Source: Chrysophaeum taylorii (Eukaryota > Sar > Pelagophyceae > Pelagomonadales > Pelagomonadaceae). Taken from it: a stretch of DNA of 61,355 bases. The notes under the pieces were generated by a model, which worked only from the letters and a program-made list of their open reading frames with translations, was not told the origin of the DNA and ran no database searches. Shown here piece by piece: positions 1-61,355 of the stretch (positions are counted from its first letter, which is position 1; every line of letters begins with the position of its first letter). A program made the position numbers and the translations under genes. Location: contig JAQMWT010000506.1 of NCBI GenBank assembly GCA_029834535.1, positions 1 to 61,355 on the forward strand, written 5' to 3'.

Positions 1-2
1 CA

Positions 3-806
3 CTCACGTTGCAGATGCACCAGGAAATTATGACCGTTCCTGCTACGTGGCAATGGGGTGCGACAGTTTCCGAGACAGTAGCTATGAAGATGCTTGGCAG
101 TATGGTGCCACCCGCAACTATGACGCGGATTGCACTAGCAGTGCACAATTTGTTTGACCCTTCACTTCGAAATTTGGGTAAGCTACGGAATATTGCGACG
201 ACGACGCTAGCCCAACCTGATCACCATATTCTACGGTTTTCACCTTTTGCTGTAGAGTCGCGCATTCCGGCGCTCGACCCAGCCACTCGAAGTGTATAAT
301 GGATTGCGCCCGATGAACTCTATTCTCCTGCGAGTCCTGCACCATCAGCTGCTGCCCCCACCACCCCGCCACCACCTTCAGTTACATCGCCTGGGACGGC
401 TTCATCTTTTGCAGGGGGCACCGTCGCCACCACTGTTATGCAGAGCAACCAAGTTGATAACCAGCCCTCCGCAACTGCGGAAGAAGAAGGCACCGCGAAA
501 GAGCGACCAGCGTATATCAATACGTACGACGTTCCGTGGGCGGACGCGCCTCACGACGAACATGGTCAACCTTCACCGGTGATGCCTCCTCATCTAGCGG
601 ATCAGGAGAGCATGCAGGTCATCCCTCCGACCGTCGCGCAGGTCGAAGAGGTGATGACTGAATTGGGTATTACAGAGCATACTGCTTTTGATGATGACGA
701 GAAGCTGATGATGAGGCATTTAATCTCGTAGTCGTGGGCATTTTTCGATGATGTGATGAGACCTGTTGATTCACCTGAAGTGACGCTCCGGTTCAAAAGA
801 AGAGAA
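3..806 (+). pseudogene. C-terminal part of retrotransposon-encoded C5 DNA methyltransferase plus linker to pol (element A)
   Basis: The window opens inside motif IX of a cytosine-5 DNA methyltransferase (LTLQMHQE, following the RP seen in copy B). Motif X follows at about nt 87-113 (KMLGSMVPP), then the helix that normally ends the fold. A proline- and threonine-rich linker (roughly nt 300-480) and an acidic segment lead to the RT. The frame is broken by TAA at 297-299, where copy B has a serine codon, and by TAG at 729-731, where B has tyrosine. An extra base near 800 shifts the frame before the RT. Because the same two motifs occupy the same position in B, the domain belongs to the element family and is not a chance insertion in one copy. 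No catalytic motif is visible here because the N-terminal half lies outside the window. Confidence 0.8.
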
Positions 807-881
807 CCCGACACCCGTCAAACTCTCGCCATATCGGTTGTCGAAAGAAAAGATTGAGTGTTTACGGATGCAGATTGAAGC

Positions 882-1613
882 ATGGACCCGAGACGGAGTT
901 ATTGTCCTGCGAATTCTCCATGGGGTTTCCCTATTTTGATGTTGCCTAAGAAAGGTGCCGAGCCTGGCACTTCCAATGCTTACAGAGCAGCTGTCGACCT
1001 ACGGCGCCTCAATGCATTGCTCAAGGATGATAGCTGGCCGAGTGTGAGCATGGCTGACGCGTTGATGTTTCTCATTGACAAGTTTTGTCGTTCCGGTTTG
1101 GATATTCGTTGGGGCTATCACAATTTACGATTGTCGCTAGATGCACAAGATGTGGTCACCTTCACTAGTCCTCTGGGAGCGTACAGCTACATGCGTCTAC
1201 CCTTGGGAGTCAAAACAGCCGGAAGTTTGTTTTGCAAGCAGTTGAACACTGACTTGTCGCAATGGCTATATCGTGATCTCGTGGCATGTATCGACGATAT
1301 TCTCGCCGGTCACGCAGTTACAAATAATCACTTGCAGTGCCTTGTGCAAGTTATTCCCCGTCTCGCCTTGAAGGGGTACAGCGCCAAGATCAAGAAGATT
1401 CATTTTATGCAAGGAGTCGTTGAGTTTTTGGGTCATTTATCTACCCCGAACGGACTTCTTCCATCACCAAGGTCATTAGAAGCTATCAGACACATGCCAA
1501 TTCCTGGCACTTTGTCAGATGCTGACCCTAAGAAGCAAGTGCGATCTTCCCTTGGAATGGGGAGCTTTTGCCGGCGTTATGTAAGGAATTCTGCGAAAGT
1601 TGCAGAGCCATGA
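882..1613 (+). pseudogene. Reverse transcriptase domain, Ty3/gypsy type (element A)
   Basis: This segment contains the RT core. NSPWGFPI and the MLPKK stretch mark the fingers, LDIRWGYHNLRL carries the first catalytic aspartate, and IDDIL is the Y/CxDD active site (a cysteine replaces the usual first tyrosine in this copy; B keeps YIDD). LPLGVKTAGSLF is the usual block before the active site. The frame ends in TGA at 1611-1613, and the very next codon continues into the RT connection and RNase H (RQLTLPDVKFKW), so this is a nonsense mutation within one polyprotein. Copies A and B remain close at the protein level, suggesting a recent family despite the lesions. Confidence 0.9.
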
Positions 1614-3245
1614 AGACAACTGACGTTGCCGGACGTGAAATTCAAGTGGACGAAAGAGTGTCAGGCAGCTTGGGATGCCATCATCGAGGCTATTGTCACT
1701 TCGAAGGGCGTCTATCATCCTGATTACTCATTACCTTTTTACATTCGAACTGATGCTTCCGCGCATGGGTTGGGTGCTTACCTATTTCAAAAAGTACCAG
1801 TCGTCGACGACGATGGAAGAGAAAGAATCGAAGAGAGAACTATCGAGTACTGGAGTCGAACCGTGCCTAAGTCGATGAGGAAGTACGATCCTCGGCGCTT
1901 GGGACTCCTCGCAGTACTCTCTGCTCTCGAAAATTTCCGATTTTATATCGAAGGTCATCAGACGAAGTTAGAGACGGATCATCGTAATTTAACGTTTCTG
2001 CGGGATTCGAATCCTACGTCTGGACAGTTAGCACGATGGGCTATGCGGCTTGCTGCGTTCGACCGGGAGCTCGGATACAAACCTGGAAGCTCCCCTGGCA
2101 TGCGTATTCCGGATTGTCTGTCGCGCAACCCTATCGACAAATTGATCGAGAAAGATGAAGACGGGGAACCGACCAATGAAGCTTTTTTGATTTTCCAAGA
2201 AATCCCCACCGATGTCCCTGGCACCGCTTGCTTCACCTTCTCTTCGGTGACGATGCCTATGCTGACGGACTGCGGACCCACCGCAGCTATGGTTGCAGTT
2301 AGTACGCGACAGAACGTACAACCGCCTAAATTCTCGTACGAGTCTGAGCCAGTTGACTCCGTCGAACGTCTCCCTTTTGCGGATCAAGCGGAGGATGAGG
2401 TCACTCTCGATGAGATAGCGAAAGAACAAGCTGAGGATGAAACATGCAAGCGCATCAGACGAAAGCTCGACTCTGAACAGAAAGATCAAGACGAGCAGTC
2501 ATCCGCACCATATGAGATTGATGACAACGTGTTGTATAAGGTTGATGATTCAGCTTCTCAACGTCTTATTGTGGTCCCTCAGTCTATGCAGATGCGTGTG
2601 ATCGCCATGCATCACCGGCGCTTGTTCGGAGGCCATGTAGGACGAGATTCCACAGCGAATCAAATCTTAGAACGGTATTGGTGGCCAAACGTCTCATCAT
2701 CCGTTAATGAGTTCGTCAATGCCTGCATTATTTGCCAGAAGATTCGATCCGCCATGCCTAGGCGCCATGGCTTGCTCTGTCAACCGAATCGCGTCGGAGA
2801 CTGCTATGTCCTAGGTATGGATTTGATTGGACCTCTGCGAGGCGCTGACCTGTACACGTACATACTCGCAATGTATGATGCAGCATCACATTTCTTGAAA
2901 TTAGCTCTGATCAACACGAAGCATGATTATTCGATTTTGAACGCGTTTGTGGACAAGATTTTACTTGAGGGATGTCTCCCACGGTGCATAGTCACGGATA
3001 ATGGAAATGAGTTCGCGAACAGGTTATTTCGCACGTTTGTTCGTCAATTCAACGTACGTTATCGTACTACCCTTCCGTATCACCCTCAGAGTAATCATAC
3101 TGAGCGTGTCAATCGATTCATCAAAGCCTTCTTGCGAGCTGCGATCGATGAACAGCGTCAGCCAGATTGGTCGAATTTCCTCCATATGTGTCATTCATGT
3201 ACAATAGGATGTACATTCCGGGAACGAAGATTTCACCTTTCATGA
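1614..3245 (+). pseudogene. RNase H and integrase core of element A
   Basis: RNase H begins with IRTDASAHGLGAYLF (first catalytic Asp) and runs through EYWSRTVPKSMRKYD and LETDHRNL. After an acidic linker comes the integrase zinc-binding domain (HHRRLFGGHVGRDST ... CIICQ), then the catalytic core: GMDLIGPL (first Asp), IVTDNGNEF (second Asp) and HTERVNRFIKAF (Glu), a D,D,E arrangement typical of Ty3/gypsy and retroviral-type integrases. The frame continues from the RT across a TGA at 1611. Near 3190 a one-base loss relative to copy B moves the reading into the frame used by the next feature, so the last ~18 residues here (after WSNFLH) are out of frame. Confidence 0.9.
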
Positions 3246-4090
3246 TGCGTACTGGCAAGCAACCCCTGTTACCACCCGATTACAATCTTTTGAGTGAACA
3301 GCGTGATCTACCGCAATCACGTCATCAGATTTTGGTGGACTTTAAGAACAAGTTTGAATTTCATAGTCGACTCGTCACACGAGCTCACCAGAAAGCACAG
3401 GAGAGTCAAAAACTCAACTATGATGCCCACCAAATTGACATCCAGTTTTCCCCAGGTGATTCTGTTCTGCGTTTCGTGCCTAAGACACGGCACGAGCTAC
3501 GGCCCATTTGGCGCGGACCTTACATGGTTACTAGAAAGATCTCTCCCGTCGTTTATGAAATTCAAGACGTCAACGACGATGATGCTGAATCGGTTGTATT
3601 ATCTGTACAACCGATTGTGCCTTTGAAAGTGCCAACCATCGACAATTCTTCAGCCCCTCTGCATTTACCCTCGGACCGTGACCGGTTCAAACATGGTAAG
3701 TTCGTGATTTTCAGGGTGAAAGGACGATCCAACGCGTGGAAGAAGCGCATCTATGTTGCCGAAGTCTACGAAGAATATGACCACGACAATGATACAGTTG
3801 CGCTTCACTACTATACCGATTTGGGACCACGCGATGATCCTCGCGTCTTTGATCCTACTAAGCCTCTGGCTGAGCGACGCTTAAGACCAGAATACAAAGA
3901 TCCTGACGGAGGTAGCTTCACACGCCTGCGACCAAACATGGAGGGCTGTGAACCCCGTGTGACTGATTTTCGCCCGGATGAAATCGATGTCCTCGTCACC
4001 AACTTCGGTCTCCACAGCAACAAAGTTCCTGCTGATGTAGCTGAACGAGCTTATCGTACCATTCGTGAGCGTGACCTTCGTCACCCTTGA
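3167..4090 (+). pseudogene. Integrase C-terminus with GPY-type domain and extended tail (element A)
   Basis: The frame restarts after the one-base loss and runs uninterrupted to TGA at 4088-4090, 22 bases before the purine tract. It contains the end of the integrase core (YNRMYIPGTKISPF), a GPY/F-type module (LRPIWRGPYMV) and then about 150 further residues. That tail (KFVIFRVKG, IYVAEVYEEYD, ALHYYTDLG, LRPEYKDPDG) is not the usual chromodomain. It recurs in the - strand integrase at 43467-44786, so it is a conserved part of this element group. A Tudor-like or other chromatin-reading role is inference. The separate frame shows this copy could not make one integrase. Confidence 0.85.
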
Positions 4091-4111
4091 AGTCGAGGAC
4101 GACTTCATCTC

Positions 4112-4121
4112 AAGTAGGGGG
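4112..4121 (+). promoter_or_regulatory. Polypurine tract of element A
   Basis: AAGTAGGGGG lies immediately upstream of the LTR start (TGTGG at 4126), the expected place and composition for the plus-strand primer of an LTR retrotransposon. Confidence 0.6.
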
Positions 4122-4125
4122 CTCC

Positions 4126-4709
4126 TGTGGCAGTAACGCCCATTTCCCCCGCTTGCCTGCCTGCCACCTCACTTACCCTGATTGTTGCCCTGGTATTGAT
4201 CTTGCATTTCAGGGGGGGGTGTCATCTCGACATCTTCACCTGCGCTTCCACTGGACCCAATGTACCGGGCATTTGTATTGCTTTCGTGCTGTCTTCTTGC
4301 TATTACCCTCTTTTGATTGTCCGATTTCGTGATGGTTGGCAGCCGGAACGTTCGCAGTGGGACGGGGTATGGCCGGGGGGCGAAGACGGAAGGTTATCGA
4401 CGAGTTGGTTGTCAGTCACATCGCGGTCTCCTCGTCGCATGGCGACAAGCTTGATGGTCACTCTCCGCCGACCGACCTTTCGGCGCTCCTCGTCTACAGG
4501 CCCGTGATTCCGGACTGGCACCTGTCGGTCCGGCCTGGTTCCCATGCTCGGGAGAGGTCTGAAGTTAGTTAGTTAGTTAGTTTCGTGATGGCGTGAGGTA
4601 TAACGCTGAGATCGGGCGTGTGGTGGTTTCACCCGCGGTTCGGGTTGGGAGGAAGGTTTGTTGAGGCCCCCGGTCCGGCCAGGAGGGGCGGGTATCTGAG
4701 AAAACCACT
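4126..4709 (+). repeat. 3' LTR of element A, split by a SINE-like insertion
   Basis: The sequence starts TGTGGCAGTAACGCCC and matches, in inverse orientation, 10328-10689 (the LTR of element B). Homology is interrupted at 4336-4580 by a SINE-like element with an 11-bp duplication and resumes at 4592. The match ends sharply at 4709, where the sequence switches to the - strand pol of B. The true LTR end is therefore probably missing here. Related LTR starts (TGTGGCGGYAACTCC) occur at 12091, 18952 and 43484 (- strand), marking one wider LTR superfamily in this region. Confidence 0.8.
4336..4580 (+). mobile_element. SINE-like retroposon, short subfamily, in LTR of A
   Basis: A 245-bp insert with no coding capacity starts TTGGCAGCCGGAACG and ends in four TTAG repeats. 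It is flanked by an 11-bp direct repeat, TTTCGTGATGG (4325-4335 and 4581-4591). Removing the insert and one repeat restores the LTR as seen at 10480-10500. A near-identical copy is at 31615-31861, and longer relatives are at 24145-24544 and 38566-38930 (- strand). Target duplication, a simple-repeat 3' end and lack of coding fit a SINE mobilised by a LINE. No convincing pol III A and B boxes were seen. Confidence 0.85.
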
Positions 4710-4710
4710 A

Positions 4711-4903
4711 CAAAATGCAGAGGAGCTGAAGAAGTGTCGATGGCTGGCACTTTCGAAGGCACAATCTGTTGTACAGATACTACAACCGACTCAGCATCAC
4801 CGTCGTTGACGTCCCGAATTTCGCAAACGACGGGAGAGATCTTTCTGGTAACTATGTAAGGCCCGCGCCAAATGGGCCGTAGCTTGTGGCGCGTCTTAGG
4901 CAC
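4711..4903 (-). pseudogene. Integrase GPY-type segment, truncated (element B)
   Basis: The translation (KTRHKLRPIWRGPYIV, then ISPVVCEIRDVNDGD) matches the module at 3480-3660 in element A. Similarity stops at SSAPLH (about 4712), and the reading frame then runs into the inverted LTR of element A, giving unrelated residues down to 4577. The conserved C-terminal tail present in A and in the element at 43467 is missing. Between 4904 and 5022 more degraded integrase sequence connects to the next segment in another frame. Confidence 0.8.
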
Positions 4904-5022
4904 GAAAAACGCAGAACATAATCACCTGGGGGAAGCTGGATGTCAATTTGGTGGGCATCATAGTTGAGTTTTTGGTTCTCCTGTGCTTTGTGGTGGCCTC
5001 GTGTAACGAGTCGATTAAAAAA

Positions 5023-5628
5023 TTAAAAGTTGTTCTTAAAGTCCATCAAAATCTGCTGACGCGATTGCGGTAGATCACGCTGTTCACTCAAAAGATTGTA
5101 ATCGGGTGGTAACAGGGGTTGCTTGCAAGTACACATCACGAAAGGTGAAGTCTTCGTTCCCGGAATGTACATCCTATTGTACATGAATGCGACATATGGG
5201 AGGAAATTCGACCAATCTGGCTGACGCTGTTCGTCGATCGCAGCTCTCAAGAAGGCTTTGATAAATCGGTTGACACGTTCAGTGTGGTTACTCTGAGGGT
5301 GATACGGAAGGGTAGTACGATAACGTACGTTGAATTGACGAACAAACGTGCGAAATAACCTGTTCGCGAACTCATTTCCATTGTCCGTGACTATGCACCG
5401 TGGGAGACTTCCCTCAAGTAAAATCTTGTACACAAACGCGTTCAAAATTGAATAATCATGCTTGGTGTTGATCAGAGCCAATTTCAAGAAATACGACGCT
5501 GCATCGTACATCACGAGTATGTACGTGTACAAGTCAGCGCCTCGCAGAGTTCCAATCAGATCCATACCTAGGACATAGCAGTCTCCGACGCGATTCGGTT
5601 GACAGAGCAAGCCAAGACGCTTAGGCAT
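5023..5628 (-). pseudogene. Integrase catalytic core (element B)
   Basis: This holds the integrase core matching element A: GMDLIGTLRGADLYT (first Asp), CIVTDNGNEF (second Asp) and HTERVNRFIKAF (Glu). Unlike copy A it reads correctly through WSNFLPYVAFMYNRM, which locates the frameshift in A. It breaks near 5630, between the zinc-binding domain and the core, and again near 5020. Confidence 0.85.
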
Positions 5629-5679
5629 GGTGGATCGAATCTTCTGGCAAATAATGCAGACAGTGACGAACTCATTAAC

Positions 5680-6519
5680 TTACGATGAGACATTTGGCCA
5701 CCAATACCGTTCTAAGATTTTAGTCGCTGTGGAGTCTCGTCCTGCATGGCCTCCGAACAATCCTCGGTGATGCATGGCGATTACACGCTTTCGCATAGAC
5801 GGAGGGACCACAATAAGACGTTGAGAATCCGAATCATCGACCTTATACAACACGTTGTTATCATCTTCATACGGCACGGATGACTGATCGTCCTGATCTT
5901 TCTGCTCAGAATCGAGATTCCGTTTGATTCGCTTGCACGTGTCATCTTCAGCTTGTTCTTTCGCTATCTCATCGAGAGTGATCTGATCCCCCGCTCGATC
6001 CGCAAAAGGGAGACGTTCGACGGAGTCAACTGGCTCAGACTCGTGCGAGAATTGAGGCGGTTGTACGTTCTGTCGCGTACTAACTGCTGCCATAGCTGCG
6101 ATGGGCCCGCTGTCCGTCGGCATAGGCATCGTCACCGAAGAGAAGGTAAAACAAGCTGTGCCAGGTACATCGGTGGGGATTTTTTGGAAGATCAAATAAG
6201 CCTCATTGATCGGTTCCCCGTCTTCGTCTTTCTCGATCAACTTGTCGATAGGGTTGCGCGACAGACAATCCGGGATACGCATGCCAGGGGAATTTCCAGG
6301 CTGGTATCCGAGCTCCCGGTCGAACGCAGCAAGCCGCATAGCCCATCGTCTAACTGTCCAGACGTATGATTCGAATACCGAAGAAAACGTTAAATTACGA
6401 TGATCCGTCTCTAATTTCGTCTGATGACCTTCGATATAAAATCGGAAATTTCCAAGAGCGGAGAGTAATGCGAGGAGTTCCAAGCGCCGAGGATCACACT
6501 TCCTCATCGACTTAGGCAC
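5680..6519 (-). pseudogene. RNase H remnant, linker and integrase zinc-binding start (element B)
   Basis: The segment begins with the second half of RNase H (MPKSMRKCDPRRLELL, LETDHRNLTF) and continues through the acidic linker to the integrase zinc-binding region (HHRGLFGGHAGRDST). The first RNase H catalytic aspartate (IRTDASAHG in A) is absent because about 390 bases are deleted just upstream (junction near 6550). The copy therefore could not encode an active RNase H even without its stops. Confidence 0.85.
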
Positions 6520-6551
6520 GGTTCGACTCCAGTACTCAATAACTCTCTCTT

Positions 6552-7115
6552 CTATTCTTTCGCCTCCAAAAACTCAATGACTTCTCGCATGAAGTGGATA
6601 TTCTTGATCATGGCGCTGTACCCTTTCAAGGCGAGATGGGAAATAACTTGCACAAGGCACTGCAAGAGATTCTTTGTATCTGCGTGACCGGCGAGAATAT
6701 CGTCGATATATGCCACGAGATCACGATATAGCCATTTCAACAAGTCAGTGTTTAGCTGCTTACAAAACAAACTTCCGGCTGGTTTGACTCCCAAAGGTAG
6801 ACGCATGTAGCTGTACGCTCCCAGAGGACTAGTGTAGGTTACCACATCTTGTGCATCTAGCGACAATCGCAAATTGTGATAGCCCCAACGAACATCCAAA
6901 CTGGAACGACAGAACTTGTCGATGAGAAACATCAACGCGTCAGCCATGCTCACACTCGGCCAGCTATCATCCTTGAGCAATGCATTGAGGCGCCGTAGGT
7001 CGACAGCTGCCCTGCAAGCACTTGAAGTGCCAGGCTCAGCACCTTTCTTAGGCAACATCATAATAGGAAAGCCCCATGGAGAATTCGCGGGACGAATAAC
7101 TCGTATCGGGTCCAT
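6552..7115 (-). pseudogene. Reverse transcriptase domain (element B)
   Basis: This is the RT core with NSPWGFPIMMLPKKG, LDVRWGYHNLRL, MRLPLGVKPAGSLF and the canonical YIDDIL active site. A small shift near 7100 separates it from the upstream methyltransferase-linker frame. The RT ends at VIEFLE and joins directly to RNase H sequence around the EERVIEYWSRT block, marking the internal deletion relative to copy A. Confidence 0.9.
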
Positions 7116-8227
7116 TCTTCAATCTGCATCCGCAAGCACTCAATCTTTTCTTTCGACAACCGATATGGCGAGAGTTTGACGGGAGTCGAGTTCTCTTCTT
7201 TGGACCGGAGCGTCACTTCAGGTGAATCAACAGGTCTCATCACATCATCGAACAATGCCCACGAATACGAGATTAGATGCTTCATCATCAGCTTCTCGTC
7301 ATCATCTAAAGCAGGATGCTCTGTAATGCCCAACTCTGTCATCACCTTTTCGACCTGCGCGACGGTCGGAGGGATGACCTGCATGCTCTCCTGATCCGCG
7401 AAATGAGGAGCCATCACCGGTAAAGGTTGACCATGTTCGTCGTGAGGCGCGTCCGCCCACGGAACGTCGTACTTATTGAAATACGGAGGTCGCTCCTTCG
7501 CGGTGCCTTCTTCTTCAGCATTTGTGGAAGGCTGGTTGTTGGCTTGGTTGCTATGCATAACAGCAGTGGCGACGGTGCCCCCTGCAGAAGATTGAGCCGT
7601 CCCAGGCGATGTAGCCGAAGGGGGTGGTGGGGTGGTGGTGGCAGCAGCTGATGGTGCAGGACTCGCAGGAGAATAGAGTTCATCGGGCGAGATCCATGAC
7701 ACACTTCGAGTGGCAGGGTCGAGCGTTGGAATGCGCGACTCGACAGCAAAGGGTGAAAACCGTAGAATATGGCGATCGGGTTGGGCTATCGTAGTCGTCG
7801 CAATATTCCGCAACTTACCAAAATTTCGAAGTGAAGGGTCAAACGAATTGTGCACTGCTAGCGCGATCCGCGTCATAGTCGCGGGTGGCACCATACTGCC
7901 AAGCATCTTCATAGCTGCTGTCTCTGATACTTTCTCACCCCATTGCCATGTAGCAGGGACGGTCATAATTTCCTGGTGCATCTGCAACGTGAGCGGACGG
8001 GTGTTCGAGAAGCGAGGTCCCATCTGCAATTTGTTGCGCGTCACTGTGAAGGCAGGGTCGATAGCCGGGCGCGTAGATGAGAAACTATTCACTATAATGA
8101 GCGGGTGACCACCTGTAAATCCCAACGCTGGTCCAAAACGGTCCCGTAAATTCGGCGGTACACGCGACAACAACGGCAGTTCCAAGCGAACATTGCAAGC
8201 AAGTAGGCGCGTGCGCGAGCACAGCAA
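7058..8227 (-). pseudogene. C5 DNA methyltransferase C-terminal half, linker and RT start (element B)
   Basis: This follows the previous - strand frame with only a TAA (8228-8230) between them. It opens with motif VIII (CSRTRLLACNV, residues 3-13). A short variable stretch of about 65 residues, the expected place for target recognition, follows. Motif IX is RPLTLQMHQE at residues 77-86 (about 7999-7970), and motif X is KMLGSMVPP followed by an amphipathic helix (residues 107-126). A low-complexity Pro/Thr/Ala linker, an acidic region and the first RT residues complete it. No aspartic protease signature (D-S/T-G) was found between the methyltransferase and the RT, where Ty3 elements usually carry one. 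The methyltransferase assignment rests on motif order and spacing. Confidence 0.85.
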
Positions 8228-9037
8228 TTATGCTGTAATACTATAAAAATCGACAATGCGCGGCACATAAAATTTGTGATGCACAAAAGGGATCACTGAT
8301 GGTTCCTGCTCGAGCGTCCATCGTCCAATTACATAAGGTGCGTTGCGGAAATGACGCAGGATCCAAGAGGTAATAGTAGCGCCCTTGCGTGCGTCCCTGT
8401 AGTGCAAATTGGCAGTCGACCCATAGATACACGGTGGACTTGCGGGAAAATAAGAGTGCTTCCAAAATTTTGAATGTAAATACGACAACACCAAGTCGTA
8501 AGTACGACGATGAGATTTCACCAACTCGTGCAAAACATAGGGAATCTTCGGAAAATTGAGCTCAAAGGTGGCTCGGGCTTGGGGACAAGCATCCAAAGCC
8601 AAGACAATGCGAAATGAACTGCCATATAGTACATTGCATCGCCGGATACCCAACGTTGATCCTCCAGCGCCAGCAAAGTAGACGACGACAAAGGTGTAGG
8701 TGATGTGTATCCAAACCAAGGAGGCGTGCTCAGATAGAAGCTCCTTAGCGGTCGGCTCCATCTCCATTTCTGGTGTTTTTTTCACTTCTTCATCTGGAGG
8801 TGGCTCAGGAGGGGGTCTGTCACTCAAGACATCCTTCTCGACTTCACTCTCGTCAACAGCAGCCATGAGAGTCGCATGACAAACGTCCTCAGTGGCCTCT
8901 AGCTGCATGTCGACACATCCTTCATGCGGCATGATCTCGCCTTCCACCTTATGCTGCAACTGCATAAACCACCCGTTAGCCTCATCCTGGGTCTTGGTGA
9001 TTTGCCCGGTGAGATGCGAAAACGTGATACGAGTCAT
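8228..9037 (-). pseudogene. C5 DNA methyltransferase N-terminal catalytic half (element B)
   Basis: This 269-residue segment has an acidic, proline-rich N-terminus (residues 60-100) followed by a Rossmann-type methyltransferase start. Motif I is YFAGAGGSTLG (residues 120-130, about 8680-8648). It is followed by VLALDACPQARATFELNFP, which matches the motif II region where AdoMet is bound. Motif IV is ASPPC at 199-203, with the presumed nucleophile Cys203 (about 8431-8429) and a downstream GSTAN. A motif VI-like LEQ is at 242-244, where the classical form is ENV. The frame then reads RIVDF and hits TAA at 8228-8230, while motif VIII continues in the same frame. In the family the enzyme methylates C5 of cytosine in DNA. 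Whether this copy was ever active is unknown. Confidence 0.85.
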
Positions 9038-9178
9038 ACCAGCAGCTCCCTTCTTGATCTGAAGTAGCTCTTCGTCGTCACGAGGACGTGCTGAACCGGG
9101 GTGAGCATGATGCTGCGGAGTAGGCCCCGGTCGACTTCGCGGTGGCTGATCGTCGGCCAGTGCCGATACAGCGTCATC

Positions 9179-9856
9179 TTATTCAGGCGCAACACGCGTA
9201 GCATCCGGAGAGGCTGGCCGTGCCTCTCGAGCATGCGCCCGCGTGGATTCCTCCACCATTCGTCGAAGTCGATCGTTGTCGATCCGCGGCCGCTCCACTT
9301 CTGAGCGTTGTTGCTGCGCGTCGCGGCGGTTGCGCCCAATTTCACGTAGGACCTGTTCGATCTGCGACTGGTACATCTCGAATCGTTCGATGATGGCCTG
9401 CAGAATTTCGGGGTCGGTATCCACTCGAAGATCTGCCGCAGCTCTCGTATTGGCGGATGGTGGCCTAGGAGATGCACTCTTCTCTGGTCCACGCACCGCC
9501 GTAGTAAGTCCGGGGTCCGTTCGAGATGACCCCGTAGCATCCATCGCACGTTCGTAGGGTCGTGCGTACTGGAACGTCGGCTCACCCGGTCTTGAAGTTG
9601 CGTCTGGCGCAACCGTAGCTCCCCCTTCGCCGGCGCGTGGATCCGGAATGATGACCACGCTTGGGGAGCTGTCGAGGCTATCAGATGATATTGCCTCTCT
9701 TCCGATGCCGCTTTCCTCGGCTTCCGGCCGTTGAAAGGGCGTGCTGAACGGTGTTCTTCCAATAGACGCAAATGGAGTCCCTGCACTGAATCGTTGCAGA
9801 CGCTCCTCTGCGTCCCGAAACCACTGCGGTCGTTCTGTCATTGGCCTTTTTGCCAT
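9179..9856 (-). CDS. Gag-like coiled-coil protein of element B
   Basis: A 225-codon frame starts at an ATG following the leader. The N-terminus is basic (MAKRPMTERPQWFRDAEER), the middle is rich in Ser/Pro, and residues about 150-205 are a charged, Gln/Arg/Glu-rich probable coiled coil (IERFEMYQSQIEQVLREIG). It ends at TAA (9179-9181), about 140 bases before the methyltransferase frame. Its layout resembles the G4 gag N-terminus at 19614. No zinc knuckle or clear capsid domain is visible, and the gag proper seen in G4 seems absent, so an internal deletion is likely. Confidence 0.55.
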   Translation of the reverse strand: MAKRPMTERPQWFRDAEERLQRFSAGTPFASIGRTPFSTPFQRPEAEESGIGREAISSDSLDSSPSVVIIPDPRAGEGGATVAPDATSRPGEPTFQYARPYERAMDATGSSRTDPGLTTAVRGPEKSASPRPPSANTRAAADLRVDTDPEILQAIIERFEMYQSQIEQVLREIGRNRRDAQQQRSEVERPRIDNDRLRRMVEESTRAHAREARPASPDATRVAPE

Positions 9857-10327
9857 GACCGCGCTTTGCCCGGATAATAGGATTAATCCGAACGCTCAAA
9901 ACTCGCTTGTTATACTCCTTTTCGTCAGACGACAATTGCCGGCAGCCGCCTGACTGCGCGCTGTACCGGTACGCTGGACTTACGGAAGTTTTTGCCTTGC
10001 GTGCGAAGGTTATGGACGGCCTTCCCGGTGCTCTCGCTCGCCGTCAGGGAGGTGGTCTGCCTCGCGCGAGCTAGGTTAGGGCTTACTCTGTTGCCTTGTG
10101 GTTAGGTCTTACGATTGCTTTGCCTGGTGGAGTCGTAGTGACTCCGCTCCCCGTTCGATCCGAATCACGCAAAATGAACCCCGCGGCTGTACCCGCGATC
10201 CCCTGGATCTTCACCCACAAATGCGTCGGCTTCGCACTCACTCGACCGTTACGAACCAACTCGCCGCCGAAAACAGGAGATCGATAGTCCGGGAGTTGGA
10301 CTATCGATTCCCGTTTCTGAGACCACC
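9857..10327 (-). other. Leader / possible LTR remainder of element B
   Basis: This non-coding stretch lies between the recognisable LTR and the gag-like ATG. With no second LTR of B in the window the LTR 3' end cannot be fixed, so this interval may include the rest of the LTR as well as the primer-binding site. No tRNA-complementary segment was identified with confidence. Confidence 0.5.
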
Positions 10328-10689
10328 GTAGTGGTTTTCTCAGATACCCGCCCCTCTTGGCCGGACCAGAGGCCTCAACAACCCTTTCTCCAAACCCGAA
10401 CCGCGGGTGACCCTTTCTCCCAACCCGAAACGCGGGTGAAACCACCACACGCCCGATCTCAGCGCAAACACCTCACGCCATCTTAAAATCGGACAATCAA
10501 AATGAGGGTAATAGCAAGAAGACAGCAAGAAAGCAATACAAATGCCTGGTACATTGGGTTCAGTGGAAGCGCAGGTGAGGATGTCAAGATGACACCCCCC
10601 CCCATAATTGCAAGGTCAGTACCAGGGCAACAACCAGGGCAAGTCAGGTGGCGGGCAGGCAAGTGGGGGGAATGGGCGTTACTGCCACA
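10328..10689 (-). repeat. 5' LTR of element B (recognisable part)
   Basis: On the - strand it begins TGTGGCAGTAACGCC at 10689 and matches 4126-4335 plus 4592-4709 in inverse orientation, without the SINE found there. It therefore acts as the empty-site reference for that SINE insertion. It directly abuts a reader-domain relic at 10690, which appears to be the sequence into which B inserted. Confidence 0.8.
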
Positions 10690-11110
10690 ACAGGAGCGCA
10701 GGGCTCTGAACGCTCGGCGCCTGGTGAGCGACGTTGAGCTCAAGGAAAAAGCTGGGGCTGCTCTGGCCAAAAAGCGAGCAAAGCGCGAGCGAGTGACGAA
10801 ACGAGACCAGCTGCCTTCGATTGTCGACTCTCTTGTTGGCCAGCGAGTCGAGGTGTTGTGGGAGCTCGAGGGAAAACCTGGGGCCCATTGGATGCCAGGC
10901 GAGATTGAGGCCGTCTCGGATGCGAATTCAAAGGATGGCCGCAGAAAACTTGGGACTGGATGGATATTCATCGGCTACGACGACAGCTTCTCCGGTTGGC
11001 TCAAAGCAAATCGTCCGACGTTTTTTCAAGGCACCAAACCTGGTTCCTGGCGCTTCGAGCTCGACACCAACGAATACGACGAGGATGTGGATGGAACGGC
11101 GGGAGGCACC
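10690..11110 (+). pseudogene. Relic of transposon reader domain (Tudor/PWWP-like)
   Basis: The + strand translation (LNARRLVSDVELKEKAG..., VGQRVEVLWELEG, HWMPGEIEAVSD, GTGWIFIGYDDSFSGWL, NRPTFF, SWRFE) matches the C-terminal module of the DNA transposon at 32456-32800 over roughly 130 residues, with many substitutions. It is preceded by the LTR of B and followed by unrelated sequence, so only a fragment survives. The W/Y-rich block resembles a small chromatin-reader barrel, but its fold is inferred, not shown. Confidence 0.7.
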
Positions 11111-12090
11111 CTTTTTTTAAGAGGACATGGGCGTTTTCAACGACGAGCTCGCCGATTGACGGGCCGACTGTCGCCGACGGCCAACCAGCCGCCCAAATGG
11201 TCGACTTCGCAACGTGTGCTGGTCAGGAGTTCTTCGGAGGAACCACATTGTCGAGTGGGTTCGCTTTCAAGCGTTTTTACCTGGATTTCCACCTACGCTC
11301 GAGCAGCCGGTTCCTGGTCACGCTCATCAGCGGGCTCTAGAAAATAAAGCATAGAATCACGAGTGCGGGAGCTACGAGGGTGGCCTCAGGAGCAAACTGG
11401 CCAGTTGTAAGTGTGGCGGTCACAACCTTAAGTAGCGAAAAGTGTATTGTCAAGTAGGCTAATCCGGAGAAGCCGCCCAACCTTTTGCCGCTATTTCGAC
11501 GTCTATCGACTTTCCCACGGGCATTCAGTGGCAGGGGGGGCTGACCACCTGCCCCCCCCCCCCCTAATTATCCTTACTACTAATCGACAGATGTTTGTCT
11601 GTTTGTCTGTTTGTCCCCCGATTTAGGGCAAGGATCAGGTAGGCCCGCGAGCCAGGCATTGATCCTCCAAGCCGTATACGGCGACCTCGCAGACTATTTC
11701 CACGACCCGCGGCGGCTCTTTCAGCGCGCCATTCTCACGCCCCGTCGAAACGATGTTGTCGATGCTGACAACACACGCATGACCGCGGCCTTTTTTTTTC
11801 CCGGAGACGAGGCGTCGGAGTTCTTTTCGGCCGACTAGGTTGGGTCGGAAGACGACGCCTCGCTCTTTACAGTCGAGTTTTCGACTCCCTGACAACCAAC
11901 GGCATGCTGACTTTGATCGCGAGCTTAAAGTCTTCGCAACCTCGACCCGTCGCACGGCCACTGCAACCGTACCAGATACATGATCGATCGTGTCGTGTCA
12001 CCGAGGCTCCTCCAACCTGTATCCCCAAAGGCCCGCCGACGCCAAACGATCAACAAGGGGCCAGACGCCCCGCGAGGTCGGTGTCCTCTT
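11111..12090. other. Intergenic, no gene recognised
   Basis: The interval contains a C-run with a preceding G-run (about 11532-11570) and a short GTTT-GTCT microsatellite-like run at about 11590-11614. Open frames such as the - strand one at 11635-11961 are short, lack motifs and are not called. A TGTGGCGG string at about 11414 may be a heavily decayed LTR start. Confidence 0.5.
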
Positions 12091-12400
12091 TGTGGCGGCA
12101 ACTCCCGCCTCCTAAGGCTAACCCCTCTTCTAGCCCCCCCCCCTTATCAGGGGCACCCTACTCCGTTCTGATGATGTCGGTGTTCTCTATGACATCATAT
12201 TCCTTTTCCGTTGACATGCGTCACCCTGATTTCTGATTTTCGATATATCCTTGATCATAAAGCAACAGCCGGTCCTCAAGTTGTGAGGACCAGGCACGGA
12301 AGTTGTTTGTGGTCGTGTGGCAGGAGAATGGCCATCCTCGTCCAGTGACCCCACCAAGGGCACGGACGCGAGCGGCGAGCCAGGATTCGAAGGCACGCCA
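12091..12400 (+). repeat. Solo or decayed Ty3-type LTR
   Basis: It starts TGTGGCGGCAACTCCCG and shares, in order with gaps, the blocks of the LTR at 18952 (AAGGCTNACCCC near the start, the GACATCAT/GTCACCCTG region and the CCTCAAGTTGNGAGG block). No adjoining coding sequence of its element is visible, and it lies about 350 bases upstream of the PIKfyve-like gene, so it may have contributed promoter sequence. The right boundary is approximate. Confidence 0.6.
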
Positions 12401-12434
12401 GGTAGCCCCTAAAATCCTCCTTACGCCACAATTG

Positions 12435-12718
12435 GGACTAGGTGAATAGAGTGACCAGGTGAACTTACTGGGACCAGGTGAACTTACTGGGGGTTTTAGA
12501 GTAAACTCAAAGGTTAGCGGGGTGTGCGGATCGAAGCAGCTTGGATTGGCGGAGGCGAGAGCGACGAGCTCGAAGGAGTGGGTATGAGCACGAGTGGGTT
12601 TACGCCGAACTTACTGGGGTTAGAGATTTGGACTAGGTGAACTTACTGACCAGGTGAACTTACTGGGACCAGGTGAACTTACTGGGGTTAGAGATTGGGA
12701 CTAGGTGAACTTACTGGC
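12435..12718 (+). repeat. Minisatellite upstream of PIKfyve-like gene
   Basis: About eight copies of a ~19-20 bp unit (GACYAGGTGAACTTACTGG), some imperfect or partial, form two clusters (12435-12492 and 12605-12718) separated by about 110 bases of other sequence. The array ends just 33 bases before the first ATG of the kinase gene and its last copies are open in the kinase frame, so part of it is probably the 5' leader. Confidence 0.85.
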
Positions 12719-12751
12719 CTGCACTTGTTACACCCTAGCGCTGATAACACG

Positions 12752-15700
12752 ATGTTTGACGGTCAAATAGAAAGCCAGCATCTTGAACAAGAACGCACAT
12801 TCGTTGGCGCGTCATGGATGCTTTCCTTGTTGCATGGTGTGGGGAGCGCGGCTTTAGGCTCCGTCAGTAAATCGAGCAGTCTTACTTTTTTTCCTATGCC
12901 AGGTGAAGCTCGCATGCGAGTTCTTACGTGGTTGAAACCGAACGTTTGTACAGCAGACAAAGTTTCTCCAGCAGTTCCATGTGAACAAGCTCAGCCTGCA
13001 TACTGTGTGGTATCGGATCGGCTTATGCGTGAGTTTTGGATGCCAGATAAACTCTGCAGAACATGCCACGAGTGCGAACTGCCATTCAACCTGTTTAGGC
13101 GCAGGCACCATTGCAGGTTTTGTGGGCAAGTTTTTTGCCATTCATGCACCTCAAACTTCGTTGATGGGAAGTCTTTGTTTCTGCATGGAGTTGTACGTGC
13201 ATGTAGTGGCTGCTATTTACAGTTCATGCATGTTTCATGTGGCCCTGTATCACCAGCTTTAACAGCAAGCGGCACATGTCAGCAATTGCAGCCACAACCT
13301 CCACCACATGCTGATAGTGCTACTTCATGGGCGTGTGATGAGCGTGTTCTTAAACGAACTCATGGTACAGGAAGTCGTTTTGAAGAACCAGGAAGTCCCG
13401 TAGCGTGCGAGTTGAGGAATCCAAAATCGTGGCGAGGTGATTGTGCGCGCAGGGGTTTAGAGGGCAAAGAACCTCCTCGTCGTAAAACCTGGGAAATGGA
13501 TGATCACGGAGGAGCTGACGAGCCATCACCGCAAGACTTTTCACCATTGCTCTCATCGAAGGCCTCCAGTGTTTCGCGAACCAGAAAAACCGATTTCTCA
13601 CCAAAGGAAATGGCTTCACCCAACCTGGAAGGATCGATCAGGCGTAGCAAGGAGAGTCATCTCAAATCGTCGGTAGAAAGACTCTTGTTTGGTGGTGGAT
13701 GTGGAGATTCGCTGAACGAACATCGTCTTCTTTCCTCAAATGACACCTCGGATTCGAGCTTACACCGCTTTCTTGGAAGCACATATGTAGCCCCGTCTAG
13801 CGTGCTTTGTGAGACGGCTGAAAACATGGAGTCTATCGAACACGCGCTCACGTGCAGGCAGCACCTCTCAAGGATCGCAGCGAGCCACCTATCACGCATT
13901 GTTGGATCATTGTTGAAAAAATACATTGCCTACACGCAAGCGCACTTCGCTTTGGAGTCATGGCGCGACATAATATTGGATTTGGTTGGCACCGCTTCGA
14001 TGACTGTGAGGCCGAACACCTGTGCGGGTGACGCTATGGATGTTAGGCCGTATGTGAAATTCAAGGCAATTCCTGGTGGTTCTTCTAACGAATGTTGTTA
14101 CGTTGATGGCCTTGTCTTTCGCAAGGCCTTACTCCACAAAAAAATGGCTCGGACAGCACATGAGCCGCAAGTTCTACTCATCTCAAGCGGCATCGGCTTT
14201 CACCGCACACATGCAAAACTAACCACTTTTGAGACACTTCTTGAGCAAGAACAGAAATACACACAGATTATCATAGAGAAAATTGCCTTTCTCAAGCCAG
14301 ACATATTGTTAGTTGGACAAGCAGTTTCGCGACCAGCACAAGAATACCTGAGGATCCATGATATTATAGTTATCCAGCATGTGAAATCATCGTCAATGCG
14401 CCGTGTGGCTAGAATGACGGGGGCTGTGATACTCTCTTCGACTGATCAGGTGAATACATATGTTCAGCAGGGTGTAAGCTGCCTCGGAGCCTGCAAGAAA
14501 TTTCAATGTGTCTCTTTTCTCGCTTCTAAGCCGGATACCAAAGGAAATCGCCGCGCCTGCACTTCAAGATTCTCTTTGGAGACTCGTTCGCAGAAGACCG
14601 CAATGCACCTTGCAGGCGCAAATTACATATATATTTCGGGCTGCCCCAAAGCACTTGGCTGTACGCTGATATTTAGAGGTGAAGGCGAAAGGACTCTACG
14701 GAGCATCAAGCGGATAGCGCGCTTCGCCTTGTTCGTTGCTTATCACTTGCGGTTAGAGTCATCATTTCACTTCGATCGTTGCAGTTGGTTGCCACACACA
14801 TGTTCGGGCATGAGTTCGATACAGCATATAAAAGACTCGGACGGCTTGAACGGTATTCTTTCGTCTTCGGTGGCAGTCTGTTTTGGGAAAATGGAGTTTC
14901 GCTCTGTCTCTGTTATGGAAGCAGGTCTGGTAGCCAGGGCAGTCAGTGTGTTGGATCATCAGAGTATTCTGGTGACGAGTGTATGGATGTACCTGAAGGC
15001 GCAGTGTGTTCCTGCGGAGATCAAGGCTATAGTCTATTATGCACCGCAGGATGTTTGTCTCGGGCAGTTTTTGTATAATCCCTGGTTTGATCTTGATTTG
15101 CGTTTTGCTCAGTGTGAACGGCGTCCTGTAACGCACGCTACAAGGCTGTTATTTCACAGTGATGGTTGCCTCATAATTTCTGTAGCTAATTTGGAAAACT
15201 GTTCAACAAGCACGACAGATGCTTCGTCTGAGGCTGACTCCATGTGCTCAGCTAACAGCCCCACGTTGCTGACATGGTCGTACTGCAGACAGTGTGCAAG
15301 AGTCGTCACACCACTTGTGCCAGTTTCAGAGGATACGTGTAATATGTCATTTGGAAAATTTTTAGAAGTAATGTTTTACAACAATTGCGCTACCTGTCGA
15401 ACGGGTGACTGCAGGCATTGCATTCAGACCGAGCACACCCTTTATTTTGGATTTCTCAACATGACTGTCCGCGTCAACTACGAAAAGATCAGTCCGTATC
15501 AGATGTTTGTGCGTCGGCAGTTGCCAGGTGATCACCATCTTCAAGGCAGGAAGTCACTGGCGCAGTTTAGGCAGCTGTGCAAATTGAGTAGAGCATCGGC
15601 GTGTGCGTTTCTTGACAAGGTGAGGAACCTTGAGACAGTTTTGAGCCGCATCTTAACGAATGATGTGCTACCGGTATTTATCGTTTTCCCTTCCACTAAC

Positions 15701-18091
15701 GAGCCGATGAGATCAGCGTGTCTTGTAAAGGAGAAGCTTCATCAAGTAACCCTTAAGGTCAAGCAATTCGCGGCCTGGATGGATGTACAAATACGAGAAG
15801 GCATGAAACAATGCAAGGATCCAAGGTGCTCTGAAGTTTCATCATCTTTGATGCACGTTCCCGCTCGCCTACACCATGGTCTGCATGTTGCTGCAGCAGG
15901 ATGGAATTCTCAGATTACTAGTATTGGTCAAATGTTTGCGTCTATATGCAGCATCGGTTCAAGTGACATGCAGGAAGGTTCCCTACATTCCGGCAGCTGT
16001 GATGATGATGCGCCATTGAAAGTGCTCCTTGGGGAGATCGGCGCTGTTGTGACGGATCTAATTCCGTTTGCGACTGAAAGTGTCTGTGGTGATGTACTTG
16101 TCCGTACGTCCGTTGTATATGAGAACCCTTGCAAGCACAACACGACTACAGAGAGCATGATTCACTCAGGGGTCAACACGCCTAGTTTGGGCGTTATGTC
16201 GAAGGCATATACGATTGGCAACTGGAGTGAAGAGAGTGCGCGCGAAGAGAGATTGCAACAGTCTTCTTTTTATACAGTGAGCAAACATACAAAACCACCT
16301 TGTGGTACTGTTGATGCCGCTCCTGAAGTGTGTTTGCAGCAGACAGTGGCGCGTCTAGAAGATGTAGCCAACCCGACACCGTGGCGTGCTTTGATTTTCG
16401 CAGCCAGACGCGCTAGCGAGACATCTCGTGCTGTGACTCGGTTCATAAGTATGTCAAGTTCTCGTGTCAATCCATGGGCAGTGCAAATAGGAGAGTTAAC
16501 ATGGGAGCGATCAGGTTTTCACTGCTGCGATGTTGGAGATAATTTACCTGTTAGCGAAAAGGAGCCAACGACAATTGTCGCGTACAGTCTTAGTACTTTT
16601 GAGTACAGGCGTGCCCTGAGGAATTTTGTTGTCGAAAGTGATGTTTCTTGTATGCGGTTGAAAGGCATCGTAGCCGTGGATGTGTGCCGTGATGAGGTCA
16701 CATCTTGCCCCCGAAACGTTCTTGACAGTAGAACTGTGGTCAAGGGAGTGAGCCAACGCCCCTCTAATACCCGCCAAGGGACGATGGCCCCTGAAATGTC
16801 AACATCAGCCAGTCCGTTGAGAATGTCACCTGTTGATGGGTTGTGTTCGCAGTATCGCCCAAATTCACGTGTGTTTGATGGAGATGCGGTACGGCGCTCT
16901 AAGGAGTTCGTTTACCCGGCAGCGTCACCTTGGGTAGGGAATTCGGCTAAAAGCGAGGTTTCGGCTAAAAGCGTGGACACTTTGCCAATTAGCATTCCGA
17001 GACGAGTGGCTGCTTGCCCATCTGACATAAACCCGAATGTAGCTAGTGTTGGCTCTCCAGGTCTTGCGATGTCGCGGTTTTCATTAGAAGAACAACTTCT
17101 CTCACAGCTCAAAACACATGTAAAACACAGGTTCACTGACGTCGACGAGGAAGGTAATGTTGTATGCAAGTTTGTCTGCCAAGCTTACTGGGCCATGCAG
17201 TTTGCTGCTGTGCGTCAAGTATATATAGGGCTAGGGGAGGACGAGGAAGATGGTTTTTTGAGATCTCTTTCAATGGCGCGCCCGTGGAATGCGCAGGGCG
17301 GAAAATCGGGTGCAACTTTTCTTAAGACGCTCGATGAGCGCTTCGTCGTAAAACAGATCACTCGCACGGAACTACAGATGTTTTTAGAGTATGCACCAGC
17401 ATACTTTGAATATCTATCCAAAGCATTCTTCCAAAGCGTTTCTACTCTACTAGTGAAGGTCCTCGGAGTATATCAAATCGGATCTCACAACAGACTAAAC
17501 GGCAGACGGGTTATGGAGCATGTTGTAGTCATGGAAAACCTGTTTCATGAGCGAACTGTGTCACGTGCCTTCGATCTGAAAGGCAGCACTCGCGCTAGGT
17601 ACGCCAGGGTACCATCTACTGCGGCGCACGACGTAGCTTGCGGGGAAAAGTTCCAGGAAGTGTGTTGTTCCATGTCAGGCGTTGTCGCAGAGTCTTTAGT
17701 AGGAACCGTTGAGCACTCTGTCTTATTGGATGAAAATTTCATCGAATACACGGAAGGTCGCCCGCTTCCGTTGCAAGATCATTCAAAAGCATATTTCAAT
17801 AGCGCTGTTCAGAATGACACATTATTTTTGTCCTTAATCAACGTGGTCGATTACTCCATATTAGTGGGAATTGACGAAAGGCACCACGAACTAGTAGTCG
17901 GGATTATTGATTACATGCGTCAGTACGACATTGTTAAAAAGATGGAGCGTATGGGTAAATCGGTAGGCATGATTGCGGGTCAAGCTGAACCAACGGTTAT
18001 CCAGCCTCATAATTATCGCAATCGTTTCCGCACCGCAATGGAACGCTACTTCATGATGGTCCCGGATAAGTGGACACCTTTTCGAATTTGA
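12752..18091 (+). CDS. 1-phosphatidylinositol-3-phosphate 5-kinase (PIKfyve/Fab1 family)
   Basis: This intact 1,779-residue frame has no introns. A FYVE zinc finger lies at about residues 96-158: WMPD, RRRHHCR, the RACSGC form of the RVC motif, and the paired cysteines. It targets PI(3)P membranes. A TCP1/chaperonin-like central domain follows at about 430-670, and a lipid kinase domain at about 1450-1775 carries GGKSG, FVVKQI (ATP-binding lysine), DLKGS, VDYSILVGID and the IID motif with IVKKMERMGKS. The family converts PI(3)P to PI(3,5)P2 on endosomes and vacuoles. ATG at 12752 was chosen because the frame upstream runs only through minisatellite from a TTG. Its neighbours are mobile elements, so nothing in the context informs on partners. 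It is the only clear host gene in the window. Confidence 0.95.
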   Translation: MFDGQIESQHLEQERTFVGASWMLSLLHGVGSAALGSVSKSSSLTFFPMPGEARMRVLTWLKPNVCTADKVSPAVPCEQAQPAYCVVSDRLMREFWMPDKLCRTCHECELPFNLFRRRHHCRFCGQVFCHSCTSNFVDGKSLFLHGVVRACSGCYLQFMHVSCGPVSPALTASGTCQQLQPQPPPHADSATSWACDERVLKRTHGTGSRFEEPGSPVACELRNPKSWRGDCARRGLEGKEPPRRKTWEMDDHGGADEPSPQDFSPLLSSKASSVSRTRKTDFSPKEMASPNLEGSIRRSKESHLKSSVERLLFGGGCGDSLNEHRLLSSNDTSDSSLHRFLGSTYVAPSSVLCETAENMESIEHALTCRQHLSRIAASHLSRIVGSLLKKYIAYTQAHFALESWRDIILDLVGTASMTVRPNTCAGDAMDVRPYVKFKAIPGGSSNECCYVDGLVFRKALLHKKMARTAHEPQVLLISSGIGFHRTHAKLTTFETLLEQEQKYTQIIIEKIAFLKPDILLVGQAVSRPAQEYLRIHDIIVIQHVKSSSMRRVARMTGAVILSSTDQVNTYVQQGVSCLGACKKFQCVSFLASKPDTKGNRRACTSRFSLETRSQKTAMHLAGANYIYISGCPKALGCTLIFRGEGERTLRSIKRIARFALFVAYHLRLESSFHFDRCSWLPHTCSGMSSIQHIKDSDGLNGILSSSVAVCFGKMEFRSVSVMEAGLVARAVSVLDHQSILVTSVWMYLKAQCVPAEIKAIVYYAPQDVCLGQFLYNPWFDLDLRFAQCERRPVTHATRLLFHSDGCLIISVANLENCSTSTTDASSEADSMCSANSPTLLTWSYCRQCARVVTPLVPVSEDTCNMSFGKFLEVMFYNNCATCRTGDCRHCIQTEHTLYFGFLNMTVRVNYEKISPYQMFVRRQLPGDHHLQGRKSLAQFRQLCKLSRASACAFLDKVRNLETVLSRILTNDVLPVFIVFPSTNEPMRSACLVKEKLHQVTLKVKQFAAWMDVQIREGMKQCKDPRCSEVSSSLMHVPARLHHGLHVAAAGWNSQITSIGQMFASICSIGSSDMQEGSLHSGSCDDDAPLKVLLGEIGAVVTDLIPFATESVCGDVLVRTSVVYENPCKHNTTTESMIHSGVNTPSLGVMSKAYTIGNWSEESAREERLQQSSFYTVSKHTKPPCGTVDAAPEVCLQQTVARLEDVANPTPWRALIFAARRASETSRAVTRFISMSSSRVNPWAVQIGELTWERSGFHCCDVGDNLPVSEKEPTTIVAYSLSTFEYRRALRNFVVESDVSCMRLKGIVAVDVCRDEVTSCPRNVLDSRTVVKGVSQRPSNTRQGTMAPEMSTSASPLRMSPVDGLCSQYRPNSRVFDGDAVRRSKEFVYPAASPWVGNSAKSEVSAKSVDTLPISIPRRVAACPSDINPNVASVGSPGLAMSRFSLEEQLLSQLKTHVKHRFTDVDEEGNVVCKFVCQAYWAMQFAAVRQVYIGLGEDEEDGFLRSLSMARPWNAQGGKSGATFLKTLDERFVVKQITRTELQMFLEYAPAYFEYLSKAFFQSVSTLLVKVLGVYQIGSHNRLNGRRVMEHVVVMENLFHERTVSRAFDLKGSTRARYARVPSTAAHDVACGEKFQEVCCSMSGVVAESLVGTVEHSVLLDENFIEYTEGRPLPLQDHSKAYFNSAVQNDTLFLSLINVVDYSILVGIDERHHELVVGIIDYMRQYDIVKKMERMGKSVGMIAGQAEPTVIQPHNYRNRFRTAMERYFMMVPDKWTPFRI

Positions 18092-18951
18092 AGAATCGTG
18101 GCTGTCCCTGCGGAGAAGGCATTCCCTTACGCATCCCTTTTACGTATTCCTTTTGGGTGAGGTCGGATTGTTTCACACTCCCCCTTACGGTGGGGGTAGG
18201 TCTGTGTCTAAGCCACTTTTACACTGTGAATTTTATACAGGTGGACCAACATAGCTGCCATTAACCGTGACACCGCAGTGCGCTTCTAGGATTCGCCGGA
18301 TACCGAGCACTCCAACCCGCGGCAGTTTAAACGCGAAGTATAAGGAGAGGATAATTATTCTGCACACATGTTGCTCATAGCACAGTACGGTGTGCGAGAG
18401 CACTTAGTGAAGCAATTATATATCGCGATCTCACGGGGAGTCGGGCTCTGGTTTTATAGCGCGAGCTCTAGAAATTCTATTGTATTGGTGTGCAAAAAGA
18501 CAGAAGAAGGAAGTTCGTCCTCGTCTCGACGCTGTTGTGTCGAGCTCGCACCTCGCACTCCCGCGCCCTATCTAGCTTGCGCACTATGTATCTTCAGTCA
18601 ATGCGGCAAGCGCGGGCATTAGCACTAAGTGTCGCTCGTTGCGAGCACATAACCAGGCTGCGGGTAGCCATCTATGTACTGTGATGGCAGCCTGCTCAAG
18701 TTCGACGCTTACACAGGATGTGTAGTGAACTCTGCCGTCGTGCTCAAATACCAGGTCATCCAGACTCGGTGTCCAGCGACTGATCGGTACGTCTACGAAG
18801 GTCCCATCAGCGTTGAATCACTGAACAGCGATGTCCAAAAGCGAAGTCGAGTAAACATTGGCCTGGGACTAGACCTTCAATCGGAGTAGAGGCACCCTAG
18901 GCTCCTCACCCTGGACATGATGTCAACCGATAGCCTGGGTCCCGTGTCAAG
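18092..18951. other. Region between PIKfyve-like gene and LTR, no gene recognised
   Basis: The sequence downstream of the kinase stop holds only short frames. The longest that looks protein-like is at 18674-18889 (+, 71 codons, TGCVVNSAVVLKYQV...), ending just before the LTR at 18952. It has no recognised motif and could be a remnant of an older element. No clear AATAAA polyadenylation hexamer was seen directly after the kinase stop. Confidence 0.4.
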
Positions 18952-19290
18952 TGTGGCGGTAACTCCTGACCGCTGAGGCTTACCCCGCTTCTCAATGCTT
19001 ACACCCGTTCAACGGAACCCCTTTTTCTTACTTTCCTTATGATGTCATGGGATTTGTCCTACTGACGTCACCCTGTTCTCTCGATAAGAGAGTATCTTGC
19101 TATCATAAATCAACTCTCCAGCCTCAAGTTGGGAGGCTTGGTGAGCGTGAGCAAGTGTTGTGGCGAGCGTAACCGACCCCGAGTCCGTATTGACCTCGAG
19201 CAGTGAGGTCTCCGGCGTGTCGGTGAGTACCCCCCCGGTCACCCCGGGTCGGGAGTGTTTTTTCGGCCACAAGTGGTGGACGATAAGAGG
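18952..19290 (+). repeat. 5' LTR of Ty3-like element G4
   Basis: It starts TGTGGCGGTAACTCCTGACC and matches 43484 down to about 43140 on the - strand through to the GGGTCGGGAGTG block at about 19247. It is followed by a leader and a gag-like coiled-coil frame, so it is a 5' LTR. The right-hand limit of the match may fall short of the true LTR end. Confidence 0.75.
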
Positions 19291-19613
19291 TTCGTGCGAC
19301 TATATCGGTCGCCGACGGACGAGTGCCCGCGTTGCACTATTATTTATTACGAGGCCCGGATCCACGTGCACACTCTGATCAAGTGTGCCAGAGTCCCGAA
19401 GACCGAGTTGCGTGGAGAAGCTACGCTGATTTGAATTTGTTGCGTGTTTTGGAAGACCGACGCGCAAACCCGGGAAAATCGCGAGGACGGCGGAAGCTGT
19501 CGAGCGTGTGAGTTAGCTACTCACCGAGGACGGGAAGTTCGCAACCACTGTTCCCAAATCCGATTGGGCAGTGAAGGCGCGTTGAAAATTATAACGCGAG
19601 ATTTGAACGAAGA

Positions 19614-20277
19614 GTGACGGATCCCAGAAGGACCTGGAGATTCAGCATCACCGATAGTATGGAGGGCGCTGACGAGCATGAAGAAGGACCTCCTCCGAGG
19701 CTCCCCGCAGCCGTTGAACCAGGCCGCGAGGAAGGAGAAAAGCGCGACGACGAGAACGTCGACGTCAGCGAAATACACGCCGAAACTGCATTTTTTTTGC
19801 CGCTCCGTCCAGCAACCACTGACCGCGGCGAACGCGTTACGGCCGAACACGAGACGGACCATCGAAGTCGGATTCGAGAAGACCTCGAACGAAGACGACG
19901 CGAGAATGAAAGAGTAGCCGAGCGATTCGCCCGGGAAAGGGCTGAAGCAAAAGAAGAAGCAGCTCGGCAAGAACTTTTCGAGTTACATGAAGCACTACGA
20001 CAAGAAGTCGAGACATCGAAGACCTTGCGCGAGCAGGTCGACCAATTTCGTCGTGAGCGGGACGAGCTGGCAGCAGAACGAGCAACTCGACGACCGACTA
20101 GCCACGATCGCCCCGCGAGACGGACCGAACCGGAGAGAAGAACGGAACCCAGGGAGAAAACCCGTTCCAGACCTGAAGAGGGGTCCGATGACAAGGCGGA
20201 ACCCGAGGACGAGAGTACGAAAATTTTCAGGGGATTATCAAGACATTCGCGACTGCCTTCGAAAAGGTCAGTCGACC
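19614..20277 (+). pseudogene. Gag N-terminal coiled coil of G4, interrupted
   Basis: The frame begins near MTDPRRTWRFSI (an ATG lies shortly downstream at MEGADEHEE). It is strongly charged: residues about 85-155 form a long probable coiled coil rich in Arg and Glu, followed by a basic Arg/Pro/Glu segment. The continuation KTFATAFEKVSR in an adjacent frame is the point where element C1 inserted. Layout and position directly after an LTR and leader support gag. No zinc knuckle is in this part. Confidence 0.6.
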
Positions 20278-20327
20278 CAAGGGGGTATAAATAACTGGGG
20301 GGGGGAGCGTCCGTGGGAAGCCAAAAA
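20278..20327 (+). repeat. Left terminal inverted repeat of C1, outer part
   Basis: It contains TATAAATAACTGGGG, a run of nine Gs and CGTCCGTGGGAAGCCAAAAA, the inverse of 39746-39795. The rest of the repeat resumes at 22821 (CAGAGATCCCCTTGAG) after an inserted TIR element. The TATAAATA string could serve as a core promoter. The left end has nine extra bases (CCAAGGGGG) outside the shared tip. Confidence 0.7.
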
Positions 20328-20529
20328 GATGTGATATATCAATAAGGCAGAGGCTCGACGGCGTGAGCTCAAGCTCGCCAGCCTTATAAGATCCGAAGAC
20401 CGGAGTTGTCGCCAGGCCTAGCCAAGATCCTCGTCTACGTCGTGCACGCGAGTTTGGGGTTGTCCGAGCCGATTTGGCCGAGAACGGCCTCGCGGCGGGA
20501 ACGGTCGGGTCGCAGGTCGATCGGCAACG

Positions 20530-21318
20530 GTGTCACGCTTTCGACAGATCGGGGAGTACCGAAGCGGTCACACGTTGCCTATACCTTCGAGCAGTCATGG
20601 CTACCGGCATCGATCTATCTTCGTCGGCCCAGAACACCAACCTGGCCGTGTCGAGCATCGAGCATGTCAGATCACGCCCGCCGCCAAGGCCGAACTCTCC
20701 GAGCTGTTTCGTCAGAAGTTTGACTCGTGGTCATCGACGAACCTCCCCAGGGCCGGCGTTGACACCGAACTCGACGGCCTCATCCGCAAGCACGGCCTCA
20801 TGCGTTCTCCGGCGTCGAGACAGCTTCTTGCTTACAAGAAGACGAGGACCGACCTGGTTCACGTATCCTTCGATGACGACACTCATGAGGTCTTGAATAG
20901 CCTCTTCGCCAGGCTCGGTGACCTGGAGTCTGTTGTTGACGTGATCCTCTATGGCTTTGCTCGCAGTAATTTCTGCACCGACGAGCCTCGCCTGCCCGGC
21001 TGCGACCGGGCTGCGCTCTCCATGTTCGAGGTTATCGTGGCACGCCGCCGATTCGATGGTGACCCGACTGACTGCCAAGCGCGTCGAACTCGAGGTGAAA
21101 TTCGGCCGCGATTTTCACCACTGATTAGCCGATCTAGGAGCTCACGTCGCGGTACGGCGGTGCCAACTATCCGCGCGCTGCGTTGCTGGTCTCGTTCATC
21201 GAGCATTAGACCTGTGGGATCATCACGCAGATGCTCCCCGACCACAAGCACCCGGACCTTGCCGCCGTCACTCCACCAGTTCGCCCAGTCCTCACCGCCG
21301 CGCCGTTCCTGTCTGTAA
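20530..21318 (+). CDS. Unrecognised ORF inside 2.5-kb TIR element
   Basis: A 262-codon frame is open from 20530; no signature could be assigned. The middle (about residues 50-160: ELSELFRQKFDSWSS, LIRKHGLMRSP, RTDLVHVSFDDDTHEVL) looks like genuine soluble, mixed alpha/beta protein, whereas the C-terminal 60 residues are Arg/Ser-rich and may be out of frame. The antisense frames in this GC-rich stretch are also open, so coding status is uncertain. Confidence 0.3.
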   Translation: MSRFRQIGEYRSGHTLPIPSSSHGYRHRSIFVGPEHQPGRVEHRACQITPAAKAELSELFRQKFDSWSSTNLPRAGVDTELDGLIRKHGLMRSPASRQLLAYKKTRTDLVHVSFDDDTHEVLNSLFARLGDLESVVDVILYGFARSNFCTDEPRLPGCDRAALSMFEVIVARRRFDGDPTDCQARRTRGEIRPRFSPLISRSRSSRRGTAVPTIRALRCWSRSSSIRPVGSSRRCSPTTSTRTLPPSLHQFAQSSPPRRSCL

Positions 21319-21689
21319 CCTATGAGGCTGGCAACTTCTGCCAGGACGCACTGGGCGGGCAATGGCAACGTCGGCGCAGGTGATGTCGGAGCAGGGGCAG
21401 GGGCTTGAGCGTTGGTCCTGTTTCGCCACGCCTTGACGAGGGGTCGAGGGAATGGGCACCCGCTCTCGGGTGCGTAGTTCGCCGGTCGCGACACGCCGCC
21501 GTCGAGCTGATGGCGAAGGCGATGGGCGGAGACGACGCTCGGCGACGGGACCCAGAGGATTGCAGTGCGGTCGGCGCGACTGCAGCGCACATTCCAGCCA
21601 GTCCGTAACGCCGAGGAGCCAGGCGAGAAGAGCAGATCCATGTCATCGGCGGTCGCACCGTCGGCCCCGCGGCGTTGGAATTCTTATGT

Positions 21690-22576
21690 CTACACCTCCG
21701 CCGAGTACCACCAGGCTCGCGCCGAAGGCGGGAGCGCCGTCGCCAGCTGGAAGACTAATGGGCCCTCGCGCGACCAGCGAGTTGGACCATGCTCGACACG
21801 TGTCGCCTCGCCCATGACGCAAGCCCCCAGCACCGGAAATTCTTTGTTTTGGATGAGCCAGGCGACCACGGCGGCGAATTCAGCTGCCGAGTCACACGGG
21901 ATCGTCGAGTCGACGAGTTCGAGGAGCTCCCGAAATTCCGGGAGCACGGTTTCGCTCACGTTGCCGTCGAAGCGCACGACCGAGCTGGCGGCACCCACGT
22001 TGAAATGCGCCACGAGCATCTTGAGGATCGACTCCCAGGACTCGGCGATCAGGCGCTCGACCTTGTACCGTTGCCGCGGCTGGAACGCGTAGGTCATGTT
22101 GTTGATGGTGGTGACGTATAACATGGCTTCTTGTCGTAGACACCTGTGGAGCGGCAATGCTCGATGCTGTGTGCGGTGATGCCGCGGTGGATCAGCTCCT
22201 GGATGATCGACTTGGAGAGCTTGCTGAAATACCACCAGTCACACGGTGATAACCTGGTGGGAATCGGCGGTTGGAAGTTGCTGGCGGAACATGACACGTT
22301 GGACAACGAGCGAGCGACCACGAAGTTTCGGATGACAGGGCCACGGACGACGCGGAAGAGCACGGCGAGCCGTAGCTAGGCCCGAACAAGCACCTTGGAC
22401 CGCATATGTGGCCCGAGATCACAGCGCCTCGACACACGATGCAGATGGGGCCGGCACCGGCAGAGGTGGGCCTCAAAAGCCGGGTAGTAGCTGGTGAGGC
22501 CCTCGGGCACACCACGGACGAGTGAGAGATGGGCTTCCGATCCACTTTTCACCCATTTCTGTCGGCCCGCGACCAA
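21690..22576 (-). pseudogene. Broken protein with zinc-ribbon-like motif in 2.5-kb TIR element
   Basis: On the - strand overlapping frames together give a plausible protein. CIVCRGAVISGHICGPRC (about 22480-22430) has a C-x2-C...C-x3-C spacing. A Cys/Trp-containing segment follows (PTRLSPCDWWYFSKLSKSI, 22295-22240), then a helical-looking C-terminus (RYKVERLIAESWESILKML, FRELLELVDSTIP) ending at 21690. At least two frame changes are needed (near 22380 and 22125). No DDE signature was recognised. Confidence 0.35.
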
Positions 22577-22820
22577 GTACTAGCATCTACAAAAAAGGCA
22601 CCGTTCGACACCGCGACGGTCAACTCACCATTCCCGTGTCGTAGCGTCGCCAAACGAGTTGTCGAGGAAGGCCTGGACATCGGTTGAGACATCCCCGTCG
22701 CCCGTGGCCCCCGTTGACCCGGGTGCGCCGACTCCACCGCCGCCGGAGTGGGCCATCCGCGCGCAGACAAGCGCAACTAGGTTAAAAAAAAGTATCGCTT
22801 ATTGATATATCACATGTTTT

Positions 22821-22873
22821 CAGAGATCCCCTTGAGTTCCCCCGTGGGGAACACGCCGTGGCCAGTGATCCAC
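22821..22873 (+). repeat. Left terminal inverted repeat of C1, inner part
   Basis: CAGAGATCCCCTTGAGTTCCCCCGTGGGGAACACGCCGTGGCCAGTGATCC-type sequence continues the left terminus and is the inverse of 39699-39745. It also contains a short internal palindrome (TTCCCCCGTGGGGAA) able to form a hairpin. Confidence 0.75.
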
Positions 22874-23085
22874 CGGACACGGATGCACTAGGCACCGGTA
22901 CTCTTCCTCTCACTCTAGTCACTACTCTGGGTATATGGGCCCGCGCTAACACCGTTGCGTTCACGACCTTGAGTGGCAGAGTCGCCGATGAGCAGGCTCA
23001 ACGCTCGGCGAGACGCGTAAGCGCTCCAACACACCTTCACGCGCTGCCTCCGCCAGCGCGCTCTCTCTCGCTGCATCACAGCACC

Positions 23086-23220
23086 GACACACGACGCGCT
23101 GCTACGCAGCCAACACCTCCACCCACGACGCGCTGCCACGCAGCTGACAACTCAACAGACGACGCGCTGCTACGCAGCCGCCTCATAAACACACGACGCG
23201 CTGCTACGCAGCCACCTCCT
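23086..23220 (+). repeat. Tandem hairpin-forming repeats in C1 leader
   Basis: Four copies of ACGACGCGCTGCTACGCAGC-type sequence lie at about 23091, 23128, 23159 and 23194, each able to fold as GCTGC/GCAGC around a TAC loop. They sit directly upstream of the gag ATG at 23225, in the expected leader, so they may act in RNA packaging, dimerisation or translation. This role is inference. Confidence 0.75.
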
Positions 23221-23224
23221 CAGC

Positions 23225-24094
23225 ATGTCAGACGCCCACGACGTCACCCCCACTCCTGCTGCCGACGCGACGCCCGACCCGCCCATGAACTTCACTGATT
23301 TGTTGCATCTCTGGCGCGCCGACCACGACTTCAATCCCACCACAGCCAACGCCACCAACGACCGCGCCTTCCGCCACTATCGCGTCCGACTCGAGAGCAT
23401 GGTTCCCGGCATCCAGTGCATCACGCGCCCGCAGGCCTGTCCCGCAACGAGTCGTCGCTCTGACACCGAGAAAGCAGCGGCGAAGTTCCTCGCGCGCGTG
23501 CTCGGCCAGACGGTCCGCGGCGACGCGCTTGAGGTCATCTCCGAAATAGACGACGGGGCCGACAAATGGCGCGCACTCGAACGCCTCATCGGTCTAACGT
23601 CCGCGGCCGTGGCCAAGCATGAGGCCCGTGCGGAACTGCGCGCGCTGTCCTGGGCCTCATCTCGCTCCGCCACGCTCTTTTCCACCAATGTCCGCCGCTA
23701 CCGCCAGATTCTTGGCGACGCCTGCGATGAGGAAGTTGCCGCGGCCCTCTGCGACGCGATCGATCCCGACAATGGGGGTCCACCGCAGCTTTTTCTACTT
23801 CACCAGATGTGGGTCGATAGACTATATGTTCGCGGCGAAGAGCCCGACATCCTCGCGATGCTCGAGACACTTGAAGCCACTGCGGCCGCTCGCCGCCTCG
23901 GCAAGGCTTCGATCTACTGCACTCCCTTGCCTCCCACGGCTACCGAGCCCACCATGGCGGCTTCGCAGGCTCCGATGCTCAACAGCCCCTCAACTTCCGC
24001 GCTGCCGGGTCAGCCGTCTCTCTTCATGCCCGCACCGCGCAACGACCCTTTTCTCGTTCACCCGTCCGCGGGTCCAAACGCCGACGTTGTCTTC
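23225..24094 (+). pseudogene. Copia-like gag of element C1, interrupted by C2
   Basis: This intact stretch of 290 codons has the helical composition of a copia gag: FTDLLHLWRADHDF at the N-terminus, then KFLARVLGQTVRGDALEVI, WRALERLIG and the following helices, ending in a Pro/Ser-rich segment. At 24095 the LTR of copia element C2 begins, and the frame stops 30 bases later within it. The downstream continuation of the same element is found after C2 at 39233, including a protease-like site. No CCHC knuckle is visible. Confidence 0.6.
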
Positions 24095-24698
24095 GTAGAG
24101 ATAGAAAATTTGAATTGGGGTTAGTACTCCCACTTCTAGGGTTACCCCTTACCCTGCGATCGCTAACCATTGGTTGCGATGGAGGACGGCGCCTAACACG
24201 CTTGCTCCCTGCGGCGGCCCCGGCCGTCCCGGAGTGAGACGGTGCCTGCTCGCCTCCCGGGCTGGCCGGTTAGCACCCGGAAAGTCCGCGCTGGGATGGG
24301 GTTCGCTCGGTTGGGCAGAACGCGACGGACAGGTCGATTGTTCGTGGACCAACACGTTTGCGGCCTGCGACGCTTTTGCACGACTTCGCACAAGACCGCG
24401 CGCAGTGGCGGTCCGTCATCAACGAGTCCTCGTCCCTCGCCTCAGCCCCAACTGCGTGATTTTCCTCTGTGATTCCGGATCGGCTCCTGCCTGTCCGGCC
24501 TGGCTCCCATGCTCGGGAGAGGTCGGAAGTTAGTTAGTTAGTTATTCTAGGGTTAGTTCCCTTAACTTTAGCACCTATTGATTTAGAAAGCGCTGTGTTA
24601 TTCACACCGGCTGTCCTCGTTTTAGGAGACAGATTCGAGGGCAGACTACCACTGCCCATCGCTCTGCTGAAGGGTAGCACAGTAGAAACTGTTCTCTA
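24095..24698 (+). repeat. 5' LTR of C2, containing a SINE
   Basis: It matches 39036-39232 on both sides of the SINE. The 3' LTR has an undisturbed TTCTAGGATTAGTTCCC at the same place and thus serves as empty site. A PBS-like CGGTATCAGCAGAGCC lies shortly downstream (about 24718), resembling the initiator-tRNA-type site common in copia elements, though its distance from the LTR end is larger than usual. Confidence 0.75.
24145..24544 (+). mobile_element. SINE-like retroposon, long subfamily, in 5' LTR of C2
   Basis: A 400-bp insert begins CCCCTTACCCTGCGATCGC and ends with GTTA/TTAG repeats, flanked by the 11-bp repeat TTCTAGGGTTA (24134-24144 and 24545-24555). Its first ~45 bases (GGTTGCGATGGAGGACGG) match the 5' end of the - strand copy at 38566-38930. 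Its last ~60 bases (CCCATGCTCGGGAGAGGTC) match all copies. The middle ~250 bases differ, defining a second subfamily with shared ends. Confidence 0.85.
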
Positions 24699-24783
24699 GG
24701 TATTGGGCACCAGTCCCGGTATCAGCAGAGCCCCAAGATTTCCAGAAGAGTCCCGCTCCCTGACGTTCCTGAACCCAAGCAAA

Positions 24784-26671
24784 ATGCCAGCCAATCAAGA
24801 ACTCCAAAAGGAGATAAGCGAACTAGAAGCCAAGTACCAAAGAGACATGCAACAACAAGCTCAAGCGTACGAAGCTCGGCATCAAAGGGAGATGGCAGCA
24901 CAAAAACAAGACAACGACGCTCGCTTCCAAGCACTCGAAGCGCGATTTAGTGCCATGCAGGCACCACCACCTGCCGTCGCTGCTGCGGCTCCACCCCCCA
25001 CTCCAGCTCAACAAGACCCCAAGACCAAGGCTAACACCTTTAGTGACCCACCTAGCGCCGTCCTCAAGTCAATGGACTCCGCGCAAGTCACACCCCAAAT
25101 GCTTTCGTTTCGTGTTATGCAGTTGTTCGTCGAACATCTGATGCCTGAAACAGGCACAACACAATACTTTTTGCAGGGCTTCAACACGTGGGAATCCGTC
25201 TTGCGCTGTTCTAACGATCTCGCTGACGCTCTTCTCAGCCACTGCATCAAGGAATACGATAAGGATCCCGACAACCACTCTACCGCCGGGAACACGCAAG
25301 ATTTCCAAGGCCGTTACGTCTACTACAATGGTATTTATCGCAAGTTCGGCAAACACTTCTTAGAGACCGTCTACGAGCCAAAGCTCCGAGAACTCAAAGA
25401 CCAAGACAAGGACACGACCGATACGACGAAAGGCAAGTTGTATGCGATCACTCAACATCACCTCCAAGGAAAAGAAGCCGACTTCATCGCGTACCTCCGC
25501 GAGACCGTGCACCCCCTCTTTCGCCGTTTCCTACATGCCGGTAGCGACTCCGTCAAGCACCCAGCATACGACGAAATTGACGCACTCGGATCTTCCCATC
25601 CGATAGGACTCGAATTCGTACTCCAAGTTCGCCTCGCACTTGACAAGCACACGGGCCAGAACCACGTCCACCATGCGCATTACGTCTATAATGCCTTCCT
25701 GGACACGCCGTTCAACCCGGAGATCCACGAGCCTGCGCACTATATTGAATATATGCGCCATGTTCAGCAGCAACTCCGCCAAATCACCAACGATGCCTCT
25801 CTCCAACTTTCCGACGACAAGATCCTCGAGGAAATCCACCAACTCCTTCGCTTCAAGTACCCCCCAAGCTTGCTTGACTCCCGCGCCCCAACACACATCA
25901 AGGGCTTCGCGCGTCTTGCCAATTGTCTACGTACTCCAAACGACTCGCTATTACTCGACGAAGACAAAGAAGCCATTAACCACCTTCCCAAGTTGATCGC
26001 CCGCATCACGGTTATCTCCACCTTCGAGCGCAACTTTTGGGCTCACCTTAAGCCTCATCCCACCCTCAACTTCAAGCCGCTGCGATTCGTCACTGACTTT
26101 GGTCGTCTACCGACTAAGGACAAGGATAATCCACGTTTCCGCTCCCGCCGCCATGGTCTTCACTTCACTGAAGACGATGAAGATGACACCCCCTCTGAAG
26201 ACGACATCCCTCCGGATCCCAATGAAGCCTCCAACGAAGACACCGACCCTGTTGCCGTCTTTCTCACTGAAGCCAACCTAGATGAAGATGACGACAATGA
26301 TCTCATCCAACACCTTCACGCCTATAGAAAGAAACAGCTCACGCGACATCCCAAGAAGCCCCCCCCAAAAAGCCTCCAAATCCTCGCTCTCCGTCGTACT
26401 ATGAAACCGATGACAGCCCCAAGCCCAAGGTTCCCCCTGTCACCCCAACGAAGAACAAGCAAAACCCCCGTGCTTCTCCTGTCACCCCCGACAAACGCGA
26501 GCACCCGCAGCTTCGCAAGGTCGCCTTTCCCACCCAACCGCTTCCACCAAAGCCATCCACTCCTGACCAACGATATTTAAAGGTCCCCTTCGTGAAGTCC
26601 GTCGCAAGCTCCAAACCATACGGAATCCGAGCCAAGCCGGTCGCCAACACACGTCCAACTCCGAGCGCATG
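24784..26671 (+). pseudogene. Gag polyprotein of C2
   Basis: The ATG at 24784 (MPANQELQKEISELEAKY) starts a protein with an N-terminal coiled coil (residues 1-60), a Pro/Ala stretch, and a long helical capsid-like region (about 90-470), then an acidic tail and a Lys/Pro-rich basic end. At the eight-C run near 26358 the frame shifts: the plausible continuation (NPRSPSYYETDDSPKPKVPP...) is in another frame and ends TGA at 26669-26671. The uncorrected frame stops at 26580. No zinc knuckle was seen; the basic tail may replace it. Confidence 0.7.
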
Positions 26672-27951
26672 AACAAGCTAATCAACCTCATCACCACTAT
26701 CTCCGATGAGATACTTCTCTCCGAAGCAGATTGCGATGCCGCGGAGTTTCTTCAGGTGCTATCGTCCGATCCTCAGGATGATCCACCTGATGAGGGCGAA
26801 ACTGACGAAAAAGATGACCAAGACCACCTCGGTTTCTATGATGACCACGGGCAGCTAGGCCTCTACGACGACACCATCCCCGAAATCCACGATGAAGATG
26901 ACTCCGCCGAAGACTACGCACAACGTCACAGCGACTATATGCGTACTCTACACCCGAGTCAGCTTTTTCGCTGATGGTTGCCGACGACGCCAGTGCCACG
27001 AACCACATCTTGCTCAATCAGGCACCAAGCCTCACGACGACGAATTTCCCGACCTCATCAACAATCTCACCCAGAGTCGCAGATTTTCTTTGTGCCACTT
27101 ACACTCCAGGAAAGACATCAAAGAAGACTAACTCGCTGCACGGATGCAATGGACCCGGCACTTAAACTTCTTTAATTGACGGTGGCGCATCATTTTGCTT
27201 CACTCGCACAATCCAACACTTTGTTCCCGAGTCCATACGCCGGATTCCCGAACACACCATACGTATGGGAAGAGGCACCTTAACCAGCCATTTCATCGGT
27301 GTCAAACCGTTGTATTTGCAGGCCGCAGGTCTCTCCTCAACGGATATAAAAGAATCAACAGGTTACGTTTTATATCTCGTAGCTACGGTCGTCCCGCAAT
27401 TCAGAAAAGGTCTACAGGCTATAGCGACATCTCAGCTCCAAGCACCGAACGTACGAGCAACCGACCCGCCATTGCCACATGAACCATACCTCTACGAGCT
27501 TATGAACACGTCGACCGCAGATCCCCACGATTATAAGACGCTTATAGGCAAAACAGCAGTAGTTCTCGCCAATCGCCAAACCAATGGCCTGTTGTCCCTG
27601 CCGTCTCATCCAAAGCAAACATTCCGCGCTGTGCTTAGTTTTCACACCGGAACGCGAATGTCACTCAAGGATGAGCTCGCACACATCACGCAGCATGTCG
27701 CAAAGACACGCTCGCAATCCCATATGTTAGATTTCGCAAAGTTGCAGTGTCATTCACTATTTCTATCGGAACTCATTAGCCTCCCGCGTACTGTTCTCCA
27801 ATATGCATTCACTGGCTCAGCGGGCCTCTCTGTGCAAGCACAACCCCCTCCGCTAAAAACAGCTATTATTGCAGGTGGACTCCACCAAGAAGGCTTCACC
27901 TCTTTTTCGCAAGCGCTTCGACAAACGTATTACTGTCGTGGTCGCCTGTGA
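26669..27951 (+). pseudogene. Protease region of C2
   Basis: An ATG overlaps the corrected gag stop as ATGA (26668-26671 region) and opens an acidic 101-codon frame (to 26974). A second frame, interrupted by a TAA near 27163, contains SLIDGGASFCF (about 27168-27200), the aspartic protease site in the D-G-G form, and GRGTLTSHFIGVKPLYLQAAG, typical of copia proteases. It continues to TGA at 27951. Frame changes near 26970 and a stop before the active site show decay. Confidence 0.65.
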
Positions 27952-28433
27952 AAATTCACCCTATTATGCGCGCCCGCGCGCAACAGCTCTTCCCGCACGC
28001 TCAGCATTATGCGGATCTAAGAATGCTCAATGCCGCTCTGCAAACCGGCAAAATACGACTACCTCATTTCGACTTAGCAGTTTTCACACTGCCATGTCAA
28101 CATTTGAGTGGAATGAAAGAATGCGACGACTACGCCACTCCGGTGACCGCCGACCTTTTCGTCAAATAACAAATCCGCTTTGTTCGTTGCACGCGCCCGA
28201 CCTGCACCTTTCGAGAACGCACCTCCCAACCCCCGAGAACTCATCACGAGTACACCCAACTCGCTAAATGCTACCAGCGCTTAGGTTACTTCAGACACTC
28301 CGGTGTCTACAATGCCTCCGCTTTTGGCGACGTCATAAGCAAGACCCGCTATCTCGCTGTCTATGCCCGACACCCGCTCACCGATTACAACCTCGAGAAA
28401 ACCGCCTCTCCTTGGTTACTATCACCTCCGAGC

Positions 28434-31400
28434 ATGGTTCCCCTCCTGGACCCTAGTCACACTACCCCCGACGATCTCTGGATCGCCAACCCCGCCCTTC
28501 GTGGCACCGTGCCCCGCTCCACCTTGGCTTGTTACCAGCACAAGGCCACCTTCCCCTACAAACCCGCCAACGCCTCTAAACTCTCGATTTCCGAAAATGC
28601 CCGCATCTGTCAAATGCTTGCACGCTTCACCAAGCCCTTCACGGATCTAGGTCTAGACGCCGACGGCACTCCCTATTCTACCATGACCAACATCTCCCAT
28701 CTCCTGGTTTTCGCATTGCTGCACAACCACTTGTCGCAACATCCCACTCTCGCCGCTTGGAACACCCTCCGCTGTTTTCATGCCTCAGAGTCCCAATGTG
28801 CTTACCATTTGGATGGAGCCATCACCGGCACCGTCGCTACTGCCGTCGCCTGTGGCTACTTCCCGCGCGCTTCCCTCACCCTACACTCCAGGCCCCCTCA
28901 GATATTGGACTGTTCCCATCAACCCGCAGTCTTCTCCCCAACGCACGCCTTTTCCCTGGATGTTCCCAAGGGCACCGCCGTTCAGGTCGTCGCCTACACC
29001 ACCTCCTTGGCCGCCGCTCACAGCTGCTCGCGCCCGTCCACTTGGGTCCACTACATGAATCGCTCGCATCCTGGCTTTGCCGCGATCGACTCACGAGGGC
29101 GAATTACTCTCGATGACCCCAAGGGACTCATAATATCCAAAGCACGTCCCACTTACGCGGACTATGTCGGCCACATCGGAGACACGCTTCAGAAAAGCAC
29201 CAAGTGCTACTCGGTCACTGGCTCGTACCCAACCAACACGAGCTACTCCAACGACTTGCTGCTGATCTCTCCAGACCACATCCGCTATGCAACCCTCAAC
29301 GAAATCGCAAAGTTTGGACACCACTCGGACCCGGAACTGCCCCGTCTGTTCCAACAACACCCGCCGTACTTCGCGTTTAAGGCACTGGCCAACACCGTCC
29401 CGCACCACGTGCTGCAGGCAAAGTACAGCGCTGTCCTCGCACTCCACGAATCGCACCAGCACGTGAACTTTCACATCGAATGGGCAACAATACGCAATGG
29501 CATCCCCAGCCGCGGAGACATCAACCAGGTTGCAGAATTCTGCCTGAACATCGCCAGCCGTCTCTTAGCAGAGGAGGACCTCAACCTCACCTCCCTATTC
29601 AATGCCGTAGCAGATGCTCACCATGATGCGATCCGCAAGCCAAGCAAATCGAAAAACCTCGAGACGCTTCTTGCCGAGGCAACCGTTGCTAAAGTCCGAG
29701 TTGACAAGCGACCCAGCCCCCCCAGCGCTTCGACTGCCGCTCTGCCCCCCTTGCACAAGCCCGGTACCATTCAGCACGCCAAAAGAGTGCTTTTGGTCAC
29801 TCGCTGGCACCGAATACACCACCACCAACCAGAGATTCTTCGCCGCACGATTGCCGTCAATGTAACGAATCTCCGCCCAGGTGATGATTGGTATCTGCAA
29901 GACTGCCGTGAATGCAAGCGCTGCCAATCGAATGTAAGCTTCAGTCACAAGAACAATTCCTGGTCACAGGATGAACTCGCCTATGCTCCTGGCCAACATC
30001 TCCACATGGATGTCTCATACCTGAGCATTACCAAATGCTATGGTGGCTTTCGTTACATCATGCATTTTGTGTGTATTATCTCAGCACACAAGTGGGTCTA
30101 TTTTAGGAAACTAGACGCACAGGGCGTTCTGGCTGGCATCCTCTACGTGGCCAATGTGATTAAGGTCGAATTCAATGTAAATGTGAAAATCATCTCGTCC
30201 GATGCATTCTCAACTTTCCGCTCCGAAGCATTCCACCCGCTCAAGGTGCAACTCGGCATCCAGTTTCAAATCATTGGTCGCCACCTCCACCAGCGGAACT
30301 TCGCGGAAAACATCATCGAGGAAAACACCCGCGGCACCGTAGTTCGCCTCCTCAGCCTGTGCAGTGTCCGCATCGAAGGAAAGCCCATCGCCGCCGAGTA
30401 CTATCACCCATTTGCTCTGCTGCATAAGACCCAAGCCGACAACCAGCGCTCTCATGGACTGCCCTCGCGCACCAACATGCCTTGCACCGTCCCCATGCGC
30501 ATCATGTCACCCATGGCACCGCCCTTGAGGCTCCTTCCCTTTGGCGAACATGTCACCTTTGTCTACCCTCATAGTCACAAGCTGGAACCCTCCAGCGTCT
30601 CCGCCTCTTATCTTCATAGCAACAATTACCTCCCGAACTTCCCCGGCACAGACCGATTTGTCCGTGATGTTCATAGCTCTATCCTGCTTGTACATCAGGG
30701 GCGACATGGCAAAATCGTCACCTCTAACGACTTCCACGTTGATGCAGACGTGCCAGTCGACCGCAACAAGGTGATCGAACGGATCAAAGCACTCGCGCAG
30801 ATCCCAACAGAGGCACGGCAAGAGGACCCGCTCCCAGCTATAAGCGAACAGCAAATGCCGGAAGCTAGACAGGAATCGAAAAATGAGGGCGAGACTCAAG
30901 ATGACGACCAGGATGACGAACTCGACGATGATGACGAGCACAACGAACCGGATCCAACCTCCGCTGCAGATCCAAGTCCCGTCAGCGACGAGACACCTGA
31001 ACAGGATTTTTCGTTCCTCAACCGGCCACCTCCGCCGGATGGTAGCATTCCGATGCCCAAACGAAAAGATCGCCTAGAGGTTGTTCTCGACGATTCAGGT
31101 TTTACCCCAGTTCTCGTGCATCGCAACCAGAGCGACAAACTCAAGGCAGATCTCAAGGACGAGCGCGGATTCCGCATTCCCAAGGACCAACTCTATATCG
31201 TGAAACGTGTCGACGATGGAAAACTCTTCATAAGACGCATTATCGCTTCAGAGTATGGTCGCAACTGGAAATACCAGCAGGAGCAATCCACGGCTCGCGC
31301 CACAGCGAACATGTCCAGCACATTGATGTTCCTCATCAGTGTCAGCGCTCTGCACCGGGGCCATGCCGTCAGCATCGTATCTGATCTCAACATTAGAAGG

Positions 31401-31614
31401 GATGCTCAGCCGCCAAATGATGTCCCGAAAGGATGTCTCCTAGCAAATACCACACAAGACTATGGTATCATGGGCGGCACCGCACTGGATTTGCAGAGAG
31501 AAACCGACGCAGAACTCTTGTATGTTGACTTCCCAAGGAAGCCGTACCACTCATCTGTATTGGTTGACCACCTTGATAACGACAATTCTGTTCTCGAGAA
31601 CTATGTGTGCCACG
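28434..31614 (+). pseudogene. Integrase region of C2, interrupted by SINE
   Basis: A frame of about 1,060 codons is open up to the SINE. It includes the zinc-binding region (RIHHHQPEILRRT ... CRECKRC, about residues 460-500) and the integrase core: LHMDVSYL (first Asp, about residue 526), IISSDAFSTF (second Asp, about 589) and NFAENIIEE (Glu, about 626), followed by an acidic linker (about 820-880) and the start of the post-integrase segment. At 31615 the SINE begins. Frames between 27952 and 28433 hold degraded pre-integrase sequence. Confidence 0.8.
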
Positions 31615-31861
31615 GTTGGCAGCCGGAACGTTCGCAGTGGGACGGGGTATGGCCGGGGGGTGAATACGGAAGGTTATCGACGAGTTGGTCGTCAGTCACA
31701 TCGCGGTCTCCTCGTCGCATGGCGACAAGCTTGATGGTCACTCTCCGCCGACCGACCTTTCGGCGCTCCTCGTCTACAGGCCCGTGATTCCGGGCTGGCT
31801 CCTGTCGGTCCGGCCTGGCTCCCATGCTCGGGAGAGGTCTGAAGTTAGTTAGTTAGTTAGT
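31615..31861 (+). mobile_element. SINE-like retroposon, short subfamily, inside C2 pol
   Basis: The insert starts GTTGGCAGCCGGAACG and ends in TTAG repeats, with a 13-bp target repeat TATGTGTGCCACG at 31602-31614 and 31862-31874. It differs from the copy at 4336-4580 by only a few bases by eye, so both insertions are recent or derive from one active source. Its excision restores the pol frame. Confidence 0.9.
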
Positions 31862-31864
31862 TAT

Positions 31865-32078
31865 GTGTGCCACGACGAACTGTCACCGGCAGAGTACTAT
31901 GCGCATCAATGGAACCAAGAGTTCCGTTGTATGGGTTCCTCTCTTTTGTGGGACATCTCCGCGCATCAACACTATCACCGAGCTTCTCGTCACAGGCATG
32001 CCTTCATGCATGATTCTGGCGAACTCGGACACCTCTTCCTAAGTCAAAGTGATCCGAATCAAGATATTCTCCTAGAAG
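31865..32078 (+). pseudogene. C2 pol segment between SINE and DNA transposon
   Basis: The frame (HDELSPAEYYAHQWNQEF, then LGHLFLSQSDPNQDILLE) resumes C2 pol after the SINE. It runs directly into the 4.67-kb transposon at 32079. Joining to 36756 after removing the transposon and one CTAGAAG copy continues the same frame into the RT (MDYDLQHIDHVV). Confidence 0.8.
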
Positions 32079-32455
32079 TAGGGTCGGATAAGGAACTCGG
32101 GGGTCCCGCGCCGGGGCCGAAAATCCCCAAGGATTGGCGGGCTTTTTGGTCCGTCGCCAAGTTGACCCAAAATGGTGCCGATTTTATATTGGAACGAAGT
32201 CCGTAGCTGCCGATTTGGCGAATCTACTTGGGAGTGAGGTATTTGGCGCCTCGGTGGAGGCGGGGGCCTAGGTGGCTCTACTCTGCACGACGCCATCGGC
32301 TCCAAATACAACAACCGGCGCATCGGGAATGTCCGTAGGCCCAATGAGGGTCGTGTGGGCGTTTAGACGGCGCCTTTTGTTCGCTGGGGCCAGTTCTAGT
32401 GTCCTCGTCTTTCCGGGCGTCCTCGGGAGACCGGCGTCGGGGCCCGCGAACGCAG

Positions 32456-32932
32456 CTATGCGTAGTCGTCGTCGTCGACGTCCATCGCGTCCTCCTCCTC
32501 CTCGTCGTCGTCGTCGTCGTCGTATTCGTTGTCCTCGGACACGAAGCGCCAGGAAGCCGGCTTGGAGCCGTTGAAGAAGGTGGGGCGGTTCGCGAGGAGC
32601 CACCCGCTGAAACCGTCGTCATAGGAAACGAAGATCCAACCCAGCCCGAGTTTCTTGCGACCGTCCTTGGAGTTCTCGTCGGATACCGCCTCGATGGTGC
32701 CGGGCATCCAGTAGCAGCCCGGGTGCCCCGACAACTCCCAGAGAACCTCGACGCGTGACCCGACCAACGCCACGTCAATCGTCGGTAGCTTCGAACGGCC
32801 ACTCGTTGTCCGCGTCCGCTTCCTCGGATGGCGAAAGGCGCGGCACTCCTCAACCTTGGCCTTGAGCTCGTCAACGCTCAAGTGCCGCCTCGCGTCGAGT
32901 TCGAGACGCTGGGCCGTCGCGGTCCCGAGCAC
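32456..32932 (-). pseudogene. C-terminal Tudor/PWWP-like module of DNA transposon protein
   Basis: The translation contains VGSRVEVLWELSG, YWMPGTIEAVSDENSKDG, LGWIFVSYDDGFSGWL and NRPTFF, then a long Asp/Glu tail. The pattern of a short barrel with conserved Trp/Tyr and a changing loop resembles small chromatin-reader folds, though the exact family cannot be named from sequence alone. A diverged copy lies at 10690-11110. It joins the upstream transposase by a frame change near 32940. Confidence 0.65.
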
Positions 32933-34140
32933 TGGCAGCTGCCGTCGGCGCTCGCCCGGACTACCGCCTCGGCGACCAACTCGCGGGAGTTGGTCTTGAT
33001 CTGCTCGTAGACGTACTCGAGGTGCGCGGTGAGGAATTCGATGTTGGCCTTGGAACCGGCCGAGCCGATCGTCGGGTCCTTGCCCGAGGTGTAGGACTTG
33101 GGTTTGAGGTCGCCCATGCCCATGTCGACGACGTGCCTGTCGATGTTCTCCTTGAGGACCTTCGACCGCGCAGCGTCGCTCGAGATCTGCGTAAGTGCCG
33201 CATCAAGTCGCTTCTTGACCGTCGAGAGCAGGGTCCTCCCGACGAGGGCCTGCTCGTCGACGACAGGCTTGACTTTCATGGCCTCCTGGGCCTTGGCGTA
33301 GTCGTTCACCTGGCGCTCGAGGGCCTTCTCGACGAACGCGGCGGCGCGACGGCGATGGTGCTCCTTCGCCGCCTCCGCGCGCGCGGCAGCCTGCTCCTTG
33401 TGGTTCTGCCGACCACGACGAACCGCCTCCATCAACACTCCTCGAAAGTCGTCGCCGAGCGTGGCGAGACGTCCTCCACCAACTCGATCGCGCATTCGAG
33501 CCTTCGTCGTCGTTCGACCAGCGACCTCGTCGGCGACGCGTCGCCGGCGCTTGGTCGTAAAACTCGTGGCGGCCCGGTCGAACATGTGGTCCCGTTGGCA
33601 CGCGACGACCCCGACGCAGTTCGCGACGCTCATGTTGACGTAGGAGGCGTTGTAATACTTCAATACGCCAAACTCGCCTTCGACCTCGTTCGAGTTCCGC
33701 CGCGCGCCGTCGAAGGCCCTCCGGAGCTCCGACGTCTGGTTGACCGCCGCGAGGTCGCCGTCGCCGACGTAGCGCATAGACTGCCCCCCCTCGAACGTGC
33801 GGCGCATGCCGCGGCCCCAGGCCCGGAGCGCGTCGAGCATGGTCTTGGCCTCTGGATCATTGGTGTCAGTCGGAGCGTAGAGCCGCGCCCGAACGGCCGC
33901 GACGTCGCGGATCGTGGACTGGCCGTCGACGGACAGCTTCGCCGACCCGGCCCGCGTCTCGAGGAACTGGGCGTAGGTGGCGATCTCAGTGTCGAAGGCC
34001 GCGTAACCGGCGGTCGCAACGAGTTGTGGATTATCCTGGCAGACTTGGAAGAAGGCATGCACTCGCTCGAGAACGCCCGCCATGTCGAGAACCGACCAAC
34101 CCTCGAGGGCGTCCGATGCGGCGAAAAATCGGAAAGGCAC
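32878..34140 (-). pseudogene. Transposase C-terminal catalytic part (candidate E motif)
   Basis: The 420-codon frame contains NSNEVEGEFGVLKYYN (about residues 150-165) and a following SVANCVGVVACQRDHMF. A Glu after an Asn-rich lead, followed by a hydrophobic Lys/Asn-rich helix, is how many DDE transposases end their catalytic core. Downstream are basic and coiled-coil segments (EKALERQVNDYAKAQEAM). This is a candidate for the third catalytic residue; it is inference from order and context. Confidence 0.5.
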
Positions 34141-34169
34141 CGTGAACTTGTCGTCGATGATCGCTCGGG

Positions 34170-34544
34170 CTCAAATGGCTCCGGCGACCTCCTGCGAGGA
34201 CAAGGTCGAGAAGAGGTTGTTCCTGAGGATGTTTGCGACGCGTAGCTCGCGTTCTCGAGGAACTCGACGAGAAACGGGAGGTTGTGGAAGATGACCCAGG
34301 CCGCGTTGGTGCACGCGTCCTGCCGCGTCCCCTTGTCCGTGCGGCCGAGCGTGAGGTAGAGCTCCGACGGGTGCTTCTCCTCGAGGAATGCCCGGTGAGG
34401 GGTCCCGAAGCCCATCCCGTAGCGATCCACGCCCTCGCCGATACACTTGGACAAGGCATGAATGACCTTGTTCAACTCGCCGGTGAGGCGCAGGTGCTTC
34501 GCCTCCGAGCTCTCGATGCTATCCTTCAGCAGCGTGTCGAGCAT
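34170..34544 (-). pseudogene. Transposase middle segment
   Basis: The frame starting at 34544 (LLKDSIESSEAKHLRLTG, LSKCIGEGVDRYGMGFG) leads to KGTRQDACTNAAWVIFHNL and FLVEFLEN, resembling the conserved Arg/Asn-Ala block found between the second and third catalytic residues in several eukaryotic DDE transposases. The true reading shifts near 34250 and continues toward the C-terminal part. Confidence 0.5.
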
Positions 34545-35907
34545 CTTGGCCTCCTCGGCGGCGCCGCCGTCGAGCCATGTGTTGCCTGCTCAACAAATTG
34601 ATGGTGGGACGGCACGACGTACCGAGATGTCGCTGGCAGTTCCCGTGAAAGACACGAGTCTTCGCGTCGCGCTCGTCTTGCGTCATCAAATTCCACAGCT
34701 CTTCCCCGATCTCCTTCTGCACCGCCGCGAGGACATGCTCCTGGAGCTCGCGGACCGATGCGATGGCGGCGGAGGCGTTGTCGGTAACGATGGCCCGGCT
34801 GGCGAGATTCTGCACGCCGGCGCTGCCGGCGGCCGGGAGCGCCTCCGCAGCAGCGTCGGCTCCGTAGAGCTCCTGGTAAACTTGATTAACGAGCTGGAGC
34901 GCTCGATTCAGGTCACCAAACCGATCGTTGATCGCCTTGGCCTCGCCAGGCGCGCTCTGGTCGGAGATCTCGCTCGCGCCCAGCGTCCAGTTCTCCGTCA
35001 CGCCGCCGCGTGTGACGCGAAGTTGGGTAGTCGCGATCTCCTTGCCGTCGAGCGGCGACGCGTCCGTCGCCGCGTCGACGACGTCACCGTATCCCACGGC
35101 GAGGGCGACGGCGGCCTCGTGAAGGACACCCATCTCGGAGCGCAGGTCGCGAATGAAGCGTGCGGACGGGAGCTCCATGTCGCGCACTCGCTCCGGGCCA
35201 ACGACCGCCTCGACGACCGAGACCAGGACCTCGGGGATTTCCGCAGGCGCAACCCGCGAGGCGAGCAGTTTCATACACAGCACCCTGAGCTTCGAGTCCC
35301 ACGGAGTGCCCTTGCCGGATCCCTTGCCGGACGGCTTCCGCGGTACCCACACTTCGGCGTTCTGCTTCTCGAGGACCGCGACCCGCTCCCGCAGCCGCTC
35401 GATCTCCTCCTCCCGGGCCTGGACGCGGTCCTCGGCAGCCGCGAGCTTTATCTCCATTTGCTTCGCTTCCTGGTTGAGGGCGGCGTAATTGTTCTTGAGT
35501 TGTCGCATGGCCCGAGGGTCCGATTTCTTCAGTCGGTTCCTCTCCCGAAACTCGGCCGCCGCCGCAGCCTGTCTCGCCGCCTCGTTCGGCTGGGCCTTGG
35601 TCGCGTTGAGCTCGTCGATGGCTCGCTGCAGCCTCGCGGCATCGCGGTCGCGCTGCTTCTCATTGGAGGCCTGGTGGCGTTCGATGCGGACCTGGAGCCG
35701 TGCCTCCCGACGTGCGGCATCCCGGACCTCGTCCTCGTACTTCCACTTGGCCTCGAGACGCGCCGCGTCTGCCTTGGCGGCCGCCATTTCCGCGGCGAAG
35801 GCGTCGGCGTGGGCTTCTTTCGTCTCGCGTTCGGCGGTGACAGAGCGAGAGTGCTGAGCCGTCTTGGCCGCCGTGAGCTTGTCGACCGTGCTCCGGAGTT
35901 TCGACAC
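34519..35907 (-). pseudogene. Coiled coil plus candidate D1/D2 motifs of transposase
   Basis: The 462-codon frame begins with about 200 residues of charged coiled coil (KLRSTVDKL to VAVLEKQNAEVW). It is followed by a globular region with WDSKLRVLCMKLLAS, VGYGDVVDAATDASPLDGKE (candidate first Asp) and SRAIVTDNASAAIASV (candidate second Asp), then RVFHGNCQRHLGT. These lie in the order expected for a DDE enzyme. Frame changes at both ends link it to neighbouring segments. The antisense frame of 504 codons is an artefact of GC-rich codons. Confidence 0.55.
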
Positions 35908-35929
35908 CTCCTTCTCGAGCTAAGAGATC

Positions 35930-36672
35930 CGCACATTCGAGTCCGACGACGACGACAGTGTGGAGATAACCGATGACCCACTCGATCCAAGCGTCGGACG
36001 CGCTGGCCGTCCGGGTGGTAGTCGCCGAATCGGGGGGGGTGTCGTTCTCCTTGTCGGGCTTGGCCTTGACGTGGGAGAACGGGACGCGGATCTCTCCCTG
36101 CTGAATCGTTTTCACGTCGTATGACTCGACCCGACACACAGTGTTGTTGTAGATTAGGCCCAGGACAACGCCGTTGCCGCCCTGGATGTTGTGCCCCGCC
36201 GAGAAGTCGTGCTCGATGAGGACCTCGTCCCCGCTGCGGATGGTTGTCTTGAGAGTCCTAGTTAGCGACGCGGAGATCCGGGCGAGAACGCCTTCGCGCC
36301 CTTCGTCGTGTGTAGCTTGCTCGGGGTGAAGTCGTCCCGGCACATTTTCGAGCACACGTAGAACTTGTCGGGCAGCTCGCCCTCGATATTCAGGAGTCGC
36401 TCCAGGTCGAGCGGCTGGCCCCTGGCCGTCTCGTCGGGGTCGAGCCTCGCTACGCAGCACACGCACTCTCCCCTCAAGAGGTTTTTTCGCCGTTGACGTT
36501 TGGCAGCGGGTTTTTTCGACACTTTCGTCAACTCAGCCGGGACCGAAGGGTCCACAGGGGTTACAGAAGGACCCGGGGCCGACTCTTTGCTCGTTTCGGC
36601 CGATTCCATGGGCGGAACGCCGATTTTGTGATTTTGCAGGCTATGTTTGAAACATAGCCTGAGACAATCCAC
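35930..36672 (-). pseudogene. N-terminal Cys-rich region of transposase
   Basis: Two overlapping frames together give an N-terminus with a Ser/Pro/Lys-rich start (MESAETSKES...), a candidate zinc-binding cluster (GECVCCVARLDP ... VCSKMC, about 36460-36330) and then a small barrel-like segment (GGNGVVLGLIYNNTVCRVESY, 36190-36110). A TAG near 35920 separates this from the coiled-coil part in the matching frame. The function of the Cys cluster (DNA or protein binding) is inference. Confidence 0.45.
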
Positions 36673-36757
36673 TTTTGAATGAGGGTTTCTCGTTTGGTGT
36701 TCGAAATGTAGGCTAGGGCCTAGTTTTGAGCTTTCTTATCCGACCCTACTAGAAGTC

Positions 36758-37759
36758 ATGGACTATGACTTGCAGCACATCGACCATGTCGTGTTACAAC
36801 TCGTGACTGCTGAAGATATAGTCTATGAGCCTGAGAAGATTGTCGAACTCAAAGGACTCAGCGAAGAAGATAAGTTAAAGCATATCGCTTCGATTCGCAA
36901 AGAAATTGAAGGATTGTGCTCCAATGGTGTCTTTAAGCTTGAACCTTTACCGCCAGACCGTTCGTCTATCTCGACGAAACTCGTGCTGAAGATCAAGTAT
37001 TGTGCTGACGGTACCCCAGACCGCTATAAAGCTCGTCTAGTTGCCCGAGGTTTCTTGGCACGTGTAGGCATTGACTTTCATGCCACATCCTCACCAACCG
37101 CAATGCTCGCCACCAACCGGTTATTGCTCGCCATCGCTGTGAAGCACAAACTCCCGGTCTCGCACGCGGACATTCCTCAGGCATTTATCCAATCGGCACT
37201 CGATCGCCCTGTATGGATTGACTTACCTCGAGGAATACGTGTCTCGCAAAATCTTATCCAATAGATGCAGAAGAACCACCCAGAGTCCAAGCTCGCTCTC
37301 CGACTCGTCAAGGCTCTCTATGGCCTCAAACAGTCAGCTTTGTTGTGGAACATTAAGCTCGATTCGTTTCTTCGACAACATGAGTTCGAACGCTCACAAG
37401 TCAATACTTGCCTATATATCAGCCGGGATCGATCTATCAACAGATGGGTTCTTCTATCCGTCTCTGTCGATGACCTATTGATCACTGGTACCAACACTGC
37501 CAAAATTACATCTCTTCGCACCGCTATGGAGAAGGAATATGGCAAAGGTACGTGGCATGATAACATTATATCCTTCCTTGGTATCGATGTACACTACAAT
37601 GTCTCCGCTGGTCACCTCACTATGAATGTAGCAGCGAAGATCACCAAGATGCTCGCCGAGCATAAACTCAACCTCCACACTACGGGCGTCCCCTACTCGG
37701 ACATTCTCACTCAAAAACCTTCTGCTAAGCTTCTCTCCGACTTGGCCCCCACTTTATAA
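36758..37759 (+). pseudogene. Reverse transcriptase of C2
   Basis: Copia-type RT: KLVLKIKYCADG, YKARLVARGFLA, VSHADIPQAFIQSALD (first catalytic Asp), LVKALYGLKQSALLWN and SVDDLLITG (the YVDD-type active site with Ser in place of Tyr). The frame is continuous from 36758 to 38569 except for TAG at 37262-37264 and TAA at 37757-37759. Confidence 0.9.
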
Positions 37760-38569
37760 GTATTACGCAAACATTTTCCTCACTACTGTGGCACTAGTAT
37801 TTACTTGTCTGTCACATGTCGCCCAGATATCACCACTTTGTGCAATAAATGCTGCAAGGGTATGCACAACCCTGAGCAGACCGGTCTTCTGCACTTATAT
37901 GTTTTACTTCGCTATTTGAAGGGTACTCCGAATGATTCTCTCGACTATTCATCCGACAGCCCCTCCATTACGCCCATTATTCAGCATGTGATCGGAACCT
38001 ACCCAGAGTTGCATCACCTTCGTTCGCCCATTATTTGTTTTACTGATGCCAGTTTCGCTGACCGTTCTGACCCTCGCTTAAGATCCCATTCTGGTGCATG
38101 TTTTTTCGTCTTTGGCAATCTCGTATTCTGGTCTAGCAAACGCCAAACTCTTACAGCCAAAAGCACCATGGAAGCTGACCTCATCGCCGCCAGCGCAGCC
38201 GCCGATGAATGTCACTGGTACCACAAACTCTTCTCCTCTCACCCTTATTTGTTTTCACATGATCAAGCTCACGCTATTCCCCTGCTTATTGATAACGCTA
38301 GCGCATTACATGTCGCTAATCAGCCTAAAGTCAGTGCTCCCTCTCGTCATATCAACTTACGAGAATTTCGCATTTGTGACTACCAAGCCAACTCGGTCAT
38401 TCGTCCTCTCTGGTGTCCTACTCACTACCAGGTCGCTGATCACTTTTCCAAGCTTCTTCCAAGCAACTTATTCCACAAGTTCAAAAACGCCTACGGTGTT
38501 CACTCTACATCTTCTTCACCACCATCCCATCAAGCTACTCTTTCTGCGACTCTTCCACCGTACGACTAA
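37760..38569 (+). pseudogene. RNase H of C2
   Basis: It follows the TAA in the same frame. CRPDITTLCNKCCKGMHNP is the usual RT-RNase H junction, then CFTDASFADRS (first Asp), STMEADLIAAS (Glu), LIDNASALHVANQ (Asp) and the C-terminal DHFSKLLPS block. The stop (TAA at 38567-38569) lies inside the tail of a SINE inserted in the opposite direction, so the original C-terminus was slightly different. Confidence 0.9.
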
Positions 38570-38930
38570 CTAAAACTAACTTCAGACCTCTCCCGAGCAT
38601 GGGAGCCAGGCCGGACCGACAGGTGCCAGTCCGGAATCACGGGCCTGTAGACGAGGAGCGCCGAAAGGTCTTTCGGCGGAGAGTGACCATCAAGCTTGTC
38701 GCTATGCGACGAGGAGACCGCGATGTGACTGACAACCAACTCGTCGATAACCTTCCGTCTTCGCCCCCCGGCCATACCCCGTCCCACTGCGAACGTTCCG
38801 GCTGCCAACCGCCCCGCCCGGGAGGCGAATAGGTGCCAACCTACGCCGGGAGGGCGGATGCCCTCGCAAGGCTCAGGATTCATGAGGCACCGTCCTCCAT
38901 CGCAACCGCAGTCGGCGATCAGGGTAAGGG
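38566..38930 (-). mobile_element. SINE-like retroposon at 3' end of C2, reverse orientation
   Basis: On the - strand it begins CCCTTACCCTGATCGCC at 38930 and ends in an imperfect TTAG tail at 38566. The flanks share GTACGAC on both sides (about 38560 and 38934). It has the 5' portion missing from the short copies (4336, 31615) and their full 3' part, so it is the most complete member of that subfamily here, about 365 bp. Confidence 0.8.
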
Positions 38931-39035
38931 TATGTACGACTCTGTACAGAAAACTCTCTATGTTCTTGTCGATGGTAAGACGCTTCCTGCTTAGTTTGAT
39001 CCAGATTTCACTCACCGAGTTCAATCTGTGAGGGC

Positions 39036-39232
39036 GTAGAGATAGAAAATTTGAATTGGGATTAGTACCCCCTATTCTAGGATTAGTTCCCTTAACTTTA
39101 GCACCTTTTGATTTAAGAAAACGCTATGTTATTCACACCGGCTTTCCTCGTTTTCGGAGACAGATTCGAGGGCAGACTACCACTGCCCATCGCTCTGCTG
39201 AAGGGCAGCACAGTAGAAATTACTGTTCTCTA
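39036..39232 (+). repeat. 3' LTR of C2
   Basis: 197 bases start GTAGAGATAG and end CTGTTCTCTA, with ends inversely related (GTAGAGA and TCTCTA). It matches the 5' LTR apart from the SINE there. The CTTC target repeat follows at 39233. Confidence 0.85.
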
Positions 39233-39698
39233 CTTCGACATCATTACTCACACCTTGCACCGCCCTTATGTGCGGGGCCACACAGGTACCTTTCCCGGAT
39301 ACTGCCCCGCCGCTCGCACCCGCCCATCGTCGCTTCTTCCTGGACTGCGCCGCTCAAGTACACGCCACACGCGACAACTCTTTGTTCCATTCGGCGTGGC
39401 GCGGCCCGCCTGCAAACACGAAGGACCAACCCCTCATGCTTCTTGCCGGGGGGGTTAACCCCCACACGGTCACTGAGTCCGGCACCTGGTTCGCTCGCGA
39501 CCCACACGGCCACGCATTCGGCTTTCGCGACATCAACGTGGCGCCAACGTTCGGCATCGACGTCCGCTTTCTTGGCTTGCTCTACGAACGGGGATACCAT
39601 TTCGGCTTCGACGCCGGCGGTCCGCACATGATCTTCTGCGGCACCGGCGACAAGCTTCGCCTGGGCGTGCACGCACGCCCTTTCTTTATTGACCTACG
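39233..39698 (+). pseudogene. Protease and pre-integrase region of C1
   Basis: The frame opening near 39268 contains FFLDCAAQVHATRDNSLF, aligned with the copia protease site (normally D-S/T-G-A), and then GTWFARDPHGHAFGFRDINV, DVRFLGLLYERGYHFGF and FCGTGDKLRLG, matching the copia layout of glycine-rich flap, LLS-type helix and start of the pre-integrase block. It continues the gag at 23225-24094 after removal of C2, with a +1 shift just after the joint. The sequence ends abruptly at the inverted terminus (39699), so integrase and RT are absent. Confidence 0.65.
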
Positions 39699-39795
39699 CG
39701 GATCACTGGACACGGCGTGTTCCCCACGGGGGAACTCAAGGGGATCTCTGGTTTTTGGCTTCCCACGGACGCCCCCCCCCCCCCAGTTATTTATA
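39699..39795 (-). repeat. Right terminal inverted repeat of C1
   Basis: This is the inverse of the left terminus: GGATCACTGG...ACACGGCGTGTTCC...GGCTTCCCACGGACG, a run of 14 Cs, then AGTTATTTATA at the tip. The C-run differs in length from the nine Gs at the left, as expected for homopolymers. The target repeat TCGAC follows. Confidence 0.75.
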
Positions 39796-39800
39796 TCGAC

Positions 39801-40453
39801 TTGGTCAACCCCGACGCCCTCACTCCAGCTTGAAGGCCGACACTTTCAAATTAGTGATCGACGGCCGCGACCAGCGATAATTCAACCTTGATTCGGCAGC
39901 AGTGATGGGCTCGTTGTCCGACGAGCACTTTTCGGTTGAAAAGCTTCGTTATTTACTACCTGTGCACCTACGTGACACGGTCGCTCCGATTTTCGAGGAG
40001 CATTTGAAGAAGTACGAGCAGCTCTGCGAAGAATTAGAGCACTCTCCGTCCTTTTACCTCAAATAAGAGGCGGACGACAAGGATCACGGACCGGCTGTAC
40101 GTCGGATCCGTCGTTTAATTAAACATTGCTGTGAGCGCATTTTGGATTACATTCGATCGACCTGCGGGCCCCAGAGTACGCAGCAGGAGCTCCTCGACTC
40201 GCTCCGGAAGGTCACCCAAGCTTCGGTTCCGAAAAAGAGCGGAGAACGACACGTGCGGACGCATTGCGCTATATTCTAGATGGTCGCGTTGACGTTTATT
40301 TCCGCATCCACGCGCACGTTGGACGATGTCGACATCATCGACTACCTGATCAGTGGGGTTATCGTCAAAGGAATTAGGAAGCCGCGTGCGGACCATGAGG
40401 AGCGGCCATCCCGATAGTTACGAAACGTTTAAGGCGAAACGTTTGAGGCTACG
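39801..40453 (+). pseudogene. G4 gag, continuation after C1, decayed
   Basis: Translation in shifting frames gives gag-like helical stretches (SDEHFSVEKLRYLLPVHLRDTV, FEEHLKKYEQLCEELEH, RRIRRLIKHCCERILDYI, QELLDSLRKVTQA) separated by stops. No intact frame covers the interval. It links the coiled-coil start at 19614 to the downstream Arg-rich part. Confidence 0.5.
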
Positions 40454-40933
40454 GTGGCGCTCATCTCCCGATTAGACAATGATTTTCGGAAACTAGTTGA
40501 GGAAGAAAAAGAACAAGGACAGCGGCCATCCTCGAATCCGAAAGCCAATAAACCGCCTCGAGGGCGGGGAGGCAGAGCCATGGCCTCGGATCAGCAGCTG
40601 AAAGACGCTCTGGGGAAATCGACGTGGAATCCTATAGTACGACTCGAAGACAACCCCAAGGAATGGTGTTGGCGCACGTACAAAGATTGTGGATTTTTAT
40701 GGCGCACACATGACCGAGATGAGCACGGGAATCGTGTGGTGTGCGATAGACCTCCGGATCACTATTATCTCGCGATGCAGAAACGCGTTCTGAAAGATAA
40801 GAAGAAACAGATATCCCGAACGGCACGGGAGAAGCAAAATGGTGCCCCAGTGCACAGGCTACGCACGGATCGGCATCTGCTCACGACCTCAAGATGGCGC
40901 TCTCCGAGATCGGATCCGCCATGGCGTCGATGA
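40454..40933 (+). pseudogene. G4 gag, Cys/His-containing segment
   Basis: A 159-codon frame contains ISRLDNDFRKLVEEEKEQG, a basic Gly/Arg stretch and then WCWRTYKDCGFLWRTHDRDE...VVCDRPPDHYY, whose Cys/His residues could bind zinc in place of a standard CCHC knuckle. The C-terminal 30 residues look out of frame. Position after gag helices fits nucleocapsid. Confidence 0.5.
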
Positions 40934-42530
40934 GAGATGAGTTTATAAGTACGAGGGACGACCAGTCGTCGTCTACAAGGCCACGAGACGACCGTTCGTC
41001 ACCTACTCGATCGTCACGCCGACGCCGAAGTAAGAGCCCCGACCAGCGGGTCAACAGCCGAACACCCAGTGCGAGCCCCCGCCGTCGCCGAAAATAGCCG
41101 GAGCCCCAGTCGAAATTCGCGCCGGCGCAGCCGACGCCGACCACGCGACGAGGAGTACGACGGCGGACGTTATCAAGATAGTGAGGGCCATTCGAGCGCC
41201 ACCCTTGCGTTCCAGGCCCCGTGCGAAGCGCAGTTACCATTGGGAGTTGTTGACTACCCAAAGACTCGCTCCGCCCAGCCCTCCGATGATATTACCGATG
41301 CCGCCGCGCCGAGCAGCCATCGTTTGCAACCGGAGGAAAAGATCACCGACGCTCAGATTGCTCGGTGCCCCTCCACAAAGACTATGGAAGGAATGTCAAC
41401 AGAAGATTTGGAATCTCCGCGCTATTGGGAAGACTCAGATGCAGAGGAGGCGACCCAGCGCTCCAAGATCCAGTGTCCCCCAATTTGTCAATGTGCATGT
41501 GTTTCAGGGATGAGCGCGCTGACGACGTCACACCCACCGAGTTGATGTCGGGGACGACGTCTTCTTTTCCTGCTGCCCCCCCCGAAACGGTTTTGGTCAC
41601 AGATCGGACCACAGGTACACCGATGGAGGAGACAGATCAGACCACAGGCGCGCCGATGGAGAAGAAGTGGGCAGAAATGCCCAACTGGACGAACGAGCGA
41701 TTGAAGGAAACGTCCGATGAAAAGAAGGAGGAAGTGAATATACCTCCGATTGAGAAGTGTCAGAACTCGCTGCCGGTGACCGATGAGGACAGTCGAAGCG
41801 CCGATGAAGCTGCGAAGGGCACGATTGGTGGGTACGCGAGCTGGATGAAGTCGTACAGCTTTCGCGGAAATAAGACAACGTGATGCTTTCAGAACTTGTG
41901 GACGAAGGCTTAGAGCTTCCTGCGGAAGAGACCGCCGGAGCAAGGAAGGAGTCGATCGCCGAGCTGCAGCGAAGAAGCCGCGAGGAGCCGAGACCCGACT
42001 GGCATCGGTAGTGGAGAGCGACGATCCGAGGGCGAGTCGATGGAAGTGTCGTGGGGAGACGAAATGAACGCCATATGGGAGAACCCAGAGGCGCCAGCGG
42101 AACTTGGAGATGAGGAAGCAGCGGAAGCGCCGAGCTCACCCGAGGTCGCGACGGAAAAAGAGAGAAAGCCACCAGACGAAGATAGTGCGGCGGACGCTAA
42201 TGTAGAGCCAGAGACGAGACGCGTGACGCCTGAGATGGCAGCTGTGTCGATGCAGACGCCGGGCTGCGGATCTGAAGAGGCGATACCATCATACCTTCCT
42301 GTCGCCGCGCGATGGGAAAAAGATATAGGAAGACCTCGTCACCATCGGTTGTTTGGATACTGGCACGCTTACGTTCATAGTTGGACATATTTACAAAAGA
42401 CGAGACGGGCCGAAGTTCGCAACGACCATAGGTGTGGATGGAATGGCCGATGTCTCGGCTTGGCGACAGCCGCATCGGGGGCGAGAACACGAAAAGAACG
42501 CACCCCCAGCACGAAAGCATAGCGCTGGGG
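40894..42530 (+). pseudogene. G4 Arg/Ser-rich and acidic coding fragments
   Basis: Several overlapping + frames (40894-41097, 41069-41545, 41365-41883, 42040-42522) encode an Arg/Ser-rich stretch (TRSSRRRRSKSPDQR), then acidic, Thr/Pro-rich segments including a tandem ~33-base repeat at about 41605-41665 (DRTTGTPMEE, DQTTGAPMEK). No enzyme motif was found. They resemble a nucleocapsid-like tail and spacer broken by frameshifts. Confidence 0.4.
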
Positions 42531-42578
42531 CGTCGGTATCCCCTCCCCTAGGCCTCCCCTATAGCGCGGAGGGATCGC

Positions 42579-42597
42579 CCCCCCCCCCCCCCCCCTA
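42579..42597 (+). repeat. Poly-C tract
   Basis: An uninterrupted run of about 18-19 cytosines marks the right end of recognisable G4 sequence. Such runs also occur at 11553, 20297 (as G) and 39773. Confidence 0.9.
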
Positions 42598-42599
42598 GG

Positions 42600-43139
42600 A
42601 CGACGGGCACCGCAGCACCTGAGTGGCTCTACAATGTAGGCTACAGTTTGGCAGGGAAATTGGGTTTCGAGGGGGGTGTTTGGCGACGCTGAATGGGTCG
42701 CAAGGAATGTGGCGGCCTCATGGTAGAATGTGGCGTCTCCGAGTTCCATGAGGTAGTCACGGAGGTTCTCCTCGGGAGCTGGGCTCTCATCCTCCTCCAC
42801 ATCGAGGGCGGGCTCGTCGACGGAGTCTGGCTCGTTTACCTCGCCATGTTCGCGGGGGGCGGTTCGTTGTCGTCATCATCGCCGTCTTGAGGACAGGGCG
42901 CGTACAATATCCCGACAAGTTTTACGGCTCGGAGTCGCGCGTATGGCTAAGCCACTGTGATTCTCCTGCAGCCGCGCCTCCTCTGGTCCGATTCTTTTAA
43001 CGCCTATGCCAGCGAAGAGCGCGAGGCTAGCAGAGGCGCTCCCTCCCGGCCGAGTCGCCAGCACCCAGTCCGTGGCCGTCCGTAGTTCTATAGCTCTGCT
43101 GACCACCTGGGCGCTCGGTAAGCATTCGAGGCCTCTTCT
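42600..43139 (-). other. Spacer with short unassigned - strand coding fragment
   Basis: On the - strand, 42605-42876 reads DVEEDESPAPEENLRDYLMEL and DATFYHEAATFLATH, acidic and protein-like but without recognised family. Sequence from 42880 to 43139 may be the remainder of the adjoining LTR. No gene is called. Confidence 0.35.
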
Positions 43140-43484
43140 AGAGTGCGTGCGCGGTGGTCGGTATGGCGGCACAGAAAAACCACTCCCGACCCCCGGGTGA
43201 CAAAGGGGGTACTCACCGACTCGTCCTAGACCTCACTAAACGAGGAAAACACGGACTCGGGATCGGATATGCTCGCCACACACCTTGCTCACGCTCACCA
43301 AGCCTCTCAACAAGATGGAGAGATGGTATATGATAGCAAGAATGCGACAAGAATACTGCAAGAATGCTTCTCACAAGAGAGAGGTATGATGTCACTAGGA
43401 AGGTAGGGAAAGGCGTCCCGTTGAACGGGTACCAAGCCTCGGGGAAGGGAGGGTAAGCCTTAGCGGTCAGGAGTTGCCGCCACA
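43140..43484 (-). repeat. 3' LTR of - strand Ty3-like element
   Basis: On the - strand it starts TGTGGCGGCAACTCCTGACC at 43484 and matches the LTR at 18952-19290. The integrase frame of the adjoining element ends 17 bases inside it. Confidence 0.75.
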
Positions 43485-44786
43485 GGACTCCCCTGGTGAG
43501 AACACGAGCTGCCCTCCGCGAGTCCGGCGAGAAGCACGAGCCTTGGCTGAATGAGCGTCTCGGGAACGAATCTTCTTGTAGACACGTTCAACGACAGGTT
43601 CAGGAACGCGTCCACTACGCAAAATGAACTTAGGAATCAACTCAGGAACGCGTCCACTACGCAAAATGAACTTAGGAATCAACACATCGATCTCAGGCGG
43701 GGCGACGTCGGCGACACAAGGAGTGGTACTGTAGTTGACCTTGGTCTTGTCGGTGAAACTGCGACCGTCCACGTCCTTGTATTCCGGCTTAAGCTTGCGA
43801 GTAGAGAGACGTGAGGTAGGCTTGTAATAAGAAACCTTGTCATGGGGACCAAGATCAGCATAGAAATGCAGAGCGACTCGATCATTCACAAAATCATAGG
43901 GTTCGTAAACTTCAGCGACGTAAATCTTCTTTCGCCAGTCGGACCGTTTGTTATCCGGAATCCGAAAGATAACGAACTTACCATGCTTGTAATCATCCCG
44001 AAAGGTCTCCTTGGGCTTGGGCACAGCTCGATCGACCGCTGGAGAAACCATCACAGGGGTAATCTGACTAACATGAACACAACGGCGTTCGGGACGATAA
44101 TCGAGAGACTCAATCCTGTAAATGACCGGGGACAAGCGTTCCAAAAAAATAACGAATGGACCGCGCCATTCCGGTCGAAGCTTGTTCTGAAGAAAATGGA
44201 TGTAGAGCAGAACATGTGAACCTTCTTCATACTCCACATCAACATGGTCCGCATTATAGGCGAGACGTTGTTTACGAAGAGCCTTCTCGCGAGCTTCGTT
44301 CACCGTAGCGGTATAGAACTTCCGCCTCTCGCGAGTCTCTGCCACAACATCGGAGCGAGTTTTCGGCAGGCGGCGGACATCAAGATCCATGATCGTGTAA
44401 TCAGTTGGTAATAAAGGCTGCCGGTTAAGACGAAGCATGAAAGGTGAGATCTGAGTTCCCGGAATAAACTTACGATTGTAACAAAAAGCAATGTACTCCG
44501 CGAATTCGGGCCATTCCGCGATATTGCGGTTTTGAAGGCACGCACGGAGGAAAGCCTTGATAAAGCGGCTGACCCTTTCCGCAGGATTAGCCTGAGCATG
44601 ATACGGAATCGTGGTACTATACCGAACTATGAAAAGATGACAAAACTCTTCCATCAACTTGTTGACGAACTCGTTCCCATTGTCGGTACGAATCCTCTGA
44701 GGTAGATAACCTTTGAGTAATATATTCGCGACAAAAGACTCGGGGATTGACTCGGCAGTCTTGTGGTGTAGTACGTCAAGAATCAA
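43467..44786 (-). pseudogene. Ty3-like integrase C-terminal half, intact frame but 5'-truncated
   Basis: A 439-codon frame starts in mid-integrase. It has RIRTDNGNEFVNKL (second Asp), ERVSRFIKAFLRA (Glu in NPAERV), a GPF-type module (LRPEWRGPFVIF) and the long tail seen in element A (KFVIFRIPD, IYVAEVYEPYD, LHFYADLG, LKPEYKDVDG). A 42-base tandem duplication (43602-43685) repeats IPKFILRSGRVPE. The first Asp, zinc-binding domain, RNase H and RT are missing because the element is cut at 44787 by the 540-bp repeat. The lack of stops suggests recent truncation. Confidence 0.85.
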
Positions 44787-44791
44787 GAAAT

Positions 44792-45333
44792 ACCGTCACA
44801 CAACAAATATGTACAGTAGACCACCGCCAAACACATTGTCGCATTGTACTCGTAATCAGGCGTAAACTGATCACTCCATTATACGCACAACACAACTGGG
44901 CTGACACACCTACGCATCTGGGCCCATAACCTGGAGAGATTTGACCCTCTCCGGGTACATGGTAGAGACTGCGTGCAGTCTTAGGCGTGTACAGACCATT
45001 CCGCTTGTCACATGCTACTACACAAGGTAGGGATTTAGGCCCTAACTCCTTAAGAACATTAAGTCCCATAGGAGCGTTTACACTGACAACGAGGAACGAA
45101 GCCTCTGTTGATTAAACAGAAAACACCGTACCTGACGGTACGCACCTGGAGACCTACTCCATGTTGGAAGAGAGCTTCAGACTGTATTATTCATAGTCAT
45201 GAATAAGTAATTGCGGAAGGGCAAGGAAGGAAAGAGGGAAAGCCGTATTGCGGAGAGAAAACCCTCTAGTGCAGATAGGTGTGAAAGGAGTAAGATGTTC
45301 CAGTGTCGTACACGTAATAGTGTAGCTCTCTGG
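44792..45333 (-). repeat. 540-bp repeat, copy 1 (possible 3' LTR)
   Basis: On the - strand it runs CCAGAGAGCTAC...TGTGTGACGGT and matches 53198-53733 (+) throughout, and 53860-54265 (-) in part. It cuts the Ty3 integrase at its left. As it shares orientation with copy 3, the two may be LTRs of one - strand element. The termini are not the usual TG...CA. Confidence 0.7.
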
Positions 45334-45896
45334 AGAACGTGAAAGAAGATGCTAAATGGGCTAAGCGTCAAATATGGCGAGTGCAGTACTAGAGATCAGA
45401 TCATCATCTTGTTCCGTGGCTGATGAAAGAATAATTGTAATGACGACATCGCGAGGAGGATGTTATATGCAATGTAAACAGAAGAATGATGTGTATAGAA
45501 ATAAGCGAGGGTACTAGTGTCATCGTTGAATACGAGAGTCGCATGCATTAAGTCGTGGGTGTTCCGTGACATAGAATGACTGTGCGTGCGGGTGGATAAA
45601 TCCTAAGCGGTTGAGGGATCCTCGTAGTAAAACGGGTGGTCTAATGAATAACAATCGCAGGGATCATGGGTCAGGCAGTCGTGAGGTGTACAGCAGACCG
45701 ATGATTGATCGAAAGGCGAATAGTGGGTGTGGCCATAGGAATGTGATTCAACTGGGACTAAAGTTGGGCTAGTAAGAGTGCGACGATGTGACTGAGCGGC
45801 AGCGTTATCCCATGGAGAGATATGTCCATTTAACCAACTCGGTTTCGACATGGTAAGGTCATCGTCGTTGCGATGGCGAGTAGCGCGGAGCTGCTC

Positions 45897-47146
45897 CTAG
45901 AAGATGTAAGAACCAGGATTGTCTGTCACAAGCGTGTCGAAGCTGTCGTCCTGAGTGTAGCGTGGGACAGCTGAAGCTAGACTAGGAGCGTCTAAAATAA
46001 TATGCGAATAATCATCGTGTGATGTTGATATCGAGAAAAAGTCGTTTGGGGGTGGTTCATGCAGATGAAACAATTCGAAAGATAATTTTGCGATGATAGA
46101 TTTTTGTCGGTAGTCCTGAGATTTGGCTGTAGACCTGCAATTGTGGTCTGGTGGAGGTTGCCATTTGCTATCATCAAAAGATGATTGGACTGGGACTGAA
46201 GTTTGCGAGTGTGTCGCGTGCTTGAGTGGATGCAGGCGTATGTCCTGTGCAGAAGAGTCGGTGCCCTGTGCAAAAGAGTCGGGCAACAGGAGTAAATGCC
46301 TGAAGGCGATGGACTGTGCGAAGACATTGTCCTTGCCTGGGGGAGAGCTGACTTTGAAGGTATGGTCGGAGTCGCATCTTCCGTGTTCTATTCGGCAGAG
46401 TAATCCTGAGTCGTGACAATCGACTGATCCGGAATTCATTTCATGTCCGGAGTCGTTTTTCACAGAATCAAAGTTCCCTTATATACAAGCGCGAGTGAGC
46501 GTGGTGCATCCCTGGTGAATTGTGCAGTGACAGGAAGCTGAGACATTCGACAGAAGGGTGTTGTCGATATGCAAGAGCTGTACAGTATACAACGCGAAGG
46601 GAGCGTATGTTTCAAGAGAGGATCAATCTGTGGACGGGAGATGTCCGAAGCGCGAATCTGATGCGAGACAATTGGCATAGTTCGAGAATTGTCCGATGAG
46701 AATGAGTCATGCGAGACTGTGGCCGGCAGCGAGTGTGCGGGAATAAAGGAAGCGATAGGCATGGCAATTGACTTCCTTTGATTCGTGAGACAACTGGGTG
46801 GGGCATGCGGTGTGCGGCAGTGACATTCGGTAGAATGCTGAGAGCAGAGCGCGTGTCCAACCTGTAGAGATTGGGGGTTATCCTCGCGGGTGCTACGGAA
46901 AACGTCGACTGAGTGCGAATCGCAATGGCAGCTGTTGAGCTTGGAGTTCTGCAAGATCGAACCTGCAGTGTGAACGGAGAGGAGCGAGCCGGGTGCGTCA
47001 TACGAGCGTAATATGCGACTGCAGTCTGAGCTGTGTCCGAAGCAGAATCCTGACAGTAATGCCGACAGATGCGAAACGTGAACAGAGCTGGGCGGATATC
47101 GCGTGAAGTCGTGCTGTAACCGAACCATCGAGGTGCAGAGCTTCAA
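45897..47146 (-). other. Two overlapping unassigned - strand ORFs
   Basis: Frames 46460-47146 (229 codons) and 45897-46463 (189 codons) overlap by four bases. Both are Ser/His/Cys-rich with no recognised domain; several in-phase C/H pairs are probably compositional. They may be parts of one decayed coding region. Whether they were ever translated is unclear. Confidence 0.25.
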
Positions 47147-48170
47147 CGTCTAGCATAGTGCTGGGGGGGACGTTAAAAGAGGCGAGCAAAGGACTCTGCG
47201 TGCGGCTATCATTTAGTGGCGGGCATTTGTTGAGCGAGTTTGGCGATAACTGCGACATGTGGCGTTGGCATGACAGAACTTCATTGGCATATAGCAGCAC
47301 ACAGGGTGAGCTGAAACTCGACAGGTGTGACCTGCAAGAGACTGACGGAAGAGCGTGGGAGGCTCGGAATTGCATTGATGACGAAACTTTGTGTCATCAC
47401 AAATCGTCGGGAATTGAATCGTCGGGAGTCGCGTCGGAGCGGGGAGGAACGACGAGTGCTCATCAGATCTTGTCGTGTGACAGAGGTCCTTAGGAAGAGG
47501 GACTTCCGTACGTGCCTCGAAGTATTCGGATGTAGCCAGAATACGCATAGATAGCGTGGCTGACATGAGTCGAAACAGATCTTGTCGGCGGTGGGAAACG
47601 AATGCGCCCTCGTAATTTGAACTTGGTGAAATCTTCGAATTGCCGATGAGGCTGAGAGACCGTGGTTGCGGAACGAGCGCAGTGCCGGGCGGCGGTCGGA
47701 GGGGGCGCGCTAGCGGTGACTGGGAGAGCAGTGTTGTGTTGATCCTGAAACGAAAGGTGTTCGGGCATCGTACTGTGCAACAAGCGAGCGTGCATCTCAG
47801 TGGACCGCAAGTGTACCATGAGAATGGCGCAGTGTTGGTAGTCTAAACCGGGAGGGACGGTGAGCGTGCCGTAGCGAGTGCGTAGGAGCCTGTGCGGTGT
47901 CTGGGCAGTAATCGGAATATGGCGTATGACGTCATGTCATATAAGGCGATGGGAGCTGAATCTGACGTGATGGGACTGGCTAGTAGTGCCGGGAGCAGCA
48001 TGCCGGGGGTAACCCTCAGAGATGAGGGTGGAACGCAGTCCACGTCGATCTTGGTTGCCGTATATGGCGGTACCACGAGCGTAAACATCTGACATTAAGA
48101 AAATCCTTGTGTCCCGAACGAGAATGCGGGTATAGTCGCATGGGATGGTTGCATCTTGTCTCTGCTGCAA

Positions 48171-50572
48171 TCAGAAGCTAAGGAGGAAATCAACAGAGAA
48201 ACCACGAGCACATTGGTAGCGTCTGGCGGCCAAGGTTCCTGTGGGATAGACTGAGTTGAATCCAAAATAGGGTTCATGCTCGGAGATGACACATGCGGTG
48301 AGCTGAGTTCGTGCTTGAGGTCGTAGTCGTCCAATAGATGACACGAAGTGGCCCTCGAAGGGGCGATGCATCGACCTGGTGTCAGGGGAGACCGAGGTGG
48401 TGCAGTGACCTGCCTGGCTGAGGTGGCCGTGCTGGTGAGATTCCAGCGGATGCGCATAACTCTGGCGAGTGCTGACATTGGCTAGTGCCTGATCTGCAGT
48501 CGTGCAGGGAGGCGAGATCGTCTGTGCTGGCGTGGATTGCAGCGGCAGGGGCGAGTCGGGAGCCTGGGAGGCAGGAAGGCGGCCTTTGTCTTCCAGAGGC
48601 GAAGGGAGCGAGCGAAACTGTAGCTTCATCTCATCGTGATCAGATAGGCGCGAAGAGCTAGTCCGCGTAATCGTGGTGCGCTTACCCGTATCTTCATGAT
48701 GCACCTTTGCGTCCTGCGGTGGTGCTTCTGCGAGCGGGGCGTGTCTGAAGGACTGATCCATCGGATGGGGTGCATCAGCTATGAATGAGACAGGAGCCAG
48801 TAGCAGTGCAAGGTCGGGTGACAGAACGTATGCTTGGTTGAGCGATTGAACGTTGGACCTGGGCATTGTCTGCATAGTCTGGAACCGTGCTGTGCAGCTG
48901 GTTTGCATTGTCACTTCTGCTACATCAATGGGCTGACTGGTGTAGCTAGCTTTTCTGGTATTATCTTTCGTCTTGTCGTCCAAGAGAGACAGCGAGATAG
49001 TCGTCGTTGCTATGTGCGAGACTAGAAGTAGCTGTTGAGCAGCTGTGGGGAGCTGAGTGCTTACGTGTCTCGCAGTTTCTGTGGCTGGGGAGTTCCAAAG
49101 ACATGGTTGTGCAGCGTCAGACGTCTTGGCATTGGGGATTGCCGTAAGTTCAAAGTCAGACGTCGGAGAATGCGTCGAAAGACCTCGGAGGTCCCCAATT
49201 GAAATACGCCCTCGTAAGGCGTGCGCGACTATGTACGGGCGCGAGCGACTTATGTTGGTGATCGGAAGGTCGTGAGACACGTGGCGACGCGGAGCGTCGG
49301 CGGAAATGACGATTGTCTTGGTAATAAAGGCGGTGACGCAGAGAGCATCGAGAAGCGGGTCATGCTCCAAGAGCAAAATCGCGTGATGCGAGTGTTCCGA
49401 AAGCAGTTCCAAAATGGGTGTGGCGCGCGGCTGACCTGTCTGCGAGGTAGTGCAGATGGGCGCGTGAGCTGAGATCCCGTGGTGTCGAATATCCGGCCTG
49501 GAATGCGTGGGGTCCAGTGCGGGAAATCGAAAAAGGGGGATCGCCGAAGGAAAGTGCGAGTTCGCTGGGGTCATAGTGCGTGAGTGCATTAGAGCCAAGG
49601 GCGGTGGAAGGGTCAGTCATGCTGGGTGCATCCTCAATGGCGGAGATGCGGGGACCAGAGCAGCGAGTGAAGTAGTGACCAGGGTTGCCCATAGGCGTGT
49701 AGTGCATGTGAAGTTGCGGGCATGTGACATGCTTCCTCGAATGAGGAGTGGCGTGCCGAGCGACAATACGCTCTTGAGGGAGGCATCGTGCGTGACTAGG
49801 GTTCATGTTTGCGGTGGAGCCGGCAGCTGGCATGGAACATTCGTCGTACATTCCTGTTGTGCGAAAATGCTGACAGAAGCGGTTCAGGTGGAGCGAGTCT
49901 GTGCACTGCGCGCGGAGAATGACGCCTGAGAGCGCAACATCGATTTTCCGGAGGCAGCGCAAGCGTGTAGCGTTCAGAAGAGAGCTATGCAAGCGGACAT
50001 AAAGGACCGAAGTGATCGCAATAGAAGCGTGCACAGTTTGCGGCTGATCGGAGCGTTCATAACTCTCGAAATCTGTGTCTATGACTGCGGCCATGATGGA
50101 GGCTTGCCAAAAGCAAAAGGAGTGCGTCCACTGATTGAGAGTTGGAGAGCGAGCGAGAATGTGCTGTGACTGTTGCTCGTGCGGTGACATCCATCGAATC
50201 GTAGCATGGTGATCGCAGATGGGTCCATGCAACCTGCTGAGCAGTGTCGTCCAGTGCATCCGGCCGAGAAGGTGGATGATGGGTGCAGCAGTGAGTGCCG
50301 GTGAGCGGCAGTGCGTGTCTATCTGCGGAGAGAGAAGACAGCAAGGTGGAACCAGCTTTGAAGTGATCGGGAGCGGCTGATCTAGAGATATCGAACAAGG
50401 CGGGAGTGCCTGGTGAATCTGAGCTGATACCTGCAGGTGCGGAGAGTTCCTGCGAGTATGGTGACTGTGGGACCCTCGACAGCGTGTCTTGTCCTTGTGG
50501 ATGCGGCATAGCGGGGGCATTGGTGATGGCGCTTGGATCAGGCGGCTGATCGGGAATGGTCGGGGAGATCAT
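48171..50572 (-). other. Unassigned low-complexity - strand ORFs
   Basis: Frames 49360-50520 (386 codons) and 48171-49598 (475 codons) are long yet rich in Ser, Thr, His and Pro without recognisable motif; 50057-50572 overlaps in another frame. Length alone suggests selection or a depleted stop-codon composition. No homology could be inferred by eye. Confidence 0.3.
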
Positions 50573-50808
50573 CTTCGAGGCTAGTGACGTTAGACTTGCT
50601 TATTCACTGTATGCATCAGACCAGAGGGCGGTATCCGAGAAGGTGTCTTCGGTAGTTCGCAGCGCTGGTGCTAGGGGGATCGGGGGTGTTGTGGCTGGTG
50701 GTCCATGAATGGGGTTGCTATTGTCGAAATACTCGGGAACGTCTCGAGATGTCTTATGCGGTGACTTGTCGGTCGTGGGAACAAGGTGGCTTGGTGTTCC
50801 GTCGGCAA

Positions 50809-51100
50809 GGCTGCTTCCTGGACCGTTGTGCCCGAAGAGAGAAGAAGCCCGTGTGCATGTCATGGCATCATGATGGTGATCATGACCATCAGGGAGAGAG
50901 CGGTCTGTTGATGATTCGAAGTTTGTCGACGTTTGATCTACATTATTATGCTTATTGGTTTCGCTTTGCACGTCATCAGGGCTGCTGTCTGGGCCGTTGC
51001 GCCCAATGAGAGAGGAAGCCTTTATGCATGCCGTGGCAGTGTGATGGTGTTCGTTACCATCGTAGATAGCTGTCTGTTGCTGATTCCGAAGTTGTCGAAT
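50809..51100 (-). repeat. Tandem repeat, ~171-bp spacing
   Basis: Two diverged units start at about 50809 and 50980 (GGCTGCTNYCTGGRCCGTTG). They encode the His-rich ASSL.G.NGP protein repeats on the - strand. Confidence 0.7.
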
Positions 51101-51982
51101 CTTTATCTTGGTGGTCTTGTTTCTTGGTGTGACTTTGCACGCGGAGAACGTCGCCGGCGGTAGGGGTACGGTCGCCGGTGTTGGATGTACACCCTCGCAA
51201 CTCGAACGCGGGGATGTGGTCGAGTTGGTATGAACCAGGTGGCCAAGGAGGCGAGCGGGTGCAAAGTGGGACTGTGGGCGCCAGAGAGGCGAAGAGTGAT
51301 TTGGCAGAGGAGGAGGGGCCAGAGATGACGGGGGGTTGAGAACAGATAGGCGGAGCGGGTGGTGAACCAGGAGAACCGGGTCCGGGGCATCCGTGGTGGT
51401 GATGATACTCGCGCAGGATCGGGAGAGAGGCGTCGGAGGTTTGTTCGGAAGGGGATGGAGATAGGTGGTAAATGGGGAAAGTAGGTAAAAGATGCGATGC
51501 AGCATCCTGGGTGGGGTGGGTGGCATCCAAGGAGGCAAGAATGGTGTGGAGGACGGCGTTGGTTTCGGAGTGGGAGTTGCGGATGTCAGCGTGGGCAGTT
51601 TCGAGTGCCTCGAGCTGGGTGTCCTTGAGATGGAGTTCAGCGTGGGTGGAGACCAGTTCGTTGGCGTGGGTGGCGAGCTTAGCGGTGGCAAAGGCCAAGG
51701 TAGCGTCGGTTATGGTGAGTTTGGCGGCTGTGGAGGACGAAGCGTCGTCCTTGAGAGTGAGCGTGTCCTTGGTTGCGGCCAAGTCGGCGGTTTGGGAGTC
51801 GAGTGCAGCCTGGGTGGTGGCCAACTCGCGTTAGAGCGCAGACGGAGGTGCATTGGAACTTGGAGAAAGAAGGTGGAGTGATGCTTGGGGGAGACGGGAG
51901 AAGGGTCGTAGCCGTGGAGTGCGCAATCACGCGGGTGGAGGTGAAAATCGGGGGACAGCGACCTTCGAAAGGTGATGAAGAT

Positions 51983-52250
51983 CGGGCAGGAGGGTCTAAT
52001 GTTGTGGCGACGGGAGCTTGAGCCGCGGAAGGAGCCTGGGTAGGAATGGAAGTGCCGGGGCCGTCGCGGCCGTAGGTGGCATGGTCTTGTGAGTGGATAT
52101 GAAAGTCTTGAGGAGAGTGACGTGCGGATGATGTTGGACATCGGACAGGAAGGTCCGACGGTGGGGCGGCAGGAGCCTTAGCCGCGGTGGGGGCTTGGTC
52201 GGGGATGGCGGTGCCGGGGCCGTCATGGCCGTAGGTGGCATGATCGTCGG
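51983..52250 (-). repeat. Tandem repeat, ~158-bp spacing
   Basis: Two diverged units start at about 51983 and 52141 (CGGRCAGGARGGTC) and both end with GTGCCGGGGCCGTC and GTAGGTGGCATG. They encode the HATYG.DGPGT repeats on the - strand. Confidence 0.75.
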
Positions 52251-52505
52251 GAAGGGAGTGAGTGTTGCGGCAAATGAGTTGACTAGGATGTTGGGGAACT
52301 TGTATAGATGGTGAAGGGGGAGTCGCCGATAGTGGGGAGTTAGGCTCCAGTGAAGGAGGTGGAGGCTCCGGTGGAGTTGGTGGAGTGAAGGGAATAATGT
52401 AGAGTGGTGGTGGTGGTGGAGTGTTCAACATCGCTGGTGCGATATTCGAACAAGATGGAGTGTCCTCGTGAATGTGGGGTGTGCCAGGTTGTGGAGTAAC
52501 CTTGG

Positions 52506-52976
52506 CTATGCCAGGGTCCGGAGGGAAGGCAGTGGGGGCCGAGACTTTGCCGTGGGGTCTTTGACATCCGGTGGGGTGGACGGCATAAGGTGGGTGTTGT
52601 CCATGTTCGAGAACGTGTTGAACAGCATGAGGGGGGGGGTGACCATCGAGGTGATCGGGTCTCGGGTCGCGACTTCGTGAGAAGTTTGCCTGAGGGGGGT
52701 TTCCGTAAGAACAGCTGGTGGGGAAGCCTGTTCAAATTGCTCGTCCTGGTCGAGTTGCTCGTCTTGATCGAGTTGCTCCATCAGAGCTTCGATTCTTGCG
52801 GCCAAATAAGCATGGTCGGCAGCAAGTTTTGCGGCGAGCGCATCGTTTTTGGCACAGAACTCAGCTTTGATATCCTTGATCTCTTGTAAGAGCCAGAGAG
52901 CTAGTTCTTGTGATGGTATGAGTTGCACCAAATAATCCAGACTCAGACTTGTGACGTTGGGGTCTAGAGTCGCCAT
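52506..52976 (-). CDS. N-terminal coiled-coil ORF of the 8-kb element (gag-like)
   Basis: A 156-codon frame begins at a good ATG (MATLDPNVTSLSLDYLVQL). Residues 25-75 are a probable coiled coil with an Asp/Gln-rich duplicated stretch (EQLDQDEQLDQDEQ), followed by a Thr/Pro-rich tail. It is the first frame after the possible 5' end, as expected for gag, but carries no diagnostic motif. The downstream coding continues in other frames. Confidence 0.4.
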   Translation of the reverse strand: MATLDPNVTSLSLDYLVQLIPSQELALWLLQEIKDIKAEFCAKNDALAAKLAADHAYLAARIEALMEQLDQDEQLDQDEQFEQASPPAVLTETPLRQTSHEVATRDPITSMVTPPLMLFNTFSNMDNTHLMPSTPPDVKDPTAKSRPPLPSLRTLA

Positions 52977-53197
52977 GTTGTTGGGGTTACGTTTTTGCGC
53001 TGTTGTTGGTTGCTTTCACACTTTTGCACCAGTAGCAAGCGATGAGACTTGACTGCGGTCTTAGAAACTTCAGGAACTTCAGGAGATTGCTCTTGCCTGG
53101 AAATCCTGGGTCTTTGTCCGAGACGTCGATCGAGATCGATGTCTAACGGAGGGACGTTTCTCGACCAGTTCCGGACTGGGTCCAAACCTAGAGATCT

Positions 53198-53733
53198 CCA
53201 GAGAGCTACACTATTATGTGTGCGACACTGGGACATTTCACACCCATCTCTACAAGAGGGTTTTCTCTCCGTAATACGGCTTTCCCTCTTTCCTTCCTTA
53301 CCCTTCCGCAATTATATATTTTCATGACTATGAAGAACCCGGTCTGAAGCTCTTTTCCAACATGGAGTAGGCCGCCAGGTGCCTACCGTCAGGTACGGGG
53401 TGTTCTGTTTAATTAACAGAGGCTTCGTTCCTCGTTGTCAGTGTAAACGCTTCTGTGGGACCTAATGTCCTTAAGGAGTTCGGGCTTAAATCCCTACCTT
53501 GTGTAGTAGCATGTGACAAGCGGAATGGTCTGTACACGCCTATGACTGCACGCCGTCTCTACCATGTACCCGGAGAGGGTCAAATCTCTCCAGGTTATGG
53601 GCCCAGATGCGTAGGTGTGTCAGCCCAACTGTGTTGTGCGTATAAATGGAGTGATCAATTTACGCCTGATCACGAGTACAATGCGACAATGTGTTTGGCG
53701 GTGGTCTACTGTACATATCTGTTGTGTGACGGT
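53198..53733 (+). repeat. 540-bp repeat, copy 2 (inverted)
   Basis: It begins CCAGAGAGCTAC and ends TGTGTGACGGT, in opposite orientation to copies 1 and 3. With copy 3 (53860-54265) it forms an inverted repeat with ~400-bp arms and a ~255-bp spacer. Confidence 0.8.
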
Positions 53734-53859
53734 GTGTGCCCACCAGTTAAGTTGGTTTGTGACCGAGCTGGGTCGGTCACTGGTCATGTGCACTCGCATA
53801 GCCAACAAAATTACAATTTTTCCTACACAAGCCGCGGAAACTCGTACGGGTTTTTCCTT

Positions 53860-54265
53860 CTGGAGAGATTTGACCCTCTCCGGGTACATGGTAGAGACTG
53901 CGTGCAGTCTTAGGCGTGTACAGACCATTCCGCTTGCCACATGCTACTACACAAGGTAGGGATTTAAGCCCTAACTCCCTAAGGACATTAGGTCCCATAG
54001 AAGCGCTTACACTGACAACGAGGAACGAAGCCTCTGTTAATTAAACAGAAAACCCCGTACCTGACGGTACGCACCTGGAGGCCTACTCCATGTTGGAAAA
54101 GAGCTTCAGACTGGGTTCTTCATAGTCATGAAAATAAAATTGCGGAAGGGTAAGGAAGGAAGGACAGGAGGAACGAGGGAGAGCCGTATTACGGAGAGAA
54201 AACCCTCGTGTAGAGATAGGTGTGAAATGTTCCAGTGTCGCACACATAATAGTGTAGCTCTCTGG
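53860..54265 (-). repeat. 540-bp repeat, copy 3, truncated (possible 5' LTR remnant)
   Basis: It matches the first ~400 bases of copy 1 on the - strand and stops at CTGGAGAGATTT (53860), losing the terminal ~135 bases. It is adjacent to the inverted copy 2. Confidence 0.75.
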
Positions 54266-54513
54266 ACCCCCTCAGCGTGTGAAAATGGTTTATGCATTTC
54301 AGACGCTCTTGAAGCGGAACTTGTGCAATATACATGAGAACAGTGAACAGTGGAACAAACAACAACAGAACAGGACAAATTAATTATGATGTCGAGCGTG
54401 CTGTGATGTTGCGCAAAGAAGCTGTATCGGTATCCACAACATCAGATGTGTCGTCCAATTCATCCTCGCTATTATCGTCCAGTTCCTTTAACTCTGGGGA
54501 AGACGAATTATGA

Positions 54514-56439
54514 TCATCTGAGGATAGGTAGGTCGTTAGCAGTGTTGGTATTGTGCGTAGTCATTGCATCACTCAAGGTGACCAAGGGTGACATGACAGA
54601 CGAAAGGAAAGACATAGCAGCATCTGGTGTAAGAGCGTGTAGATCCAATGCATGAATAACACGATCACGTGCATCAGACATAGCTGTGTGGAGGTGATGA
54701 GCTGCTGCGTCAATTTGAACTCGCTGTGCCTCATTATACGTATATGGAGGGAGCTGTCCAATAGACGAGATAAGCGACCGAGAAATGATATGGGCAAATA
54801 CAGCAGAGGTCGGTATTATGGTGTTCTGATGCATTTGAAGACTTGACAAAATGTTATCTAATAAAGAGACATGTTTAATGTTCTCGGTCACTTGAGTATT
54901 AAGGGCTTCGTAGTTTTCTTGCATCTGTGTGAGAGACGTTAGAGCAAGCGATAGTTGATGTTCTTGTGCCATCAATTGCTGTTCGGTGTTAGTGAGACGT
55001 AGGGATAAGGACCGAATCTCTTCTTTTAATTGGTGTAAGGATGCAGCCATATTGTCGTTAGCTTTATCTGGCGTGGGCTCAGCGGGTGGATTATCGATCG
55101 GCGCTGGTGACACATCTTCAGAAGGGGTATTATTAGAGAAAGTGTCAATGATATGGGATGGGTAGCCAACCTGGATTAACACGTTTTTAAATGCTAGTTG
55201 TTGATTAGGTGGAAGTTGGTGAAAGTAGTGTAGCATTGGCGGTACCGTCTCGGAAGAAGCTGCGTCAAGTTGATGAGACACATCGTTAACAAAGCGTTCG
55301 ATGAGCACGTTAAGTAACTCCTCAGGATTGGTAACTACGCAGGTTTTATCTTCCACAGATTGTAACAAAGACCAAGCTGCCACAAGAATCTCAAGATTTA
55401 CACTCGAAATGAAGGGCAGCTGCAGTAAGAGCATGGTGTTAGCGTCAGGATTGACGCGAATTTTAGAAGCATCAACGTTATGGGATGTTGCAGTCTGCAT
55501 GATTGCCTCTTTGAGCAGCTTGTTAATAGCAATGGACTTGCCAAGGCGGAGGATTTTAGCGCGTATGTGGGCAGCTGGATCATTATAACACGAAAGCCGG
55601 AAGGGCTGCTGATTATTGCGAATTAACGCTATCCCGTGATTCGACAAGTTACACATCACACAAATCAACAAAAAGAAAGGGCGCGGTACATCGAAGCAGT
55701 GCGATGCATGTTGCTCAGAAGCGAGATGATCCTCAATAATTTGGCGAATCCTGTCGGTTTTAAGCTCATCTTCAGTACAGATGATGAGCACGAAGGGTGT
55801 GCCCGGCATCTCAGTTTTGTTGTAGCACTTTGTACACGCCACATGCACTTTGACAACCCCTTTAATGGGTGGAAAGCGGTGAAAGCGAATGCCTTCATTA
55901 GGAGATATAGAGGGGGCATTCCGAATGCGCTTTGCTTTGACGCACAGCAGTGAACTAAGATATTGGATATCGTCCACAAAGTCTGTCTGTTGTGCTTCGG
56001 TAAGCAGCTGCTGCACAGACTTAAGCCAACACTGAGGATTCTTATGTTGAGGGATGAGGAAGTTTGGCGGGGATGCACCAAGGGCAGATGTGTTCCCTGA
56101 CATCATCGCAAGTGCGTCAAATTTGCAATGTTTAAGCAGGAAATACTCAGATTTTGATGGTTGCGATTTAGACGGTTGTTGGACAGTTGCCTTGGGTGAT
56201 TTAGGCGTAACGGGCGTAGATTGATGTCCTTGAGCCACCGACAAATAGGTTTGATGCTTCCGATTAGGGGAACTGGTCGGTGCAGCGCTTGGAGTTAGAG
56301 CATTAAAAGGTGGGGATAGTGACAGTGCACCACCACGACCACGGTTCAGGGTAGAATGGCACCGGCTCGCAGCATCTTTGTTTTTAGTGGGATTCATCGT
56401 GAAAAGAATATCCACATCACATCTTCCATTGCATTTCAC
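54514..56439 (-). CDS. Unrecognised 641-codon intact ORF downstream of copia RNase H
   Basis: The uninterrupted frame could start at 56439 or at the second ATG, 56397 (MNPTKNKDAASRC). It has a Ser/Pro/Lys-rich N-terminus (to about residue 105), a Cys/His-containing globular middle (VACTKCYNKTE at about 205, HLASEQHASHCFD at about 250, ICVMCNLSNHG at about 270), then a helical region and a coiled coil (about 470-560: LKEEIRSLSLRLTNTEQQL). No family was recognised. It lies 75 bases beyond the RNase H of a decayed copia element on the same strand, so it may be that element's extra 3' ORF or an independent gene. Its intactness contrasts with the broken pol. Confidence 0.55.
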   Translation of the reverse strand: MKCNGRCDVDILFTMNPTKNKDAASRCHSTLNRGRGGALSLSPPFNALTPSAAPTSSPNRKHQTYLSVAQGHQSTPVTPKSPKATVQQPSKSQPSKSEYFLLKHCKFDALAMMSGNTSALGASPPNFLIPQHKNPQCWLKSVQQLLTEAQQTDFVDDIQYLSSLLCVKAKRIRNAPSISPNEGIRFHRFPPIKGVVKVHVACTKCYNKTEMPGTPFVLIICTEDELKTDRIRQIIEDHLASEQHASHCFDVPRPFFLLICVMCNLSNHGIALIRNNQQPFRLSCYNDPAAHIRAKILRLGKSIAINKLLKEAIMQTATSHNVDASKIRVNPDANTMLLLQLPFISSVNLEILVAAWSLLQSVEDKTCVVTNPEELLNVLIERFVNDVSHQLDAASSETVPPMLHYFHQLPPNQQLAFKNVLIQVGYPSHIIDTFSNNTPSEDVSPAPIDNPPAEPTPDKANDNMAASLHQLKEEIRSLSLRLTNTEQQLMAQEHQLSLALTSLTQMQENYEALNTQVTENIKHVSLLDNILSSLQMHQNTIIPTSAVFAHIISRSLISSIGQLPPYTYNEAQRVQIDAAAHHLHTAMSDARDRVIHALDLHALTPDAAMSFLSSVMSPLVTLSDAMTTHNTNTANDLPILR

Positions 56440-56513
56440 ATTTAAGCGAGCCAGTATTCCTTTGCATAGCAGTGTTAGTTTAAAGTCATTTTGGACATAA
56501 TGAAGGGTAAGGA

Positions 56514-57356
56514 TTAACCATCTTGTTGAGCTATGGGTTGTTGTAAGCCGAGTAACGTGCGAAATCTGCTGAAGAGCGGAGCTCCGAAGGGTTTAGTAAA
56601 TCCATCGGCGATATTTTCGGTACCGGAAACATGATGTAGACGTGTACGTTTTAACTGTACGTAGTCACGAATACGGAACCAGCGTGTGCTGATAGCTTTG
56701 GCCTTAGTCGCACTGTCGGGATTGTTGGAAAGATGAATAGCAGAGGCAGAATCTCCCAGTATAGGACTGTTACGTATGAACGACATGTCCGATGGGAGGG
56801 GATTGCCGTGAGCATCATAATCTAGTAGCAAGTCTTTCCCTGAAGGTTGGCGGAGATAGAAGTAAGGATTTATAGCGAATGCCATTTCTGTTAACAATTT
56901 GCGCAACCAGACCACATCATCGGCACACATATTAAGGGCGATAAGTTCACTCTCATGCGTAGAAGTAGCTGTAATAGGCTGCAACTTAGACTTCCAAGTA
57001 ATGAGAGAACCAAACAAAAAGATAGCGTAACCGGTTGTAGATTTGCGGTCTTGTTCATAAGAGGGTGCATTATCGGCATCTACGAACGCGACCAGTGGAT
57101 CAAAATTACCCGAATAAACTTGTTCTTTAGTGTAATCCAACGTGGTGGCCATGTCAGTGCGATTACCTACAAGAAGTCGAAGATGGTCCATTAGAGCGGA
57201 AGAACCAGAGTAGTACCAGAGGCGAAGATTGCGATTTTCGGGCTTGCGCAAGTAGCGGAGCGTTCCTGTTAGTACTTGAACATGTAGAAAAGCTGGGTTA
57301 TGCATTCCTCGAGAGCAACGACTAAGACTTCGTGATAGATCGGGGCGACAGGCCAA
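56514..57356 (-). pseudogene. Copia RNase H (element D)
   Basis: The frame starts at the RT-RNase H junction (CRPDLSRSLSRCSRGMHNP), then LVAFVDADNAPSYEQD (first Asp), GSLITWKSKLQPITATST, HESELIALNMC (Glu), ILGDSASAIHLSNN (Asp) and a C-terminal VSGTENIADGFTKPF block. All the expected catalytic positions are present. A frame change at about 57360-57380 separates it from the RT. Confidence 0.9.
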
Positions 57357-57532
57357 TTGGCCAAACGTGAGCTTGCCGAGTAGAGTAGAGTAGAGAAGGT
57401 GTGAAGGATGAACTTGTCTATATCAGAAGATGGCTCTCCAGTTTTATACGTGGTTGATGGTGACATCGGTGTAGAAGTGGGGCGTAACTGCATTAAAATG
57501 GGGTACTCTTCGAACAATGCATCGAGTTTAGC

Positions 57533-59611
57533 CTAACAGTCCAGTGATATAGAACCATCAGTTGTACGCGTTATGCGCATGCCTAGGAGAGTATGGACTT
57601 CCTCGAAGGTGTCGACTGAGTATTCCTTTTTCAGGGCTTGCTGGAACTCACGACGTAGAGTTTCCGAAGTGCAAGTAATGACGACGTCGTCTACTAAGAG
57701 TGTGCAAATTAGAAATGTAGCGTCAGCTTGGACTTTAGCGTAAATGCATGTGTCTGTTCGAAATCGTGTATAGCCTAAAGAATAAAAGAAGCCGTTTATG
57801 GTTTGATTCCAAAGGGCAGGGCTCTGACGTAATCCATAGAGAGATTTAAGTAGCTTTGGGAGACGACGGCCTTGGTATTTAGTATCTTCGGGATCGAGAA
57901 GATAAATGCCTTGTCGCAGTTTGACATAGACATGAGAATCGATGGGAGCTTGAACAACAGCGTTAGGGACGTCGACATGGTAGACTGGAAGTCGCAGGTG
58001 AGCTGCTAGCGCCAGAACACAACGGATGCCAGTAAGCTGTGCCATAGGGCTGAATGTGTTGAAAAAATCGGTGCCCAGAGAGGCTAAGAATCCTCGTAGG
58101 ACCAGGCGTGCTTTATGTTTAATGTACTGACCTGCAGCGTTGGTTTTTATACGTAGGACGAGGCGGGTGTCAATAGGCTTTGAGTTGACCATTGGCAGCG
58201 CTAGTTTAAAGCAGCCAAACTTTAAAATATCAAAAATATCCTTGGAGATGGCAGCAACATAAGCTTTGCGATCAGCGGCTGAGAGACCTTTGAGGCAGCT
58301 CAACTCATATTGATCAATTTTGATATCTTTGGCTTGAATCTTGTACTCGTCCGAACCAACCGTACTGGGGTCATGAGTCGTCGTCAGATGAGTAATCACG
58401 TAAGAAGCGACATTATCGTGCAGATGAGCGTGATCGGGATCTTCGACGAGTTGAACAACTAGTAGAGGAGCATCACCAAGGTGGGCCTCAATGTAATGTG
58501 ATTGCACGGTGATATAGTCTTCGATGGCGGAGAGATGAGGCTCGGAGGCACCATAAGAAGCGTCATTATGATCCAAAATGGAGTGGTGCGTGAACAAAGC
58601 ACAAACATATTGAGCAGGAGGAACTTGAAAGGCGTGCGCATGTTCAGAAATTAAATGAACGAGAGCTTGAGGGAGGTGATAGTCTGCAGGGAGGTGATAG
58701 TCTGCAAGGTTGGTGTCGTCGCAGAAGTGAACATGAGGAGCATCAGGCGATGGGTGGCTATGGCTCCTATGACACATAACTGAAGAGGACTGTGAGATCG
58801 CTTGGTGCACATGGTGATGAAGGGATGGTGTGAATTCCCCCTCTGGAGGTATAGCCGTCCAGTGGATGCCATGAGCAAGATGAAGGGAGTGGAGGGTGGG
58901 GTCGCAGAAAGTTATGTACTGCTTGGAGAGGTCATACTTGAAGTCGGCAAGCGTACCACCGGCGTGTTTATAAGCGGCAACAGTAGGCGAGGCAATACGA
59001 GTAAGAACATCCTTGAGATTGGTTTTGCGACGAGGCTGAGGGTGATGAGGACCACGGGTGAGACGTAGGACATCCTGGGAATAGAGAGACCGATAAGATG
59101 GTAAAAGTGGCAAAGTGTTGGAAGACACGTCAGATGTAGGTGTGGTGACGGAAGCGGCGGGTGCAGAAGCAGCTGGAGCACATGCGGGAGCGGGAGAGGG
59201 AGCATGGAAATGAGAAGAAGAAGTCCCCCTCTCATGGTCAGTGTCGGTAGGCATAGCATTCCCCCTCTGCGCCGCATCATTGGGGGTGCTGTGAACAGAG
59301 AAGGGAATGTCGGGTGAAGGTGCGGGAGGTGGATGCTGTTCATAATCGGGAGAAGATTTAGAAATAAGATGAGGAAAAGTCAGTTTAGAGGAAACACGGA
59401 CTTGACCATTTTCGGGATTAAGGACAACATCGGCTAAATGATTAACATGGGGTGTTATTAAAGGGTTTATAACGTTAGCACCACATAAGTAGATGTAGGG
59501 ACGACATCGGGGTTCATATATGTGAAGTTCGTTAGGTTCCAAATGCAGATAACAAACAGAACCAAAAGGTTTGAAGTAGTCCTGTTGGGGAACATTACAT
59601 TGGTCTAACAA
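57533..59611 (-). pseudogene. Copia integrase tail and reverse transcriptase (element D)
   Basis: 692 codons begin within the integrase C-terminal part (KPFGSVCYLHLEPNE), run through a long Pro/Ser/His-rich linker, and end with the RT: RLVLRIKTNAAG, HKARLVLRGFLA, VYHVDVPNAVVQAPID (first Asp), LKSLYGLRQSPALWNQ and LLVDDVVIT (active site with Leu for Tyr). TAA/TAG-type interruption at 57533 is followed in the same frame by AKLDALFEEYP, so it is one mutated polyprotein. The family differs from C2. Confidence 0.9.
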
Positions 59612-60250
59612 AACTTGTAGGGGGCTTAGGACTTTATTGTAAATACGTACAAGGGAAACGTTAGGGAGGAGATTATACGATTCGATGGCATGTATAACAG
59701 CCCACGGGTAGTGTGGTGCCGGATCTGTTAGGGGGTGACCTTTATAGGATACGCATATGCCGGAGTCGTGTAGACGCGGCAGTGGCTATGTGACCAACAG
59801 CGGCTTCTACATGTCATGATTAAAGACATGTAAGTAAGGAACGCGGACATGTTAATACCATGTTCCACACGAAAGGGGGTTGTTTATGTGAGATAAATAG
59901 GGTTTAAAGGAATCTACAATAGATTTATTAGTTGTACATGAACATAAGCGAAACAAAATTACGGACAAACTCAAGGGCATTACAAAATTCGCTGGAGTTA
60001 GTGCGCGACAAAGTACACTAACAGAATAGAGCCAGAACACGAGAAAACAATGATATGTCGAAAGGATCCATTCCGAGAGCACAGATACGTAACCGCCGTC
60101 ATGCCCGGAAGCGCCAGGTTGAAAATTTTTCGAATGATGGTTGCTTGGTAAGGTGGTGTGGATGAGGAAGCGTTTTTGTGAATCGTACAATCCACACAGA
60201 ACTTACGGTAGGGTACGTCAGATGGGTGGTGTCCAGGACTGGCAATAACC
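59612..60250 (-). pseudogene. Decayed copia integrase core (element D)
   Basis: Across two or three frames the - strand reads CTIHKNASSSTPPYQATIIRK (end of the zinc-binding domain), then VTYLCSRNGSFRHIIVF, matching the first-Asp strand of copia integrases (compare LHMDVSYL in C2), and LTPANFVMPLSLSVILFRL further on. Stops and frameshifts are frequent. This fixes the order integrase-RT-RNase H of element D. Confidence 0.6.
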
Positions 60251-61355
60251 TGAACAGCTTATAGCTTGAGAATCACTAGAATGGTGGATGTTGAAAAATT
60301 GGTGTCGCTATTGCGCATCTCGAAATGCGAGGGTGCCTCTGGCATGGACTTTATCGAAGGGCGCGTAAGCTCATGGAGCTGTGGCGTTATAAGAGGAATT
60401 TGTTTTCTTTAGTAGGAGATGATATATCTGCGGATGAGGTGTTAGAGGAAGACATGAGCTACTGAATCGAGATGAAAAGATGGAAGTTCGTGGTTAGAGC
60501 AGGATTATCACAACGGTTTTTTATTGGGGTGTAGAGACATTGTAATGGAACTCTGGTGTAATAATAAGGATGGCATCTGTTGAGACGTATATTGTGAAGA
60601 AAGGCTGACCTATAGTTTCTGGTTAGAAGGCATGATCAAGGGTCAAACGATGGTGATAGCGTTAATTTACGCAAGTCATAGACAAGCTGACCTAAATGTT
60701 TTTATGTTATAGTGCGGGCGCATTCCAACTGGAATGCGCGGTGGCGATAACAACATAGGTGGGACAAGACAGAAGAAAATTGATTTGGTTGCGCTGTGAA
60801 GTTTGGGCGCGTGCCAATTCGCGAGTTGAGTAGTGTCGGATGCGATCGAGTCGTGGATCGTACACGAGCATATTAACAAATCTGAATGGTAGGAGTGGGA
60901 GTTGCATAGAATGAACTTTGGCACCATCTTCCTATCGCTTGATGTAATAAAGCCCAGATATCTGCTTTGGGACAAATGCGTCACCAAAACAACGACATCG
61001 ATAGAGACGATTTTCCTGAGGGTAGAAGACAGAATAGTGAAATACAGGAGAAGTATAGGGAACAATTGCTTGTACTAGACGACGCGTCTTGATTTTCATT
61101 ATTATGGTGAGCAACTTGGCAAAGCCAAAAAACCGAACAGGTTCGAGAGAAGCAGTCTTATCGATTCCGGCATCGCGCGTGGTTTGTAGGTTTATAACAG
61201 TGTGCGTGCCTGGTATTTAGAAGAGGCATCGCTGTTATGTCTCCACCTGTGTCTTCCACCGGTGATGTAAATGATGAAGGAAGTAGAGGATCATTAAAAT
61301 CTTTCTGCGAAGATGAACGTTAAAATTCGACCCGGTTATGTATACGAAAAGGACT
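60251..61355 (-). pseudogene. Upstream part of element D, heavily decayed
   Basis: AT-rich sequence with - strand frames at 60676-61065 and 60932-61114. Joined conceptually they read as a soluble region (FHYSVFYPQENRLYRCRCFGD, FRFVNMLVYDPRLDRIRHYS), consistent in position with protease or pre-integrase sequence but without a motif. The element's 5' end is outside the window. Confidence 0.4.

Follow-up and report, generated by a model that had tools for sequence, protein, structure and literature searches.

A C5 cytosine methyltransferase (DNMT) domain found in Chrysophaeum taylorii belongs to a decayed member of a high-copy Ty3/gypsy family, in which the DNMT is encoded between a protease-like domain and the reverse transcriptase (RT). 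The domain lies in a window of 61,355 nt (the whole stretch of DNA analysed), which is one entire contig of the 697 that make up the 70.8 Mb genome assembly. Substitution rates between copies of the family indicate that selection maintains the DNMT domain, at a level of constraint similar to that of the integrase.

The DNMT of the window lies in a defective Ty3/gypsy element

The first-pass annotation had described DNMT motifs at 7883..8690 on the minus strand. All of them are where it placed them, and the full domain is slightly wider. The features of the window that belong to the gypsy family, including a second element of the same clade (copy A) beside the one that carries the domain (copy B), are listed here.

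7835..8731, minus strand: C5 cytosine methyltransferase (DNMT) domain of copy B, defined by motif reading, Pfam and alignment with relatives
8228..8230, minus strand: in-frame TAA stop inside the copy B DNMT
4713..10689, minus strand: copy B, a defective clade I Ty3/gypsy element, broken off at 4713
10328..10689, minus strand: 5' LTR of copy B, starting TGTGGCAG; inner edge approximate
8948..10327, minus strand: gag-side remnant of copy B, joined to the DNMT side near 8934-8948
4713..7199, minus strand: RT, RNaseH and integrase part of copy B
1..4712, plus strand: copy A, a second clade I element, its 5' end truncated by the contig end
4126..4712, plus strand: 3' LTR of copy A, broken at 4334-4581 by a 248-base repeat
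43467..44795, minus strand: integrase end of a clade III relative of the gypsy family

The DNMT motifs of copy B occur in order: motif I (FAGAGG), a II-like motif, motif IV (SPPC), a VI-like LEQE, a VIII-like SRTRLL, motif IX and motif X (LGSMVPP). The two halves of the domain match the Pfam profile PF00145 separately and in order, the first at profile positions 7-75 (E 1.3e-3, 18.6 bits) and the second at positions 260-320 (E 2.1e-4, 21.3 bits), both below the cut-off of 22 bits. A primer-site-like TGGTCTCAGAAACGGGA directly follows the 5' LTR. Relative to locus L031, copy B is without approximately 2.6 kb of the gag and protease region, with a junction that is common to other copies, and about 0.38 kb is absent at 6566. 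Copy A retains the final 53 residues of the DNMT domain (3-161), followed by RT, RNaseH, integrase and the 3' LTR.

The domain is a remote member of the C5 methylase family

Seven frames from other copies were run against Pfam, six of them bearing the DNMT and one from the gag side. Five of the six DNMT-bearing frames passed the PF00145 cut-off (33.5, 30.7, 28.2, 23.7 and 23.3 bits), the outcome expected of the C5 methylase that the first-pass annotation had proposed to check by HMM. The remaining frame (L036) was matched in its C-terminal part only, at 17.1 bits and below the cut-off, and the gag-side frame gave no match. The PHROG_116 profile 'DNA methyltransferase' matched three copies (E 7.7e-10, 4.1e-10 and 7.1e-8), and the NCBIfam dcm profile matched the same three weakly, far under its own cut-off. 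In a whole-genome scan with PF00145, none of the places of the gypsy-family DNMT was among the matches listed (at least 57, with 123 of 474 candidates scored), which marks the domain as a remote member of PF00145.

A profile built from 15 gypsy DNMT domains found six proteins at E 0.026-0.89 (4236 candidates from 5.8 billion), all of them PF00145 members. The same profile aligned end to end with these six C5 methylases over 283 columns at E 5.9e-12, a value that flatters the likeness because the six are the profile's own best hits; for comparison, the host Dnmt2-like protein, another host methylase and a second DNMT-bearing family (see below) reach E 1.2e-5 to 5.8e-5 against these proteins. 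When a 17-domain profile was compared with the PDB at E up to 1, the only match was 8yf3, a cytosine-specific methyltransferase (E 0.031). Sequence searches found no relatives of a clade II DNMT at E up to 1e-3; with a clade II polyprotein and a limit of E 10, nothing related to its DNMT region was found either. The viral contigs and prokaryote genomes searched likewise held no relatives of the gypsy DNMT, and a single phage DNA methyltransferase matched it weakly (E 0.03). Two AlphaFold models were poor (pLDDT 40.4 and 37.6) and give the fold no structural confirmation; a fold search with the model of pLDDT 40.4 returned DNMT3A/3B at ranks 1-5 (E 5e-3 to 1.1e-2, TM 0.31-0.35), a result that would favour Dnmt3 but carries little weight.

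The motif IV Cys (Cys101 in alignment numbering) and the motif VI Glu141 are both invariant in two alignments, of 17/17 and 15/15 rows, which contain stop-free rows only and overlap in their sets (L042, which has stops, was excluded). Locus L046 has PSC in place of PPC at motif IV and keeps the Cys. Motif VI reads EQE, not ENV, in the aligned rows of clades I, II and III, with L057 (EHS) as the exception. A Ser is found in motif VIII (SRTRLL/SRxRLL), at a position where C5 methylases usually have Gln.

The domain shares with prokaryote/phage-type C5 methylases (8yf3, PHROG_116 and the proteins P0001-P0006) the order of its motifs, an FSGAGGSSLG-like motif I, SPPC, a T-T ahead of motif IX and VPP in motif X. 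The six C5 methylases P0001-P0006 are free-standing and have ENV and a PQxRxR-like sequence (P0002 differs in motif VIII); in the retroelement domain, EQE and SRxRLL stand at these places, and fewer residues separate motif VIII from motif IX. In its sequence the gypsy DNMT resembles prokaryote/phage-type C5 methylases, with no close relative found in our searches, and the enzyme is perhaps of a non-Dnmt3 type.

Architecture, mobility and copy number of the family

The order of domains in the family is gag, a zinc-knuckle-like CX2CX7HX4C, a retropepsin-like region, DNMT, RT, RNaseH, integrase and a C-terminal extension. The gag (one weak match, E 0.039), the knuckle and the DGMA motif of the retropepsin-like region were read by eye, and the remaining domains were taken from Pfam. 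DGMA replaces DTG in the copies read of each clade (L031, L037 and L040), and the D(T/S)G retropepsin signature expected of Ty3/gypsy elements was not seen in them. The RT-RNaseH-integrase order is that of Ty3/gypsy, as exemplified by L034 (RVT_1 1068-1231, RT_RNaseH 1327-1439, Integrase_H2C2 1611-1669 and rve 1692-1781, the last scoring below its cut-off). With the PF00145 and PHROG_116 matches, this order upholds the earlier assignment of a C5 DNMT domain to the inside of a Ty3/gypsy element.

All three clades, I to III, have the DNMT at the same place (gag-PR-DNMT-RT-RNaseH-IN, the clade III order having been assembled from L039 and L040). Clade II agrees with clade I at 83% in the DNMT and 90% in the RT, and with clade III at 33-49% and 64-72%, respectively. 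From the shared position we infer that the DNMT of the three clades was inherited from one capture, which would have preceded the split of the clades.

Locus L038 has paired 331-base LTRs that are 99.4% identical and, as read by eye, TG..CA ends, a GCCG target duplication and TGG after the 5' LTR. The LTR identity and the target duplication together suggest recent movement. L038 also carries the 2.6 kb gag/protease deletion junction, so that a deletion derivative which keeps the DNMT seems to have been recently mobile. The same junction was found in 10 of the 30 loci L001-L030, with other junctions there in two and a continuous sequence in 18; these loci are those that match the window copy best, the window itself among them, and so are not a fair sample. 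The deletion derivative with DNMT, RT and integrase has spread, presumably in trans.

Using the C-terminal part of the DNMT as query, we obtained at least 151 genome matches, fragments included (150 of 599 candidates scored). With a clade III DNMT as query the number was at least 134 (134 of 1004 candidates scored), none of them below 79% identity, and the matched stretch is stop-free in 109 of the 134 clade III matches listed. Four places at 40% identity from the C-terminal query are of the clade III kind, and those on C244 and C109 recur in the clade III search. Some contigs resemble duplicates of one another (C10/C297, C6/C268 and C25/C521), and some copies were therefore counted twice. Other genomic copies of the DNMT region thus exist, and there are copies whose domain has no in-frame stop; the first-pass annotation had suggested looking for both.

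Selection on the DNMT

For the DNMT, the comparison of clade I with clade II gives a dN of 0.094, a dS of 1.67 and a dN/dS of 0.056 (0.063 with another clade II copy). Elsewhere in the element, the dN/dS between these clades is 0.027 for RT, 0.052 for integrase, 0.071 for RNaseH, 0.12 for protease and 0.22-0.30 for the linkers, with copy A of the window standing for clade I in the integrase and RNaseH comparisons; the dS of gag is saturated. Values of dS above 1 are imprecise, and dN alone gives nearly the same picture: 0.034 for RNaseH, 0.066 for RT, 0.079 for integrase, 0.094-0.105 for the DNMT, 0.165-0.407 for the linkers, 0.194 for protease and 0.503 for gag. When the domain is divided into twelve blocks of 25 residues, the block that starts at the catalytic Cys is the best conserved between clades I and II (96%).

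Within clade III, the dN/dS of the DNMT is 0.144-0.166 (three copies, one with four stops). Within clade I, summed dN over summed dS is 0.17 (20 copies, six with one stop; 190 pairs), and the median dN/dS is 0.19 over the 183 pairs with dS >0.02. For one recent clade II pair, which shows 13 differences, the dN/dS is 1.05, a value to be expected if copies drift after insertion. Since the DNMT appears to have been kept intact by selection, the element probably uses its predicted enzyme when it moves.

A second DNMT-bearing family

The PF00145 scan of the genome listed a Dnmt2-like host gene on C634 and another host C5 methylase on C621 among its matches, and the other 55 of the at least 57 listed cover only profile positions 12-175. 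Three of these 55 were read out, and their domain is a different one that has TLPC and, in most cases, ENV. The DNMT of this second family gave at least 152 genome matches as query (150 of 385 candidates scored), among which many of the 55 PF00145 places recur. The window contains one degraded copy.

24700..31613, plus strand: second element, approximate extent
24700-26580, plus strand: gag-like frame of the second element
27166..28400, plus strand: degraded copy of the second DNMT-bearing family, with protease-like LIDGGASFCF and then DNMT pieces (matched stretch 27948-28340)

A frame of the second element at 28170-31787 matches integrase weakly (rve, E 0.024, under the cut-off) and continues into a 248-base repeat at 31613. 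The window copy of this family showed no RT, and no relatives of the family were found in the viral contigs searched. The candidate reading that a gypsy LTR cuts the second element at 31.6 kb proved wrong, as the insertion is the 248-base repeat. This repeat is present in the window at 4334-4581, 31614-31862 and 38565-38810 (approximately 97% identical, the third copy reversed). The first of these lies within an LTR and the next within the second DNMT element; L043 and L038 have the repeat too.

A profile comparison of the two retroelement DNMT types showed no significant similarity (E 0.38), which makes two separate DNMT captures likely. The wider reading is that two unrelated retroelement lineages hold different DNMT captures, at least one of them of the prokaryote/phage type and not Dnmt3, and that both have reached high copy number; we consider it plausible, with confidence that falls just short of an even balance.

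CpG content and host background

The ratio of observed to expected CpG is 1.04-1.28 in the element-bearing stretches measured, some of which include flanks, and 0.95 in the neighbouring PIKfyve-like gene. Differences of the type CG to TG/CA between copies amount to 8.0%, against 6.3% for the GC control (1.27-fold; 312 of 435 pairs), in a test of CpG decay that is confounded by coding constraint. The transition averages by context are 0.073 for CG, 0.066 for CT, 0.061 for CC and 0.045 for CA, with CG little above the others. These values speak against lasting CpG methylation of the copies, of which there is no strong trace, or else indicate efficient repair. The footprint test is blind to a brief mark on cDNA and to other sequence contexts.

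The host genome contains 22 dynein heavy-chain matches, some of which are exons of one gene, and 84 chlorophyll a/b-binding matches, many in tandem. The first-pass annotation had assumed a red alga as host, which the dynein heavy chains and the large LHC family rule out. To our knowledge, red algae lack dyneins, and we take dyneins together with a large LHC family to point to a stramenopile or haptophyte. The host also has one SRA-type domain, of a type that usually reads 5mC. A C5 methylase at C621:16800-18200 (L052) lies in an open frame of 2086 residues and has TSC at motif IV and ENV at motif VI; the GC content of the host methylase loci L051 and L052 is 0.68 and 0.65, respectively, compared with 0.48 in the PIKfyve-like frame of the window.

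Possible functions of the gypsy DNMT

As the best explanation of the whole, we propose that the gypsy DNMT methylates newly made cDNA before or at integration, a proposal in which our confidence is evenly balanced. The DNMT would be made as part of the polyprotein and packed together with RT and integrase. Once packed, it would methylate the new double-stranded cDNA before or at integration, and the new copy would enter the host already marked. Such a mark might shield the cDNA or make insertion less costly. In favour of the proposal we count the identity of the domain, its shared place in three clades, the selection on it, the copy number, the apparent recent movement of L038 and the methylation of CG in yeast by two SymbioDIRS-Dnmt3 DNMTs; against it we count the inactivity in the same yeast assay of the Klebsormidium Gypsy DNMT, a result that its authors call inconclusive (both yeast results from passages of PMC5890265). 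The lack of a strong CpG trace, the EQE of motif VI, the Ser of motif VIII, the dN/dS of 1.05 of one clade II pair and the poor AlphaFold models were also counted against it.

The lack of a strong CpG footprint would suit an enzyme that acts on RNA. According to this alternative, the DNMT modifies packaged genomic RNA or a primer tRNA in a Dnmt2-like manner and aids packaging, stability or priming. The gypsy profile does align end to end with the host Dnmt2-like protein (E 1.5e-4, probability 51%), and de Mendoza et al., in passages of PMC5890265, propose RNA as the target of LINE DNMTs. However, the prokaryote/phage-type C5 methylases match far better (E 5.9e-12), albeit having been selected as best hits, and we consider an RNA target unlikely.

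We think it quite unlikely that the DNMT methylates host DNA in trans, near insertions or older copies, where silencing would limit damage and permit coexistence at high copy number. The high copy number, the many open DNMT frames and the SRA-type domain of the host are in keeping with such a role, but the copies themselves are without a strong CpG footprint. The altered motifs VI and VIII could also mean that the fold is retained as a nucleic-acid- or SAM-binding module without catalysis. This is very unlikely given that the catalytic Cys and the Glu are invariant in the stop-free, overlapping rows (17/17 and 15/15) and that the block starting at the Cys is the most conserved of the twelve when clade I is compared with clade II. 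A last alternative is that the likeness arose by chance or that a single copy carries a piece of a passenger gene. The window copy alone does fall under the Pfam cut-off, and the gypsy family is absent from the PF00145 genome-scan matches listed, but the longer frames above the cut-off, the same place in three clades and the strong selection already contradict this alternative, and we give it almost no credence.

Relation to known DNMT-bearing retroelements

DNMTs are known in Gypsy elements of Klebsormidium and in DIRS and LINE elements of Symbiodinium (passages of PMC5890265). Like KnitGypsy-Dnmt3 of Klebsormidium nitens, the family described here is an LTR Gypsy element that encodes its DNMT within the Pol frame, has intronless copies and shows purifying selection (Ka/Ks <0.2 in Klebsormidium; passages of PMC5890265). 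The two differ in host. They also differ in enzyme type, as the KnitGypsy DNMT groups with Dnmt3, whereas ours matches the prokaryote/phage type and has EQE at motif VI, and in their repeats, which are DIRS-like in KnitGypsy and ordinary paired LTRs with a 4-base target duplication in L038 (passages of PMC5890265).

Hundreds of DNMT-bearing copies and more than one element type are features shared with SymbioDIRS-Dnmt3 and SymbioLINE-Dnmt of Symbiodinium, in which the elements are DIRS and LINE and not Ty3/gypsy (passages of PMC5890265). According to the same passages, most CGs of Symbiodinium are methylated and the LINE-Dnmts are CG-poorer, whereas the element-bearing stretches measured here are not CpG-depleted. 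DNMT3 in LTR Copia and DIRS elements is mentioned in passages of PMC12344493, and a non-C5 methylase in a DNA transposon is described in passages of PMC12477816. The passages of PMC9998398 that we consulted name no DNMT-bearing element of such a kind, and words beginning methyltransferase, methylase or DNMT are absent from PMC5963040. Our literature search found no report of this element, a weak negative with most subscription papers outside its scope.

Judged by sequence matches, the capture is likely to be separate from the charophyte and dinoflagellate ones. The gypsy DNMT family is apparently new in its host and perhaps in its enzyme type, and its general kind is already known. Many hosts silence retroelements by cytosine methylation; here, a large retroelement family preserves a methyltransferase of its own. 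If the wider reading of two different captures is true, self-methylation of cDNA, perhaps in a non-CpG context, would be a repeatedly favoured strategy of LTR retrotransposons and no Dnmt3 curiosity. A further host lineage is combined here with a Ty3/gypsy element whose LTRs are ordinary, an enzyme unlike Dnmt3 in its sequence and another DNMT family in one genome. This makes the system a good test bed for any benefit of the DNMT to the element and any effect of it on the host methylome, and at 70.8 Mb the genome is small enough for a methylome to be cheap.

Other features of the window

A single-frame protein of the PIKfyve/Fab1 type is encoded at 12692-18091 (1799 residues, with FYVE, TCP1 and PIP5K domains; GC 0.48). 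Short direct repeats around AGGTGAACTTACTGGG are found at 12431-12719, just ahead of this PIKfyve-like frame. Finally, a reverse transcriptase of the Ty1/copia type is encoded on the minus strand at 57533-59785 (RVT_2, E 2.4e-39).
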